Shown here: positions 1 through 64,000 of the stretch, one piece after another
Layout of the letters: each line of letters begins with the position of its first letter
How positions within the stretch are numbered: the stretch's first letter is position 1
Translations under genes and position numbers: made by a program
The notes under the pieces: model-generated
Told to the model about the DNA's origin: nothing
Databases searched by the model: none
What the model saw: the letters and a program-made list of their open reading frames with translations, nothing else
Source: Hyalella azteca
Lineage: Eukaryota; Arthropoda; Malacostraca; Amphipoda; Hyalellidae
Length of the DNA stretch: 64,000 nucleotides
Reading direction: 5' to 3'
Assembly: GCF_000764305.2 (NCBI RefSeq)
Contig: NW_025947067.1
Coordinates: 186,001 to 250,000 of the forward strand

Positions 1-219
1 TACATAAAAATATGATGGATTCCTCCATGAAGATTCCACAATCTAGAGGTAAATGATATTATTTATACATTATACCTACTCCAATGAGTCTTATAATTTT
101 CTCGTTTGGATAAATCCTAACTCACATATTCATTTGGACCATCGTTGGACGTACGAGTTTGTTTGATTATAGTCCATGAATAATTTAGTCGGATGATTGA
201 CCGCGTTAAATGCTGTCAG

Positions 220-333
220 GAAACACTGACGGGCTTCAAGTGGATGGGCAACGAAGCTGTCAAGCTGCTCAGCGAGAACAAGACCGTCCTCTTTGCCTTC
301 GAGGAGGCCATAGGCTTCATGGCCGGCGTTGAG
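220..333 (+). CDS. PGM2: PGM2 exon a
   Basis: Acceptor tgtcag before GAA ACA CTG; donor GAG|gtaaaa. 38 codons, phase 0 to 0. Encodes [13 protein letters not shown] and the sugar-binding [10 protein letters not shown] segment. Confidence 0.93.
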
Positions 334-3287
334 GTAAAACTCATGAGCTGAGTCCTGGGTGGAGCTGGTTATTGTTATGCTCGTGGTGCTTACGTCATGA
401 CGGTGTTGGGGTGAAGCTCGTTATTGTTATGCTCGTGGTGCTTACGTCATGACGGTAGGTGTTGGGGTGAAGCTCGTTATTGTTATGCTCGTGGTGCTAA
501 CGTCATAGACGGTGTTGGGGTGAAGCTCGTTATTGTTATGCTCGTGGTGCTAGCGTCATAGACGGCGTTGGGGTGAAGCTCGTTATTGTTATGCTTGTGT
601 AGCTAACGCTCCTTCTTAACCCTTCAGAATTAAACGCTTCTCTTGAAGCTTAACGGTTATAAGAAGCTTCTAAAATAATTTGCAGGTTTCATATGAATGT
701 AATATATTCTCTTCGGTCAATCATTCTGTTTCACCCTGGAAATGCCTAGATATGAATGGTCTGGATTTGACTCAAATAGGTTTTGTTTATTTTTGATGCT
801 ACGGCTCTGTGAGTTTAGTAATGGAGCGAAGTTTATAAATATTCTCCTCACTACGCGTTGTTGAATTACAATGATCATTATTAAATAGAACTATAATCTT
901 AGTACCTATGTTACAATAACTGTCTTAACGAGCAGGTGCTTGACAAAGATGGCGTGTCGGCGGGCGTGTATATGGCAGAGCTTGCTTCGCACCTGCACAC
1001 GAAGGGCCTCACGCTCCTCCAGCAGCTGCAGATCATCTACCAAATGTCAGTCACTCCTTAATTTCACACTACAATGCTTATTATTTTCTATTAAGATCTA
1101 AGCGTCTTAATTCTGGTTTGCTTCTTTTGTGGGACATGGAAATGAAAATTAGACAAATGTTGGCTTCTTAGCCTTCGATTATGGCTGGCCTTTGAACGTT
1201 TTTATTAGCTGCTCAGTGTTACCGGAAATTAGGAGCTATAGGAATATCTTGAAATTGTCATTCTTGTGGATCAACTGATGATTGATGTCCCCGGGAAAAC
1301 CGTTGATTGATGCATTTGATTTTTATTCTAAACGTTGACAAAAAACTTCATGAATTTACCAATTAGAAAAGGTCTTCGGCATTTTTTGTGTATGTGAACG
1401 TAATTTTACTAACTTAAAAGTCTCTTTGGGCAATTTAGTGTGTTTTCCTCAGGCAGCGCCAAAAATTACTGCTCAATTTCTCATTAGTTAGACGTTTGTC
1501 ATTCAGAAGTTGTTGTTGTTCATCAATTTAAGAAGTATTGGAGGAAATTTAAGCTAAGTTATCAAGGGACCGTTGATTGAAGTTTATGATTTAGAAGTCT
1601 ATTTTGTTTTCGCCACCAGGTACGGCTACCACGCCAGTCGCAACTCGTACTTCATTTGCCACGATGCACTCAAAATTAAGGCAATCTTTGAGCGCATCAG
1701 GAACTTCTCAGGCCCCAAGACGGTTTGTGCCCATCCTGTTGCCCATCCTGTCTCCCTCCTGTTGCCCATCCTGTCTCCCTCCTGTTGCCCATCCTGTCTC
1801 CCTCCTGTTGCCCATCCTGTCTCCCTCCTGTTGCCCATCCTGTCTCCCTTCTGTAACCCGTCCAGCCCCTCTCCTTTTACACATAAGAACAATTTTTACT
1901 TAGATGTGTAAACCATTCTGACTCATCAGATAAATTTTTGGTGTAAGAAATCGGTCCCAACTTACTGGTTTACTCCGCCTTCTTCCTCATGTTCTAACAC
2001 ATTTGCACTTGTCGCACGAGTTACGACGCTCACGTTCATAAGTACATTCCTCATACTTATGTCATTCATTCTTAATTGAATGCAAACAAATTACTGATCA
2101 ATTTTGAACAATTGAAAAATTTTACTCTTAATCCTCATTCTGAGACATTCATAGTGCTGAGATGTTAATATTTATGAATTTCACGCAGTCCGGGCAGCGA
2201 TTATGTATATTCTTTTTCTCAACTTCTCAGTGAAGATATTTAACGACATTTTGCCCAATCATTACATGTAATCGCACCTTGTTTCCAGTCAAATTTTTTA
2301 ACAATATTTCACCCATCACGGCATTAGATAGCGATTGCATTTCCCCGAGTAGGGAAAGTTCACGGTATTTGCAGTCAAGGCAGCGGTAACATCCTTCCCT
2401 GACATTCTCAGTGAATATAGTTCACTATATTACGCAAAACCTTAACATGGAATTGTTATTGCAGTATCCGGAGTCAGTGTGTGGAGGGAAGTTCGCGGTA
2501 TCTGCAGTGCGGGACCTGACCACGGGCTACGACTCCAGCCAGGCGGACGGGCGTGCCATGCTGCCCTCGAGCTCCTCGTCGCAGATGATCACCTTCAGCT
2601 TCAGCAACGGCTGCGTCGTCACGCTGCGCACTAGTGGCACTGAGCCAAAGATCAAGTATTATTCCGAGATCTGCGCCAAGCCTGAACAAAGGTAAACACT
2701 TTTAATTGGTTTATCAGTGCTCATGTCATTCTAGACCTTATAATTGTAGTATTAACTTTCTGCTTGAATTTGCACCAGGACCAGTTAACTTTCGGTTGAG
2801 TGGTAAAATATATTAATCTTTATTTGCTAAATAACATATACATTAGGATTTGGTTGCAATGTACACAGGTTTTGACTTGATATTGCCTCATTGATGGAGC
2901 AATATCAAGTTTCGATATTGCCCCATCAATCTTGACATTGAACAAGTCTTGATATTGCCCCCCCCCCATTTTAGACTTGATATTGTGAATGTATGTTTCA
3001 CAACGGAGTTTAGTGACTGAGCTAGCTATTGACAATTATTCCTCTACATTAAATCAATAATTAATTCTACAATACAGCTCACATATTGAATATTTCTTTA
3101 GACTTGTTCACGACCTCCCCGCAGTTGTAGCTGTGGCTACGTAACATATAAAAAGAGTCATTCATTATCATTGTTCTCTCGCAGTGACTGGGCTGCACTG
3201 GAAGCCGAGTTAGAACTGCTGGTGTCGGCGGTGGTGGAAGAGCTTCTCCAGCCGCAGTTCAACGAACTCATCCCCAAAGCTGACTAA
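220..3287 (+). CDS. PGM2: Phosphoglucomutase-2 / phosphopentomutase, 3' half of gene (5 exons)
   Basis: Exons 220-333, 936-1045, 1620-1722, 2465-2691 and 3185-3287 join in phase and end at TAA 3285-3287. The family (alpha-D-phosphohexomutase superfamily) interconverts ribose-1-P/ribose-5-P and glucose-1-P/glucose-6-P in the cytosol. Seen here: the sugar-binding loop FEEAIG in the first exon, [15 protein letters not shown] in the third, [10 protein letters not shown], and the C-terminal phosphate-binding loop [12 protein letters not shown] in the fourth. The protein ends LIPKAD, close to human PGM2 as I recall it. The catalytic phosphoserine loop and metal-binding loop lie upstream, outside the window. 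PGM2L1 (glucose-1,6-bisphosphate synthase) is the main alternative paralogue; telling them apart needs the N-terminal part. Two introns carry tandem arrays right after their donor sites. Confidence 0.95.
363..606 (+). repeat. 52-56 bp minisatellite at 5' end of a PGM2 intron, about 5 copies
   Basis: Unit starts recur at 363, 415, 471, 524 and 577. The array begins 30 bases after the exon a donor. Each unit holds ggcgttggggtgaagctcgt, which matches the exon end plus donor (GGCGTTGAG|GTAAAACTCAT) at about 16 of 20 positions. Confidence 0.88.
936..1045 (+). CDS. PGM2: PGM2 exon b
   Basis: Acceptor gagcag before GTG CTT GAC; donor CAAAT|gtcagt, leaving phase 2. Encodes [18 protein letters not shown] through LQIIYQ. 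Confidence 0.93.
1620..1722 (+). CDS. PGM2: PGM2 exon c
   Basis: Acceptor gccaccag; the split codon AT+G gives Met and then [15 protein letters not shown]. Ends GPKT at donor ACG|gtttgt. The intron opens straight into a 23-bp C-rich tandem array (1723-1852). The open frame that continues into the array (HPVAHPV...) is intron, because the next exon resumes in phase with conserved sequence. Confidence 0.92.
1723..1852 (+). repeat. 23-bp minisatellite starting at PGM2 exon c donor
   Basis: About five units of gttgcccatcctgtctccct plus cct, beginning within ten bases of the donor. No stop in the unit, hence spurious open frames on both strands. Confidence 0.9.
2465..2691 (+). CDS. PGM2: PGM2 exon d (phosphate-binding loop)
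   Basis: Acceptor ttgcag before TAT CCG GAG; donor CAAAG|gtaaac, phase 2. Encodes [18 protein letters not shown] and the diagnostic loop [15 protein letters not shown]. Confidence 0.95.
3185..3287 (+). CDS. PGM2: PGM2 terminal coding exon
   Basis: Acceptor tctcgcag; split codon AG+T = Ser, then [20 protein letters not shown] and a C-terminus of LIPKAD followed by TAA. Confidence 0.93.
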
Positions 3288-5110
3288 ACTTCCTCCAACG
3301 CGTCTGAACATCGCGGCCTTTGATCATATTCATGTGAAGAAATTCTGGCACGAACAAAACTCCTAATCCCCTTCAAAGTTCGCTAAAGTTTATTGAATTC
3401 TTACAACCCTGACAACTTACAGAGTTTAGCTGATTTCATTTTGATCTGATTACTGATTACTGCGAATGAAGACTGCATTCGAGGCTGAAAATTATCATTT
3501 TTTAAAGAGGGTGTTTATTGCTAAATTTGAGCGGGTTTTTCTTTCCCGGCATTGGGTATCTACGGTGTTTGTAGAAAATCCATGTACCGTTATTTTCCAG
3601 CACCCTTGTTTTTTTTAGAATTGAAAGTTAAAACGTCTCAAGTTAACTCACTGGTCCTTGTAAGCAAATTCGAACCCTTCTTCCCAACCTTTAAAATGCG
3701 CAAATATTTGTCGTAGGAAACTCGGTATTTTCGCTGCAACATCTCGTTGTTTGTGTAGAATGTACCTCACAAATGTAAAGTATTTTGACTGCTCAGCTCA
3801 GTTTGTTTGTGTATACTCAGAAAGACATAATATTTTTTCGTCTTGGTCTATTTTTCTCAGGTGTGATCTAGAGTGTTATATTTCTGGTACAGTCGAACTT
3901 TCTTAACGGCCTTTAACTCTCGTATACCTGATCGTGCATTTCTCACTCGGCGCGTGTAGCCGACCGAAATGCCCAGGCCTTTGTAGCACTGATACGGGCT
4001 ACTGAAAACTGTTCTGCTTGTACTAGGATGAAATCTTCCTAGCAATGAAGTAGTTAATCGAGTCCAGGCCTTAGACATCAGCACATCTATGCTTCCAAGA
4101 GTTACTTAGAACATTAGACGATCGTTGTGTCTTGTTACTTATTAACGCCCATGTCGGAGTGTTGCTTCATTTTTGTTTCGTTGCGCTTCATTTGAGTTTG
4201 AAAGCAGTGTTCATATTAAGGTGTGGTACACGGAAATGATACAATTTATAGTAGTTAACTTAGTCGTTTTAGTGCAATATAGATCAGGGTTTGAAAACCC
4301 TGTTGTTTACATGCGTAAGAACGTAGATTGAATGGTGTGCGCTTTTTCTGCTGCAATTGTCTAAATTTTGAGATTTTTTTTGAATCAATATTTGTATGCG
4401 ATGAGTATTGACGAGTTGTTTAGACTTTATTAAGACGAACTACCCATGACTGTTCGAAATGACTTTCTGCACGTCTGGTACTTAGTAAACGTGTTTATCT
4501 GCCACCCGTTCTTGTTGCAATGTTCAAGTGCTGCTCTAGATCAATCAACCTGTGCTTGTGTATGTCTGCCTGCGTTCCAAAATCTTATTTGATGCTTAGA
4601 AATCATAAATTATTTATAGTCAAAAAATGAATGGTAAACTCAGCTGTGCCCCGCATTGTGGTTGAGGGTATGTTAAGATTAGCCAGTTACAGTGAAGGTA
4701 TTTGCTTGTATATAACTGGAGAGGTTACCAAAGAGCAGGAAGGTTATGTTTGAATGGCTTTGCTTGTGAGGCTGTCTTTGCTCGTTGCTCGTTTCCTTGC
4801 TGAGTCCAACGAATTCAAACTATGGCATTATTTCACGTATGTATAATTTCAAAGCCATACTCCATTCATCCATCAAATTCTAAAAGTAAAATTCCAGCAA
4901 GCCAAATTATCGATTGTGATTTTTGTATTTACGTGTACTTTCGTGGTCAAGAGGTTTGTTTCCCCGATTATATTCAATCATGGTTCCTTACTATAATCAA
5001 ACTGAATGGCTGAATCTGCAGAGGATCTCAACGTTGCTGAGTTAGCAAAATATCCAGCCAAAACTTGATTTTCGAACATCTTGTTTTAAACATCTTGCCT
5101 CAATAAAGTA
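3288..5110 (+). other. Probable PGM2 3' untranslated / downstream region
   Basis: No coding exon recognised. AATAAA at 5102-5107 is a possible poly(A) signal, but other AATAAA copies (for example at 7201) are equally good by sequence, so the transcript end is not fixed. Confidence 0.25.
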
Positions 5111-5694
5111 AATTCCAGATAAGTATTATAAAATATTGTTTAGTGCAGGGCATCGCACTCTTCTCGAGGTGTGCGTGAAGCCTTACCTACTACCTAACAT
5201 CAATGCTAGTCTTGTCGTCCTCGGTATAAATAGTTTTAATCGCGAGGCTGTAGACTAAAGTTGAAGCAAAGTCAGTGATTGTGTTCTATGATGACTGTTA
5301 TCTTTTAGTTCTAGAACAACTTATTGCTGTTCTATGATACTGGTTGTTTCCTCAAACATTCCTGTAATGTGCTGTGGATCTTCTTGCCCTAGCACTATCT
5401 AACAACCTCCTAAATAATTATGCAATCTGGAAGATGAGCAAAATCATTTCTTTCGCTAGATTTGTCACGTATAACTTGAACGAGCAACTGAGGGATAAAT
5501 CATTTTGTATTGTCTTTGTGGTTATTTTCTTTTGCTTAAAAGCTTACGGGTGCAAGTAGCTTGTATTAGGTAATACGTTTTGGAATTTTTGTGCGTTTTC
5601 TACCTTCTAAGTCTGTTTGCTTACGGCAACTGTTTTCTTATGCCTTCGAATTTGTGCGTTCTATATTAAAAACTCAGCAAATTTTAATGTGAGA

Positions 5695-5890
5695 AATGAT
5701 CAGTTGTTCATCATTGCTGAACTTGGTTGCTTGTGAGCACTTCTGTCATTTTTGAACTACGTGATTGTATTTGATTAGTTATTGAATGATCTTTGCTGAA
5801 CTCTTCGAATATATATGATTAGTTGTTCGTCATTGCTGAACTCTTCGAATATATATGATTAGTTGTTCGTCATTGCTGAACTCTTCAGTC
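5695..5890 (+). repeat. 40-bp direct repeat, 2-3 copies
   Basis: A unit containing atgattagttgttcgtcatt followed by gctgaactcttcgaa recurs at 40-base spacing, with a degenerate copy near 5698. Confidence 0.75.
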
Positions 5891-8832
5891 GTGTTGATTG
5901 ACTTTGACCGTCGCCGCAGTGACGACACTTAGTTTGTTCCCGCTGTTGCTGACGATTTGTTTGAACCTTTGAGTTTTTATTCATTATTTTATTGTTGAAT
6001 TATTAGTTGCAGAGCTCATATTCTCACGGAATACTGTTCGCTGCGTTTCAAGCATTCAACTTTTGTTATAAATTAAGGTCATAATGACTGATTCTTCCCC
6101 GGTAATTTTTTTACTATTTACAAAATCTTGTCACCATTACTGAAAAGAAGTCGCAATGCTTGCATAATCTCCGTCTATTGCTGCCTTCTGTCACAAACTT
6201 TATTTAATTCTCTTTTGAGGCATTCGTGATATTTAGAATCATTCCAGAATGTTATGTGAACAGTATTAATATTAATAATTTTAATAATGCTTGCTCAATC
6301 GAATGTCTCTTTCTATCCGAAATTACATGCATGAAGTCCATTTTAAGATCTATAGATGACTTTGTAAACCGCTCAAATAATCAAACGAAGAAAAAGAACA
6401 TCCAATGCGTTCATTTTAGTTTGCCTCCTCGCGTTAATTTTGTTTATTATTTTGTTACTGCTGAAGCGACAGCTATTATTGTCACTTAAATATTTTGTTA
6501 GTGTTCACGGAACGTCATAATCAGTATATTTGCATTGTGTATCTCTTATTTCTATAAGAGTTATCCATTTTCAGTGTTTGTATTGCGTTAGTTTTGTGCT
6601 GGGTTTCTTTATTAATTGTCATTAATATCGCGTCATTTCGCACATGACATAGATAATTTAACCCACTGATTCAACTTAGTTCCTCGAGTTTACCTGTAAG
6701 TTAATTATTTCCAACACATAGCAGTGTAGTAACTTGAATACCGTTGCTTTTGACGACGTTTTCGTAGAGTTTTAGTTTAAGTTATGTTTAGCTCAGCAAC
6801 GGAGCACAGTACGCTTCATCATTATGTTCCTCGTCTAAAATGTGATTACGGATGATAATAAATTATACGTGTTTACCTTCAAGCCAGCTCGTCATTTTCC
6901 ATTATAAATGCTTGCTTTTATTTCTGTCCTATTCACCTTTAAGAAAGTTATACCGAAGGCTTTAGTGTAATTTATTTTGACTAATTATTGGTGTTCCAAC
7001 TTCTGTTTTTTTTTTCGAACGTCATTTGAAACCACAATTCTTAATTGTTGAATTCGTGGCTCAAGGTTGGCATCGTTTTTTTCACTTCCTAGTGATTTGA
7101 CATAGTAATTGAAATATTACTCAGGGCTGTTTTTGGCACGTTGTCTCATCTGAACAGGGTACCTGTCTTAGTGGGACTCTACTCGAGTTAATGAACCATG
7201 AATAAAGTTGCCGTTGACCTCATCCCGTTAGTTGATCATTTTCCCGAGACTTTACAATGGACACGGCTATAAATGTGCTGTTGCGCAGTACAACTGCTGT
7301 GGAGATATATCTAAATGACCATGCTTCCCTCAATGCCTCATTGTTACGCTGTAATCTGATTGCTACAGGCAGATAGAGGGAACGAAAATGATTCATCGTA
7401 CCTATCGAAATGGAAGTGGGTTCGGCCAATGTTCAGATAGAATAATATTTTTGGAAGCTGCCAAACTTATATCAATTGATCTATTCTCAAATAAATTTTT
7501 TGGATGGAAATCATACGGGCCCACTAAAGAATAATGATAGCAAAACTGAAAACATAAATGAAACAGAACTTTCTATTTTTTCTTTTAATAACGCAGTTAA
7601 ATAATTGTTTCCTTGCATCATGAACGTTTTCATCATATTCAACCTTCAATAAACACGTGCTAAAGATCCGGCAAAAAAAATCCATCAGGTATCAGTTAGT
7701 GTAGTTTTAAGAGTGTCCGAGACTGGTTGTACATGTCGTGTGTCCGGACTTCTTGAATGGTGATTGGTGATCGAAATTTTTTTTAGCATTTGTAGGTTTA
7801 GAAGTAATCCCTATTCAAAATGAGTAATTTGGTTGATAATGTATTTACAATGCAATACCTCTCCCAGGAACATCTTATTGGATTTGAAAATTATAAGGTG
7901 AGATAATTACCAAAAACTGTCCATAGTAGGCTATTGCCAATAGGCTAAGCCTATTAGATTTGCCATTTGGCCCATCCCATGCATGCCATGCTTGTTCAAG
8001 CTTGTAGATGTAGTTGTAGGCTTGCCTGGCAGGCTGGCTTGTAGCTACTTGTAAAATCACATTGTCCGAGCGGACCGAGTGTGAATCACACATAGGGCGA
8101 TTCGTTTGTCTCATAATTGCCAAATTTCTTTTCAAAGTTTGAATTTTTGTATATGGATTCTGATGAAATGAAATCCTAGTATGTTGATTAAATCTAAGAC
8201 TAATGCCAGCAAAAAGATTAAAAAATTCATTTAGGCTAGCAGCCTAGCACTAGCAGTCAAACTGGAAAATTGGGTAGGAGACTAGGAGCTATCCGCTATC
8301 GAGTAGGTATCTACCTCTAAATAAGATACTACTAAGTTTATAGTAAGTAGTACTTGCAAGATTGAATTTGAAAATGTTGGCTCATTTCTTACTTTAATCC
8401 ACTTAGGCTAGACTTGTAGGCCTATTTGATCCAAAAAGTTTCAAAAATTGAGACTGTTACACTGTGTTAAATAATTTGAAAAGAAGTCATACTCACAGTC
8501 TCACTCCTTCAAATCTTCAATGCCATACCTACAACTGGAGCATGGAGGTACCGCAGTCCGCAGGTAGGGTAAACGCACCATATTCCAACATCGTGGGTAA
8601 TTCTGATATTTCTCAACTTTTTCCTTTATATTTAACTTTGTCTTAGTTCCACCAGTGTGGAATTCTAGAGGGATATTAAATTAACCAGTACACATAGCAT
8701 ATTGGAAAGCAGGACCTGAAAGGTTGGAAAGTCCAGGAACTTTCCACTTCCAGTCCATTTTATTATATACACTATACATATCCTATCACTTTTCAACTGT
8801 GATTGGTTTATGGGATTGTGATTTTAGCCCCT
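5891..8832. other. Non-coding stretch, no recognised gene
   Basis: AT-rich sequence with short open frames that match nothing I know. The region 7900-8300 has many short ggctagc/taggct motifs and looks like decayed repeat. Confidence 0.5.
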
Positions 8833-9030
8833 TCCAGCTTTCCAGCTGTGATTGGTTAATGGAGTTGTAATGTTATCTGCTTTCTAGCTGTAATTGGTTG
8901 CTGGAGATGCTTTCAAGCTGTGATTGGTTGATGGGGATGCTTTCCAGCTGTGATTGGTTGCTGGGGATGCTTTCAAGCTGTGATTGGTTGATGGGGATGC
9001 TTTCCAGCTGTGATTGGTTGTGCCCATAAG
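8833..9030 (+). repeat. 30-bp minisatellite carrying CCAAT and CAGCTG motifs, about 6-7 copies
   Basis: Each unit is close to tttccagctgtgattggttg plus ctggggatgc. Every unit has ATTGG (inverse CCAAT box) and most have the CAGCTG E-box. Confidence 0.88.
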
Positions 9031-10779
9031 CCCCGCCCCCAAATATGGTATATGTACTACACCATATATAACATATTTTATGTCTGACAGCCTATTTATG
9101 TTTTTTCTTTGTGTTTCAGACTCTACAGAGTCTTATATATGGTAATTTTAACTTAATTTCCAAGCCAGTCAATATTACCCCATCAGGTCTGCCATTAGGT
9201 AGTCACATTTCCCTCATTATGGGGTGGTGCCCCCCATTTGCAAACTATGACACTTTCCTCAAGTTTGTCATTTGCATATGTAACTAGAAGAGTTCTACTA
9301 CAATGCACCATAACCTGGAGTTATTTGGAGTTATTTTAACAAAAAATATAATTGATTTTACCACCCGGTCTAAGTTACCCCAAGAGCTGGGGTAACAAAG
9401 ACCATCACTTTTTTTGAAATTACGTAAAGACTATGAGAGGCAGGAGCCAGCAATTTATGGTGAGTGAAGCTAGGGTATAGACCTGTATTTTGCATGTTTC
9501 AATTCAACTTTAATTTAGCAAGTAAAAAATGGCATCATTTATAAAGAAAAAAGTGGTCTAAGTTACCCCATTTTACGGTACAACTGAAACAGTTTGTCCA
9601 CTTTTGACAGTCACCTGGCAATGTCACTGTATCTAAGGAAAGCATTCCACCTTGGGTGGAAAGCTTTTTTATAAGTGAACCTCCATTTCTAGAATTCCAC
9701 CCTGATGTTCCACGCATGCGTAGATCAGATGGTTGAAATAGTAACGTCATACTATTGCGCGCCAGATATCTGCAAAACACTAGGTCTGGCGGGAAAATGT
9801 TAAGATCCTCAGAGCAAAAGTCCACGTCACCCAGTGAGAACATCGAAAAAGGTGTCAAAGTTGATAGTTGACCTTGCTTTACTAAATAGTGATAAACTGT
9901 TTGTGCAGAAAGAATATTGTAGTTTGAGACTTTTAAATAAGTCTGTGAATGTATTAGGAATCCTTTGAGTATACTTGCATTTGCTGTTTTTAAGTGGTAA
10001 ATAAATTAATAGATGATTAAGTTAAGAGACAGTTTTAGACACATAAAAACTAATTCTGATACAGCTCGGAATTAGACACACACAGCTCATTCCGAGCTGT
10101 GCCGTATTCCGGTACAGCTCACGCAGAAGCAGGGTGTCCAAATTCCAACACAGGGCGTTGGAATTCCGAATTATGGTTTTGAAGCGTTGTCGGAATTAGT
10201 CTCACAATGTGCCAAATTTAGTCACACAGTGATTTTCAGTGATTTTGTAGATATGAATTCTAAAGGCTTTTAAATAAATATGGCAACAGTTTGTGACGTT
10301 TCATCATTGCTGGCGCGTAGTGTGGTGTTTTGAGAGCGACGTAAACCAATCAGAACTTGAGTTGCGCATACGGTGATCTTTTTATTGCCATTCATTTCTT
10401 GCTACGTCCTTAAAATGTTAGAATATGGTGTATTTACCCTACGTAATTGCTTGAAAGTTCAAAGAAGTGTTTGAAATTTTTAATTAGACTGACGAGATCA
10501 TGAGATGCATCAGTTCATCAAAAATAATTGAAGACAATGAGATAAACTTGAATTGTAAATGAAATAATAACATCTCATGCTACAAAGCAGTGTTTACTGC
10601 TCAAAATGACACACACTGCAGAGATCATTTGGGAAAGAAAAATGATATACCTGCAATCATAATGAAAGAATGCAGGTCTCTGTCTCACTGATTGGTCCAG
10701 ACCAGGGCTGGAGAAGGCCTATTTTTTTCTGAAATATTGTGGCTCTAATATCATATAATTTCAGTAGGTATGAAATCTC
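9031..10779. other. Non-coding stretch with decayed repeats
   Basis: Two or three copies of gtctaagttacccc (near 9369 and 9554) and self-complementary tracts around 10060-10130 suggest old transposon pieces. No gene recognised. Confidence 0.4.
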
Positions 10780-11640
10780 ATGGCTCAAATTGGCCTTCAC
10801 AAACGTCTCATTTCATAGAAATTTCCACATCCGCAATCCATATTTACTTTACCGTCCATGCCAAAATATCCCGCAGAACAAAATCATTGTAATGTAAACA
10901 AGTCAACCTAAATGTTTTGTTGAAGATTGCACATAGTTGCGGTCATGTCATACTGCATTAACATGTGTTCAGCTTACAGTAAAGACAAATGTTATTGTTG
11001 CCATTTGACTGTTTTAGGTTAAAATTAGAGATTTGGGGTAACATGCGCATGGACCTTGTCAAATAAATTCACACCTCATAAATGGCTTTTCATGGCCGAG
11101 GTATGGAATTCATGGCTCAAAAAATGGAATCACAGCTCAAAGAAATGGAATCATGGCTGGCAAATCCATAAAATCACGGCTTGAAAAATTCAGTTGTGGG
11201 TTTGATTGAAAAATTGCGGTTTGCACTTCATAAACATGTCCTTTCATAAAATTTTCAACTTCCCCAATCTGCAATGCTATACCGTTCCCACCAAAATATC
11301 TTAAAGAATGTAATAATTGTAATGATAATGAGTCAACCTAATCGTTTTGTTGAAGACCACGCATAGTTGCAGTCACTTCAGAGAAGTCAGACTGCATCAA
11401 TATGTGTTCAGCTTACAGTAAAGACAAATGTTATTGTTGTCAACATTTGAATGTTTTAGGGTAAAATTAGGATTTGGGGTAACATGCACGGACTGTGTAA
11501 ATGAATTTTTGGCTCGTAAATGGCTTTTCATGACTGAGATATGGAATTCACGGCTCGCATAAATGGAATCATGGCTTGAAGAAATGGAGTCATGCTGGCA
11601 AATCAATAAAATCATGGCTTGAAAAATTGAAAAATTCAGT
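10780..11640 (+). repeat. Diverged tandem duplication, about 430 bp x 2
   Basis: 10780-11215 and 11230-11640 share the same order of landmarks: aaaatatc, gtcaacctaa, gttttgttgaaga, ttcagcttacagtaaagaca, atttggggtaacatgc, ggaatcatggct. Divergence is considerable, so the duplication is old. Confidence 0.75.
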
Positions 11641-13521
11641 CATTGCTTGCCAATAGATATATTCCATGCCTGGCTGTTAGGCTGTATAAGAGCTGCTTTT
11701 ATCTGTAATTATAGAAAGTTGTGCCTAACATAGTAAACACTAGATTGGTCAAGTGGGAATTTTGTAGCTTTGAAAATGGCAGGGAAGCTCTTGTTATAAT
11801 TCTGAAAGAAGCTAAATTGTATGTGTGCTGCTGCTTGTCTTGGTGGCAATATAATTTTTCCTGAAAATACTGACCCCTATTTAGAACAGCTGAAAGTTAG
11901 AATTTTCCTTTAAAATTTTCCTGCCAAAATAATTATTAATGTTACATAAAGATTTCTTGCAAGTTTTGTTTCATAATTAAATGTATACATATAATGTATT
12001 CATTATTGGTACTATTAATGATTGCTATTAATCCAATAATTTGACACAAAATTAACAACTAGCATACAGTTAGCCCTGGGCAGTGTCTGTAACATCTCAT
12101 TACTTCTTGTGTGGACCAGAATGATAAGATTATCGTCTTTATTGGATTACATGCTCATCTCTATTGTCCTTTTGATGAGCATGACGAGGTATGAACTATT
12201 CAGGGCACAAGAGAGGCCTGCGTTGTACTGAAAAATGTTTAGGTAGAGCTAAAAACAAACAACTTTCTGTGAAACTTTTAAAGCTTCAAAGTCAGATGAT
12301 ATTCGGCACCGGCACAAATTTGTTTCCAAAATATTAATAGTTTTACTGCTCAGAAAGGAAACAATGAGTAGTTCTTAAATTATTTAATTACCGTATCATT
12401 GGAACAAAAATATAAATTTCTAACTATCAAGGTTGGGTGGACTACTAGAACAATATTTTGCCATTCCAGTTTCTCATTACCACCTCATATTTCCTTATTC
12501 CATTTTTAAAAAAGATGTTTGTACATTTAGAGATGATCTACTATACAAATTATGGAAAACAGTTTGCAAATTTAGTTGCAAGTCACAAGTTGGTCGTAAG
12601 GCTCTGCAACCCAACAAAAAATGCTTAAATTTGCAGGTCATACTAAAGAAACTATGATCTGTTTGAAAGGATAACTTCATTATTGACTAATGTAAGCAAA
12701 TTACCTTTGACCTGACTGTATCATATCAAAATACTATTAATTAAACTTTTCCCCAAGTTATATACACTCAAATTCATCTCTCAATGTTTAAAAGACATTT
12801 GATATTGGTTCTTGGATCCCCACAACAATACATCTGATATTATCTTCCCTACCATTGTGGCAGTCTGCCATTGCTCGACTATGTACAAGAATACTGACTT
12901 TTGTTAGTAAGTTAACAAGTTAACTTTTATTCTGATGTACAAGTATACTGACCTCAACATCTTTGATTTTTTAAGTTTCACTCTGACCTCATACTGGAAT
13001 GATGTTGAGCCAAATGATACCAATACATTTTAATTTAGCATTTATTTTTAAATCGAGAAATAACTGTTGTGCTCTGATATGTTCCTTACTCCAAAAAAAT
13101 ACATGGAGCATTTTGATAGCAGGTAAACTGAGTCAGAACTGGGTCGAGTTTACCAGGTAGTACAGTTAAAAAGTGAAGGATTCTGGTTACTGAGCTTAAT
13201 GTAGGCTGGTGTCATTTTGAATTTTGTAAAAATTTCATAAAATCATGTTTTAGAATGTAATTGTTTTAGAATGTATAGACCGACTGAATAAAACATTGTA
13301 GACTTGCATCTCCAAAATACAAAAGAAAACACTTAATCGAGTTGAGTCCATTGTGAATGAGAGTTATGTGGAACTGTAAAAGTTTTAACCAAACACAAGT
13401 AAATTAAGAACAATAAACAAGAAGTTCATTATTGTAGTCCAGAAATCTTGGATGCACTTTTTTGCTCCCCTTTGTTATGTTATAATAGAAGTTATGCAAG
13501 TAAACTCTTGTTCTGTTGCAG
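11641..13521. other. Upstream region / intron of EPT1, first coding exon not found
   Basis: The next exon starts in phase 0 at the YSAxDT segment, so about 20 N-terminal residues must be coded upstream. I searched by eye for a family-like N-terminus ending near FDKYK and did not find it. Confidence 0.4.
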
Positions 13522-13590
13522 TACAGTGCAAAGGACACCAGCCCCCTCAGCAAATATGTTATGCACCCTTTCTGGAACGCTGTGGTCAAG
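13522..13590 (+). CDS. SELENOI: EPT1 exon ([18 protein letters not shown])
   Basis: Acceptor tctgttgcag, donor AAG|gtaagt; 23 codons, phase 0. Close to human YSAVDTNPLSLYVMHPFW. Short imperfect repeats of tatccctcttg follow the donor within 70 bases. Confidence 0.92.
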
Positions 13591-16500
13591 GTAAGTTGTC
13601 CCTCTTGGTATCTCTAATATCCCTCTTGATATCCCGTCCCTCGTAATATCCCTCTTGAATGCATGAGAGGTAGAACTTATCAAAATGCTTAGGTACCTTT
13701 TGAATTTTCTATTACAATTCAACTTAAAATGATGAAAAGCAAAAATATGTACCTTGTCAATTAAGTTATGTTGAATTTTGTGTCATTAGGTATTTTTTTA
13801 AATATTTTTTAGATTTTTATTTCAATAGAAATTGTCGAGCACTAATTTAAAATTGTGTAGTTGAAGATCTTGGATATTTTGAGAAGGTTGAAAGCAATCT
13901 AAGGATGTAATGATAGTGATTTAGAAATTTGCACATACAACATGAGGTTCATGTATATTACAACAATCCAACCCCCAGTTGCGTGTTGTTGTGCGGCCAT
14001 CGCAACATAAAAATGTAACACCAATTTACACATCGGCGTGACATTTGGTTCTATCGTACAACTCCAGAATTCCGTCCTGATAGTAACCAAATATATATTA
14101 GAAGTATTTTCATGCAACTCAATGAGCAAGATATGGCAATGGCATTCAAATATATTTTTATTAGTGCATATTTCATGATCTCTCTTATTATTTTGAATTT
14201 GATGCCTCAACTTGTTATCGATAACATGCAATTGACCATTGAATTTGAACGTCCCTTTGTTGCTTCCTTACCGATCTCCTGTCTTTGGAATGTATGTAAT
14301 GAAGGCAAATAAAACATTTTATTAATAGCGATTAAAATAATAGACGTCATTCAATACATACAGTGGGTGCAAAAAGTATCCGACACAAAGAAAAAACTTA
14401 GTGGAAAGAAAACCTTGACTTTTACAAAATTGCAATTATCAAGTCAACATTTAATGATATTGTTGTTTTGATATAATATTTGTATTTTCTATGCAAATTT
14501 ACATTAGAATAGTGTTACGTACCGTATGTTATTTTGATGAATAGGCTTTAATTACATAAAGTTTTTCTTTTCCTAAAGTTTTCTTTTCCCATAAAGTGTC
14601 GGATACGTTTTGCACTCACTATATCCATTACTGCGCGAAATGATAACATTACAATGAATCTTCTACATTATTTTACCTCATCCATTAGGTTTACCATTTA
14701 GTCTGGCCAATGTTAAGGCACTATTAATGTTGTTTATGTTTTCGTTTGTTGCAGTTGTGTCCACGTTCAGTGGCCCCCAATGTGCTGACATTCGTGGGCT
14801 TCCTGTTCACAGCATCAAACTTCGTGCTGTTGTCGTACTATGACTATTATTATTACGGGGCCAGTGACGCGCCCCCCGGTGATGCCTACCCTTCCATACC
14901 GCGGTGGTTATGGTTCCTTATGGCCCTCAACCACTTCCTCGCACACACCTTAGGTCAGACTCTAATACCTATATTGCTTACGTTCTATGCATTCAACTCT
15001 ATACATTAATTGTATTTCATAGTAACTACAGGGTGCGGCGTGGGAACTTACTCTTTTAAAAAAATCACAAAGTAAAAAGTATTAAAGATAGCGTTTTAAT
15101 TCTTTCTTTTTTACAAAGAGCTACATTTAAAGTTTCGTTGGGTTTACTTACAAGTTTAATTCTTGAATATTACATCTTGTAGGTGACCTCCATGCATGCG
15201 AACGCGCGCTCCTCTCTCGACCACTGCATGGTCGCAACTGAACTGAGTGGACGAAAAACTTCATAGCCCGCGCACCATATTGCGCATGGCGCCACCTTCC
15301 TAGGACTAATGGCCGCCACGTGGCGCGCGATTCAAATAAGTAAGTTCCCGCGCCGCACCCTGTATTTGGTTAACATTCAGCCAATCAAATGGAGCCAGTC
15401 GGTTTGTTCTATTCGAGCATTTATTAAGGAAAAATGTTAGTCGGTTTTTCTCAAAACATGATCATTTCCGTTAGCCTTGTATCTCGCTGGTGACAACAGG
15501 TCCGGAAGCACAGGTATAAATGTTAATAAATATTTGTATACAAATTAATTTTATTTTAATGTATGGTTTTTCATCGAGTATGCAGGAGTGTTGCGAGACT
15601 TGTTTGGTGTTATTTTGTAGCGAGTTTTTGCGCGTTTTATTTTAAAATCGTGATTATTCGCAAAGCATTTTCCTATCATGCTTCAATACGACTTTTTACT
15701 CCTATATTCCAGTTGTTCATTTTCCATTATTTTAATTTCGATTTTTAGCCCTAACTTGTGTTTATCTAATTTTCCTACTTATTCCTCCTTACTTGTTACT
15801 GACGACCAATATGTTTGCCGTGTCCCCCAGACGGCATAGACGGTAAACAGGCGCGACGCACCAACACCAGCGGTCCGCTGGGGGAACTCTTCGACCACGG
15901 GCTAGACTCCTGGACGGCTTTCTTCATCCCCGCCTGCCTGTGGTCGGTCTTTGGCCGAAACGACTTCAGCATTACACCGTGGCGTTTTTATTTCGTTTTA
16001 TTTAACGTACTTATTTGCTTTTACACCTCACACTGGGAGAAATACCTCACCAAAGTTCTATTCTTACCCTGGGGGTATGATGTGTCGCAGGTGGGATGTC
16101 AAGAATTAGAATTTTTTATCTTAATAAGTCAAGGTTGGCATTACAAATGAAAATATACTAAATGTTTTGCCAGCTCTCTAAATCTCTAAATGCTTGCCAC
16201 ACCGAAGATCGTAGAGTACCTAACGTTGTTCAAGCTTAGTTAATACATGCCTATTAACTATAAGTCTTAAAAAAATAGACACGGTAATGATCATTGATGT
16301 TAAAAATAATATTTCTGCTTAGTTTCCAAAAATTATTCGAATGTCGTATGAAAATTATTTTCTCCTATTTGCTTCATTACAACATACATATAGGGACGGC
16401 TTACGATAATGATTCCGCTGAATGTTAGTTGTTGAGAACTCGTTTGCTGTCACAGGTGATCATATTCGTCATCTACATATTGACGGGTATCTTTGACACG

Positions 16501-17658
16501 CAATTATGGAAATTCGAGCTGTACCCTGGCGTGCCAAGCGGCTCTATGTTCGAGTTCATGCTATACGCTGGCTCCCTCGCTTCCAGTCTACCTATGTCTT
16601 TCTACAACATCTACTGCAGCTATAGAGACGGTACAGGCAAAATGTTAGGCTTAGTGGAGGCCGTTAGGCCGCTATGGAACCCTGCTGTACTCTTCGCGAT
16701 CTGCACGCTCTGGCTTGTGAAGTCTCCCACAGACATCGTCGACCGCGACCCTCGGCTATTCTTGTACCTCATTGGAGTTATCTTTGCGAATATCAATGTA
16801 AGTTCTCCTGAAACTTTATTATCATGTGTTTATAACCGATATAAATATGGATGCGGATGTTGATATTCTTTCCGAGAATATTTGTGTAATTGTCAGTGTT
16901 AGAAGAAAGTCGGTATTGTTCCTGATTATTTGCATTAATTAAATTCCACTTGCGATTATTACATCTTACTAAATAATGTTTAACCCTCCAGGAAAATGAT
17001 GTTCAAACAACGTTGGTTGCGAGTTAACAAACAATGTCTAATCAACGTTATTTCAACGCCAGATGTCTGGTAGGAACCCACCTACCACAAATATATTTTC
17101 TCAGCTGATCATATGTTTTGTTTGTGCGGTAGTGTCGGCTGATCGTGTCACAAATGTCGGGCTCAAGATGCGAGCTGCTGAACTGGCAGTTGCTGCTGCT
17201 GGCAGCGTGTATGTTCGCGTCCTTCCTACTGCCCTCCACGGAGATGTTCTTCCTAGTCGCACTCAGCGTTGTGGCGACTGCAGCTCATATTCATTACGGC
17301 GTCCAGGTGGTGAGTAACCATCGTGTTGCTGTCGTCACTACGCGTCATATACACACATTGTAGTGGTACTAAGTTATCTCGAGGATAAAGATATAAATTT
17401 GCTGAACTGTATGTGAATCGTCAACTATCGAATATCTAATTACTAATTAAAATATTAACCATCAGATTGAAGATATTATTGATTATATGTTGTGTGATTA
17501 AAGATTGATGAGGTCAAATGCAATATTTGTTTAGGGTTGTAGAGATTGACGAGACATGTTTTTGGTGACCGCAGGTTCGTCAGATGTGCGATCACTTCCA
17601 CATCCAGTGCTTCTCGATCAAAGACAGGATCGATTGACTGCTTGCCGACACCGCCTAG
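13522..17658 (+). CDS. SELENOI: Ethanolaminephosphotransferase 1 / selenoprotein I, 6 exons (5' exon missing)
   Basis: Exons 13522-13590, 14755-14953, 15831-16090, 16456-16797, 17133-17309 and 17575-17658 join in phase. The enzyme moves phosphoethanolamine from CDP-ethanolamine to diacylglycerol or alkyl-acylglycerol in ER/Golgi membranes (Kennedy pathway). The CDP-alcohol phosphotransferase signature DGxxAR(x8)GxxxDxxxD is complete in the third exon (DGKQAR...GELFDHGLD). Several hydrophobic spans follow ([27 protein letters not shown]). HWEKY and FLPWGYD(V)SQ point to EPT1 rather than choline-specific CEPT1/CHPT1. In the last exon SIKDRID is followed by TGA 17635-17637, then six codons and TAG 17656-17658. 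Human SELENOI has Sec at this place. Whether TGA is read as Sec or stop cannot be decided here; coordinates include the extension. Confidence 0.93.
14361..14620. mobile_element. Tc1/mariner-type MITE in EPT1 intron
   Basis: Terminal inverted repeats CAGTGGGTGCAAAAAGTATC... and its near-perfect complement ending TGCACTCACT, about 25 bp each, next to TA. The 260-bp interior has no coding capacity. Confidence 0.8.
14755..14953 (+). CDS. SELENOI: EPT1 exon with first transmembrane segments
   Basis: Acceptor gttgcag, donor TTAG|gtcaga, phase 1. Encodes [20 protein letters not shown] and a second hydrophobic stretch, ending HFLAHTL just before the catalytic motif. Confidence 0.93.
15029..15362. 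mobile_element. MITE with CAGGGTGCGGCG inverted repeats in EPT1 intron
   Basis: Left end CAGGGTGCGGCGTGGGAACT and right end AGTTCCCGCGCCGCACCCTG are inverted repeats of about 22 bp. TA flanks both sides (15027-15028 and 15363-15364), which fits a Tc1/mariner/Tigger-like target duplication. Confidence 0.85.
15831..16090 (+). CDS. SELENOI: EPT1 catalytic exon (CDP-alcohol phosphotransferase motif)
   Basis: Acceptor cccccag, donor CAG|gtggga. Encodes [12 protein letters not shown] and [11 protein letters not shown], with the aspartates that bind divalent metal and CDP-ethanolamine in this family, and ends [10 protein letters not shown]. Confidence 0.96.
16456..16797 (+). CDS. SELENOI: EPT1 exon, transmembrane region
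   Basis: Acceptor tcacag, donor AAT|gtaagt; 114 codons, phase 0 to 0. Encodes [13 protein letters not shown] through [10 protein letters not shown]. Confidence 0.94.
17133..17309 (+). CDS. SELENOI: EPT1 exon, last transmembrane helices
   Basis: Acceptor gcggtag, donor GTG|gtgagt; 59 codons, phase 0. Encodes [18 protein letters not shown], a hydrophobic span, and AHIHYGVQV. Confidence 0.92.
17575..17658 (+). CDS. SELENOI: EPT1 last coding exon with in-frame TGA (possible Sec)
   Basis: Acceptor gaccgcag. Encodes [20 protein letters not shown], then TGA at 17635-17637, then LLADTA and TAG. Human SELENOI aligns with one gap: its Sec also follows Asp and precedes Leu. If TGA is a stop, the CDS ends at 17637. 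Confidence 0.85.
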
Positions 17659-19362
17659 ACAACGCTGCCTTCTAGTGCACCTCTTGGGAAATCTATCAGG
17701 CTTAGTCGTGGTCACTAAGCAACCACGAATAATCCAGTACAGATTTTTTCCAGGAGGTTAGGACCGTGCGCGTGACAATACTCATCTTAATTTGCTCGTC
17801 CACCGCATTGCTGTAGAATCTGGTCCCTTAGTTTAAATCTGAATTTGCTACGGCTGTCAACTAAGTAGATTAATCGTATAAATTTGCGCAACAATTTTCA
17901 AAATCAATATTATGGAGTGAGAAAAGCTTCAATGGCTTTCATAATTTTACAAAATATTGAGGGAACTAAGCAAGCAAGATTCTTAGACTTCGATCTTGCA
18001 TCGATTTACTACGTTTGATGATTGAATAATAATAATAATGAATCAAGTCATTTATTAAATCACTTTTTAAGCATTAACCCAAGATACACGACAATATCTA
18101 TTTTGTATTGTATAAACTCTCGATCATTTCGTCCGCATGTCTTGCCTTCATTCGGCGTGCGCTTTTTCAATCCAACTTTCGTGAGTCGCCAAATCGCGAC
18201 GACTTTTATTGCACTCGCGTTCCGTACCTCGGCAGCAAGAGCCTTTGATTCAAATTAATTAATTTGCCTAAATAAGCTGTCTTGAGCTTTTCCAAGATCT
18301 CAATTTCACAGTTAATAATTTCGATACAGTTCAATGGTTCATATGACACCATAAAAAATTTCCAACAAATGATTGAATTCTTAGCCGCCGTTATGCCGGT
18401 CACGAGTTAATTTATAAAGCCGGAGCTTGTGCTGGATGAAAGAGAGTTAAATTATAAACATGTTCAGGAAGAGATGCCATTTGTACTCTATTTTTACAGT
18501 GATCATTATCCAGCAGTGTAGGTGAGAGTGACAGTTCGAGTATTAAACGTAACGGTCTCGTGCTAGTATCGCTACTCCGTCTCGCCTAATTACCATACTG
18601 CTGCTCCTACTGAATTTCCCGTGTGATTGTTTCGTTCAACTTGCAATAAGCTTCAAAGAGAATTTGTTACTGAAATAATAGTATTTGAGACCATATATAT
18701 GTCCACTAAGGTATCATGACGACGTGTGGGTTAAGGGTTACGAAGCGATGCTTCGTAGAGGCCTAGGTACACGTAGCCGATTTCTGGCCTGTGATTGATG
18801 GGATTAAATTGAAAAGGCGTCAGTGGTTGTCTGAAATCGTAACTAATCTTGATTGTACAGCCTCTGTTTGCCGAGTGCCATGCGTGATCAACTCGTCATG
18901 TGTTGTGACGTCTGAATCTTAATTCTGAGATTTCAGGATGCCCTCCATACGTCTTGCCAGCTCGCCTCATGCCATCCTTTACGAATGCATGAAATTTGAA
19001 TTCATCTACGAAAAATGTGTATAGCAGCTGCTTGATTCAAAATTTTTGCTGTTTTCAATGGATGAAGTTTTTCATTTTCGCTGTTTTCGATGGACAGATT
19101 CTCATACTCAATTTTTTGTTGCAACGCTTATGTTTGGGCGATACTACGCGAACGTAATACTTTTAAATCTTCATCTAAATTCAAAAATAATTCATTGCGT
19201 TCTAAAAATTCTTCAAACTAGAGTGCAAGTTATGTAATAATAACTTGATATGAGGACTGTCTGGAGGTGAGAATTAGTGCATAGGGTGCCGGTGCTGTTC
19301 TCTTACGGAGCTCTTCTTTCTCAACTGCTTGGTGTCGCCACGGGCTATTCCTTAGACTTTCA
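17659..19362. other. Region downstream of EPT1, no gene recognised
   Basis: Would hold the EPT1 3'UTR. Hairpins near 18709-18790 and 18905-18940 were looked at as possible SECIS elements; neither fits the full pattern. Confidence 0.3.
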
Positions 19363-19374
19363 CTAACCCAAGAG

Positions 19375-19530
19375 CTGGAGCTGAAAAGAACTGCAACTGT
19401 TGCAAGAATTACTTCTATTGCAAGAACTGCTACTGTTGCAAGAACTACTTATTTTGCAAGAACTACTTACATTGCAAGAACTACTACTACTGTTGCAAGA
19501 ACTGCAACTGTTTCCAGAACCCACGATGCT
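19375..19530. repeat. About 18-bp tandem repeat (ttgcaagaactactact)
   Basis: Eight or so imperfect units. The minus strand reads as a Ser/Cys/Asn-rich open frame, which is only the repeat translated. Confidence 0.8.
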
Positions 19531-22500
19531 TGGTCTCACACTCTTCACGGTTCACTGATGGTTCTCAAAAATCTCTAGGTAAATATGTACTACTTAAGTA
19601 TTCTACTAACACTAACACTCGTTCACTGCTTTCTTAATTGTAATGAATTGTTATCAAATTCTAATTGATTATTTAACTTATTATAATAGATGGAGGTCGC
19701 TCTTGCTATAGCTTTGTGGATGTGTTCTTGCTTTCCATCTAACAATTCCCCCTCCTGGGTAACGTGATCTATTTTTGTGCTCCTAGCTACAAACCTCTTG
19801 TAAATTACTATGTTGATGAGCTTGCGGTTGGCAGGCGCCCTCGGTCAGTTGGTATGCATTTAAAGTGCGGTCTGAAGATTTCAATGCGAGTGATTTGCAT
19901 ACTGAGGTCACAGCCGGGGTTCTGGCTTGAAAATCGTGGCATAACTCTCTTCGCTTCGATTTTTACTAACACAATTTTATATATCTGTGAACTAACGCAT
20001 TATTTTATTGGCATTTGATTAATAGCGTTCATGTGACTAAATGTAGTCCCGTTACAGGTTATCTTGTTGTTATCGATGTCTCTCCCTAGTTCACCGTTAA
20101 TTTTTTTGTAATATTGTTCAGATGCGTGAGTAAGGTCGGCGGGTAGTATGGCCTTTCGATGATATGTTGGTACAATGAGCTAGAGAACATTTTATAATAA
20201 TGCAGTGCGGTGAACGCCCGTCTCTCGAGCAGTTCAGGACTGCCAAGCAAAAATAGGCATTTAAGTGTCGTACGTTTTATTATTTCGCCAGTGCATGGAA
20301 GATGTTTGCCCTGTATATTGTAACTGTGCAAAGTGTACGAATCCCTTTCTCGTACATGAATTTCATGTGTTCAGACTTTATATATTCATTTATCTTTGAG
20401 AATTTGGCTCATAAAATGTATATACATCTCCTGTGGCGATATTTAGTTTTAGTACTAAGAAAATGTCGCGTCTTATTTAAAATTCAAAAAACATAATCAG
20501 TGTTCCAGCCTGTGCTTGGCCTATTAGACATGGAAATAATGCAAGCTCGTTTGAATTTCGCGTAATTAGCATTCATTTGCCAAATGCGAATTACATTTTA
20601 TTTCTTCTCAGCAGCCGATATTGAAGATTCTTCACTGCATTGTCTCTTGTTAAAAATTAGATTTTTTTGTATTCAAATTATTGTGTTAATATGTAATGAT
20701 TGCTGAAAAGCTGGTTGCAGACCTGCAGACCTTTGCTGGTTGCAGACCTGCAATCTTCAGCAGTACTACAGGTTACAGACAAGTTTAGTCAGGAGCATGC
20801 CCATTAAGGTTGAAGACCTGTAGTCTGCAGCGAGTGCAGGTTGCAGACCTGTAATCTAGGGTATGCCAGGCTACAAACATTTAGTTTGCAGCTTCATAAT
20901 GCAGTTTGCCGTCTGATCGGTACTATCCAATATGTCTGTCTTGAAGACATATTATTTAATATCGTAATTAGGCGCTTTCTCGTTTTCTATTTTACTTATA
21001 TTTGAATTTATGCACAAATAGTTTTTACTTATATTTTAACATTAAATTGGAGTGATCGAGCTACGATGAATCTCGACATATCTCTGAATTTATCCGATCA
21101 AGTGCGATTCGCCTTATTTATTTCTGTACCTAAATACATTTATGAACTCGACCTCATGAGAAATTCATTTTATAACAATGATGCCAGTATATTTGTTTAC
21201 ATGGTGAATGATGTTTAACCCGTGTAAGTGTTGCATCGTAGACGTTTATTTTTTATTTTTTTAATAATCATCTAAGCGGCTTTGATGCTAACAATATGAA
21301 GCCCTGAATCAACCCCAATCAGAACGAATGTATCGAGCTAGTGAGACGATCTTTGAACTTTGGCTTGATGAATCTGACCGTATAGCCGTGGAGTAATCTT
21401 TGATTTACTTATCTTTAGCAGTGATAAGAGGTTTCGTCTCGTCTGTTATTCTCACTAACGATGAGTCAATGTTCATTATGTCTTCAGCTTAAACGACTAT
21501 GTTTTATTCTCAAATGGGTAAATGTTCCTAAATCGCCTCTATTGATGTATACCAAGGTCCATTCCTATAGAATGTTATCAGTTATAGTCTGGTAGTAGCG
21601 CTTTGCTACTCTACGTATTCGCCGTATAAATTTCTCTCCGTTGCAAGCATCACAAGAATTTTGAGCATAGAATGTTACGATAAAGGTGCTACTTCGTATC
21701 TTCAATCGCAAGCTCACGGTGAACGCGGCATTTCGCTGTATCTGCTGTGAATTGCTTGCACCAGCGACGCTATTCATGCTTCTTACGTTGTACTCTCGAC
21801 GTTTAGGCCGCGTGACTGCTCATTGTAATCCATATTTTTTCACTAAAACTTGACTACGTGCCCATCAGAACATGATAATTGTATCGGAAATTGTGGAAAT
21901 TTGTATATGTATTGGTAGTTTCAATAAGGTTTTGTCAATAAAAGTGTGTTCTGTATCGTGCCCAGTATATGCAATTCTTGATATTGAATTAATTCACGAG
22001 GCTCGTGTGAGTTTAAATTTCAATTAAGATGTTCGGTTACCATATTTTGGGTGGTCGCAAGTTAAAAAATATTTTGGCCATTTCATTTGCTTTCAAATTT
22101 GTCCCATCATTGCTGCTTGGTCATTCGATTCTTATATATACACTATTTTTGTTACTGAACCCGACATTTTGTTATTGTATGTGAAATTTTATTACTAAGC
22201 CGACACAATTTTGAGAAGTCATTACTCTGGGGGAAGAAAAATGCAAGCTTAACTTGCAGCATACTTTTTTGTAGAAATACCTTTCACTAATGTTTATAAA
22301 TTTTTCTATTGTGTGACATTGTTTGATCTATGGGGAAAGGAAACTTTTAGACCACCAACCGATCCCAAGATTGCTATGAGGTTCATAGTTACTCTTTTGT
22401 ATGTGCTACATGAATTTAATTTCGGATATGCGCTTTTGATCCATCAAAAATCGTTTGGTGAAATAAACGAATGTCGTATTCTTGGATTTGTGCTTGGCTT

Positions 22501-22830
22501 GGCTTACCCATAGTGAAATCACGTCAAATGTGCCGGTCAAGGATTGTAAAGTTGAGATAAAGAATGGAACCGAACATGATCTGTTCAAATCCAGTGTGTT
22601 CAAATTTGAGCAACAATTCCTATCATTTCATAAGCTGTCACCTCATGATCTTTGGGATTACTACTTGCCTTTATTCGATTGAATATTTCCTATTGTTTTT
22701 CTCAGTGAAATTTATATATCATTTTTCCAAGTGAACATCAAAAATAATTGAATGGGGTCGTTTCTTGTGGCAATAATTCTCTAACAATTCGAAAAAATGT
22801 TAATGCCTTTAATTGTAGAGTTTGGGTCAT
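19531..22830. other. Non-coding stretch, no gene recognised
   Basis: The region 20705-20890 has repeated ggttgcagacctgcag-type motifs that are partly self-complementary. Otherwise nothing identifiable. Confidence 0.4.
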
Positions 22831-22854
22831 ACAATCGGAACCACACTAGTTAAT

Positions 22855-23195
22855 CTAATCGTAGCCTGGCTAATATAGTCTCGCTTATCGTAGCCTGGCT
22901 AGTATAGCCTCACTTATCGTGTAGGTTCACTTATCGTAGCCTGGCTAGTATAGGCTCACTTAATTATCGTAGCCTGGCTAGTATAGCCTCACTTATCGTG
23001 TAGGTTCACTTATCGTAGCCTGGCTAGTATAGGCTCACTTACTTATCGTAGCCTGGCTAGTATAGCCTCACTTATCGTGTAGGTTCACTTATCGTAGCCT
23101 GGCTAGTATAGGCTCACTTATCGTAGCCTGGCTAGTATAGCCTCACTTATCGTGTAGGCTCACTTATCGTAGCCTGGCTAGTATAGGCTCACTGT
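22855..23195 (+). repeat. Composite minisatellite (cttatcgtagcctggctagt)
   Basis: Alternating units of tcgtagcctggctagtatag and cctcacttatcgtgtaggtt form a higher-order array of at least eight short units. Confidence 0.9.
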
Positions 23196-25460
23196 AATTA
23201 ACGGAAATGTTCACTGCACAACACGCGCCACCCTGCGTAGGTGAGTCCCGTCCGTGACCTGTTTTCTTATCCTCTTTTTATTGAAGAATGTTTCGCGAAA
23301 TTCTGTGGTCATTGTAGGCTTGCAGAGAACCTTGAAGCGTAACTCGAGTTACATATCTTGGGTTCTTTTTGTTTGAATTTCAAGTAATTATTTTAACGAC
23401 TTGCGCTTCATGAGGAGCGTTTCCGCGTTCTCTGCTACGAAAGATATTGTGGAACTTTATCTTCTATTGTTTCTTGTTTCGTTCGTTGCATAATGTTTTC
23501 ATATTCTGAATCTCTTTTTAATTTTTGAGATGTTTTTATTTTGGATTTCTAATCGGTACGAACTAGTCATGTTACTATTATTAGTCCATGTAGTCATCGC
23601 TTATTCATTGCGTGTGCGGAATGAGCTTCCTAATACTATCGTGGCTTGGCTTCATATTAATTTTATGTTTTTGTGCATGTATTACTAACGCATAAGATTT
23701 GTGACGCAATACTTTCTATCAATAAACTTATTTCTACATTTATTTGCCATTGATCATTTATCGAATAAGTGAAAATGCAAGCAGTTCAGCGGCCATCCTT
23801 ATTTGTCCACTGTGAATAAAATTAATTAATTTATCATCGATTAATTATTCATTGTTCTCTATTTTTATCAGCAATCTGTTTGCCAGTATATTTCCTATTG
23901 TAGAATTGTTCTCGGCTATTTTAGTTTGCCGTTTGTTTCAATGTAATTTGTCTTCTTTTGAGTATGCTTGCTCGGTGAACTGTGGGGGCTGTAGCTCCAA
24001 TATAATTTCCTGTTCACTCTATATAGCTCTCGTTGATGTCACTTTAGCATGATTTATGTAGACAGCCATTGACGTTCATCTGGTCTTTTTTCAGGTCTTC
24101 TACTCAGCTGTCGCAGCGCTTCTTACAACACAGAGGGAGGCGCTCAGCTCGTCGCGCTTCTTCAGCTCAATCCATGCATGGTTAAAGCTTCAGCTTCTTT
24201 CGTAATCAGAAACGTCTTTCAAATATTTTATTATACGCGATTTTATCCGATGTCGAATCGTGTACCTTTCGGTTTTTCTTGAAAAACAACCAAAATGTCA
24301 AGTTTCATCAAGTGCAGCTATATACCTACACTTTCCTTTAAATACTTCCCCCCCCCCAGTTGCACAAAATTCGAATGAAGAAATTGTTTGTTGAACGATC
24401 AAATCATAAGGATATGAAGTCCGGAGCAGCTTAAGGTCTATGACGCGGGGCGCTGTAGTGGCAGCGTTGTGTGGGCGATGTCGCATAAGAAGTTTTAATT
24501 TTAAGATTCACTTGACAAATTTTCTCTCCGTGTTGATGGTATTTACTCTTCAAAGCACTTTGCATGATTCGTCTTAAATTCTCTTCATCGTTTCAATTTC
24601 ACGGGAGAACTTTCCTAACGATGTCTTGGCTTTGAAATTTAGTGCTCATTGCATTTTTAAACGGATTATCACTAGAATGATATATTCTCTCAATAATTTT
24701 TACTAGTTTCTTTCCATTTGTTATGCTAAATTTAATTTGATGGCGAAGTGCTTTTAAGTATTCAAAAGTATTAAAATTTTCCTACCCTTGCAAACACAAG
24801 TTTCATTTAGATAATGTTTATCTCATCTTGTGTGAAACTTCACTAGGTTTGTTTCAACACAATTTTCTTTTGTCTTGACCATATACACGACGCCAAGATT
24901 GTTTCATTGCCTAAAGTATAAAATCTTTCCCCCAGTTCATTATTTCGTCATTTTCGCAGAATTTTATTTTTGGTGCGTTCCTAAATTCTTTATTGAATCT
25001 CCCCTTTTTAGTAATTTGACATTTTTAGTCTCATATTCATTCGGTCCTCGGAAATTACTAGGATTTTTTTTTCTTCTCTTCTTCAAAAAGAGACTTCGAA
25101 ACGCAGTGAAAGTTCACACCTCCTTTGGTGTCCTTCTTTAGTTTATTGTTACTTTTAGTCCTGCGAACTTGTCATGTAATTTTATTTCAACAGGATGTTT
25201 TTTTGTTTTAGTTCGTTTATTATGTGTGTGTACATCAGTAGCCTAATTATTCATTGTGTTCGGAGTTCCTTTCTTGGATTCATAATACTCTCACACGTGC
25301 GATAATTAGTGCAAGTATTGTAAAAAGTTTCCGTTAGCACAGCAATTTTCTTTCAGCAATATCTTCTCGAGTGTCTGTGCTCGTCAGAAGTCCTATGGGA
25401 TTTCGCGCTCCTTGGGGGATTGTTCCTGAGCGCCTCACCGCTGAGCTCGCGGGGTCTCAG
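23196..25460. other. Non-coding stretch, no gene recognised
   Basis: AT-rich, only short open frames without recognisable similarity. Confidence 0.4.
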
Positions 25461-25466
25461 TTGTGG

Positions 25467-25595
25467 GGTTAAGTTATTATGTAGGTAGGATTCCTTACAT
25501 TAAGTTATTATGTAAGTAGGATTCCTTACATTATGTTATTATGTAGGTAGGGTACCGTATATAAAGTTATTATGTAAGTAGTATTCCTTACATAT
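25467..25595 (+). repeat. 31-32 bp tandem repeat, 4 copies
   Basis: The unit ttaagttattatgtaggtag plus gattccttaca is repeated four times with few changes. Confidence 0.85.
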
Positions 25596-27568
25596 CCCTT
25601 CTCTGTCTCTCTCGTACGGGCGGCCGACGTCCCGTGTAAGCGACCTCGGTCTTTTGAGACCCGGCTTCTACGAGTGACGATGTATTTTTGATTTGATAGC
25701 TACTACCTGAAGTGCTAGTCAAACATGTGACCATGTAACTAAACTACAAAATCATTCGTTCTGCAGCCAATAGGACGGAAGTACTATTGACCGCTGAATC
25801 TCGTCTTTTTACACGTTTAACTACGGAGCGAACTTATCTGTTATGCTTGTAATACACGTTTGATAATAAACACATGAGCTCAATTTATGAATGGGCTGTG
25901 TGAATTAAGCACGAGTCGCCAATTTTCATCTTAGGATAGAGATTACTCACGGCGCATGATTGCTTTTGATTAGTAATTTTGCACTATTTTCAATTCCGTT
26001 ATCGAATCTGGAAGCAATTTTTTTTTCAAATGCTACTGCATTGGCAAATCGGTTCCGCTGAACATTGATGGTCGAATTGTTATTTAGTCTTTTTTAGCGG
26101 CGAATAAAACTTCGTTTAAGGGTAAGATTTATTTTTAAGGCGGCAGTCTTTTTTTCTAATTCTAAGTTCTTGTTTTTAAAATAAGGAACGAGCGCTTCTA
26201 CCTACAAGCCCCATCATTTCTCAATGAATGAATTATATTTCCACCCTAAGCTCTACGGGCAGTACCATGCGTACATCAGCATCAAAAAACGAAACTTGTG
26301 CGTTCAAATATTTCCTAATTTTTTTTTCTTGTTTGCGACGCGCATTTGAGTTGCCACTTAATAGCTTATAGAATTGTCAGTACATGCGCACCCAATGTGC
26401 AAATATCAAGGCTGTAGATTGAAATGACGGATGGCTACATAGATTGTTCCTAAGTATTAAGTGTTGTATTTGTATTCTACATAATTCTAAATCAATACAG
26501 CTATCATTCATGGGTTTTAATCAATATTTTCACCAAGCATTTTGTATTCTACGATAAAATATTTATTTCTTAACAAACTCCACAAGGTAATAGGTCTAGG
26601 TAACAAATATATTATAATATAGCCATACTGACCAAAATCAGAGAGCTATTTTTCGTAACTTCTAGTGTAAGTGATTGTACGTTATAATACCTGCGTTAAT
26701 CAAGGCTTTCTGTGCTTGAAGAGCCGCAGAAAGTTCCCCGAGTTGGACAAATAAAATTGATAGCCATCAAAAAATATAAAACTTTGAATGAAGTATCGAA
26801 AGTTGTTTCGCTGCAGGAAGAGTTCACAAGCGTGCAGCTTTTATGGCGTTCTTTCCAAAGCCTGTCGATATTCGCTTAAAACTGAAGCATAAAATTGACG
26901 TTTCAAGAAAGATGACGCGTGCAGTATAACAATTCCAGCGGAACTTCAACAAGACGAGAAATAAAACGTGGCAACAGTATACGACGACGATGTAGCAAGA
27001 AGCAACAAAAAGGACAACGCAAGAAAAATTGTCAGCATTAATTTGTGGACCCGTCACTCGTACATCAATTGAAAATTAATTTAAAAAAATTGTCATGAAG
27101 TGGAATCTTATGAGTTAGGGTAAAAAAGTGAGCACATTTTGACGGCTGAAGAAGCCTTCCCTTATCGTAAGCAGCGCTACACGAGCGCTGCTGCTGTAGG
27201 GCTACTGAGTAATATATAATATATTCAGGTCCCGTTCAATATTTTCTACGTTTTAAAAATCTATGTACATAGTATTTTAGCTTGTTCCAGACAAACTTCT
27301 ACTTGCTACGATATAAAAGATTCATCCTCATATCGAAGAAAAATAATTTAGTTTTCTAAAATTCAGTGTATGAAAATACATCTCGCGTTAGTCGAAAAAT
27401 CAATTCATTGTACTTGGCGCGCTTTTTCTGCCGAACCCGCGACCAAAATATTTTCATTAACTTGTACAGTATCATAATACGGTACACGGAAACGTACAGC
27501 ACGACACATCTCGTTAATTGGCTTGCTTACTCGAGACTGGCTGGTGCCCTCGCGGCTGTGATAAACTT
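25596..27568. other. Non-coding stretch between EPT1 and alanine racemase
   Basis: No exon, RNA gene or mobile element recognised. Confidence 0.4.
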
Positions 27569-27574
27569 TTTATT
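27569..27574 (-). promoter_or_regulatory. Candidate poly(A) signal of alanine racemase
   Basis: AATAAA on the minus strand about 70 bases past the stop codon. Position is suitable; not proven. Confidence 0.4.
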
Positions 27575-27641
27575 AGTTGCTTCAATAGTGAGTAAGGGGA
27601 AAATTATTCAGTTAGTGCACTTGGAACTGCGGTAAACTTTT

Positions 27642-27898
27642 TTAGTTGGTATACTCGAGACTGCGGTAAACTTGTTTAACTTTACCGCCCTCGACCGTAA
27701 CTCTAGGCAGCCTGCTCCCCCAGTTGCCAGGCACCTCGTAGACGGCGGCCCCGAGGGAGCGCGCGACCCCTACAGCAGAGGTGAGCGGGTGGAAGTCCGG
27801 CGTGATGATCACGAACGTCTCCTCAGCGCCAGGCTCCTCTGGCACACGCACCGTCATTGAGTCCATAGAAACCCGACCCACGATGGGGCATAGCTCTC
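27642..27898 (-). CDS. alr: Alanine racemase exon 8 (C-terminus)
   Basis: Acceptor acctccag|GA. Encodes GELCPIVGRVSMDSMTVRVP through AAVYEVPGNWGSRLPRVTVE and stops with TAA at 27644-27642. Confidence 0.93.
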
Positions 27899-30800
27899 CT
27901 GGAGGTGTAGCACGCTGTACACTTTTTTCCCAAACGTTTTCTCTTACAAAGAAATGATGAATTTTTTACTATCTTCATTGCTTTTAAATTTTTGGCGAAT
28001 TAAGAGATTCAAGTAATAGAGTGATCTAAATACTTTTTCCATCTAAACTACTATTGAATCTACCGTCTCATTCCATTTGTCTACAAGCACTAAAGTATCA
28101 TAATAATAATAGCGGTTTCAGCGTTTATTAGGCCGTAGGCCTGTCGCCGATTCTCAACATCACAGAACATTCACAGCATTTTGCGGTCTCGAACTCGCAA
28201 CTCACTGCTACAATTCTGCTGTGCTTAACCGCCCGGCCTCCTCGCCGATTCTGACCAGAAACTGGCGCACAGAGCTGGGATCGAACCCGCGCCTCCCTGC
28301 GCCAATCTTGGTACTCTGAACTGTAACCACTGGGCCACCCTGCCCAGCTAAGTTATCAACGTGTTCGGTTAAGAACAGATTCAGCCCTTGTCTTCGCAGC
28401 TACTTCGTAGACTGCATGCATAGTTGTGCTCAAAGTCAATTTTTAATCTATACAGGAAATTTTTAATCTAACAATTTTTAATCTATACAGGAAATTTTTA
28501 ATCTAACAGGAATTCTCGAAACTATTTTACATCTATTTATCTCAAAAAATATTATTGCAGGCTTGCTACAGAAATGGCTGACAATATTTTACATTGTTAG
28601 TCTCAAAAAAATCATCATCTGAGGACAAACCAGAATGTATCGACTTGCCTGTTTTAATTCTCAAGACGTGACCGCAGTTGCTGAGCTTCCTGGCGAGTCC
28701 ATCGGACCATCCTGTGTTGAAGTTAGCGATCCACTCGTGCGAGCTCGAGGTGTAAGTGCTGTCGTAGCCCACGCCCCTGCAGGGCTCCAGCAGCTTGTAG
28801 AACGAAGGGCGCGCCACTAACGAGAAGCTTGGCTGGAAACCCAACTCGGCAAATGCCTTGACATCCGCTTCAGAGGAGCCTGTAATTTGATCGCAAACAT
28901 AACATTCATTACTAGGGCAGGGTGGCCCAGTGGTTACAGTTCAGAGTACCAAGATTGGAGCAGAGAGGTGCGGGTTCGATCCCAGCTCTGTGCGCCAGTT
29001 TCTGGTCAGAATCGGCAAGGAGGCCGGGCGGTTAAGCACAGCAGAATTGTAGCAGTGAGTTGCGAGTTCGAGACCGTAAAATGCTTTGAATGTTCTGCGA
29101 TGTTAAGAATCGGCGACAGACCTAAGGCCTAATAAACGCTAGAACCGCTATTAATATTGTTATTATTATTATTATTGGAGTTTAGCCTTTTGACAACCTA
29201 AAAATATCAATCTAATTTAATTAAAATTACTGGTCGGATCACGTACATACGTAATTCCGGAGAAGAAGAATCGGCTTGTGACAACTGAATTATCAATTTA
29301 ATTATAACATATGTTCAGAATGTTCAACTGGGAAATTATTATTACACAATTTTTATGTTGAATGCCAGCCAAAAATATGACGGGTAAATTTTTCCACCCA
29401 AGCCAAATAAACCACGAGTTACAAAGTGACTAACGGTACTGTAATTCGACTAATATATTCCTGGTGATAGCGATCGAGGTATGGCTTAGGGATTTCGTTG
29501 AAATTTAATATCTAAAGTCACGGTAAACATTCTATACCATACAAATATCTACGTATTGGAATATCTTAACCTTTTATATCATAAATTAGCATGGTAATCA
29601 CGTTGTTCCCTTATGAAGATGCTGAATTTACCAAATTACCGTCAGCCTCAACCATTTCCTATGAAGAAAACTACCTGAACACAGCCCAGTGACGGCCCCG
29701 CCTGGTCTGATGAAGTCTAACTCGCCCCCCAGACCCTGCACGCAGCCCGTCGTGGCCGCAGCGTGACGTCGTATTCCGCTGCAAGGAATAGACTTCGCCT
29801 TAACGGGTTATGAAATGAAGTTGACCATGACGGGTTACGAAATGAAGTTTACCATGACGGGTTATGAAGTGAAGTTCACCATGACGGGTTATGAAATGAA
29901 GTTCACCATGACGGGTTATGAAATGAAGTTCACCATGACGGGTTATGAAATGAAGTTCACCATGACGGGTTATGAAATGTAGTTCACCATGACGGGTTAC
30001 GAAATAAAGTTCACCATGACGGGTTATGAAATGGAGTTCACCAGGACGGGTTATGAAATGACGTTCACCAGTACGGGTGATAAAAAAAAGTTCACCATGA
30101 CGGTTGATTAATTAAAGAAATTCACCATGAAGAGTGATGAAGAAAAGTTCACCATGGCGGGTAATAAAAAAATTCTGCCCGAACGGTTAGGAGAAGAATT
30201 TCAGCGCGACGGGTTATGAGATTAAGTTCAGTATATAGTATTAGATAGCTTATTGATAGAAATATTGACAGTTTAATGTTTTTGACAGTCACTGCCCCAA
30301 AAGAAGTGGTCACTCACGGGAAAGCCTTGGTGGCTTCTATGAAGCTGTCATATTGTCGCTTGTTGAGGTCGCGCTCAGTGATAGCAGATTGGAAGTGTGT
30401 GTAAAGTGACCGAACTTTGATTCCTCGCTGGTCAAGAGTTGTCATGAGCTCGGCCAAGTCTTGGGGCTGAACTCCAAAGCGAGACATTCCTGTGTCAATC
30501 TCGACGTGAACTTCCAAAGGGCTCCCGTCCTGTTCGGTTTAGCAAATTTAAAAATAATTTCCAAGCAGAGTTTCAAGAAAACTCAACTGTGAAATACTTC
30601 AAGTATAACCGCAACAACGTATAATAAGGCCCAAGTCAAAGAACTTGACAGTGTAACCTACGAGTCATATGCAACAGTTGCGGCAATAACCTTGAGAAGC
30701 GCGACAATGCATATCAAGATTATCCATTGAATTAAATGACTGTTTTCATCATCTGTAAGCTAAATTTCATTTCACTAGCGGCCCTTAATACATACAAATT

Positions 30801-33800
30801 GTGTTAGAAATATAGAATATTTTCCGTAAAATCTACGCTAAAAGTTTGTCAAAACTTCAAGAAAATATACAAAATATACAACTTTGATGATATTTTTTTC
30901 AAGTTTACGTTATTTGCAACGTTAGCATGAATAATTCGTCAGGTGGCCAAATATCGAGACGTCCACGACCATTTCTTATATTAAATTCGAAAGAGAACGT
31001 CATGAAATTTTCAAATCGACCCAAACATAAAAATACATGGGGACCTGGATTCGGCGTCACCAAGAAAATAAATCACTATTAGATAGGTTGTAGTTATTCA
31101 CGAAAAAACTAATTTATTCATTGAAAAATGCATAAGCCATGCCAACAATTATTGAACAAATGCTCCAGTTTTCGCTCCATAAATTTTTTCGCTCAAGTTA
31201 CCAGAGCCTTCTACAATTAATTTCTCACGTACACAGGAAAATCTTCGAGACGACACGTACTCTAATTTGCAGACGTGGATACTTGATAATTTGTTGACAG
31301 CTGTTGAAGACGCTCTGCAGAGCATAGCGCGGGCCCGGTATATGTAATATAATTTCTTATATTTAGGGCAGAGCCATTCATTAGAACCAGTCTAATTAGA
31401 AAGAATTCCATTTTATTCAAAACTTCGTTAGATTTTAGTTCCTCCAGCTGTCTAATAAATAAATAAAAATCAGGCGACACGTTTCCCTCATCACTGAGCT
31501 TCTTCAGGGTGTTATAAAGCAGCTGAGAGTTCGAGGAACTTCCAGGATTACTGCAGAAAGAAAGGATGACGCTCTAATTTGCACCTTAATAATTACTGAA
31601 CAAGTTCTACAGTTCATATCTCGGTGCATACGTGATACTTGAGAGAGATGGGCTCTGACTGCTGAAACGCGCGCGCCCACCCCACGGTAGGATGCAGTCT
31701 GTAGGTGAGCACGTCAGGCAGCTCCTCTGGGTTCAGGTTGCCTGCAACGGGAAAGCTAATTTTCATAGTGAAAAGCACAAGAAAAATTAGCTTACAAACC
31801 AATAATAAAAAAGTTTTAAAATAGAACATAAGCGATGGGTCATTGGCACACGGAAATCAGGTCTTATTCAAATGCTGTAGAGTTACACTATTATGAATAG
31901 CGAAGATAGTTCGCCATGAGGCGCTGAATACGGAGGAAAGCAATGGATATCATAATTTCTCCAATTTTCGAAAACGATTCTGTGGAATTAGCAGAACAAT
32001 TGAAAATATACGCCGGACCTGAAATATTTTGAATATGAACAATTGAATATTTGAAATATGAACAATTGAAATATCGTCCGGACCTGAATAGCATTTGATT
32101 TTAGCTCATAAACTATACGACTACATTTTGATTTTATCACCTCCTCGCACTGGAAATCTACTGGAAATAATCTTCTTATTTTTCATAAAGGACTTGAATA
32201 TTTGTATTTATGTCTGCCAAATATGGAGCAAGTATCAACACGAGACTGTGCGCATGAGAGGAGATCTAACTCAGAGAGTTAATTACCGCATAGGTGATTT
32301 GACATCAGAGAACAAGATTTATATAATATTCTTGTGTCAAAGAAATACCAGACAGAAAAAGATAATAGTGTTGCATCAGAGAGAAATATGTATAATAATA
32401 TATCGCCTGACACGTTACTCGGAAGCATCAGGGAGAGATGTATAATAATATCACATCAAAATGAGATCAGATAAAGAAAATTATCCATGTATAATAGTTA
32501 CATCGGAGAGACATCAGATAGAGACATAGTTACAATATTGCATCAGACTTTATACAGAGAAATATAACAATATGAATATATACATGATGTGGCCCGTTAC
32601 CCAGAACTGCAATGGGCACAGCGACGCCCTGCGTGCGGAGGAAGACGCCCTCGCTGACGGTGGCGACCGCGAGCTCCGTGGCTCCCGCCTCGAGTACGGC
32701 ACCCACCACCCCCATCACCCCACTGCCGTACGCACCTCCCTTCACCACCGCCATCACTTCTGCGCACGTTTTACCAAATTCTTATTCCATCATTACAGTT
32801 GCGACTATCATTATCATACATACGCGCCATATCTCACTTAGACTTACCACATAGTTCACTTCAGCGTAAGTTTTAAAAATTCTGATTCCACCATCATAGT
32901 TGTTATCAAAGTCACTACTCGTGTATCTACTATCCCTCACCATAAGAATTATTCACTAATATCCCTATAAGAGCGACTAATAATTGCGCACGACCTTCGA
33001 CTATGACACGAATATCAAATTGCAATTTGATCGAATAATATCGTGGCCGACCAACTGAACGCATCAGCCCGTGTCTCGAGCACGACACTTGGCCGTGTTA
33101 TGCTGACAGGTGGTACATGGAGGTTATATCTGGTGGTACATGGAGGTTATATCTGATGGTACATGGAGGTTATATATGGTGGTACATGGAGGTTATATCT
33201 GGTGGTACATGGAGGTTATATATGGTGGTACATGGAGGTTATATATGGTGGCATATGGAGGTTATATATGGTGGCACATGGAGGTTATACGTATATGGTG
33301 GTACATGGAGGTTATATATGGTGGCACATGGAGGTTATATATGGTGGCACATGGAGGTTATACGTATATGGTGGTACTTGGAGGTTATATATGGTGGTAT
33401 ATTCACGGTATATATGGTGTAAGTTAGCATAGTAGCAAAGCAAAGACTTTCTCAGACTTCATTTTTGTGTAGCTTGAGTAGACTAGTAGAGTACTATGGA
33501 TCCCAGCATTATCGTTCATATGTACTGTACATAACGATCGAATAAATTTTTCAACAACGGTAGATGAGAGAATTAAAAATGAACAGTTTCTAAAATTCTC
33601 TCGTTTGGCACTATGCAATTTGGGGATGTTACTATAAATGATGCGGTGATATCGTATACTTACCAGTGAGCTCAGCTTCCATTGATAATCATCAGTTCTT
33701 TTCGTGAATGAACTCGCATACTATTAAACTGAGTATTCTCATGTAGGATGCAGGTGTTGTTTTCGGTGAATGAACAAATTTCCGTGTATTCGAGTGCTTG

Positions 33801-34116
33801 TCTAAAGTGTTTAATACAGTTAGACTACTTAGTAACGACATTATTAGTCACGCACCATTCTGCAATAACGGCGTTATTGGTTATTAAATAGAAAAGTATC
33901 TAAATCCTAACCAGTAGTCGGTGACACGAGTGCCTTGAGTGCTGCAATGTTATGCTTCACAGCGTCGAGGCTGACGACGATAACCGTACGCCGCCCCGCG
34001 CTTCTGAACACTGCGTCCAGCAGCGTGGGGTCTTCGTAGGGCGCAGCCAGAGGAGGTGTTGGGCAAGGAAAACTGGAGGCTAATGGAAACATTTTCTCCT
34101 CCGGCAATGTTTTCAT
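27642..34116 (-). CDS. alr: Alanine racemase, fold-type III PLP enzyme, 8 exons
   Basis: Exons in transcript order: 34116-33912, 32759-32601, 31741-31639, 31550-31481, 30529-30318, 29778-29675, 28879-28649, 27898-27642. All phases join, giving about 446 residues. The family interconverts L- and D-alanine; crustaceans are known to build up D-alanine as an osmolyte. Seen: VVSLDAVKHNIAALK (strand/helix before the active site), the PLP lysine in MAVVKGGAYG (bacterial consensus VKANAYG), IDTGMSRFGV, LYTHFQSA, LDFIRPGGAV, the second catalytic Tyr region GVGYDSTYTSS, and IVGRVSMDSMTV. The IPIGYADG-type motif reads FNTGWSDG, so its Tyr is Trp. The start Met at 34116 is the first in frame, but a further upstream exon cannot be excluded. 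The intron after 28649 is GC-AG. Confidence 0.95.
28098..28346 (-). mobile_element. tRNA-derived SINE, minus orientation
   Basis: On the minus strand the head reads ggcagggtggcccagtggtt (A-box-like) and then the B box GGTTCGATCCC, followed by a tRNA-unrelated body and an ATT-rich tail at 28098-28112. It matches the plus-strand copy at 28914 along its whole length. Confidence 0.9.
28649..28879 (-). CDS. alr: Alanine racemase exon 7 (catalytic Tyr region, GC donor)
   Basis: Acceptor attacag, donor ACAG|GCAAGT. Encodes FSLVARPSFYKLLEPCRGVG, YDSTYTSSSHEWIANF, NTGWSDGLARKLSNCGHVLR. The GC donor matches the consensus of GC-AG introns, and only this choice joins to PIVGRVSMD in frame without losing sequence. 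Confidence 0.9.
28914..29177 (+). mobile_element. tRNA-derived SINE, plus orientation
   Basis: Same family as 28098-28346. Pol III A-box-like tggcccagtgg and B box GGTTCGATCCC are present; it ends in a TTA/ATT microsatellite. Not a functional tRNA: no cloverleaf. Confidence 0.92.
29178..29674 (-). other. Rest of alanine racemase intron 6, nothing recognised
   Basis: AT-rich intron sequence without visible features. Confidence 0.5.
29675..29778 (-). CDS. alr: Alanine racemase exon 6
   Basis: Acceptor ccttgcag, donor TCAG|gtagtt; 104 nt. Encodes GIRRHAAATTGCVQGLGGEL then DFIRPGGAVTG, the family's (D/F)xxRPGxAxYG segment. It joins both neighbours in phase. Confidence 0.88.
29800..30200. repeat. 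27-bp minisatellite in alanine racemase intron 5, about 14 copies
   Basis: The unit gttcaccatgacgggttatg plus aaatgaa is nearly perfect from 29830 to 30060 and decays towards 30200. Confidence 0.92.
30318..30529 (-). CDS. alr: Alanine racemase exon 5
   Basis: Acceptor ccgaacag, donor TTTCCC|gtgagt. Encodes DGSPLEVHVEIDTGMSRFGV and SLYTHFQSAITE, both strong family motifs. Confidence 0.95.
31481..31550 (-). CDS. alr: Alanine racemase exon 4 (short)
   Basis: Acceptor tttctgcag, donor AAC|gtgtcg; 70 nt. Encodes NPGSSSNSQLLYNTLKKLSD then EGN, joining the next exon in phase. Confidence 0.8.
31639..31741 (-). CDS. alr: Alanine racemase exon 3
   Basis: Acceptor cgttgcag, donor CTCAA|gtatca (phase 2). 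Encodes NLNPEELPDVLTYRLHPTVG. A donor eight bases further (CAC|gtatgc) would break the phase of the next exon. Confidence 0.85.
32290..32575. repeat. Degenerate repeat rich in catcagagagaaatat
   Basis: Loose copies of catcagagaga followed by tataataat recur about five times next to exon 2. Confidence 0.55.
32601..32759 (-). CDS. alr: Alanine racemase exon 2 (PLP lysine)
   Basis: Acceptor gtgcgcag, donor CTGG|gtaacg. Encodes VMAVVKGGAYGSG, where Lys forms the PLP Schiff base in the family, and LAVATVSEGVFLR...PIAVLG. Confidence 0.95.
33105..33425. repeat. 23-bp minisatellite in alanine racemase intron 1, about 13 copies
   Basis: The unit ggtggtacatggaggttata plus tat has no stop codon in any plus-strand frame, which explains three overlapping spurious open frames. 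Confidence 0.93.
33912..34116 (-). CDS. alr: Alanine racemase exon 1 (start tentative)
   Basis: ATG at 34116; donor ACTG|gttagg at 33912, phase 1. The N-terminal 45 or so residues are not conserved; VVSLDAVKHNIAALKALV is. A second Met (MFPLASS) is nine codons in. Confidence 0.75.
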
Positions 34117-36495
34117 AACGAAATATGATGAAATTTATCGTGAGAGTACTAAATTAGGGTACTATGTAATTATATATTAATACGAGTATTATAAAAAGTA
34201 TGAAATTAGATATATCGTCTAATGTTCTACGGGTCTCGTCTGAAGTAGTTATATTCACTCACGTTAAGATAAGGTTAAAATCTTGGGATCTCCAAAATGT
34301 CGAATGCCTGACACTGCGATGTATAAGAAATCTAACGCCAATTATAAACTTAAAGTGAAAAATAATCAAACTTCGAGAAAATACGATGTTCGAAATAATA
34401 TGCACGTGAAGTAGGCAAATGGCATTCAATGATAGACACACATTATGTGACGCATTAATATTTGCTTCTTTTAACGTTTGAAAACTAAAATGAACTTCAA
34501 TATTACTTCATCCGACGTACTACGCACATCTAAGACCAACAAGCGAAAGAATTTGATGAATGACAAAAAAGAGATTTGATCGTCTTGCAACTTCGGTGCT
34601 GCACATGGTTAAAATTACAAAAATGGAATAACATGAACGAACTTTCTTGATTAAGATTTAGGAATTTAACAGCATAGTTCGATGCATGGCTGTCAACAGC
34701 TAAATCCCGTTTAGACTTAGATTTCCCCTATAAGCGACACAAAAACAAATAATAAACTAAACAAAGAAACTATCAAAATTAAATGAAGATTGCGTAAATT
34801 TCATGCTAAAACTTCTTGAACATCACAGACTGAACACCCCATGAGTTTAGTTCAAGTCGCAAGCATCGAACTGATATCGACATGAATAAAGGAGGTCCCA
34901 ACGAGGTTTAATACTTCGGAGATTGCTTAATACAGTAGATATATTATCAATACGTATTTGCCAGATATAAAATAACATATTCGACGCTACTAGCGACGTT
35001 GGTGTGTACTGCGCCAATAGCGTCATTTTAATTACCTATTTCGTTTTTACATGGCATTGGGTGGCACACTTCAGTTCATTCAAGGAACATTGCTTGCCTA
35101 ATATCGCCAGGTAAGCTCCATGTAGTTTAGGACTTTAGGCATCCATGACCAATGTATTCGTTAGTAAAGCAAAGGTTATCTTAAAATTTGTCTCCTAATA
35201 ATTGCTGTACTCAAATGCACATCTATGAATACATTGCCATAGCACTAGTTACAAAACACATGGCTTAGTTTAACTAAACTGCGCAGGCTCGCAATCGATT
35301 CGATCCCGTCTTCAGTGTAAATGGGGCGTGCGGAGCACAGGTGAGAACACAATAACTCTTATCAGGAGAAGAGCAGGGGCGGATGTACTGGCAAAACAAA
35401 GAGTTCTTTCTTTGGATATATCCTTCCTCGTGTTACACAATTGGTGACTGATATGACATTGACAATGTACAATTCAGGGCAGAGACGACCAGTCCTCACT
35501 CCTCCAGTTAAATTTTTAGCGTCAGCAGAAAAGCTTTGATTAGCAGAAATATTCCAAATATCAGATGAAAATTGCGGTGTATAACCTTGAATGCCGTTGA
35601 CGACTACATCACTATTAAACACGACCACCTCACTATTAAAGTAGCCGTGCACACGATGACTACCGCACTATTAAATGTACCGCTTATTGGCACAGGCGAC
35701 AAATAACTTTTGAAAATAAGCAACCTATCTGTCAGTTACAAACTACAAAAAACCGCAGAAAGGTTTTCAACAGTCAATTTCTTCCTAAAACAGAATTAAT
35801 TATTTTTTAGGGGACATTTTGCCGAGAATCCTCAAGTGGTTCGAAAAAAAGTAGCTGCAACAAGCGGGGAAACTCCACGCGTCGAAAGAAACATGTGCTT
35901 TGACGTCATTAGTTTTGGTGCTTTTTTTCATTCGATAAATACAATCCATCGAATCATAAAAATAAACGAAATGCCTAGAAATTTAATGAAGAATAAAAAT
36001 GGAGACAAAATTAGTCTCGGTCAAAGAAACAGCATGAAGCACTTCACTCGTACGAGACTATGCTGCACTGCTTCACACACAACCTCTCCAAACCACGTAA
36101 TGCCACCTACTGCCAAACAGAAAACAAAACAGTGAAATGAAGAAGCGGTATTTCAAATTGTGACTTTCAGGCAAACGCTCGATGAACGTGTTCGTGGACC
36201 CGAGAAATATGAGTTTACTGTAAAAAAATAAATGCGAGCGTGTGTTAGGTAAGTATTATTCCATTCTTAGAATATTTTAGACAGGATTTGATAGTCATCT
36301 ATAGTCATTTCTGTGTTTGCCATGGTTGTACTAAAATTCCTTATGTACTTCTCTGAAATAATCATTAAAAAAATGATGGCACCTAAATTATCATGACACT
36401 ATTGTTTAAGCTAACCCACTTCAGATTTTTATCCACTCTTGGGATCATTATTGAAGCACAGACATTTCCAGATTGAAGCAAAAACTTCATAATGT
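34117..36495. other. Upstream of alanine racemase, no gene recognised
   Basis: Promoter region of the racemase would lie here. No clear TATA or initiator. No other gene recognised. Confidence 0.4.
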
Positions 36496-37150
36496 GGCAG
36501 GGTTGCCCAGTGGCTTCAGTTCAGCAGAGTACCACTTCGTTTTCAATTTTAAAGGACTTATGAGTGGTTCGGCTGAAAAAAATGCATTTTTTTCGTTTTA
36601 ATTAGAAACGAAGTAATGTAAATTACTGGAATTGTTTCTACCGCGGCTCATTGACTACCCCTACTTATAATCCAAATTTCAAGCAGATCCGTTCAGTTTT
36701 GAAGGACTTATGAGTGGTTCGGTTGACAAAAACTTCATTTTTTCGTTTTAATTGGAAACGAAAATAAATATCTGGAATTGTTTCTGCCGCGGCTCATTGG
36801 TAACCCCTACTTATATTCCAAATTTCAAGCAGATCTGTTCAGTTTTGAAGGACTTGTGAGTGGTTCGGTTGCTAAAAACTGCATTTTCCGTTTTAATTGG
36901 AAACGAAGTGATGTAAAAATCTGTAATTGTTCCTGCCTCAGCGCATTGATAATACCTACTTATATTCCATATTTCAAGCAGATCCGTTTAGTTTTGATTT
37001 TTGAATGACTTATGAGTTGTTCGTTTGAGCGTTTATATATAGTTAGGTTTTGCGTTTGAGTTCACAGGCGAGTTCGGAGAAGTGTCGATCAGGTGTGCCA
37101 ATTTCTGGTCAAAATTGGCTAGGAGGATGGGTGGTTAAGCAAAGCAAAAT
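36496..37150 (+). mobile_element. Old SINE interrupted by a 145-150 bp tandem repeat
   Basis: 36496-36533 matches the SINE head (cagggttgcccagtggcttc). SINE body similarity resumes at about 37070 (gccaatttctggtcaaaatt). Between them lie 3-4 units sharing ggacttatgagtggttcgg at about 36550, 36707, 36850 and 37000. Confidence 0.75.
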
Positions 37151-40100
37151 TCAAAAGTCTTAATAAATACGGATTTAGATAGGACTCCTACCTATATTTT
37201 CGGTTAAATTCATTAGAAATCAGTAACTTTTGATGTAAATAGAATTTAACTCGCTGATTCTTGGCAATACTGAAATCTAAACAAAATTACAACCTTAATT
37301 TTTATTGATTTATTACCCTATTAAAGCATATTTCTTCGTATGTAGTAACTCGTAAGGAAGCAAATACCTAAATATTGTCATTATTATTAATTTGATCGCC
37401 TGAAAGTGTTTGGTGATGAACACATTGTGTCTCACCAACAAAGAATATAACACATTGTTGGTGACGAACTAACTCCAATTTCTTCCTATGTTGTTCATCA
37501 ACATAGAATATAAACAATGATTTCTAAAATCGACAATAGGCCTAATTTTGCCTATTCAATATTTATATACACTTCTATTAATATTACAAACTTTTTCATA
37601 ACCAAGAGGCGGAAGACCACGGGCTCAAAGATGAAATAGGGGATAATAATTGTAATATCCAGATCAGGAAAATGTTTATTACCATGTCAGAAAGTCTTGT
37701 GTAGTTTCAGCATCTCTGACAGAAGTATAGTATAATGGCATTAATGTAACCTAAGTGTCATACACAAAATACAGCTAATGTGCGATATAAAATGATTCAG
37801 TACACGAGAACATTCAGACACACATCACCCTATTCAGTTCATACATAAACCACACTTTCAACAGTTATACAAGTATTTATTAGGTTCTATATTGCACACA
37901 AAACACAGAGACGGTGCTTTACACAGCTGCATATTATTACACTATAAATGGATATATACAGACATATGCACTTATATTGTTTGTTGCTATAAAGGAAACC
38001 GAACAAAATTAGTATTATAGGTCCAGAACTGATGCAGTTTTATTTGCACTGGCTAGGCTTATTGCCACAACAATAGGCTTGAAAGAAACAGGGAGTTCAA
38101 CATTACTGTGAGTAATTAGCTGATGATTTAAGATAAAAATCTGCAAAATCTCGTGAATATATTCTTCAGGCCAGTCATATTTGGGTGCTAACAAGTCTAA
38201 GTGTCTGCGCGACACATGAAATTTTCCAGGAATAAATTGACCTTAAGAAACAAAGTGACTTTAGTAATTCAACAATGGTTTGAAAATACAATTCATACCG
38301 TGAGAAAAGTATTACCTATATAACAGAAATTATTTCAGAGTTTGTTAACTTAAAACGCTGGCAAGTAAATTGGATAGATACGAAATTATTGTAAGAAACG
38401 AAGGGTTATTCTACAGTGACATGAGATTGTGATTCACAGAACATGCACTAATGATAGCCACATACACGAAAAGCGAACCATGTCTATATATTCCCGTATT
38501 TGCATAATACAGGAGCGAACCATGTGTATATATTCCTGTATTTGCATAATATGTTCACGTTCACCACACAATAATACACGCAAATAAAAAACTTGAGAGA
38601 AACACGTTATAATTATTTATCCCATTTCATATAAAAAAACTGCGAGGATTACAAACGTTTGCCCAGTTTACTAATAACAAATAAAATAACAAATTGTTTT
38701 AAATGAGCGTAGGAAGACGCTGAGCGGTGAATATTGTACCGAATATTTGAACTCCACCGAACTCACGCTTGTCCAAAATGGACAGAAAATAAGATTTTTA
38801 TACTTCGTGAAATAATCATTTGCGTTTTCTCCAACTGAACGAAAACGTAACTGATTAAACGAAACCTTTGACAATCGCAGCTGAATAGAATATTTTAGAT
38901 ACTCTGAAAAGAATTTTTATGATATTTTAATTAAAACTAAACTAAATTTTGATGAAAATATCGAAAAATTTTCTACAAGCAAACTTTTGTTTGACAAAAG
39001 CAACGGAAGAATCGGAGAAGTCTCCTGAGTGCAGTTCCCTCACAGACTCCAAACCTTCATCATTAATAATTATTAATAAATTACGTACAATGAAGTACGT
39101 AATTATCTGCACATTGCGAGTACTTCATCATTACATCAGTTACAGTAAAAAATGTGAAGTTCTCACACATGAGGTTTACCATAAGCATAACCATTAAAGA
39201 AATAGTTCATCTTCGTTATTCAGTAATAATTACCTATAATAACCACCATTTGAAAGTTTGTGTGCAGTTAAACATCGGTAATGAGTGAGAGAGCGCACGG
39301 TGTTGGCATTTACCTCTCATGCTGCCGCGACGCTACGAGCTGGTAAGAAAGATACACTTCCTTCTCTGCACGTCGGTACACACAAAAGACTGAATGAGAC
39401 AGAGTCTTATGAGCGATGCACTTCTAGCCCTGTTGTGGGTCTTCCTGAGCCAATTTGGGCATATCAGAGATGAGTGCAGAAAGAGTCACTATTCGGACAC
39501 AATTCATACATTAATTTTAGTAAAACCATTAATTTTTCTAAGTATTGATCACAAAACTAAGTTAGCTTATAGACAAGCAGTTCTCAGGAGCGATGGCGGC
39601 AGGGTGACAACTATTGCTCTACAACCAGGAAAATGAACGTAAGGTCAAATTGTTCAGATGTTGACACACTTTTTACCAAGAGCACGATCACAGAGCGGGC
39701 GTAGCACTGATACGCCCTTTTGCCGGGCCAAACTCGATCAGAATGAGCAACACAGGCGCACAAATACATCGTTTTTTGGATAATTACCCAGAGTGTCCCT
39801 TGAGTTACTTCGTCAATTCATTCAATTCAAAAGCAGGCGACTTATTGAAGCTTATGATAAGAGTAGAAAAATGTATCTGGCACTAAAGCTTATTCTGAAG
39901 CGCTTAGTGTTAGTGTCATAGGATGACGAGAGTGAATACACTCACTTAGTAGCACATCTAAGCTCGCGTGTTTATTAATACTAGATTTAAATACTTTGAA
40001 GTCAACAAATTTATGCCTCCTACTTAAGTACTTATGGACTTATAATATTAATTTGGTAATACTTCCTCCGAGGAATGAAGGGGTAAAATTAGTTTGAGTG

Positions 40101-40440
40101 TTAAGGATATACTGGTATAATCAGCATTTACGTTCATCATTGCATTCACAACTGCGAGTTGAACAACTTTCGTGGAGTGCGAATGTAACACTAATATAAG
40201 TAAAAACTTTCCATATTCACGACATGACATGTGGATGTTATTGTGGAATGTTTTTCTCTGGATTCAGCATCACGAATGCATGTGCATCTATTCAGCCAAC
40301 TATGCAAATGGAATGACTGTAACCTTAAATTTCACGAAACGGAAATATTTTGTCTACATGGAAAGCTTTTTCCTGATCTCCAGAAGTGCAGAGGAATGCA
40401 TTTGGTGGCAAGATCATTTGGGGCCCTAATATTAAAACTC
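37151..40440. other. Non-coding stretch, no gene recognised
   Basis: Contains a two-copy direct repeat near 38475-38560 (gagcgaaccatgt...tatattcc). Nothing else identifiable. Confidence 0.4.
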
Positions 40441-40459
40441 AAAAAAGTACACATATCGG

Positions 40460-40585
40460 CCTTGCTACACGTAGCAGCCTTACTACACGTAGCAGCCTTG
40501 CTACACGTAGCAGCCTTGCTACACGTAGCAGCCTTGCTACACGTAGCAGCCTTGCTACACGTAGCAGCCTTGCTACACGTAGCGG
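40460..40585 (+). repeat. 18-bp tandem repeat (gcagccttgctacacgta), 7 copies
   Basis: Unit length is a multiple of three and stop-free, so both strands show repeat-coded open frames (ALLHVA repeats). Confidence 0.93.
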
Positions 40586-42899
40586 CAATTCGACGTCTGT
40601 GACTCATGTGTCACAGCTAGACTCAGTGGATGGCTGACGGTGATAGGAACACTAGTATCTTGTATACGAGCACGGCCCGAGTAGTTATAGCTCGTCGTTA
40701 TGAGTGCCGAGATTTAATGGAACTCGGAACGTTCTTATTCGCTACCTTGTAACTTATTATCCGCTACCTTATTTGTATGGTTGCGTAACACGTTAATTTA
40801 GTTCTTCCGTGGAAGCAACATAAAATCAATTTGACGAGTTTAACATTAACAATCCTGAAAATGTTCAATAAAACCAAACAATGTAGGTCGGACATCAGAC
40901 ATACAAATCATATTGTTAACATTAAAAGTCGTTCACTTAAGTGAACTTAAATTATCTTCGAAACAACATGAATTGCACAACGCACATCACAGGCATGTAG
41001 TCCAAGCACAACTTGCTAAAATCCAATAGAATAAATGTCCCATTCATTACCCACACTATATTTATCTATAAAAATATGACAGATTTATAATAGAAAATAA
41101 AATTTAACAAACATAAAATAATAAAATTGAGCGCTAACATATCTGTTACTTTCAGAGAACTGATGACGATGCATTATATTTTTATTGGAAATGCTTATGA
41201 GAAAAGTTGATGGACCATCTTCCAAAAGCCGGACCTGGACTCGGGAACGCTTCCATTGGAAATGTGAATTTCCTTGTCATTCTTTAAATTAGCTTTAAAA
41301 CTTTTCGTGGCTTGGCGCTTCAAGCAGTTAGATGATCATAATACTTTTATTCAATACTCTACACGCTGTATCGTAGGATCTCAACACCTGTATTTAAAAC
41401 AAATAAATTGTAGTTATCGCTGTTAGATAATCAAGATAGCCCGGACCAAACATCGTCCCAATGTTGGACACAGCGCAGGTTAAGACGAGGAATGCAAGTC
41501 ATTGCTTCATGTCGTGCCTTTGTGGCGTGCAGCGACGCATGAGTACTGAACACTAATGGTGGAGCTTCTAACTCATGCATTGTAAATATATGAAAAGCTC
41601 TTCATAAGCATGATTGATTTCTCCCCGCTGAGTTGATCTAATTGTCCCGTTAGGTGTACAGACATTGTCTACATTGGTTGACTTGTCCAGTCATAATAAG
41701 GTACCGTAAAACGGGTTGACTTGGACCATTTGGACATTTAAGACAAGAAAACTATATACTCAAAAAGTTATTGCCTTAGAAAAATTGAGTTGATGGCTCT
41801 TGAAGTACTATGAGATAACCTACAAATGCAATAAAGAGATATAATATTTTATACATTTACTACTTGACTATTGGTATCACAAAAAAGTAAGCGCTAAAAA
41901 TGGTCGATGTCACCTCGTTTTTCAGTAGCAACCAATAACTAGAGCTGGGACAAGTTAACTAATGTTCTAAGTCACAAGTTTCTATTTCTCGTGTTCCTCA
42001 TACTCGGTAATAATTCAGCAGATAAGAACATAATTCAGGTCGTATGAACAGTCGGAATGTGTTGGCAGTGAAGTATCATACCACTGAGTATTACCACAGT
42101 AATACTAAAAGCATGAAACACAATCCTGAACTGCACCAAAGACAAATTATTACCCGAGATGAGCGGCCATCTGTAAATAACATATCTTGCTCGATTGTTG
42201 AGGATTACTGAGAATAAATTATACGTAGGAATCTTAGCCATGATATTTCCGTCGTATAACCCGGTCAAGTTTTAGATATTCAGCTCCGCAATAGGAGTGA
42301 AACTCCAGCGTCCGATATACAATGAACATGGCGGCTTTCGAGGACACACAATAAATCAAGATAATATATGCAATATGGCATTCATTCCTGTTGAAATTTT
42401 CATTCATGAAGCAGAGGTCACATCAACATATCAATTAAATATAATTATTTATGCAGCGACTAAGAACGTGTCGCACGGCAGATGGAGAAGCAACTCATCC
42501 AGAGCTGTTTGGGCACGTGGACAGCGACTCACCGACACAACACAGAGTGAAATATCTTCACTTAATTTTGTTGCTTCGTGCGCAATTTAGTATTCATTAC
42601 CGTTTTATTGGCAGTCATTCCACTCCAGTCATGTCATAACTAAAATACCGAATGTCAGTTAGAAAGAATAAGTTTTACCAGTTGGCTTCCCGAGCAGCCG
42701 ATGTCGTCTGGAATCCCAAGTTAATCTCCATCGGAAATTAAGAAGTTGACATTTGACCTACGCTTGTCGGAATGATAGGATGACGACAAGTCCAACACAT
42801 GAGGACAAGTAGCAAGGATGTAACAGCATCCTTCGCTTGCCCAGACTGATAGTAACTAAATGTAGTAGAGCTTTTTCCTAATGCGAAATGAAGCTAAGT
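40586..42899. other. Downstream of PAM, no gene recognised
   Basis: May hold the PAM 3'UTR (minus strand). A minus-strand AATAAA lies near 41348, but the transcript end is not fixed. Confidence 0.3.
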
Positions 42900-43126
42900 T
42901 TAGGCTTTAGCGCTCATTTGAGAGAATTCTTCAATATCAGAGTCGCCGGAGCTTGGTTCATCGATGTCCTCCGTGGCGAGTTTAGTGAAGCCTCTGTGCT
43001 TGTTGAGTAGCGACGACCCGAGCTGGTGCAGCCCGTTGCCTTCAGAGCGCCACCCAGCGCCCCCAGTGCCGTTGTGGAGCCCTAAGCCTGCTGTACCGTT
43101 ACGGCTGCTGCGTATGTGAATAGCGC
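42900..43126 (-). CDS. PAM: PAM cytosolic tail exon
   Basis: Acceptor tttggcag; stop TAA at 42902-42900. [20 protein letters not shown] then IEEFSQ resembles the mammalian PAM tail (KGFxRLSTEGSD...), the trafficking and phosphorylation region. Confidence 0.9.
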
Positions 43127-46100
43127 CTGCCAAATGGTAGATCATTACGATGCTAGTCATTACTATAATCCCTTTGTTTTGCAGGCAGGATATAACAAGC
43201 GAAAGTTATAAAAAGCCAAGGTTATAACAAGCTAATGTTTTAGATTTAGAACGTCACGCGTCACGCTACGTGATGTTCTATAATTGAGATTCAAGACAGA
43301 GTTTTACTACCGCAATATGCCACAGTGTAAGGTGAGTGAATTAAATCTTAGACAAGTAGTATATTAATTGTTAGAGTGAAAGCAAGACACAGGAAGACAG
43401 GAGCACCTCTCTTCTTGACCCTGATGATGAGGGAGATGGAGGTGAGCACAATGATAGGCACGGCCAGCAGCCCCAGCACCACCGCCGACACTCCTGTAGG
43501 TGACCACTTGGGGCTCTCCGTGCTCGTCGTGGGTGCCAGCTTCGTGAGGCCTGACCCCACGCCTGCAGTCCGTACAAATCATTACAAATTACAGCTATGA
43601 CGACGAGGAGAACATGTCGCGCTGAAAAGATACCTGCTTTTCTGACCCAAACAACGGTGCTACGCATGCATAATTTGCGTCCAGCGGCAAAGTGCACACA
43701 ATTCACAGTCCATATTTGCCACAGTCAACATTCACAGTCAATAATCGATCTGATATTTGCCACAGTCAATATTTGCTCGCCTAAAGCACAGGCTAAGATT
43801 GTAGTATTACATTATTAGTCAATAAGGTAGTCTGCCATATCTTCAATTGTGGTCTCACTTGGCTTAGTGAATCTTGACTTAAGCTGATCTAAGCAAGCGA
43901 ATAAATTATCTATTGTTGTAAGCTTATCGATGGAGTAGTCATTTACTTGAGCGAAAACATTGAACTGATTATTGTGTTAAGAAATAACTCCATGTATACC
44001 TTCAGGACATCCACGATCATGTCTCAATGTTTCAACTGTAGAAATTGAGCCCACACGTCTAATCGAATCTTGTCGCACTCGAATAAACAGACGAAATAAC
44101 TCATGAAATCGGAAACAAATGAAGATCAGGACTGTAAAATCTTCGAATTTAAAGTATTTTCTAGCATCCTAAGGTGTGAATATTTGCGATGGTATATCTA
44201 TCTACAATAGCATTGATACAATAGAAAATTCTGCTCAGGAACGTGGGTCTTAATTGCGTATGGACGAACAGTGCTGGAACAGAGCTGAGAGATGCAGATG
44301 ATAGAAGGAGATTGATGGAGATGCTGGCAGACCAACAGAAGAATGAGAATGAAACTAAACCCGATAAAAATAATATGTTGGAAGGTTATAGATGAGGTTA
44401 ACTGTCTGGCGCAAATTGTAATAGAAAACTGTTGGATAATCGAGTAAAAACGTGAGGCGAATGTTGTGGAGAATAGCAATACGGATAAAATAACACAGGA
44501 ATTCTTGGTGAAATTTAAGTATTGAAATGCGAGTGGCATAAAGCGGAGATGTGGGAGGAAGCAAAGCACGAAGTATAAACAAAAGAAGCAAGTCAATGGA
44601 GCTAGCAGCGTTGGCAGCTCTGATTCAACTCGTATAACATTAAAACTTGTTGATTATCCCCACTATTCAAATAAGTAACAAAAAAGCATAGGACACACAC
44701 CGTTAGAAAAAACGGTGAAAGAACGGTCCCACTGGCGTTCTAGTGGCCGGTCGCCCCGTGAAAATAAACTGTTTCGCCGTTTTTATCAGATGTTTTACGG
44801 ATTTCTAGTGTTAAATTAGAATAAAAACGGTGACACGGTGTTTCTCTTCACGTGCCGACCGGCCACTGAAACGCCGGTAATACCGTTAACGGTAATTTTT
44901 TTAACTGTGCAGAACATCCACAAGCGTGTCATCACTCTCCTCGCATGGAAGCAATTCAACTCAAACGCTAAGAGAATACGTGCTACTCAACACGGAACGT
45001 TACCTGCTAATGAACACTTGAAGCAAACTCGATTATAAAGAAAAACATTTTCATCATAAATAACAATTCCATTTTTGATAATAAACTAGGAATAGTAACG
45101 AAATCCTGGTGAAACAATAAAATGTTTTTGATAATAAACTAAGAATTATAAGTAAATCCTGTTCAAACAATGAAATAATTAGATTACATAAACGTCGTAA
45201 CTTTGCTTAATTCTCTCTGCTCTCTTCAAAACAAATTTCTACCTAGTAGCTTGGCTAAATCTTCTCTTCATTGTTATAAGGTAATAGTTACATGAAAGTT
45301 CAATGCGAGAATAGAGCTACAGAAACATCACCTCGCTTTAATGCAGGACCAATGATAATAATTGATAATTGAATTACATTATTACTCCTTTGCACTGAAA
45401 TTTCCCACTATCTTACAATACTGATGTTTGCGTTGTTTTGTGTACTGATGTGTAATAATGAACGGTCTATAGCCGGAATTGGCAAAAGCATCCTATTATA
45501 AAAACAATGAATGAAGGTAAAACAGTACTAATATGCATATTAATTCTCGTAAAGTTTAGTGGCAGTACCAACATATTTCAGGTTGCTGTTATCATCTCAG
45601 TTATTCGTTACTCTGCTCCACTAACGCTCCGATTCATTATGGACACTACCACCACCAGCCTCACTTCGCTATATGTTATAACATCATAACGCTGTATAAC
45701 ACCCAGATCCCATGGCCCCCCTAATAATAACATAACACTATAGAAGACCTCCCTTCCCCCCTGTTACGTTACCCCGCTTTAACAACACCGCTGTGACGTC
45801 ATAAAACGATATGACACCCCGATCTCCGTTATGTTAGTTCGCCCTAACATTAACACCATAACGCTACCTACAAAACACCCCTGCTGCCCGTTACCTTAAC
45901 CTGTCCTAACAATAACACAATAACACTACATAACACCGTAACGTTACACAGCACCTGAACGCTACATTATTATTATTATTAACATAACACCATAGCACTA
46001 CATAATACCATAACGTTACACAACACCCTGGTTACCGTGCAAGATCTGCTGCGCGTGCAGCGAGGCCTCGCTCAGCTCGTGCGTCTTGACAGGCTTGAGG

Positions 46101-49100
46101 TGAGGGCGCGCGTCCAGCAGCGAACCTGCGCAGCACCCAGCACACAACACGTGTGTGACCAACACGTGTGTGACCAACACGTGTGTGACCAGCACGTGCG
46201 TGACCAGCACGTGTGTGACCAGCACGTGTGTGACCAACACGTGTGTGACCAGCACGTGCGTGACCAGCACGTGTGTGACCAGCACGTGTGTGACCAGCAC
46301 ACGTGTGACCAACACGTGCGTGACCAGCACGCGTGTGACCAGCACGTGCACGTCACACCAGCACGTGTGTAACATGGCAGAGTAACACGTGTGGGCAAAA
46401 GGTAAATCCATGAGAAAACAGTGACGCTAAAATTCGTGTGTCTTATGCCACTGCAACAAGCGCGGCAATATATCAGATCAGAGGGAGCGTGCAGGCCTTA
46501 TTATAACACATTGATTTTCCTGAGCGATATAACAAATTTGAACTTTTGTAGGCTCGTGACTGGTATAAAAAGACAAGAGGTTGGTTAGTATAGAAACATA
46601 GGCGCGGCATCAAGCACCCGATACATAAACGTGCAAAAAAACAGAAGCTGTGATACGTACGCGACATTCCGCGGCGTCAACGCAAAATCAAACGAAGTCA
46701 GAAGAAAAACAGGATAAGAAAAAAGTGATAAGTTCCCTAGCATAAAACAAGCAAACGAAAAACATGAGAAGGCGAGGAGACGCGAAAATTAGGATCCAAC
46801 ATATAGAAATGAAGTTACTGAAGAGTTATACTTGGCCTTCTGAAGAGAAGAAGGCCAAAAAAGGATCAGAATTATTTGCATGCACTAATGGCGAGTCTGA
46901 AAGTTCCGAAATGCACCACGCATTTCCGTCTGCTTCAACTTTGTGAGTTATACGTGAGTTGCAGGTGAAAAAACTGCATTTACAAAGGAAATTTGTGCGG
47001 TCATGATTAATTTAGCAACAACGAAGCGAGTGACGGTCATGCAAAATATTTAGCCGTAATAGATTTAAGTGCAGGAAAAGAAAATAACAACTTAATTGAT
47101 AAGTTTAATATCTTTCAATAACAATAGACAACACCAGCAAAGCAACAAATCCCAAATAACAAGTAACAAATGCCCATAACAAAACAAACAACAATAACGG
47201 TGAGTATAAAGTAATAGTGACCTAAAATATGACATGAAACATTAAACGCTAAATTAAAACCATACGCGATGCAAAAAGGGCTAGAATTTAAAAAAATAGC
47301 ACAATTGCTATCAGTTGGAATTTGAATCTCCACATTAATTGCCACAAACAAATTTTCAGAAGCAAGAATTCAGTCGTAGTCATCGTCAGCATTCAATACA
47401 TAAAAAGCTGCACTTACATTTTAACCCTCTACCGCCGTATATCACTCTCCGGGAACATAACTTTCAAGTTGAATTATACGTAAACTATTGAGTGTAGCAA
47501 CCTGAGGACGCTTGTACGCAACAGAGAACAGTATAAAGTTTTCGTACGTGGTGGCAACCATCAGTGCAAGTCATTTTGCGCTCACTAGAACGTATCCTTT
47601 TTGGGAAGTAGGCGCATAACAATATTGCTCCGGTTACTCGTGTCAGGCGGTAGAGGGTTAATGGCCAAACAAAACTCGGGTGATGAACTTAATCTGATAA
47701 AGTATTTCTAAACTGAAGCAGAACATGAATAAAATAATTTAAAGTTTTTCAATCGTTGCTGTTTCAGCTAACAATCAATCAATTATCTCAAACATCTTTA
47801 TTTGCAAAAGAATACCGCAGGGGAATGATGTGAGAATGGAATAAATGACCTTTATACCGTACACAACAATAACAAAACAATACTTAGAATAAACGCAAAA
47901 AGCGCAATAAACGTAAAAAAGAGCGCAAATGCGATGTGGTTGCATCATTGGAGGATGAAGGAGGTGACTCGGGAGAGCATTTTATTGATGTTGTCAGTGA
48001 TGTCAGTGATGCTGTGAGCGATGCTGTGAGTGATGCCAGCAGGGGCGATGTCACGGAGAGGAAGAGTCAAGCGGTCCCTCGCTACGCAAGGAGACCGGCG
48101 TCAGTGTTAACACACATCATCTAAGTTACCCCGTAACACATATTGTAGTTAAAAATCATACAATGTGCAAGCACAGTTCGGTCAAATCACGAAGAGAAAA
48201 ATTAAAATCAGTGAGTTTAAAGAAAATCATAACTCAAGGGAGTTTCGTACTTGGTGGGTTTGAGAACCAAGATTTTGTAATAAGAATTGACGTGCAAAGT
48301 GAAAGCATGGCTAGCAGGACACAGGAGCGCTAACTAAAGATGATCACACCAAACACTTGCTTAATTAATTACCACAATAGAAATAAATAGTAGGCTGCAC
48401 TACAAGCCAACACTTACTTATTAGTCACACATGACACATCAGAAAATATAGCTCAGTTAAAGAAGAAGTAAAACGTTATCAACCACAAAGAAAAGACTAA
48501 CGATAAGTTTTGATACAGTAGCAGAAAAAGCCATAGAAGAGAACAAAAGACGTGACCAAAACTGAAGAAAGGAGAAGTGAAAGTTATAAATAAAGTCTAG
48601 CGAGGATGCAGTACAAAACAGCGAAACTAAATCAAAGAGATTCACAGTTAGGTTGAAATTTTCAGAAAGAGCCAAGCAAAGACTTTTTTAAGCGAAACTT
48701 ATTTCCAATATGCTCATTTGAAAACGTGTAGAAAAGTAAACCAAGCAGAGGCGCACAGACATTACTGATGCGCAAAACAACTACAACTGACAGTCGCAAA
48801 AATTACCCAGAATTTCGGCCCTACAAGCTTGAAGCTTTCTCAAAACCTCATCTGTTTAGCCGCAATTTCCAAACACCATTCCAAAACTTTAAAGGTTATC
48901 AACAACCATCGAGAGTATTGCCCTCAAATATACCAGATTACGTGGATAAATCCTGAGCAGACGCACCTGCTGTGAACTTCCAGACGAGGTTGGGGGAGAT
49001 CTCTGCGACGTACAACTCTGCGCCGTCTGCCGTCACCGTCACGTCGTGCACGAATGAGAAGCCCTGTCATGAAACATATGAGTAAAATTATGTAAATTAG

Positions 49101-52100
49101 GACATATTTTATTATGTAAATTATGTAACATATGATATGTGTTACACATTCACTTTATTATTTTAAGCATAAATATGTCATGATATAATTATTCTGTTTA
49201 GAATTGAAACGTTGAGCTGGCTCACTCTAGCTTGTGTTGGCATGACTTCATTCAAATTTATTACATAATTAATACTATGTTTTGCAACACTCAAGCCATA
49301 CTAGAACATTTAGTCATTTAGTAATACAGAAATATCACACAATATGTTTTTTTTCGAAACACTGGGCTAACTACGGTTAGTGTCGGCATTTAATTAAAGT
49401 TTATTACACCATAAATCGTGAAAATTAAAAAGGTGATTAAATGATAAACTGCGGAAATTTTAAACAACGCTTTAATTTATGTTATTGCACGAATATTCTT
49501 AGCAGTTCTATATAGGTTATGCAGCTGAAGTCCAGTTGGAAGACTTCAATCTCACCTGATCGTTAGGACTGAAGGCAGAGAGCAGTTGTCCGGAGCTGAA
49601 GTCCAGTTGGAAGACTTCAATCTCACCTGATCGTTAGGACTGAAGGCAGAGAGCAGTTGACCGGAGCTGAAGTCCAGTTGGAAGACCTCAATTTTCTGCT
49701 GCTGGCCGTACAACGATGGGCCGTTGACGCAGAACAGACGGCCTCCTGCACATCAAGAGATGGCCGTACAACTGCACTTATGTTAACAACACTCAAGCAA
49801 AATACAAAGAATCAAACATTACGTTATATTAATATCATCAATATTATCCAAAGAACATGAAAGATATTGTGAAAACGTCTTCGCCTGAATGTTGAAGGGT
49901 TTTATTTTATTTTTTAAATTCAAGTTTCTTACTTCCGAATCCTCGGGTGACTCATTATTATTTATAGTCTCCCAGCCCCTCACCGTTGACGGGACTACAG
50001 GTACAGTCAAGACACTCACCGTTGACGGGACTACAGGTACAGTCAAGACACTCACCGTTGACGGGACTACAGGTACAGTCAAGACACTCACCGTTGACGG
50101 GGGAATAAGCGACCGTGAAGAGCCTGCTGCCCCACTGGGGGAGCTTAACAACCCTCCTGAAGGCGGGGGCGTCGGAGGTGTCGTAGCACTGGAGGCGGCC
50201 GTTCTCGCGGTCGGCGACGCAGAGCTCGTCGTGGTCCTCAGCGAGGGCGAGGTCGTGGGGCACCACGAACACCCCCGCCGGCTGCCCCACCGCCGTCATC
50301 ATCAGACCTGCAACGGGTAATAATAATGATAATAATAATAATTACAATAGTAATAATAATAATACCCTGCCGCCGTCATGATCAGACCTGCAACGGGCGT
50401 CGGGCACTCAGAGAAATGTCACGGGCGTCGTCCAAATAGCGATATGCTTGAAGTATTTGTGTGAGTCATGCTGACTAAGAAGACCATTACATTGTTAAAA
50501 TGTCAAGAGCTTTACCCGTAACGCAAACTTATGGTATTAATGAACGGATAACTGCTTTACTTCGTACAATTGCATCACTAATATAGGTACGGTAATTGTG
50601 AGGTAGGGTAATGGCTGCTTCATCTTAAAGGAGAAAATAAGAGTAAAACTTGCCTTCAAAAGTGCTAGGCTTTGTGCAAAACGTAGCAAGATCCGAGGAA
50701 AAAACTAGAATGAGGGAAGATTACTCAAAATAATGAGGGAGAGTTACTCAAAATAATGAGGGAGAGTTATTCAAAATAATGAGGGAGAGTTATTCAAAAT
50801 AATGAGGGAGAGTTACTCAAAATATCGAGGGAGAGTTACCCTAAAAAATTAAGAAGCCTTGCTCAAAAAAGGTAAGATTTAATCCTGCAATGAGGTGTCT
50901 CACTGAGAACGTTGTTTTTAGGAGCAGCGCCGAACTGCGTGACGATGGAGCCGTCGCGCCGGAACTTGACGACGCGGCTGTTGCAGTAGCCGTCCGCTAC
51001 GAAGAAGTCCCCGTTCTTGAGCACCGCAACTGCAGCAGGCTTGCAGAAGTGACTCTTGTCGCTGCCTGGCTCCAGTCTGCACAGTGCACAATATATTATA
51101 TCCATATAATGACAAGAAAATAATACTTGAATGAAGTACATTGGCTTTGGCCGGTACCATAAATTAGACCTAAATAATGTTCATTGTTCACATCCAATAA
51201 TTACAATAAATTGAGCAGGGAGTGCAGGCAGACTCACAAGGTGCCCAGGGTGAGAAGAGGTTTGCCGTCCCCGAACTTCGGGGGGAACTTGAAGACCTGA
51301 TGCATGGCCACGTCCGTCACCCACAGATTGTCCTCAGCATCTACCGTCAGGCCGTGCGGCATGTAGAAACTGCGCTCAGTCAGGGGAAAATAATCAATTC
51401 CTGCAGGAATAATCTCGCTTGAAGGTGACAGACAAATACTCAATTCCTGAAGGAGTTGTTGTTGTAAGTATCGACCCTGGTAGTGGCCACTTGAGAGGAA
51501 GGTTGTAGGTCAGTATTTCAGGACACTCAGGCTACAGGAAGTTCTACCACCATCATTTGTTCGCTGACCCGCCAGAACCATTTAGTTCACATTTCGCAAC
51601 AACCTGGACAAGCCAGGTTCTCATTATCAAAACTGATTGGCTGAATGACTGAGATAGCCATGAGCTGACCATGTCCTGAGTGGGACAATTGGCATAGCTT
51701 CTACAAGGCCTCACTTGATGAGGCCTCCCATGACGAGGCATTCAATGTTACCATCATTGCACTCCCACCAAGCCATGCTACATCAACAAGTCATCCAACA
51801 GACACTAAATTATGGAGTGATATTTCCGGACGGTAACCTAATGATAATATGGGCTGATATTTACTGACAATAATAAAAATAAATGATTCAATTCACGCAA
51901 CAAATGATGATCACACTCATACTTTAGTCCTTGTGAATAATTGTCAGAACCCTAAAGTCCTTTTATTCCCTGAATTGTAGAGGGAGGTTGGTTACTGTTA
52001 TAATATGAACTTAGGTTAACTAATTTACTGTACTGGCATTCTAGGACTGTCAAGCTGACGATAGAAGCGGGACTACAAAACGTTTTCTTCTAGAAAGTTA

Positions 52101-55100
52101 TGGTGAATTTTTGAGCCGTTTTTTATAACTCGATCTCAAAATACTTGACATTTACTGGCAAGACACTCACAAGTCATGGCCACACTGCAGGAGCAGGGCC
52201 CCAGACACGGCGTCCAGCAGCAGGATGGTGTGCTGCTGTATGGGCCCCAGCACGGAGCTGTTGGCCAAGTAGTTGTCCGCCGTGAAGGACTCGCCGTCCC
52301 ACACTCGCCCGCCTCTGCACAACATGTCAACTGCCTTACTTCTTGTGAGGAGTCTACAGACTTCTAAATAGTGAAGAGTAGTAACAGATTTATGAAAAAT
52401 AACTGCTACCACTGCATTAGTGTCTGCCATCACTACACTACAGTGCCACCACTGCACCACAGTGCCTGCCACCACTGCACCACAGTGCCTGCCACCACTG
52501 CACTACAGTGCCACCACTGCACTACAGTGCCACCACTGCACTACAGTGCCACCACTGCACTACAGTGCCACCACAGCACACAGCTGCCGCACCTATGGAA
52601 GATGTAGACGTTGTTGTTGCTGTCCAGGTCGACGACAGTGCCTGCCACCACTGCACTACAGTGCCACCACTGCACTACAGTGCCACCACTGCACTACAGT
52701 GCCACCACTGCACTACAGTGCCACCACTGCACTACAGTGCCACAACAGCACACAGCTGCCGCACCTATGGAAGATGTAGACGTTGTTGTTGCTGTCCAGG
52801 TCGACGGCGGTCACTTGCCCCAACGTCGGCAGCGCAGGCGACTGCGCCCAGCCTGACTTCACCGCGTACTCTGCGAACAAATATTCTTGTATTGTGATAA
52901 CCCAAAAAATAACTAAATATCTATGCAAATGAATATATAAAATGAATTAGATTTTTTTAGTGTGAGAGCACAATAGTAATTATCCCGAGTAATTAATTGA
53001 AAAACTAATGTAAATAAATTGTTAAAAACTAAAATAAAGATAGCAGAAATTTTTTTTTAAATCAACCAATTCTCGGCAGTATACAGAAGGCCTACTGAGT
53101 GACTGATTTCAGTTACCAAACCGATGTTACGTATTTATCTGATTCTCTTTTATGCTTGTATCTTTGTCAAAATATCTGTAGACATGAATCATTGATGGCA
53201 TTCTTTAATAATCGCGGGTTCTTTTTCATCACTATCATTTTAAATTAAATGAAACATCCATTATTAAGTGAATAAAAAAAATAATTTGAGTTCATGACAA
53301 TTGCGGTAGGTACTAAAAACTTCTGACTTTACTTCCTAGTGAAAAACTTCCGTGTATTACTGACAATAGTTAAAGGTTATGCTTGATAAAAACATTATCT
53401 ATATGGCATGGTAGGTACAACACTTATTGTTACCTGTAACTGTGAGGGGGGCGGGTGTTGGTGTCACTGCGCTGAGTGAAAAACTTATGTGAATTAGTAA
53501 CAATAGTTGAAGGTTATGCTTGATAAAAACATTATTTATATGGTATGGTTGGTACAACACTCATAGTTACCAGTAACTGTGAGGGGGGCGGGTGTGGGTG
53601 TCCCTGCGTTGACCTGCTTGCCTGTCTTGCCCGCACCCACGGGCTTAGGGTGAAGCTTGAACTCATTTTCTGTAAATAATAATTTAGTTAATTACATGTA
53701 ATAATCTAAATTATGAGCGTATGACACACTATGGATCACATGCTCCTTATGTCCTTCATCACATATGGTTTATATATTTCAAATAAATGATGTATAAAAA
53801 TAAATTTGCTAATTCCACAGAATAACCAAAATTGTAAGCGATCGCATACGTTCGCGTGCTGAAAATAATAACTCGGTTGATTTCAAGTATTACTTAAACT
53901 ATTAAGCATATATAAAAATATGCATAGTTAATATCAAACAAATATTTCAGAATTAATAACCCTAAATTCCAAGTAATATTTGCAATTGTAAATCTTTAGG
54001 ATATTGTAGTTGAGGCTCATGTTATATTGTGCTGCAAATAACGCTGGCATTCAAATACAATGATATTATAAGGTAATATTGATTGAAATGTTTGCAAGAG
54101 GAATATAATAGTCAGCCCTGAATATTTTATTACATTCAGCCATTCAAATAACGTTCATTTTATAGCGTATGCCTATGAAACTACGCAGCCGTCAAAAAAA
54201 TCAGTACAACTAAATGCAGAAAACCGTAATTAGGCAGGGCAAAATACCAATAATTATTGAAAATGAATCGCACCAATAATTAGAGAAAAACAAACATGAC
54301 GTCATTCAAAATAAAATAATACAGTGCATCGACACAGGGCAACCGTTTGGAAAAAATCTGAAAATCTGAAGTAACAATTCATAACAGAAATAGAGACCAG
54401 ACCATAAATAGTTTCATAATGTGTTAACTGTACAGTAACACCAAACAAGTGAGAGGGCATTATGCTAATTATATTAAACATCGGGTAGGATGTTAAGGGA
54501 AAAGCAAGATATTCGCGTAAAAATACAGCGTCATGCACGTTCATTGCAGATATTTGACACAGAGGCAGAAAACTTCACAAAAATATCAACAGCAAATAAA
54601 AAGAAAGGCTTTGAGAAAAAATCCAGAAAATCTGGAATTTTAAGCCAAATACTCGCAGGAAAAATTGACCTTTGAACAATGAGGATTATAAAACAAATTG
54701 ATGTACTTTTAGAAAATTACAAACTTGGAGGGACGAAGCAGTATCTGCAAATAAAAAAACTTTTTTCTTAATTACACATACATATTATTACTTAGATGCA
54801 GAAGGATTAAACAAATGAGACGATAATAAATAAATAGAAGGCCGGCATCGCTAAACATGCACGGAGACTCGGCGCCTCAGCCAACCTCTCGCCGGCGCTT
54901 GCCCCCCAAAGTCTCCTCGCTCCCCATAGGGAGGCAAGCTCTCCCCAGCCTCCCACTGCGGGTACGCCTCCCCACTGGGGTAATACATCCCCCTCGAAAG
55001 GTCGAGTTGGAGATACGGCTGCTGGGGGACGACATGGTACTCTGCCTGGGGGTTAACCCCACCAGGATAGAGCTGTCTCCCTCTGGCAAGGGAATCATAG

Positions 55101-58100
55101 GGAGCCATGCCGCCCTGAGGCTTGGGGAAGCTAAGTTCCCCACGAGGATGCAAGGGTCTCTGACGAGCCCCGACGTACATCCCCCGCGGTCCCCAAGAGC
55201 TCACGGGTCTTCTCACGGGACTCACGCGGGACGCGGGGTACTCATAGTCGCTCGGGTCGACTGATCGACTTGCGTAATCCAGAAAATCTGAAATTTTAGG
55301 CCAGATACTTGCAATCGTGAGCCAGAAAATCTGCAATCGTGAGCCAGAAAATCCGCCATTGTGAGCCAGAAAAATTGTAATCGAGGGCCAGAGAACCTGC
55401 AATTGTGAGCCAGATACTTGCAAGCATGAGCCAGAGAAAATCCGCCATTGTGAGCCAGAAAACATATAATCGCGAGCCATAAAACTTGTAATCGAGGGCC
55501 GCAAAACCAGTAATTTTGCCAGAAAACCTGCAATTATGAGACAGAAGGCAAAAACTTTTTCTACGTCTGAAGAGAAGCTACCTTTCATGTTAGTCAAAGG
55601 AAAGAAATTCAAAGACAAACATGTTCCTTGTTCAGATCCAAAATTCCATAATTTATAATATGAACAATAATTAAATTAATTCACATGTAACTGATGTTTT
55701 AACGTACGAAAATAGTATAATACTGAAGAACAATACCACAGATTATATGTCTCGTTGAACCTTGAAGTGAAGTGTTAGTACAATGCTGATGAAAACGAAT
55801 GATGAGGTGAGATGAGAAGACGAATGATGAAGTACGTAAGATGACAAGACGAATGTTTGCACAGCTAAAGGGCAGTTAACAAAGCACCCATCTAGCCCAG
55901 TAAACGATTAACACGACATTAAATTCACCTTGAGGAGGAAGTTTTTCGTACTGGTGAGCTTTCTTCTCCACAGTGATGGGCTTGGGTTGCATGGTGACAG
56001 ACGCAGGCGCCATGGTGACCTCTGCAGTGGCGTGCGTCACTATAGGCGGTGAAGTCACCTCGCTGCTCTCGGCCAGAGGCTTGTATGTGACTGAGACGTT
56101 CTGAAAAAGACACTAAATAATGAATATGTGGGAAAAATTCAACAACAAAATGTACGTTAATGGAATACAGATAAAACGCGAGCAATATAGAAAACAACTA
56201 AATAGAGACATGGAATCGAGAAAAGAGCTAAATGGGGACTTTGGATAAATACAGAAAACAACATAATAAAGAAATGATATCAAGCAAAGAACAAAATAAG
56301 GACATTGGATAAAGAACGAGGCAGCAATTGGAGGCACACCTTGTTGGTGTTCTCGCCATGCGCCTTCATCTCTAGCATGGGGTTGGGGGGCAGCGGCAGG
56401 TCGTTGTCAGGAGGCAGGTTGGCCAGCACCTCAGGGAAGGCGTTGCCCCCACACACGGCGCCCTCCTGCCCCTTGTCCGTGTCCGTGTAGTACATCAGGT
56501 ACAAGTTGCACATCTCGTCGTTCTTTGTGCTTCCTGCGACCACACACGTACAATGTCAACACCGTTACTGACAATACTGAAATAGATGGTAAAAGCTGCG
56601 GAAATACAACACAGATATTAATAATCCTAGAGCAGATATTAAATGCTGGAACACGTGTCAGATATTGTCTCTAGTCTACACCATCAGGAGGAAGATCAAC
56701 GGATCTAAAGCGCATTCGCTCTCAGTTAGGAAAGCGAATGCAGAATGCAGTGGCTTGCTGCTTGAAGTTAGTAATGGTTCAATTACTATCTTTAAGCATT
56801 CAATTATATCAATGGTGATATAATCTTCATTAATGAGGTCTCAAGAGTCACATCCACCACGCACCTCTGCAACCTGTTGAGCAGCCGCGAGTGAGCTACA
56901 TAGGTAGATTCACGGCGAACTCCAATACTACCTCTACAACAGCAAGAACAAGGCACCCACTACCTCAACCCTCACATTACACCCATTGCCACAATACCCT
57001 CGATACACCCTGACCCATTGCCACGACCTTTACAATACACTTTTCCTCCCAATACATCTATTGAAAGACGTGTGGTGTAGTCCTTAGGAGGTACCTAGTA
57101 CTTAGATGTGCGGAAGAGTATGGGTAGATGTGCGTCACCATGTGGTACCCATGTATGTGGTGCGGTCCCCGTGGTACCTATATATGTGGTGCGGTCCCCG
57201 TGGTACCTATATACGTGGTGCGGTCCCCGTGGTACCTATATACGTGGTGTGGTCCCCATGGTACCTATATACGTGGTGCGGTCCCCGTGATACCTATGTA
57301 TGTGGTGCGGTCCCTGGCAGTAGAGTTGTAGGTGCAGCGGGAGGCGACGATGTCCTGAGGGGAGATGGTGAGCGCACGGTCCATGGGGTAGAAGGCCTGC
57401 GGCCACTGCGGGTTGCCCTTAGCGATCTTAGTGTACTCGCCGGTCTGCAACACGCGTACATCTTATATTGTGGTCGTTACAAGGCACGCCATTATTATAG
57501 GTTCCTTAAAGTATAATCAAAGTATTTTAGTTAATCATTTTATCAAATTGATAAACAACCATGCTGAATTGTGAGTTTTACAATAAGAAGACAAACTGGG
57601 GATAAACTCAAACATTAATTCCTGGAACACCGTTCATAATTTAGCTGTGTGGTCCTCACCTGCGTGTTGTACGTGTACCCAGACACCACAACCCCCAGCG
57701 TGTGGTCCTCACCTGCGTGTTGTACGTGTACCCCTGTCTCTTATACACATCTAGATGTGTATAAGAGACAGGGTCGCACTCGTCGTCGATGTTCTCCAGC
57801 TCGGAGAGCACCAAGTCCGACTCTGCTTCGTCTTCGTCGTCTACGACAGTGTGAAAAACTTTAAATTGACGGGAAATTTTAAGGTGGATTTAAGTTCATT
57901 TCAATATAAAAAAATGGTAATAATAATAAAAATAATTAGATGGGTACTCTTGAGTGTTAAAATCATAAATTATGCCACTAATTGCCTTCGATNNNNNNNN
58001 NNNNNNNNNNNNNNNNNNNNNNNNNNNNNNNNNNNNNNNNNNNNNNNNNNNNNNNNNNNNNNNNNNNNNNNNNNNNNNNNNNNNNNNNNNNNNNNNNNNN

Positions 58101-61100
58101 NNNNNNNNNNNNNNNNNNNNNNNNNNNNNNNNNNNNNNNNNNNNNNNNNNNNNNNNNNNNNNNNNNNNNNNNNNNNNNNNNNNNNNNNNNNNNNNNNNNN
58201 NNNNNNNNNNNNNNNNNNNNNNNNNNNNNNNNNNNNNNNNNNNNNNNNNNNNNNNNNNNNNNNNNNNNNNNNNNNNNNNNNNNNNNNNNNNNNNNNNNNN
58301 NNNNNNNNNNNNNNNNNNNNNNNNNNNNNNNNNNNNNNNNNNNNNNNNNNNNNNNNNNNNNNNNNNNNNNNNNNNNNNNNNNNNNNNNNNNNNNNNNNNN
58401 NNNNNNNNNNNNNNNNNNNNNNNNNNNNNNNNNNNNNNNNNNNNNNNNNNNNNNNNNNNNNNNNNNNNNNNNNNNNNNNNNNNNNNNNNNNNNNNNNNNN
58501 NNNNNNNNNNNNNNNNNNNNNNNNNNNNNNNNNNNNNNNNNNNNNNNNNNNNNNNNNNNNNNNNNNNNNNNNNNNNNNNNNNNNNNNNNNNNNNNNNNNN
58601 NNNNNNNNNNNNNNNNNNNNNNNNNNNNNNNNNNNNNNNNNNNNNNNNNNNNNNNNNNNNNNNNNNNNNNNNNNNNNNNNNNNNNNNNNNNNNNNNNNNN
58701 NNNNNNNNNNNNNNNNNNNNNNNNNNNNNNNNNNNNNNNNNNNNNNNNNNNNNNNNNNNNNNNNNNNNNNNNNNNNNNNNNNNNNNNNNNNNNNNNNNNN
58801 NNNNNNNNNNNNNNNNNNNACAGAGTGGTGTACTAACAGAGTGGTGTACTAACAGAGTGGTGTACTAACAGAGTGGTGTACTAACAGAGTGGTGTACTAA
58901 CAGAGTGGTGTACTAACAGTGTGGTGTACTAACAGTGTGGTGTACTAACAGAGTGGTGTACTAACAGAGTGGTGTACTAAAAGAGTGGTGTACTAACAGA
59001 GTGGTATACTAACAGAGTGGTGTACTAACAGAGTGGTGTACTAACAGAGTGGTGTAGTACTAACGGAGTGGTGGTGAGGGTCATGCTGAGGCCGGAGTGG
59101 TCGCTAATATCAGGGATGGCGGTGGCGTAGTGTATCTGCAAGGTCAGGTATTTGATCCAAGACGCGCCGCCGATCCTGAAGCCGACGCCCTGAGGCAGCG
59201 CCGTGGAGGGGGCGTTCTGCGCCCAGGCGTACATGATGCGCCCGTTGCTGCACACACCGTGGTGCCCGCAGTCCCTGGGGGGGGGATTAATGTGCATCAT
59301 GGACGATTACTCTATATACAATTACAGTAGATCTTCTACGTTATATGCGCTAAATACACATCATATACGCCCACTGCAATCTTACGGTCCATAATATACG
59401 CTTACTTTACTATTATTATAAATCACCCATACATTTAAACAATATAATCTTAACACCTTTAACCCTCTACCGCCTGACACGAGTAACCGGAGCAATATTG
59501 TTATGCGCCTACTTCCCAAAAAGGATACGTTCTAGTGAGCGCAAAATGACTTGCACTGATGGTTGTCGCCACGTACGAAAACTTTATACTGTTCTCTGTT
59601 GCGTACAAACGTCCTCAGGTTGCTACACTCAATAGTTTACGTATAATTTAAGTTGAATGTTATGTTCCCGGAGAGTGACACACAGCGGTAGAGGGTATAG
59701 GTATAGCCGGGCAGTTGCTCGCATCTGACGGCTCTACAGGTTGATAATTCCAGTGAAGGTAAACTGATAGTGGCTGAGAAGTAGTAATACATAAAAGCCT
59801 TTTTTCAACAAATAGATGTGAACAAATTGTCATGCATCCACTCCTGGATACACTTGACTTGATAAAAAGCCGACGTTCTAATGCCGCTGCTGTTAAATTC
59901 TTCCATTGTTTACTTTGTATGATCTGAATAATCAAATTGATGGAGCAGTAAAGTCAAGTAATGTTAGCTAAGACTCATTATAGTGTTGACGCGTCTATTG
60001 ATAAGGCAGCACACAGCACAGCCACACAAGTGTCCGCGCCTGCAGCTGCTGCTGACTCAGAAGCAACCGTCGCATAAACAACGAACATTCAAAGCTTTTC
60101 ATAGCTGCAGGACTGAAACATGGCTGTGCACAACTGACGGTTCCAGGAACACTAAAAAAAATGAAACATGGCACTTCACAAGAGGTTTCGCAGCAGTGAA
60201 TAAGCAGGCTCTTTGACTTCCAGTTCAGTGCACGACTCAGAAGCGAAAGTGCGTGCATTGTTCTTGCATTTTTTGGTCGACATACAGCACTTAGATATGA
60301 GATAAAACACCGAAAACGAAATAAAGAACTGAGAAACCAACTCACAAATTCTTGAGAATTAGCGGCACAGTCTTTCCCAAGACTATAGGAAAAAGACGTC
60401 TTCTTTTCTTTGAATCTGAAGAAACTGCGACTTTAGCAAGACTCGCTTCGATGCAATGAATGCGCTTAGTTTTCTCATTTTTGAAAGGCTTGTAAACCTC
60501 AATAAAATCTTGCGCTCTCACAGAGCCCTACTACTCGGTAATGAAGCGCAATGCTGTGAAACTCTCCCATAACTTATAACCAACCGACCAAGTATATATA
60601 GAATTAGCAATCAGTCTTAATTTAGCTATATTAACCTCAAGGAATATTTTCACAAATAGTCTACAAAGGCAAAAAATAAAAACAACTCATATAAGATATT
60701 ACAATTTCAATTGGAGACATTAGCGACTGAAGGTAACTGCAGTCAAGCAACACACTGTGCTGCGTGCCGGCGAGGCCTGATTACATCGTAATCGCTAAAA
60801 CCATTTCGATGAAGAAGTGATGAATTGACTTTGAAATTCTAGGTGAAAAAGAGAGGATTGCTCCCAACATGTTAATAGAATCCCAGACTCGAACCTTTAA
60901 AAACTGAAGGAAGGGCTGGGATTTGTTCCCGCCGGCCTAGCCTTGCTAAATTGTAACCGCATTTAGATAGCGACAATTCAATGAAAAAAAACTATGGGTC
61001 AAACTGTCCTAAATAATAACACACTGACTGCACTTAGATTTGATACCATCTTTGCTGGGCTAAACTGGGTCAGGATGACCCACACCAGGTTAAGAAGTGA

Positions 61101-62348
61101 GTTACCATTTTGAAGAAGTCCCACTCATTCTATGTTTACTTTCGTGAATATGAACATCGAGAAATACACTCAGAGCAGCTCACCAGTACCGCGGATAATA
61201 ACTCAACATGTTCAGAGCAGCTCACCAGTACCGCGGATAATAACTCAACATGTTCAGAGCAGCTCACCAGTACCGCGGATAATAACTCNGAGCAGCACAT
61301 GTTCAGAGCAGCACATGTTCAGAGCAGCACATGTTCAGAGCAGCACATGTTCAGAGCAGCACATGTTCAGAGCAGCACATGTTCAGAGCAGCACATGTTC
61401 GGAGCAGCACATGTTCGGAGCAGCACATGTTCAGAGCAGCACATGTTCAGAGCAGCACATGTTCAGAGCAGCACATGTTCAGAGCAACCCACCATCAGAG
61501 CAAGACATGTTCAGAGCAGCTCACCAGTATCCGTCCGTCTGGGGCACATCAGAGCAGGCGTAGAGCAGCATGTGGTGGGCTCTGTTGGCCGAGGCGAGGG
61601 GGTCGAATTTAACCACCCACTCCTCCTGGGTCTGGTTCAGCGCAAACGGCGCGCACAGGTATTCTTCTGGCTGAAATTATCCCATAATTGCAATAACATT
61701 CAATGGAACAATCAATAAGAGGCGAGTATTAACAGGTTCCGGACGTCTAATGAGATAAGCACCATGAATTTGTTACGGGAAAATCGGGAACAAATGAACA
61801 TGGACCGTGGAACGTCTACCTATATACGAGTCTGGCATCCAGTTTTGACGACAGACACAGAGTTTGTTGAAGCAAATAGGCATGAAGTATAAGCTTGAAG
61901 TTGAAAGTTATAGGTGGTATATATTCAATGATAAAAGTCATATACGTATATATAGTACAAATATCAAAATATGAAGAATAGAGTAATAGGCCGAACGGCT
62001 GAATAAAAAGAGAGTGAATTATTTTCATTAATTAACAACTTTGATGACGTACGGCATTCGTAATTCGTCAGCAAGATAATTCAATATAAATATTATTAGG
62101 CTAGCAAAATGCATTTTCACTCATATATACATTTCCAGAAGTACGTACTAGCGTATGTACGAAGGATAAGTTTAGCCTAAAATGATGCCTGTATTGATAA
62201 GTAAACTTAAACGAACCGTGGGTGGTGATACTCCGGGCATGGTGAGCTTCCTCGTATAAGTGACGTCACCACTCGGCTCACCACCCAGCACCCTCGTGGT
62301 CACCATCATCACCACACACATCACCACTAACACTGCTTTCGTTGTCAT
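42900..62348 (-). CDS. PAM: Peptidylglycine alpha-amidating monooxygenase, bifunctional PHM-PAL, membrane-bound
   Basis: Exons in transcript order: 62348-62217, 61670-61525, 59274-59065, [exon(s) in gap], ~57700-57660, 57444-57294, 56533-56340, 56100-55929, cassette 55260-54886, 53669-53571, 52870-52765, 52314-52171, 51369-51238, 51076-50904, 50307-50092, 49745-49627, 49063-48967, 46125-46036, 43562-43407, 43126-42900. Phases agree at every visible join. PAM amidates neuropeptide C-termini in the secretory pathway: PHM hydroxylates the terminal glycine (copper, ascorbate, O2), PAL cleaves it to amide and glyoxylate. Seen: a signal peptide; PHM copper ligands HH (AHHMLLYAC), LQIHY and Met in DEMCNLY; PAL NHL repeats with [32 protein letters not shown]; one transmembrane helix; an acidic tail. 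The PHM His-x-His segment is lost at the assembly break. Confidence 0.95.
43407..43562 (-). CDS. PAM: PAM transmembrane exon
   Basis: Acceptor actgcag, donor AGAG|gtgctc, phase 1 to 1. A 23-residue hydrophobic helix ([20 protein letters not shown]) followed by the stop-transfer RVKKR. Confidence 0.9.
43563..44699 (-). other. PAM intron, no further feature
   Basis: A 132-codon minus open frame at 44198-44596 is AT-rich with no recognisable domain and no matching splice context; treated as chance. Confidence 0.4.
44700..44910. mobile_element. Foldback element in PAM intron
   Basis: Two arms of about 80 bp, imperfectly complementary (ctagtggccggtcg against cgaccggccactga; cgccgttttt against aaaaacggtg), around a roughly 40-bp centre. 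No coding capacity. Confidence 0.75.
45660..46020. repeat. Low-complexity cataacac-rich tract in PAM intron
   Basis: Irregular repetition of cataac/ataacac/acgctac motifs, without a fixed period. Confidence 0.6.
46036..46125 (-). CDS. PAM: PAM juxtamembrane exon
   Basis: Acceptor ctgcgcag, donor CACG|gtaacc, 90 nt, phase 1 to 1. Encodes [20 protein letters not shown] and [10 protein letters not shown]. Not recognisably conserved, but phase and composition fit. Confidence 0.75.
46145..46375. repeat. 15-bp minisatellite with CACGTG in most units, about 15 copies
   Basis: The unit cacgtgtgtgaccag is stop-free on both strands, so it shows long spurious open frames. It sits just upstream of the acceptor of exon 46125-46036. 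Confidence 0.94.
46376..48966 (-). other. PAM intron, mostly featureless
   Basis: Besides the MITE at 47425-47657 there is a plus-strand open frame at 47936-48124 with short VSDAVSDA repeats; no evidence that it is expressed. Confidence 0.4.
47425..47657 (+). mobile_element. piggyBac-like MITE, 233 bp
   Basis: Ends CCCTCTACCGCC and GGCGGTAGAGGG, flanked by TTAA at 47421-47424 and 47658-47661. TTAA target duplication with CCC-starting inverted repeats is the piggyBac hallmark. An inverted copy of equal length lies at 59463. Confidence 0.9.
48967..49063 (-). CDS. PAM: PAM exon, last PAL blade (FVHDVTV)
   Basis: Acceptor atgacag, donor GCAG|gtgcgt. Encodes [20 protein letters not shown] and NLVWKF. 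The His matches the third PAL zinc ligand, but the preceding Met-Pro of mammals is Phe-Val here. Confidence 0.9.
49523..49690. repeat. PAM: 71-bp tandem duplication over a PAM 5' splice site
   Basis: Unit starts at 49523, 49594 and 49665 (third partial). Each full unit carries the exon end ...AACGATCAG and donor gtgaga, giving donors at 49627 and 49556. Confidence 0.93.
49627..49745 (-). CDS. PAM: PAM exon, PAL
   Basis: Acceptor tgtgcag, donor CAG|gtgaga. Encodes [20 protein letters not shown] and [19 protein letters not shown]. The last part and the donor recur 71 bp downstream. Confidence 0.9.
49979..50122. repeat. PAM: 36-bp tandem repeat over a PAM 5' splice site, 4 donor copies
   Basis: The ctcaccgttgacggg motif (minus strand: CCCGTCAACG|GTGAG) recurs at 49979, 50015, 50051 and 50087. 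Unit length is a multiple of three and open in the exon frame. Confidence 0.95.
50092..50307 (-). CDS. PAM: PAM exon, PAL (VPHDLAL ... CVADRENGR)
   Basis: Acceptor cgttgcag, donor AACG|gtgagt, 216 nt. Encodes [20 protein letters not shown] and DRENGRLQC. Its 3' end and donor are repeated three more times at 36-bp spacing and remain in frame, so the true end may vary. Confidence 0.93.
50705..50845. repeat. 23-26 bp repeat at 5' end of a PAM intron
   Basis: Five to six units of atgagggagagttactcaaa plus ata, starting about 60 bases after the donor at 50904 (minus strand). Confidence 0.88.
50904..51076 (-). CDS. PAM: PAM exon, PAL (GYCNSR)
   Basis: Acceptor ctgtgcag, donor CTCA|gtgaga. Encodes [18 protein letters not shown] and [11 protein letters not shown], with the second zinc-ligand His region and the conserved Tyr/Arg. 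Confidence 0.95.
51238..51369 (-). CDS. PAM: PAM exon, PAL zinc-ligand His (YMPHGL)
   Basis: Acceptor gcgcag, donor ACCTT|gtgagt. Encodes [20 protein letters not shown] and AMHQVFKF; the His in MPHGL corresponds to a PAL zinc ligand. Confidence 0.95.
51370..52170 (-). other. PAM intron, nothing recognised
   Basis: No repeat or exon seen. Confidence 0.5.
52171..52314 (-). CDS. PAM: PAM exon, PAL (GRVWDG)
   Basis: Acceptor tgtgcag, donor GACTT|gtgagt. Encodes [20 protein letters not shown] and [20 protein letters not shown]. Confidence 0.94.
52430..52764. repeat. PAM: 19-bp minisatellite plus partial exon duplication in PAM
   Basis: Units of ccaccactgcactacagtg fill 52430-52570 and 52640-52745. 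Between them 52581-52640 is a second copy of the PAL exon end and donor (next to 52753-52812), offset by 172 bp. Confidence 0.92.
52765..52870 (-). CDS. PAM: PAM exon, start of PAL domain
   Basis: Acceptor gttcgcag, donor CATAG|gtgcgg. Encodes [20 protein letters not shown] and NNNVYIFHR; the Arg in FHR binds substrate in rat PAL. Confidence 0.92.
53341..53614. repeat. PAM: 137-bp tandem duplication over a PAM 5' splice site
   Basis: gaaaaactt at 53341 and 53478 start two copies that each run through ggttatgcttgataaaaaca to the exon end CCCCTCACAGTTAC and a GGTAAC donor. Confidence 0.88.
53571..53669 (-). CDS. PAM: PAM linker exon before PAL
   Basis: Acceptor atttacag, donor ACTG|gtaact, 99 nt, phase 1 to 1. 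Encodes [20 protein letters not shown] and a Pro/Thr tail. Confidence 0.82.
53672..54850 (-). other. PAM intron, no feature recognised
   Basis: AT-rich; open frames here are short and unlike any known domain. Confidence 0.4.
54886..55260 (-). CDS. PAM: PAM putative cassette exon between PHM and PAL
   Basis: 375 nt, phase 1 at both ends, acceptor gatcag|TC and donor AGAG|gttggc, so it can be included or skipped without a frame change. Codes a Pro/Tyr/Gly/Arg-rich segment ([47 protein letters not shown]) with an Arg-Arg pair. GC content is far above the surrounding intron and the frame stays open. If the donor is not used, the frame runs 12 codons further to TAG at 54853-54851, which would make a PHM-only product. 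No similarity recognised; the placement resembles the vertebrate linker exon. Confidence 0.7.
55270..55530. repeat. 22-24 bp repeat upstream of the PAM cassette exon
   Basis: About ten imperfect units of gagccagaaaatctgcaatc. On the minus strand many units read ttgcag followed by attttctgg, i.e. acceptor-like AG sites in tandem. Confidence 0.85.
55929..56100 (-). CDS. PAM: PAM linker exon
   Basis: Acceptor ttttcag, donor CAAG|gtgaat. Codes a Pro/Thr/Val-rich linker ([15 protein letters not shown]..., [18 protein letters not shown]) with a Lys-Lys pair. Phase 0 to 1. Confidence 0.88.
56340..56533 (-). CDS. PAM: PAM exon, PHM Met ligand (DEMCNLY)
   Basis: Acceptor ggtcgcag, donor AAG|gtgtgc. 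Encodes [15 protein letters not shown]; the Met is the copper B-site ligand in PHM. Ends [10 protein letters not shown]. Confidence 0.94.
57128..57310. repeat. PAM: 29-bp minisatellite over a PAM 5' splice site, about 5-6 copies
   Basis: The unit (minus strand) ggggaccgcaccacgtatat plus aggtaccac is nearly the same as the exon end and donor GGACCGCACCACATACATAG|GTATCAC. Confidence 0.94.
57294..57444 (-). CDS. PAM: PAM exon, PHM C-domain (WPQAFYP)
   Basis: Acceptor tgttgcag, donor ATAG|gtatca. Encodes [20 protein letters not shown] and [16 protein letters not shown]. Confidence 0.93.
57660..57700 (-). CDS. PAM: PAM exon fragment next to adapter artefact ([11 protein letters not shown])
   Basis: Ends at CAG|gtgagg (57660) in phase with the next exon. 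[11 protein letters not shown] matches the segment after the copper-site His-x-His (mammalian KVVSGYRVRNG). A second copy of its end lies 53 bp away (57713), after which the sequence runs into a Nextera adapter, so the exon's 5' limit is unknown. Confidence 0.7.
57734..57771. other. Nextera mate-pair junction adapter (assembly artefact)
   Basis: CTGTCTCTTATACACATCT followed directly by its reverse complement: the Tn5 mosaic end pair left by Nextera mate-pair circularisation. It is not genomic. Sequence to its right up to the gap may come from kilobases away. Confidence 0.97.
57772..57850 (-). CDS. Acidic exon-like fragment of unknown origin beside adapter
   Basis: The minus strand has an acceptor-like tcgtag and then an open frame [20 protein letters not shown] ending ECD at the adapter. 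It does not look like PHM. The pattern LENIDDECD vaguely recalls thioredoxin-like proteins (weak). Possibly a different locus joined by the mate-pair artefact. Confidence 0.3.
57993..58819. other. Assembly gap (827 N)
   Basis: Run of N. It replaces at least the PHM exon with the HxH copper ligands. Open frames spanning it are meaningless. Confidence 1.
58820..59064. repeat. PAM: 16-bp minisatellite over a PAM 5' splice site, about 15 copies
   Basis: The unit (minus strand) ccactctgttagtaca copies the exon end and donor CCACTCC|GTTAGTAC. The array runs into the gap on its left. Confidence 0.95.
59065..59274 (-). CDS. PAM: PAM exon 3, PHM core (LQIHY)
   Basis: Acceptor cccccccag, donor ACTCC|gttagt, 210 nt. 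Encodes [41 protein letters not shown] and HSGLSMTL, all PHM landmarks. Confidence 0.95.
59463..59695 (-). mobile_element. piggyBac-like MITE, inverted copy
   Basis: Reverse-complement copy of 47425-47657, same 233-bp length. TTAA is kept at 59459-59462; the other flank has changed to TATA. Confidence 0.9.
59696..61164 (-). other. PAM intron, no further feature
   Basis: No exon or repeat recognised apart from the MITE end. Confidence 0.45.
61165..61524. repeat. PAM: Mixed 42-bp and 16-bp minisatellite over a PAM 5' splice site
   Basis: Three 42-bp units contain gagcagctcaccagta, the exact complement of the exon 2 donor region (TACTG|GTGAGCTGCTC); then about 12 units of gagcagcacatgttca. A single N at 61289 marks an unresolved join. 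Confidence 0.93.
61525..61670 (-). CDS. PAM: PAM exon 2, PHM copper A-site His pair
   Basis: Acceptor atttcag, donor TACTG|gtgagc. Encodes [39 protein letters not shown], then DVPQTDGYW. The donor region is amplified in the adjacent minisatellite. Confidence 0.95.
61671..62216 (-). other. PAM intron 1
   Basis: No feature recognised. Confidence 0.5.
62217..62348 (-). CDS. PAM: PAM exon 1, signal peptide
   Basis: ATG at 62348, then a Val/Met-rich hydrophobic core ([12 protein letters not shown]), ending [19 protein letters not shown] matches the PHM N-terminus (RMPGVTP in mammals). 44 codons, donor ACG|gttcgt. Confidence 0.88.
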
Positions 62349-62778
62349 CGCTGCAATATACTTATATAATAAAAATAATACTATTATATCACAATAAAAG
62401 CCACACTATCTCCAAGACGCACTAAAACCTGGCATAGCTCACGTGGCATCCTCCAATTGCCCTCAGCTATTTGTCTGCAAATGCAATAAGAAAATTATAA
62501 AGCAATATTCCTGAGCATTCACATTTTTCAATGTATTTTCAAGGTCATGTTATACACGAAGCCTTATCAGACATCACAATTCATACACGACAAATAAAAT
62601 AATGTACCTACAGAAATGGACAGCATAGGTTACAAATTCCAGGCTCAAATAAAAATAGTTTTCAAATTACATGTTAACTTGCAAGCACCGACTTCCATCT
62701 GCCAATGGTTTATCGATATGTTCTTTGTGTAGGCAATATGCTCCTCAATACAAGGTGTTTTTAATATTTCCTCTTTTT
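62349..62778 (-). other. Upstream of PAM coding start
   Basis: Would hold the 5'UTR and perhaps the promoter; no clear core promoter motif. A further non-coding 5' exon cannot be excluded. Confidence 0.3.
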
Positions 62779-62907
62779 AGCGCATTTTCTCATTTATGTA
62801 AAAAATACCCTATTGTGCTCGTCTGTCCGTCCGTCCGTCCGTGACTTCACGTTTTCGTCGACGAGAAAATGCGCTCTCTGTCACTCACTGCAGTGAGTAC
62901 TGAGTTA
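62779..62907 (+). mobile_element. MITE with AGCGCATTTTCTC inverted repeats
   Basis: Begins AGCGCATTTTCTCATTTATG, contains a (gtcc)n tract and an inner GAGAAAATGCGCT, ending near ctgcagtgagtactgagtt. An inverted copy lies at 63699-63830. Confidence 0.8.
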
Positions 62908-63698
62908 TATTTTTTTAATCGTCATCGGTTAAGATTTGGAAGCGATAGAAGAATAATGATGACCTTGTTTATATTTTAACAATCATATTGAAAACAAATA
63001 AAACACAGTAGGAGCTCTCTTCCGATTCGTATTCTATGTAAATCAATATACTAGCTTCTAAATATTCCTTATTGATATAATGATCACTCCAACTCTGGAA
63101 TTAAAGAACAAAACTATAATTAATGAGAAGAAGCTCACTCCGAGTGAGGAGGGCGTAGCAAACTGCACGTGTCAACGGGTAGTAGATAATGGCGGCGCCA
63201 CAAGGAAACTTCACAACAAACATGAGCCCAGCCACGACGTGCTTTTCTACAGGAAAATTAATATCAATATCTAGTGAGAGACCAATGATGGACAATATTT
63301 GACCTGAAAAAAATCCAAGAAATATAAACGAATATTAGCAAAATATGAAAGAAATATAATCGTAAAATTTCTACAGACAGAATAAGAGTGCTTCAATTTC
63401 AGTAAAAATGTTGTATACAAACGTACACTTGAATTATGATGAGGAAAATAAATAATGCGAAGAGGTCATAGAGAACGAAGCTGGTATATATGGACGAGCT
63501 ACTTGGATAACAGCAGACGCGGCACACAAAGCTGCCGTATAGCTATATATGTTATTGGCATATACAGGAAGATTCAATCAAACAATAGATAACAAACTAA
63601 ATAGAACTAGTTACAGTAGCTTCAGCGTAAACGACAAAGCATTTTCACAGCTACCAGAAAGTCATTTCCTGACATCCCAGCGAAAGATTAAAAAATTT
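62908..63698. other. Segment between inverted MITE copies, no gene recognised
   Basis: AT-rich; open frames are under 71 codons and unrecognised. Confidence 0.4.
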
Positions 63699-63830
63699 AA
63701 CTCAGTACTCACTGCAGTGAGTGTGTCAGAGAGCGCATTTTCTCGTCCGTCCGTGAAGTGATGGACGGACAGACGGACGGACATGACGAGCACAATAGCG
63801 CCTTTTTTCCATAAATGAGAAAATGCGCTA
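63699..63830 (-). mobile_element. MITE, inverted copy
   Basis: Reverse complement of 62779-62907: aactcagtactcactgcagt ... gtccgtcc ... ataaatgagaaaatgcgct. Confidence 0.8.
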
Positions 63831-64000
63831 AGAAGTCATCTTTAGAAGTTTGGCTTTTTAACGGCACAGTCTATTTATATACTCGCAACTGATAAGCGGC
63901 CCACGTATAATATAATATAGCGTTATCAGCTTTGATACGGCCATAAAGGGGCTTGACACCAATTCCGAACCACCCGGCTACCCTACCAATTTCAACTAGA
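63831..64000. other. Window end, nothing recognised
   Basis: No feature seen. Confidence 0.5.

Follow-up and report, generated by a model that had tools for sequence, protein, structure and literature searches.

Minisatellites over exon-intron boundaries in the amphipod Hyalella azteca: donor-heavy in PAM, two-sided in a sample of other genes

Introduction

In the PAM gene of Hyalella azteca, many 5' splice sites lie within minisatellites, which raises the question of whether a process directed at donors multiplies them. An initial annotation of the locus had proposed such a process, after noticing at least eight PAM donors inside tandem repeats that include the last bases of their exons. The proposal is followed up here in a window of 64 kb (the whole stretch of DNA that was analysed) and in a sample of introns from other genes of the same genome.

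Gene models and detection of copies

Gene models were built for PAM (minus strand), PGM2 (plus), EPT1/SELENOI (plus) and alanine racemase (minus), giving 35 donors and 35 acceptors in total. Junctions were fixed by continuity of the reading frame together with rat PAM, the H. azteca PAM and alanine racemase proteins and Trinorchestia EPT1; the PAM model is backed by the annotated H. azteca protein, its best protein match, and by rat PAM. A junction-crossing copy was defined as an off-diagonal copy extending over the junction with a score of at least 14, the maximum of 300 base shuffles being 12. The placement test used TRF arrays with a score of at least 50 and a period of at least 10, of which 28 were counted as intronic, including one (47986-48036) that sits in an alternative last exon. 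GC content in the window is 36.5% for introns outside arrays and 58% for exons, and 14.1% of the sampled intron positions fall in tandem copies.

Some further features of the window are recorded here for their own sake. EPT1, alanine racemase and PAM adjoin one another (7820-62346); in Petrolisthes manimaculis the three carry successive locus tags (Pmani_007383 to 007385), and the three matches in Chionoecetes opilio, like those in Oratosquilla oratoria, lie on contigs of equal size, which suggests an old, conserved malacostracan cluster. Intron 6 of alanine racemase has an apparent GC donor (window 28649, ACAG/GCAAGT; here and below the slash marks the junction). By eye, two PAM introns hold a sequence of about 240 bp in two copies of opposite orientation (about 47421-47661 and 59457-59700), with inverted ends (CCCTCTACCGC...) resembling those of a small DNA transposon.

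Eight PAM donors are copied together with their exon edges

Junction-crossing copies were found at 8 of the 35 donors in the window, and every one of these is in PAM (8/18 PAM donors; Table 1), as the initial annotation had claimed. Seven of the donor positions it listed stand; the eighth, 57660, is the second copy of a duplicated site, and the own donor of exon 4 is 57713. The copy at 59065 scores exactly 14. Each array duplicates its own exon edge and the neighbouring intron with the copies on the intron side, and at all eight donors the units align to the neighbouring exon end, a check that the annotation had called for. Behind the first-copy offsets of 257 and 19 stand periods of 42 and 16, respectively; at the former a 16-bp array intervenes. 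The copied exon part at 57713 is shortened by an assembly join.

Units of different PAM donors have no 9-mer in common, which rules out a single mobile repeat family and agrees with the earlier view that a different sequence was amplified each time. The unit at exon 2 resembles arrays of other periods elsewhere in H. azteca. As a separate observation, CATGTT-like units of 14, 15 and 16 bp make up arrays at unrelated loci, a sign of how minisatellite-rich the genome is. Most copies at the eight loci have diverged: those at exons 3, 5, 9 and 15 carry substitutions relative to the exon, and those at exon 15 have a common variant that is absent from exon 15 itself. The copies at exon 14 are identical over the compared part.

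Table 1. Tandem arrays and assembly features at splice sites of the window (window positions; exon part and offset of the first copy in nt)
Feature	Position	Strand	Exon part copied	First-copy offset	Details
PAM exon 2, donor 61525, with arrays	61170..61525	-	5	257	42-bp units TACTG/GTGAGC..., offsets 257, 299, 341; also a 16-bp array without donor copies; single N at 61289
PAM exon 3, donor 59065	58820..59073	-	9	19	14 copies listed downstream, the first at offset 19 and the rest at 16-bp intervals; array continues into N gap
N gap beside exon 3 array	57993..58819	.
Adaptor-like perfect palindrome in assembled PAM exon 4	57734..57771	.			38 bp; sequence match in both orientations
PAM exon 4 end	57630..57733	-	21	53	53-bp duplication; own donor 57713, copy 57660
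PAM exon 5, donor 57294	57142..57314	-	21	29	29-bp units of 21 exon and 8 intron nt; 5 downstream copies
Optional PAM exon 8, acceptor 55287	55279..55515	-			22-bp array over acceptor
PAM exon 9, donor 53571	53338..53612	-	42	137	137-bp duplication, 90% identical over aligned part
PAM exon 10, donor 52765	52419..52806	-	42	172	172-bp duplication containing a 19-bp array
Array after PAM exon 13, donor 50904	50709..50868	-			23-bp array; starts 65 nt into intron; 69-bp TRF row from 36 nt
Acceptor of PAM exon 14 (exon starts 50307)	50274..50408	-	18	-80	Duplicated acceptor; TAA run separates the two copies
PAM exon 14, donor 50092	49979..50101	-	10	36	36-bp units; 3 downstream copies, open and in frame
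PAM exon 15, donor 49627	49523..49692	-	66	71	71-bp units of 66 exon and 5 intron nt
Array before PAM exon 17, acceptor 46125	46148..46348	-			15-bp array; stops 22 nt short of acceptor; 201 bp without AG
Array at PAM exon 17, donor 46036	45912..46027	-			Degenerate 18/36-bp array, 9 nt from donor; missed by the initial annotation
PGM2, donor 333	357..608	+			53-bp array; units hold diverged exon end and donor
PGM2, donor 1722	1730..1875	+			23-bp array; begins at 8th intron base

Other arrays near donors and acceptors

The array said to lie about 60 bases inside the intron of donor 50904 is indeed there, and no exon copy was found in it; at donor 46036 an exon copy was likewise looked for and not found. 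PGM2 donors 333 and 1722, named as further examples, fared differently. At 333 the units are 77-81% identical to the exon end and donor, with a score of 11 that falls below the cut-off, and the downstream copies are 97% identical to one another versus 79% to the exon copy. At 1722 there is an array, and no donor copy was found in it.

Spanning copies occur at 2 of the 35 acceptors (55287 and 50307). The first corresponds to the acceptor array reported near 55270 and the second had been missed, whereas the other one reported, at 46145, stops short of its acceptor. The statement that arrays are much rarer on the acceptor side holds within the window (2/35 versus 8/35) and is not borne out in the outside sample described below. 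Depletion of AG in acceptor-side arrays (0 in 201 bp, 1 in 428 bp) was considered as a splice constraint and dropped, because it concerns only two short units and other acceptor arrays have AGs.

Placement of arrays within the window

Nine of the 28 intronic arrays lie over a donor or within 10 bp of one, as against a single array at an acceptor. Random placement predicts 0.8, 2.1, 3.2 and 4.3 arrays at donors for allowed exon overhangs of 0, 30, 66 and 120 bp, respectively (p<0.0001, <0.0001, 0.002 and 0.015), a donor excess in the direction that the initial annotation expected. After removal of the seven TRF donor arrays it had pointed out, 21 arrays remain; with 2.0 expected in each case, 5 are no more than 30 bp from a donor (p=0.03) and 3 no more than 30 bp from an acceptor (p=0.32). 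In PGM2, EPT1 and alanine racemase taken by themselves, 3 of 11 arrays fall within 30 bp in the donor placement test (p=0.05). Counted per junction over the four genes, the 8/35 donors do not differ significantly from the 14.1% of intron positions in copies (p=0.11), nor do donors from acceptors (p=0.08); for PAM alone, the comparison of 8/18 donors with intron-position density gives p=0.003, post hoc. Given the array placement, the donor skew inside the window is therefore real and mostly in PAM.

Donor-side arrays are richer in GC than other intronic arrays of the window (0.50 vs 0.37, p=0.006). Donors with and without copies are not separated by the GC content of the exon end (p=0.17) and are separated by that of the intron start (0.50 vs 0.39, p=0.004), a value which the copies themselves raise.

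Boundary arrays in other genes of the same genome

The outside sample comprises 67 introns from genes for myosin, kinesin, carboxylesterase and P450, called by script from Pfam matches and a splice-site score rather than from transcripts, with gaps of up to 6 kb allowed. Of the matches listed, those used were 79 of 90 for the myosin head, 27 of 141 for kinesin, 12 of 84 for carboxylesterase and 9 of 101 for P450; for the latter three families compact clusters were chosen, and 27 of the 67 introns therefore lean short. By set, 40 introns are from myosin, 16 from kinesin/esterase and 11 from kinesin/esterase/P450. In one myosin region of the sample (C3480:70706-73952), a single myosin-head exon (profile 376-436) is present as five similar, successive copies, like the mutually exclusive exons of muscle myosin.

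Boundary-spanning copies were found at 7/67 donors and 10/67 acceptors, divided into 7/40 and 8/40 in the myosin set and 0 and 2 in the remaining 27 introns. Omission of one myosin intron that spans alternative exons (C3480:74317) leaves 7/66 and 10/66. Among 29 outside arrays, 8 touch a donor and 7 an acceptor, against 2.5 expected for each (p=0.002 and 0.008, respectively, or p=0.03 and 0.08 if a wider overhang is allowed); 15 of the 29 touch a boundary of either kind, where about 5 are expected, or 7.8 with the wider overhang. Per position, outside junctions are not above the intron interior (20.5%): the 7/67 donors are, if anything, fewer (p=0.05) and the 10/67 acceptors do not differ (p=0.29). 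Nor is the GC content of the boundary arrays significantly higher in this sample (0.44 vs 0.35, p=0.08). With these counts, boundary arrays are general and two-sided in the outside sample. A process specific to 5' splice sites is thus not reproduced there, whereas an excess of arrays at exon-intron boundaries over random placement is found both in the window and outside.

A stricter screen applied the cut-offs published for chicken, which demand an exon copy in the adjacent intron of at least 20 nt and at least 42.1 bits. In the window it returned 5 matches in 4/34 introns, all on the donor side; shuffled sequence scored no higher than 18.3, and four of these matches end at most 2 nt from the exon border. 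A similar screen outside, which took 80 nt of exon flank and was run without shuffling, returned 6/67 introns. The cases number 1 on the donor side and 6 on the acceptor side, with one intron counted under both. One of these introns was dropped because it holds alternative myosin exons, which leaves 5 introns with 1 donor-side and 5 acceptor-side cases and, combined with the window, 9/101 introns with five cases on each side.

When window and outside sample are pooled, with one myosin intron dropped, copies occur at 15/101 donors and 12/101 acceptors (p=0.68). Of the 57 pooled arrays, 17 touch donors and 8 touch acceptors, with about 4.6 expected at each, or 7.1 with wider overhang; the excess at both ends jointly has p=0.00045 or less, and the acceptor-touching arrays alone are not significant (p=0.08 and 0.41, depending on overhang). 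The contrast in polarity between the window and the outside sample is borderline (p=0.09 for arrays, 0.11 for junctions and 0.048 for the strict screen) and the sample is small, so a modest genome-wide excess of donors over acceptors is possible. PAM itself is donor-heavy, with 8/18 donors against 7/67 elsewhere (p=0.002, post hoc), and the lesson is that one gene can suggest donor specificity even when other genes, taken as a sample, show arrays on both sides.

Probable origin and tolerance of the arrays

In our judgement the arrays are probably minisatellites of local origin that happen to include an exon-intron boundary and are tolerated while the exon-proximal site is used; there is no need to invoke a mechanism specific to donors. 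If a boundary were tandemly duplicated over a short length, the copy would fall in the intron, and the mRNA would be unchanged provided that splicing kept to the site closest to the exon body; such a duplication would hence survive. Duplications inside exons would be removed, and slippage or unequal exchange would then add further units. The annotated H. azteca protein, itself a prediction, uses the exon-proximal donor at exons 2, 5, 9, 10, 14 and 15; it runs into the array at exon 3 and reads the second copy at exon 4, both of which adjoin an assembly defect. Exon positions more than 70 nt from a donor and more than 40 nt from an acceptor are never in copies (0/423), and over all sampled exon positions the share is 3.0% of 1060, some of these positions belonging to alanine racemase exon 7 and PGM2 exon d rather than to the loci described above.

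Tolerance alone may not suffice, since arrays outside the window touch boundaries above uniform placement (15/29 versus about 5 expected), and boundaries may attract extra arrays, perhaps with GC-rich exon edges as seeds. A rival reading would make both kinds of boundary mutational hotspots for minisatellite birth, for instance through the step from GC-rich exon to AT-rich intron. The joint excess among the 57 pooled arrays and the GC-richness of donor-side arrays in the window are consistent with such hotspots. We nevertheless regard them as unlikely, as the outcome hinges on the exon overhang that is allowed, as the p-values for pooled acceptors illustrate, and as junctions are not above the intron interior per position. 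A tentative and rather doubtful generalisation is that in H. azteca minisatellites arise preferentially at both kinds of boundary, in genes unrelated to one another, with about one intron in ten copying its own exon edge; if it were true, the species would be a dense natural system for studying how boundary duplications originate and whether alternative splicing or new introns follow from them.

A donor-specific DNA process, in which R-loops, pausing or repair at 5' splice sites multiply donors in particular, appears improbable. It draws on the 9 arrays at donors versus 1 at an acceptor in the window (p<0.0001 to 0.015), on the 5/21 arrays near donors once those first pointed out are set aside (p=0.03), and on a contrast between window and outside sample that is only borderline (p=0.048-0.11). 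Against this stand the outside sample, with 7 donors and 10 acceptors of 67 and arrays divided 8 to 7, and the near-equality of the pooled junctions (15 vs 12 of 101, p=0.68).

Assembly soundness and selection on the copies

Three of the eight PAM donor loci touch assembly defects, namely the join in exon 4, the N gap beside the exon 3 array and the single N at exon 2. The palindrome in exon 4 matches the Nextera mosaic end exactly in either orientation and is taken as an assembly join rather than as part of the genome. Together with the N gap it removes the rest of the exon, and most of a 58-residue stretch that in Hirondellea links the end of exon 3 to the GYKYS motif is absent from H. azteca PAM. 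The open frame on the far side of the palindrome matched no Pfam family and looks foreign to PAM. Copy numbers of the arrays in the assembly may be wrong. That falsely repeated contig ends or gap filling created the arrays themselves is very improbable, even though three loci touch defects and the exon 14 units are identical over the compared part: the loci of exons 5, 9, 10, 14 and 15 lie in gap-free sequence and most copies have diverged, which makes an artefact unlikely at those five loci; substitutions distinguish the copies at exons 3, 5, 9 and 15 as well as those of PGM2, and certain of these changes are common to more than one copy; and the same type of array occurs at unrelated loci. 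Assembly error was accordingly rejected as the main account.

Equally hard to credit is the retention of donor copies by selection, as decoys or alternative donors: the 36-bp copies at exon 14 are in frame without stops, so that use of a downstream donor would add repeats of 12 residues, and the exon 9 copy (CAG/GTAACA) is nearer the usual donor consensus than the exon (CTG/GTAACT), but use of the copy would shift the frame at the four single-copy donors (53, 71, 137 and 172 nt) and the only exons at which the annotated protein relies on a copy are 3 and 4, next to the assembly defect.

Comparison with known systems

Splice sites copied by tandem duplication supply material for alternative splicing and have been proposed as a source of new introns, and a common laboratory amphipod with many such sites would permit direct tests of their rate, mechanism and effect on splicing. 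A route of intron gain by tandem duplication of exon sequence bearing AGGT has been proposed (PMC4974935). The H. azteca arrays are like it in that the duplication takes in splice-site sequence and unlike it in that the copies sit in existing introns.

The closest structural parallels are found in amphioxus and chicken. In amphioxus, so-called mirages are minisatellite-like tandem repeats with units of 10-160 bp that lie over exon-intron boundaries, both 5' and 3' (PMC3087553); they are spliced normally and unstable in length, both from haplotype to haplotype and somatically, and are known in Adh3, globins and PGBD5 (PMC3087553, PMC3902484). The H. azteca arrays resemble them in spanning both kinds of boundary (8 donors and 2 acceptors of 35 each in the window, 7 and 10 of 67 outside), in copying splice signals and in unit length, the range of 16-172 bp across the eight PAM loci being taken to agree with mirage units of tens of bp to about 160 bp. 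They differ in their arthropod host and in affecting many introns of one gene together.

In chicken, exon stuttering denotes exon-edge fragments that carry a donor or acceptor and recur in tandem along the neighbouring intron. It is known from dot chromosomes, 190 of whose 5,572 introns (3.4%) are positive in the screen, and goes with introns that differ in length from one individual to another; the words 'donor' and 'acceptor' occur once each in the main text of that report, and no counts per side were found there (PMC12954441). The structure is the same in H. azteca, and the exon-edge screen returned introns in the window and outside. The setting is not, as chicken dot chromosomes are rich in GC, unlike the H. 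azteca window, in which introns outside arrays have about 36% GC. Among the matches listed, titles and abstract openings pointed to no account of such boundary repeats in a crustacean. As far as sequence can tell, the H. azteca arrays match both mirages and exon stuttering in structure. What is new is the arthropod host, the high frequency and the occurrence in AT-rich introns.
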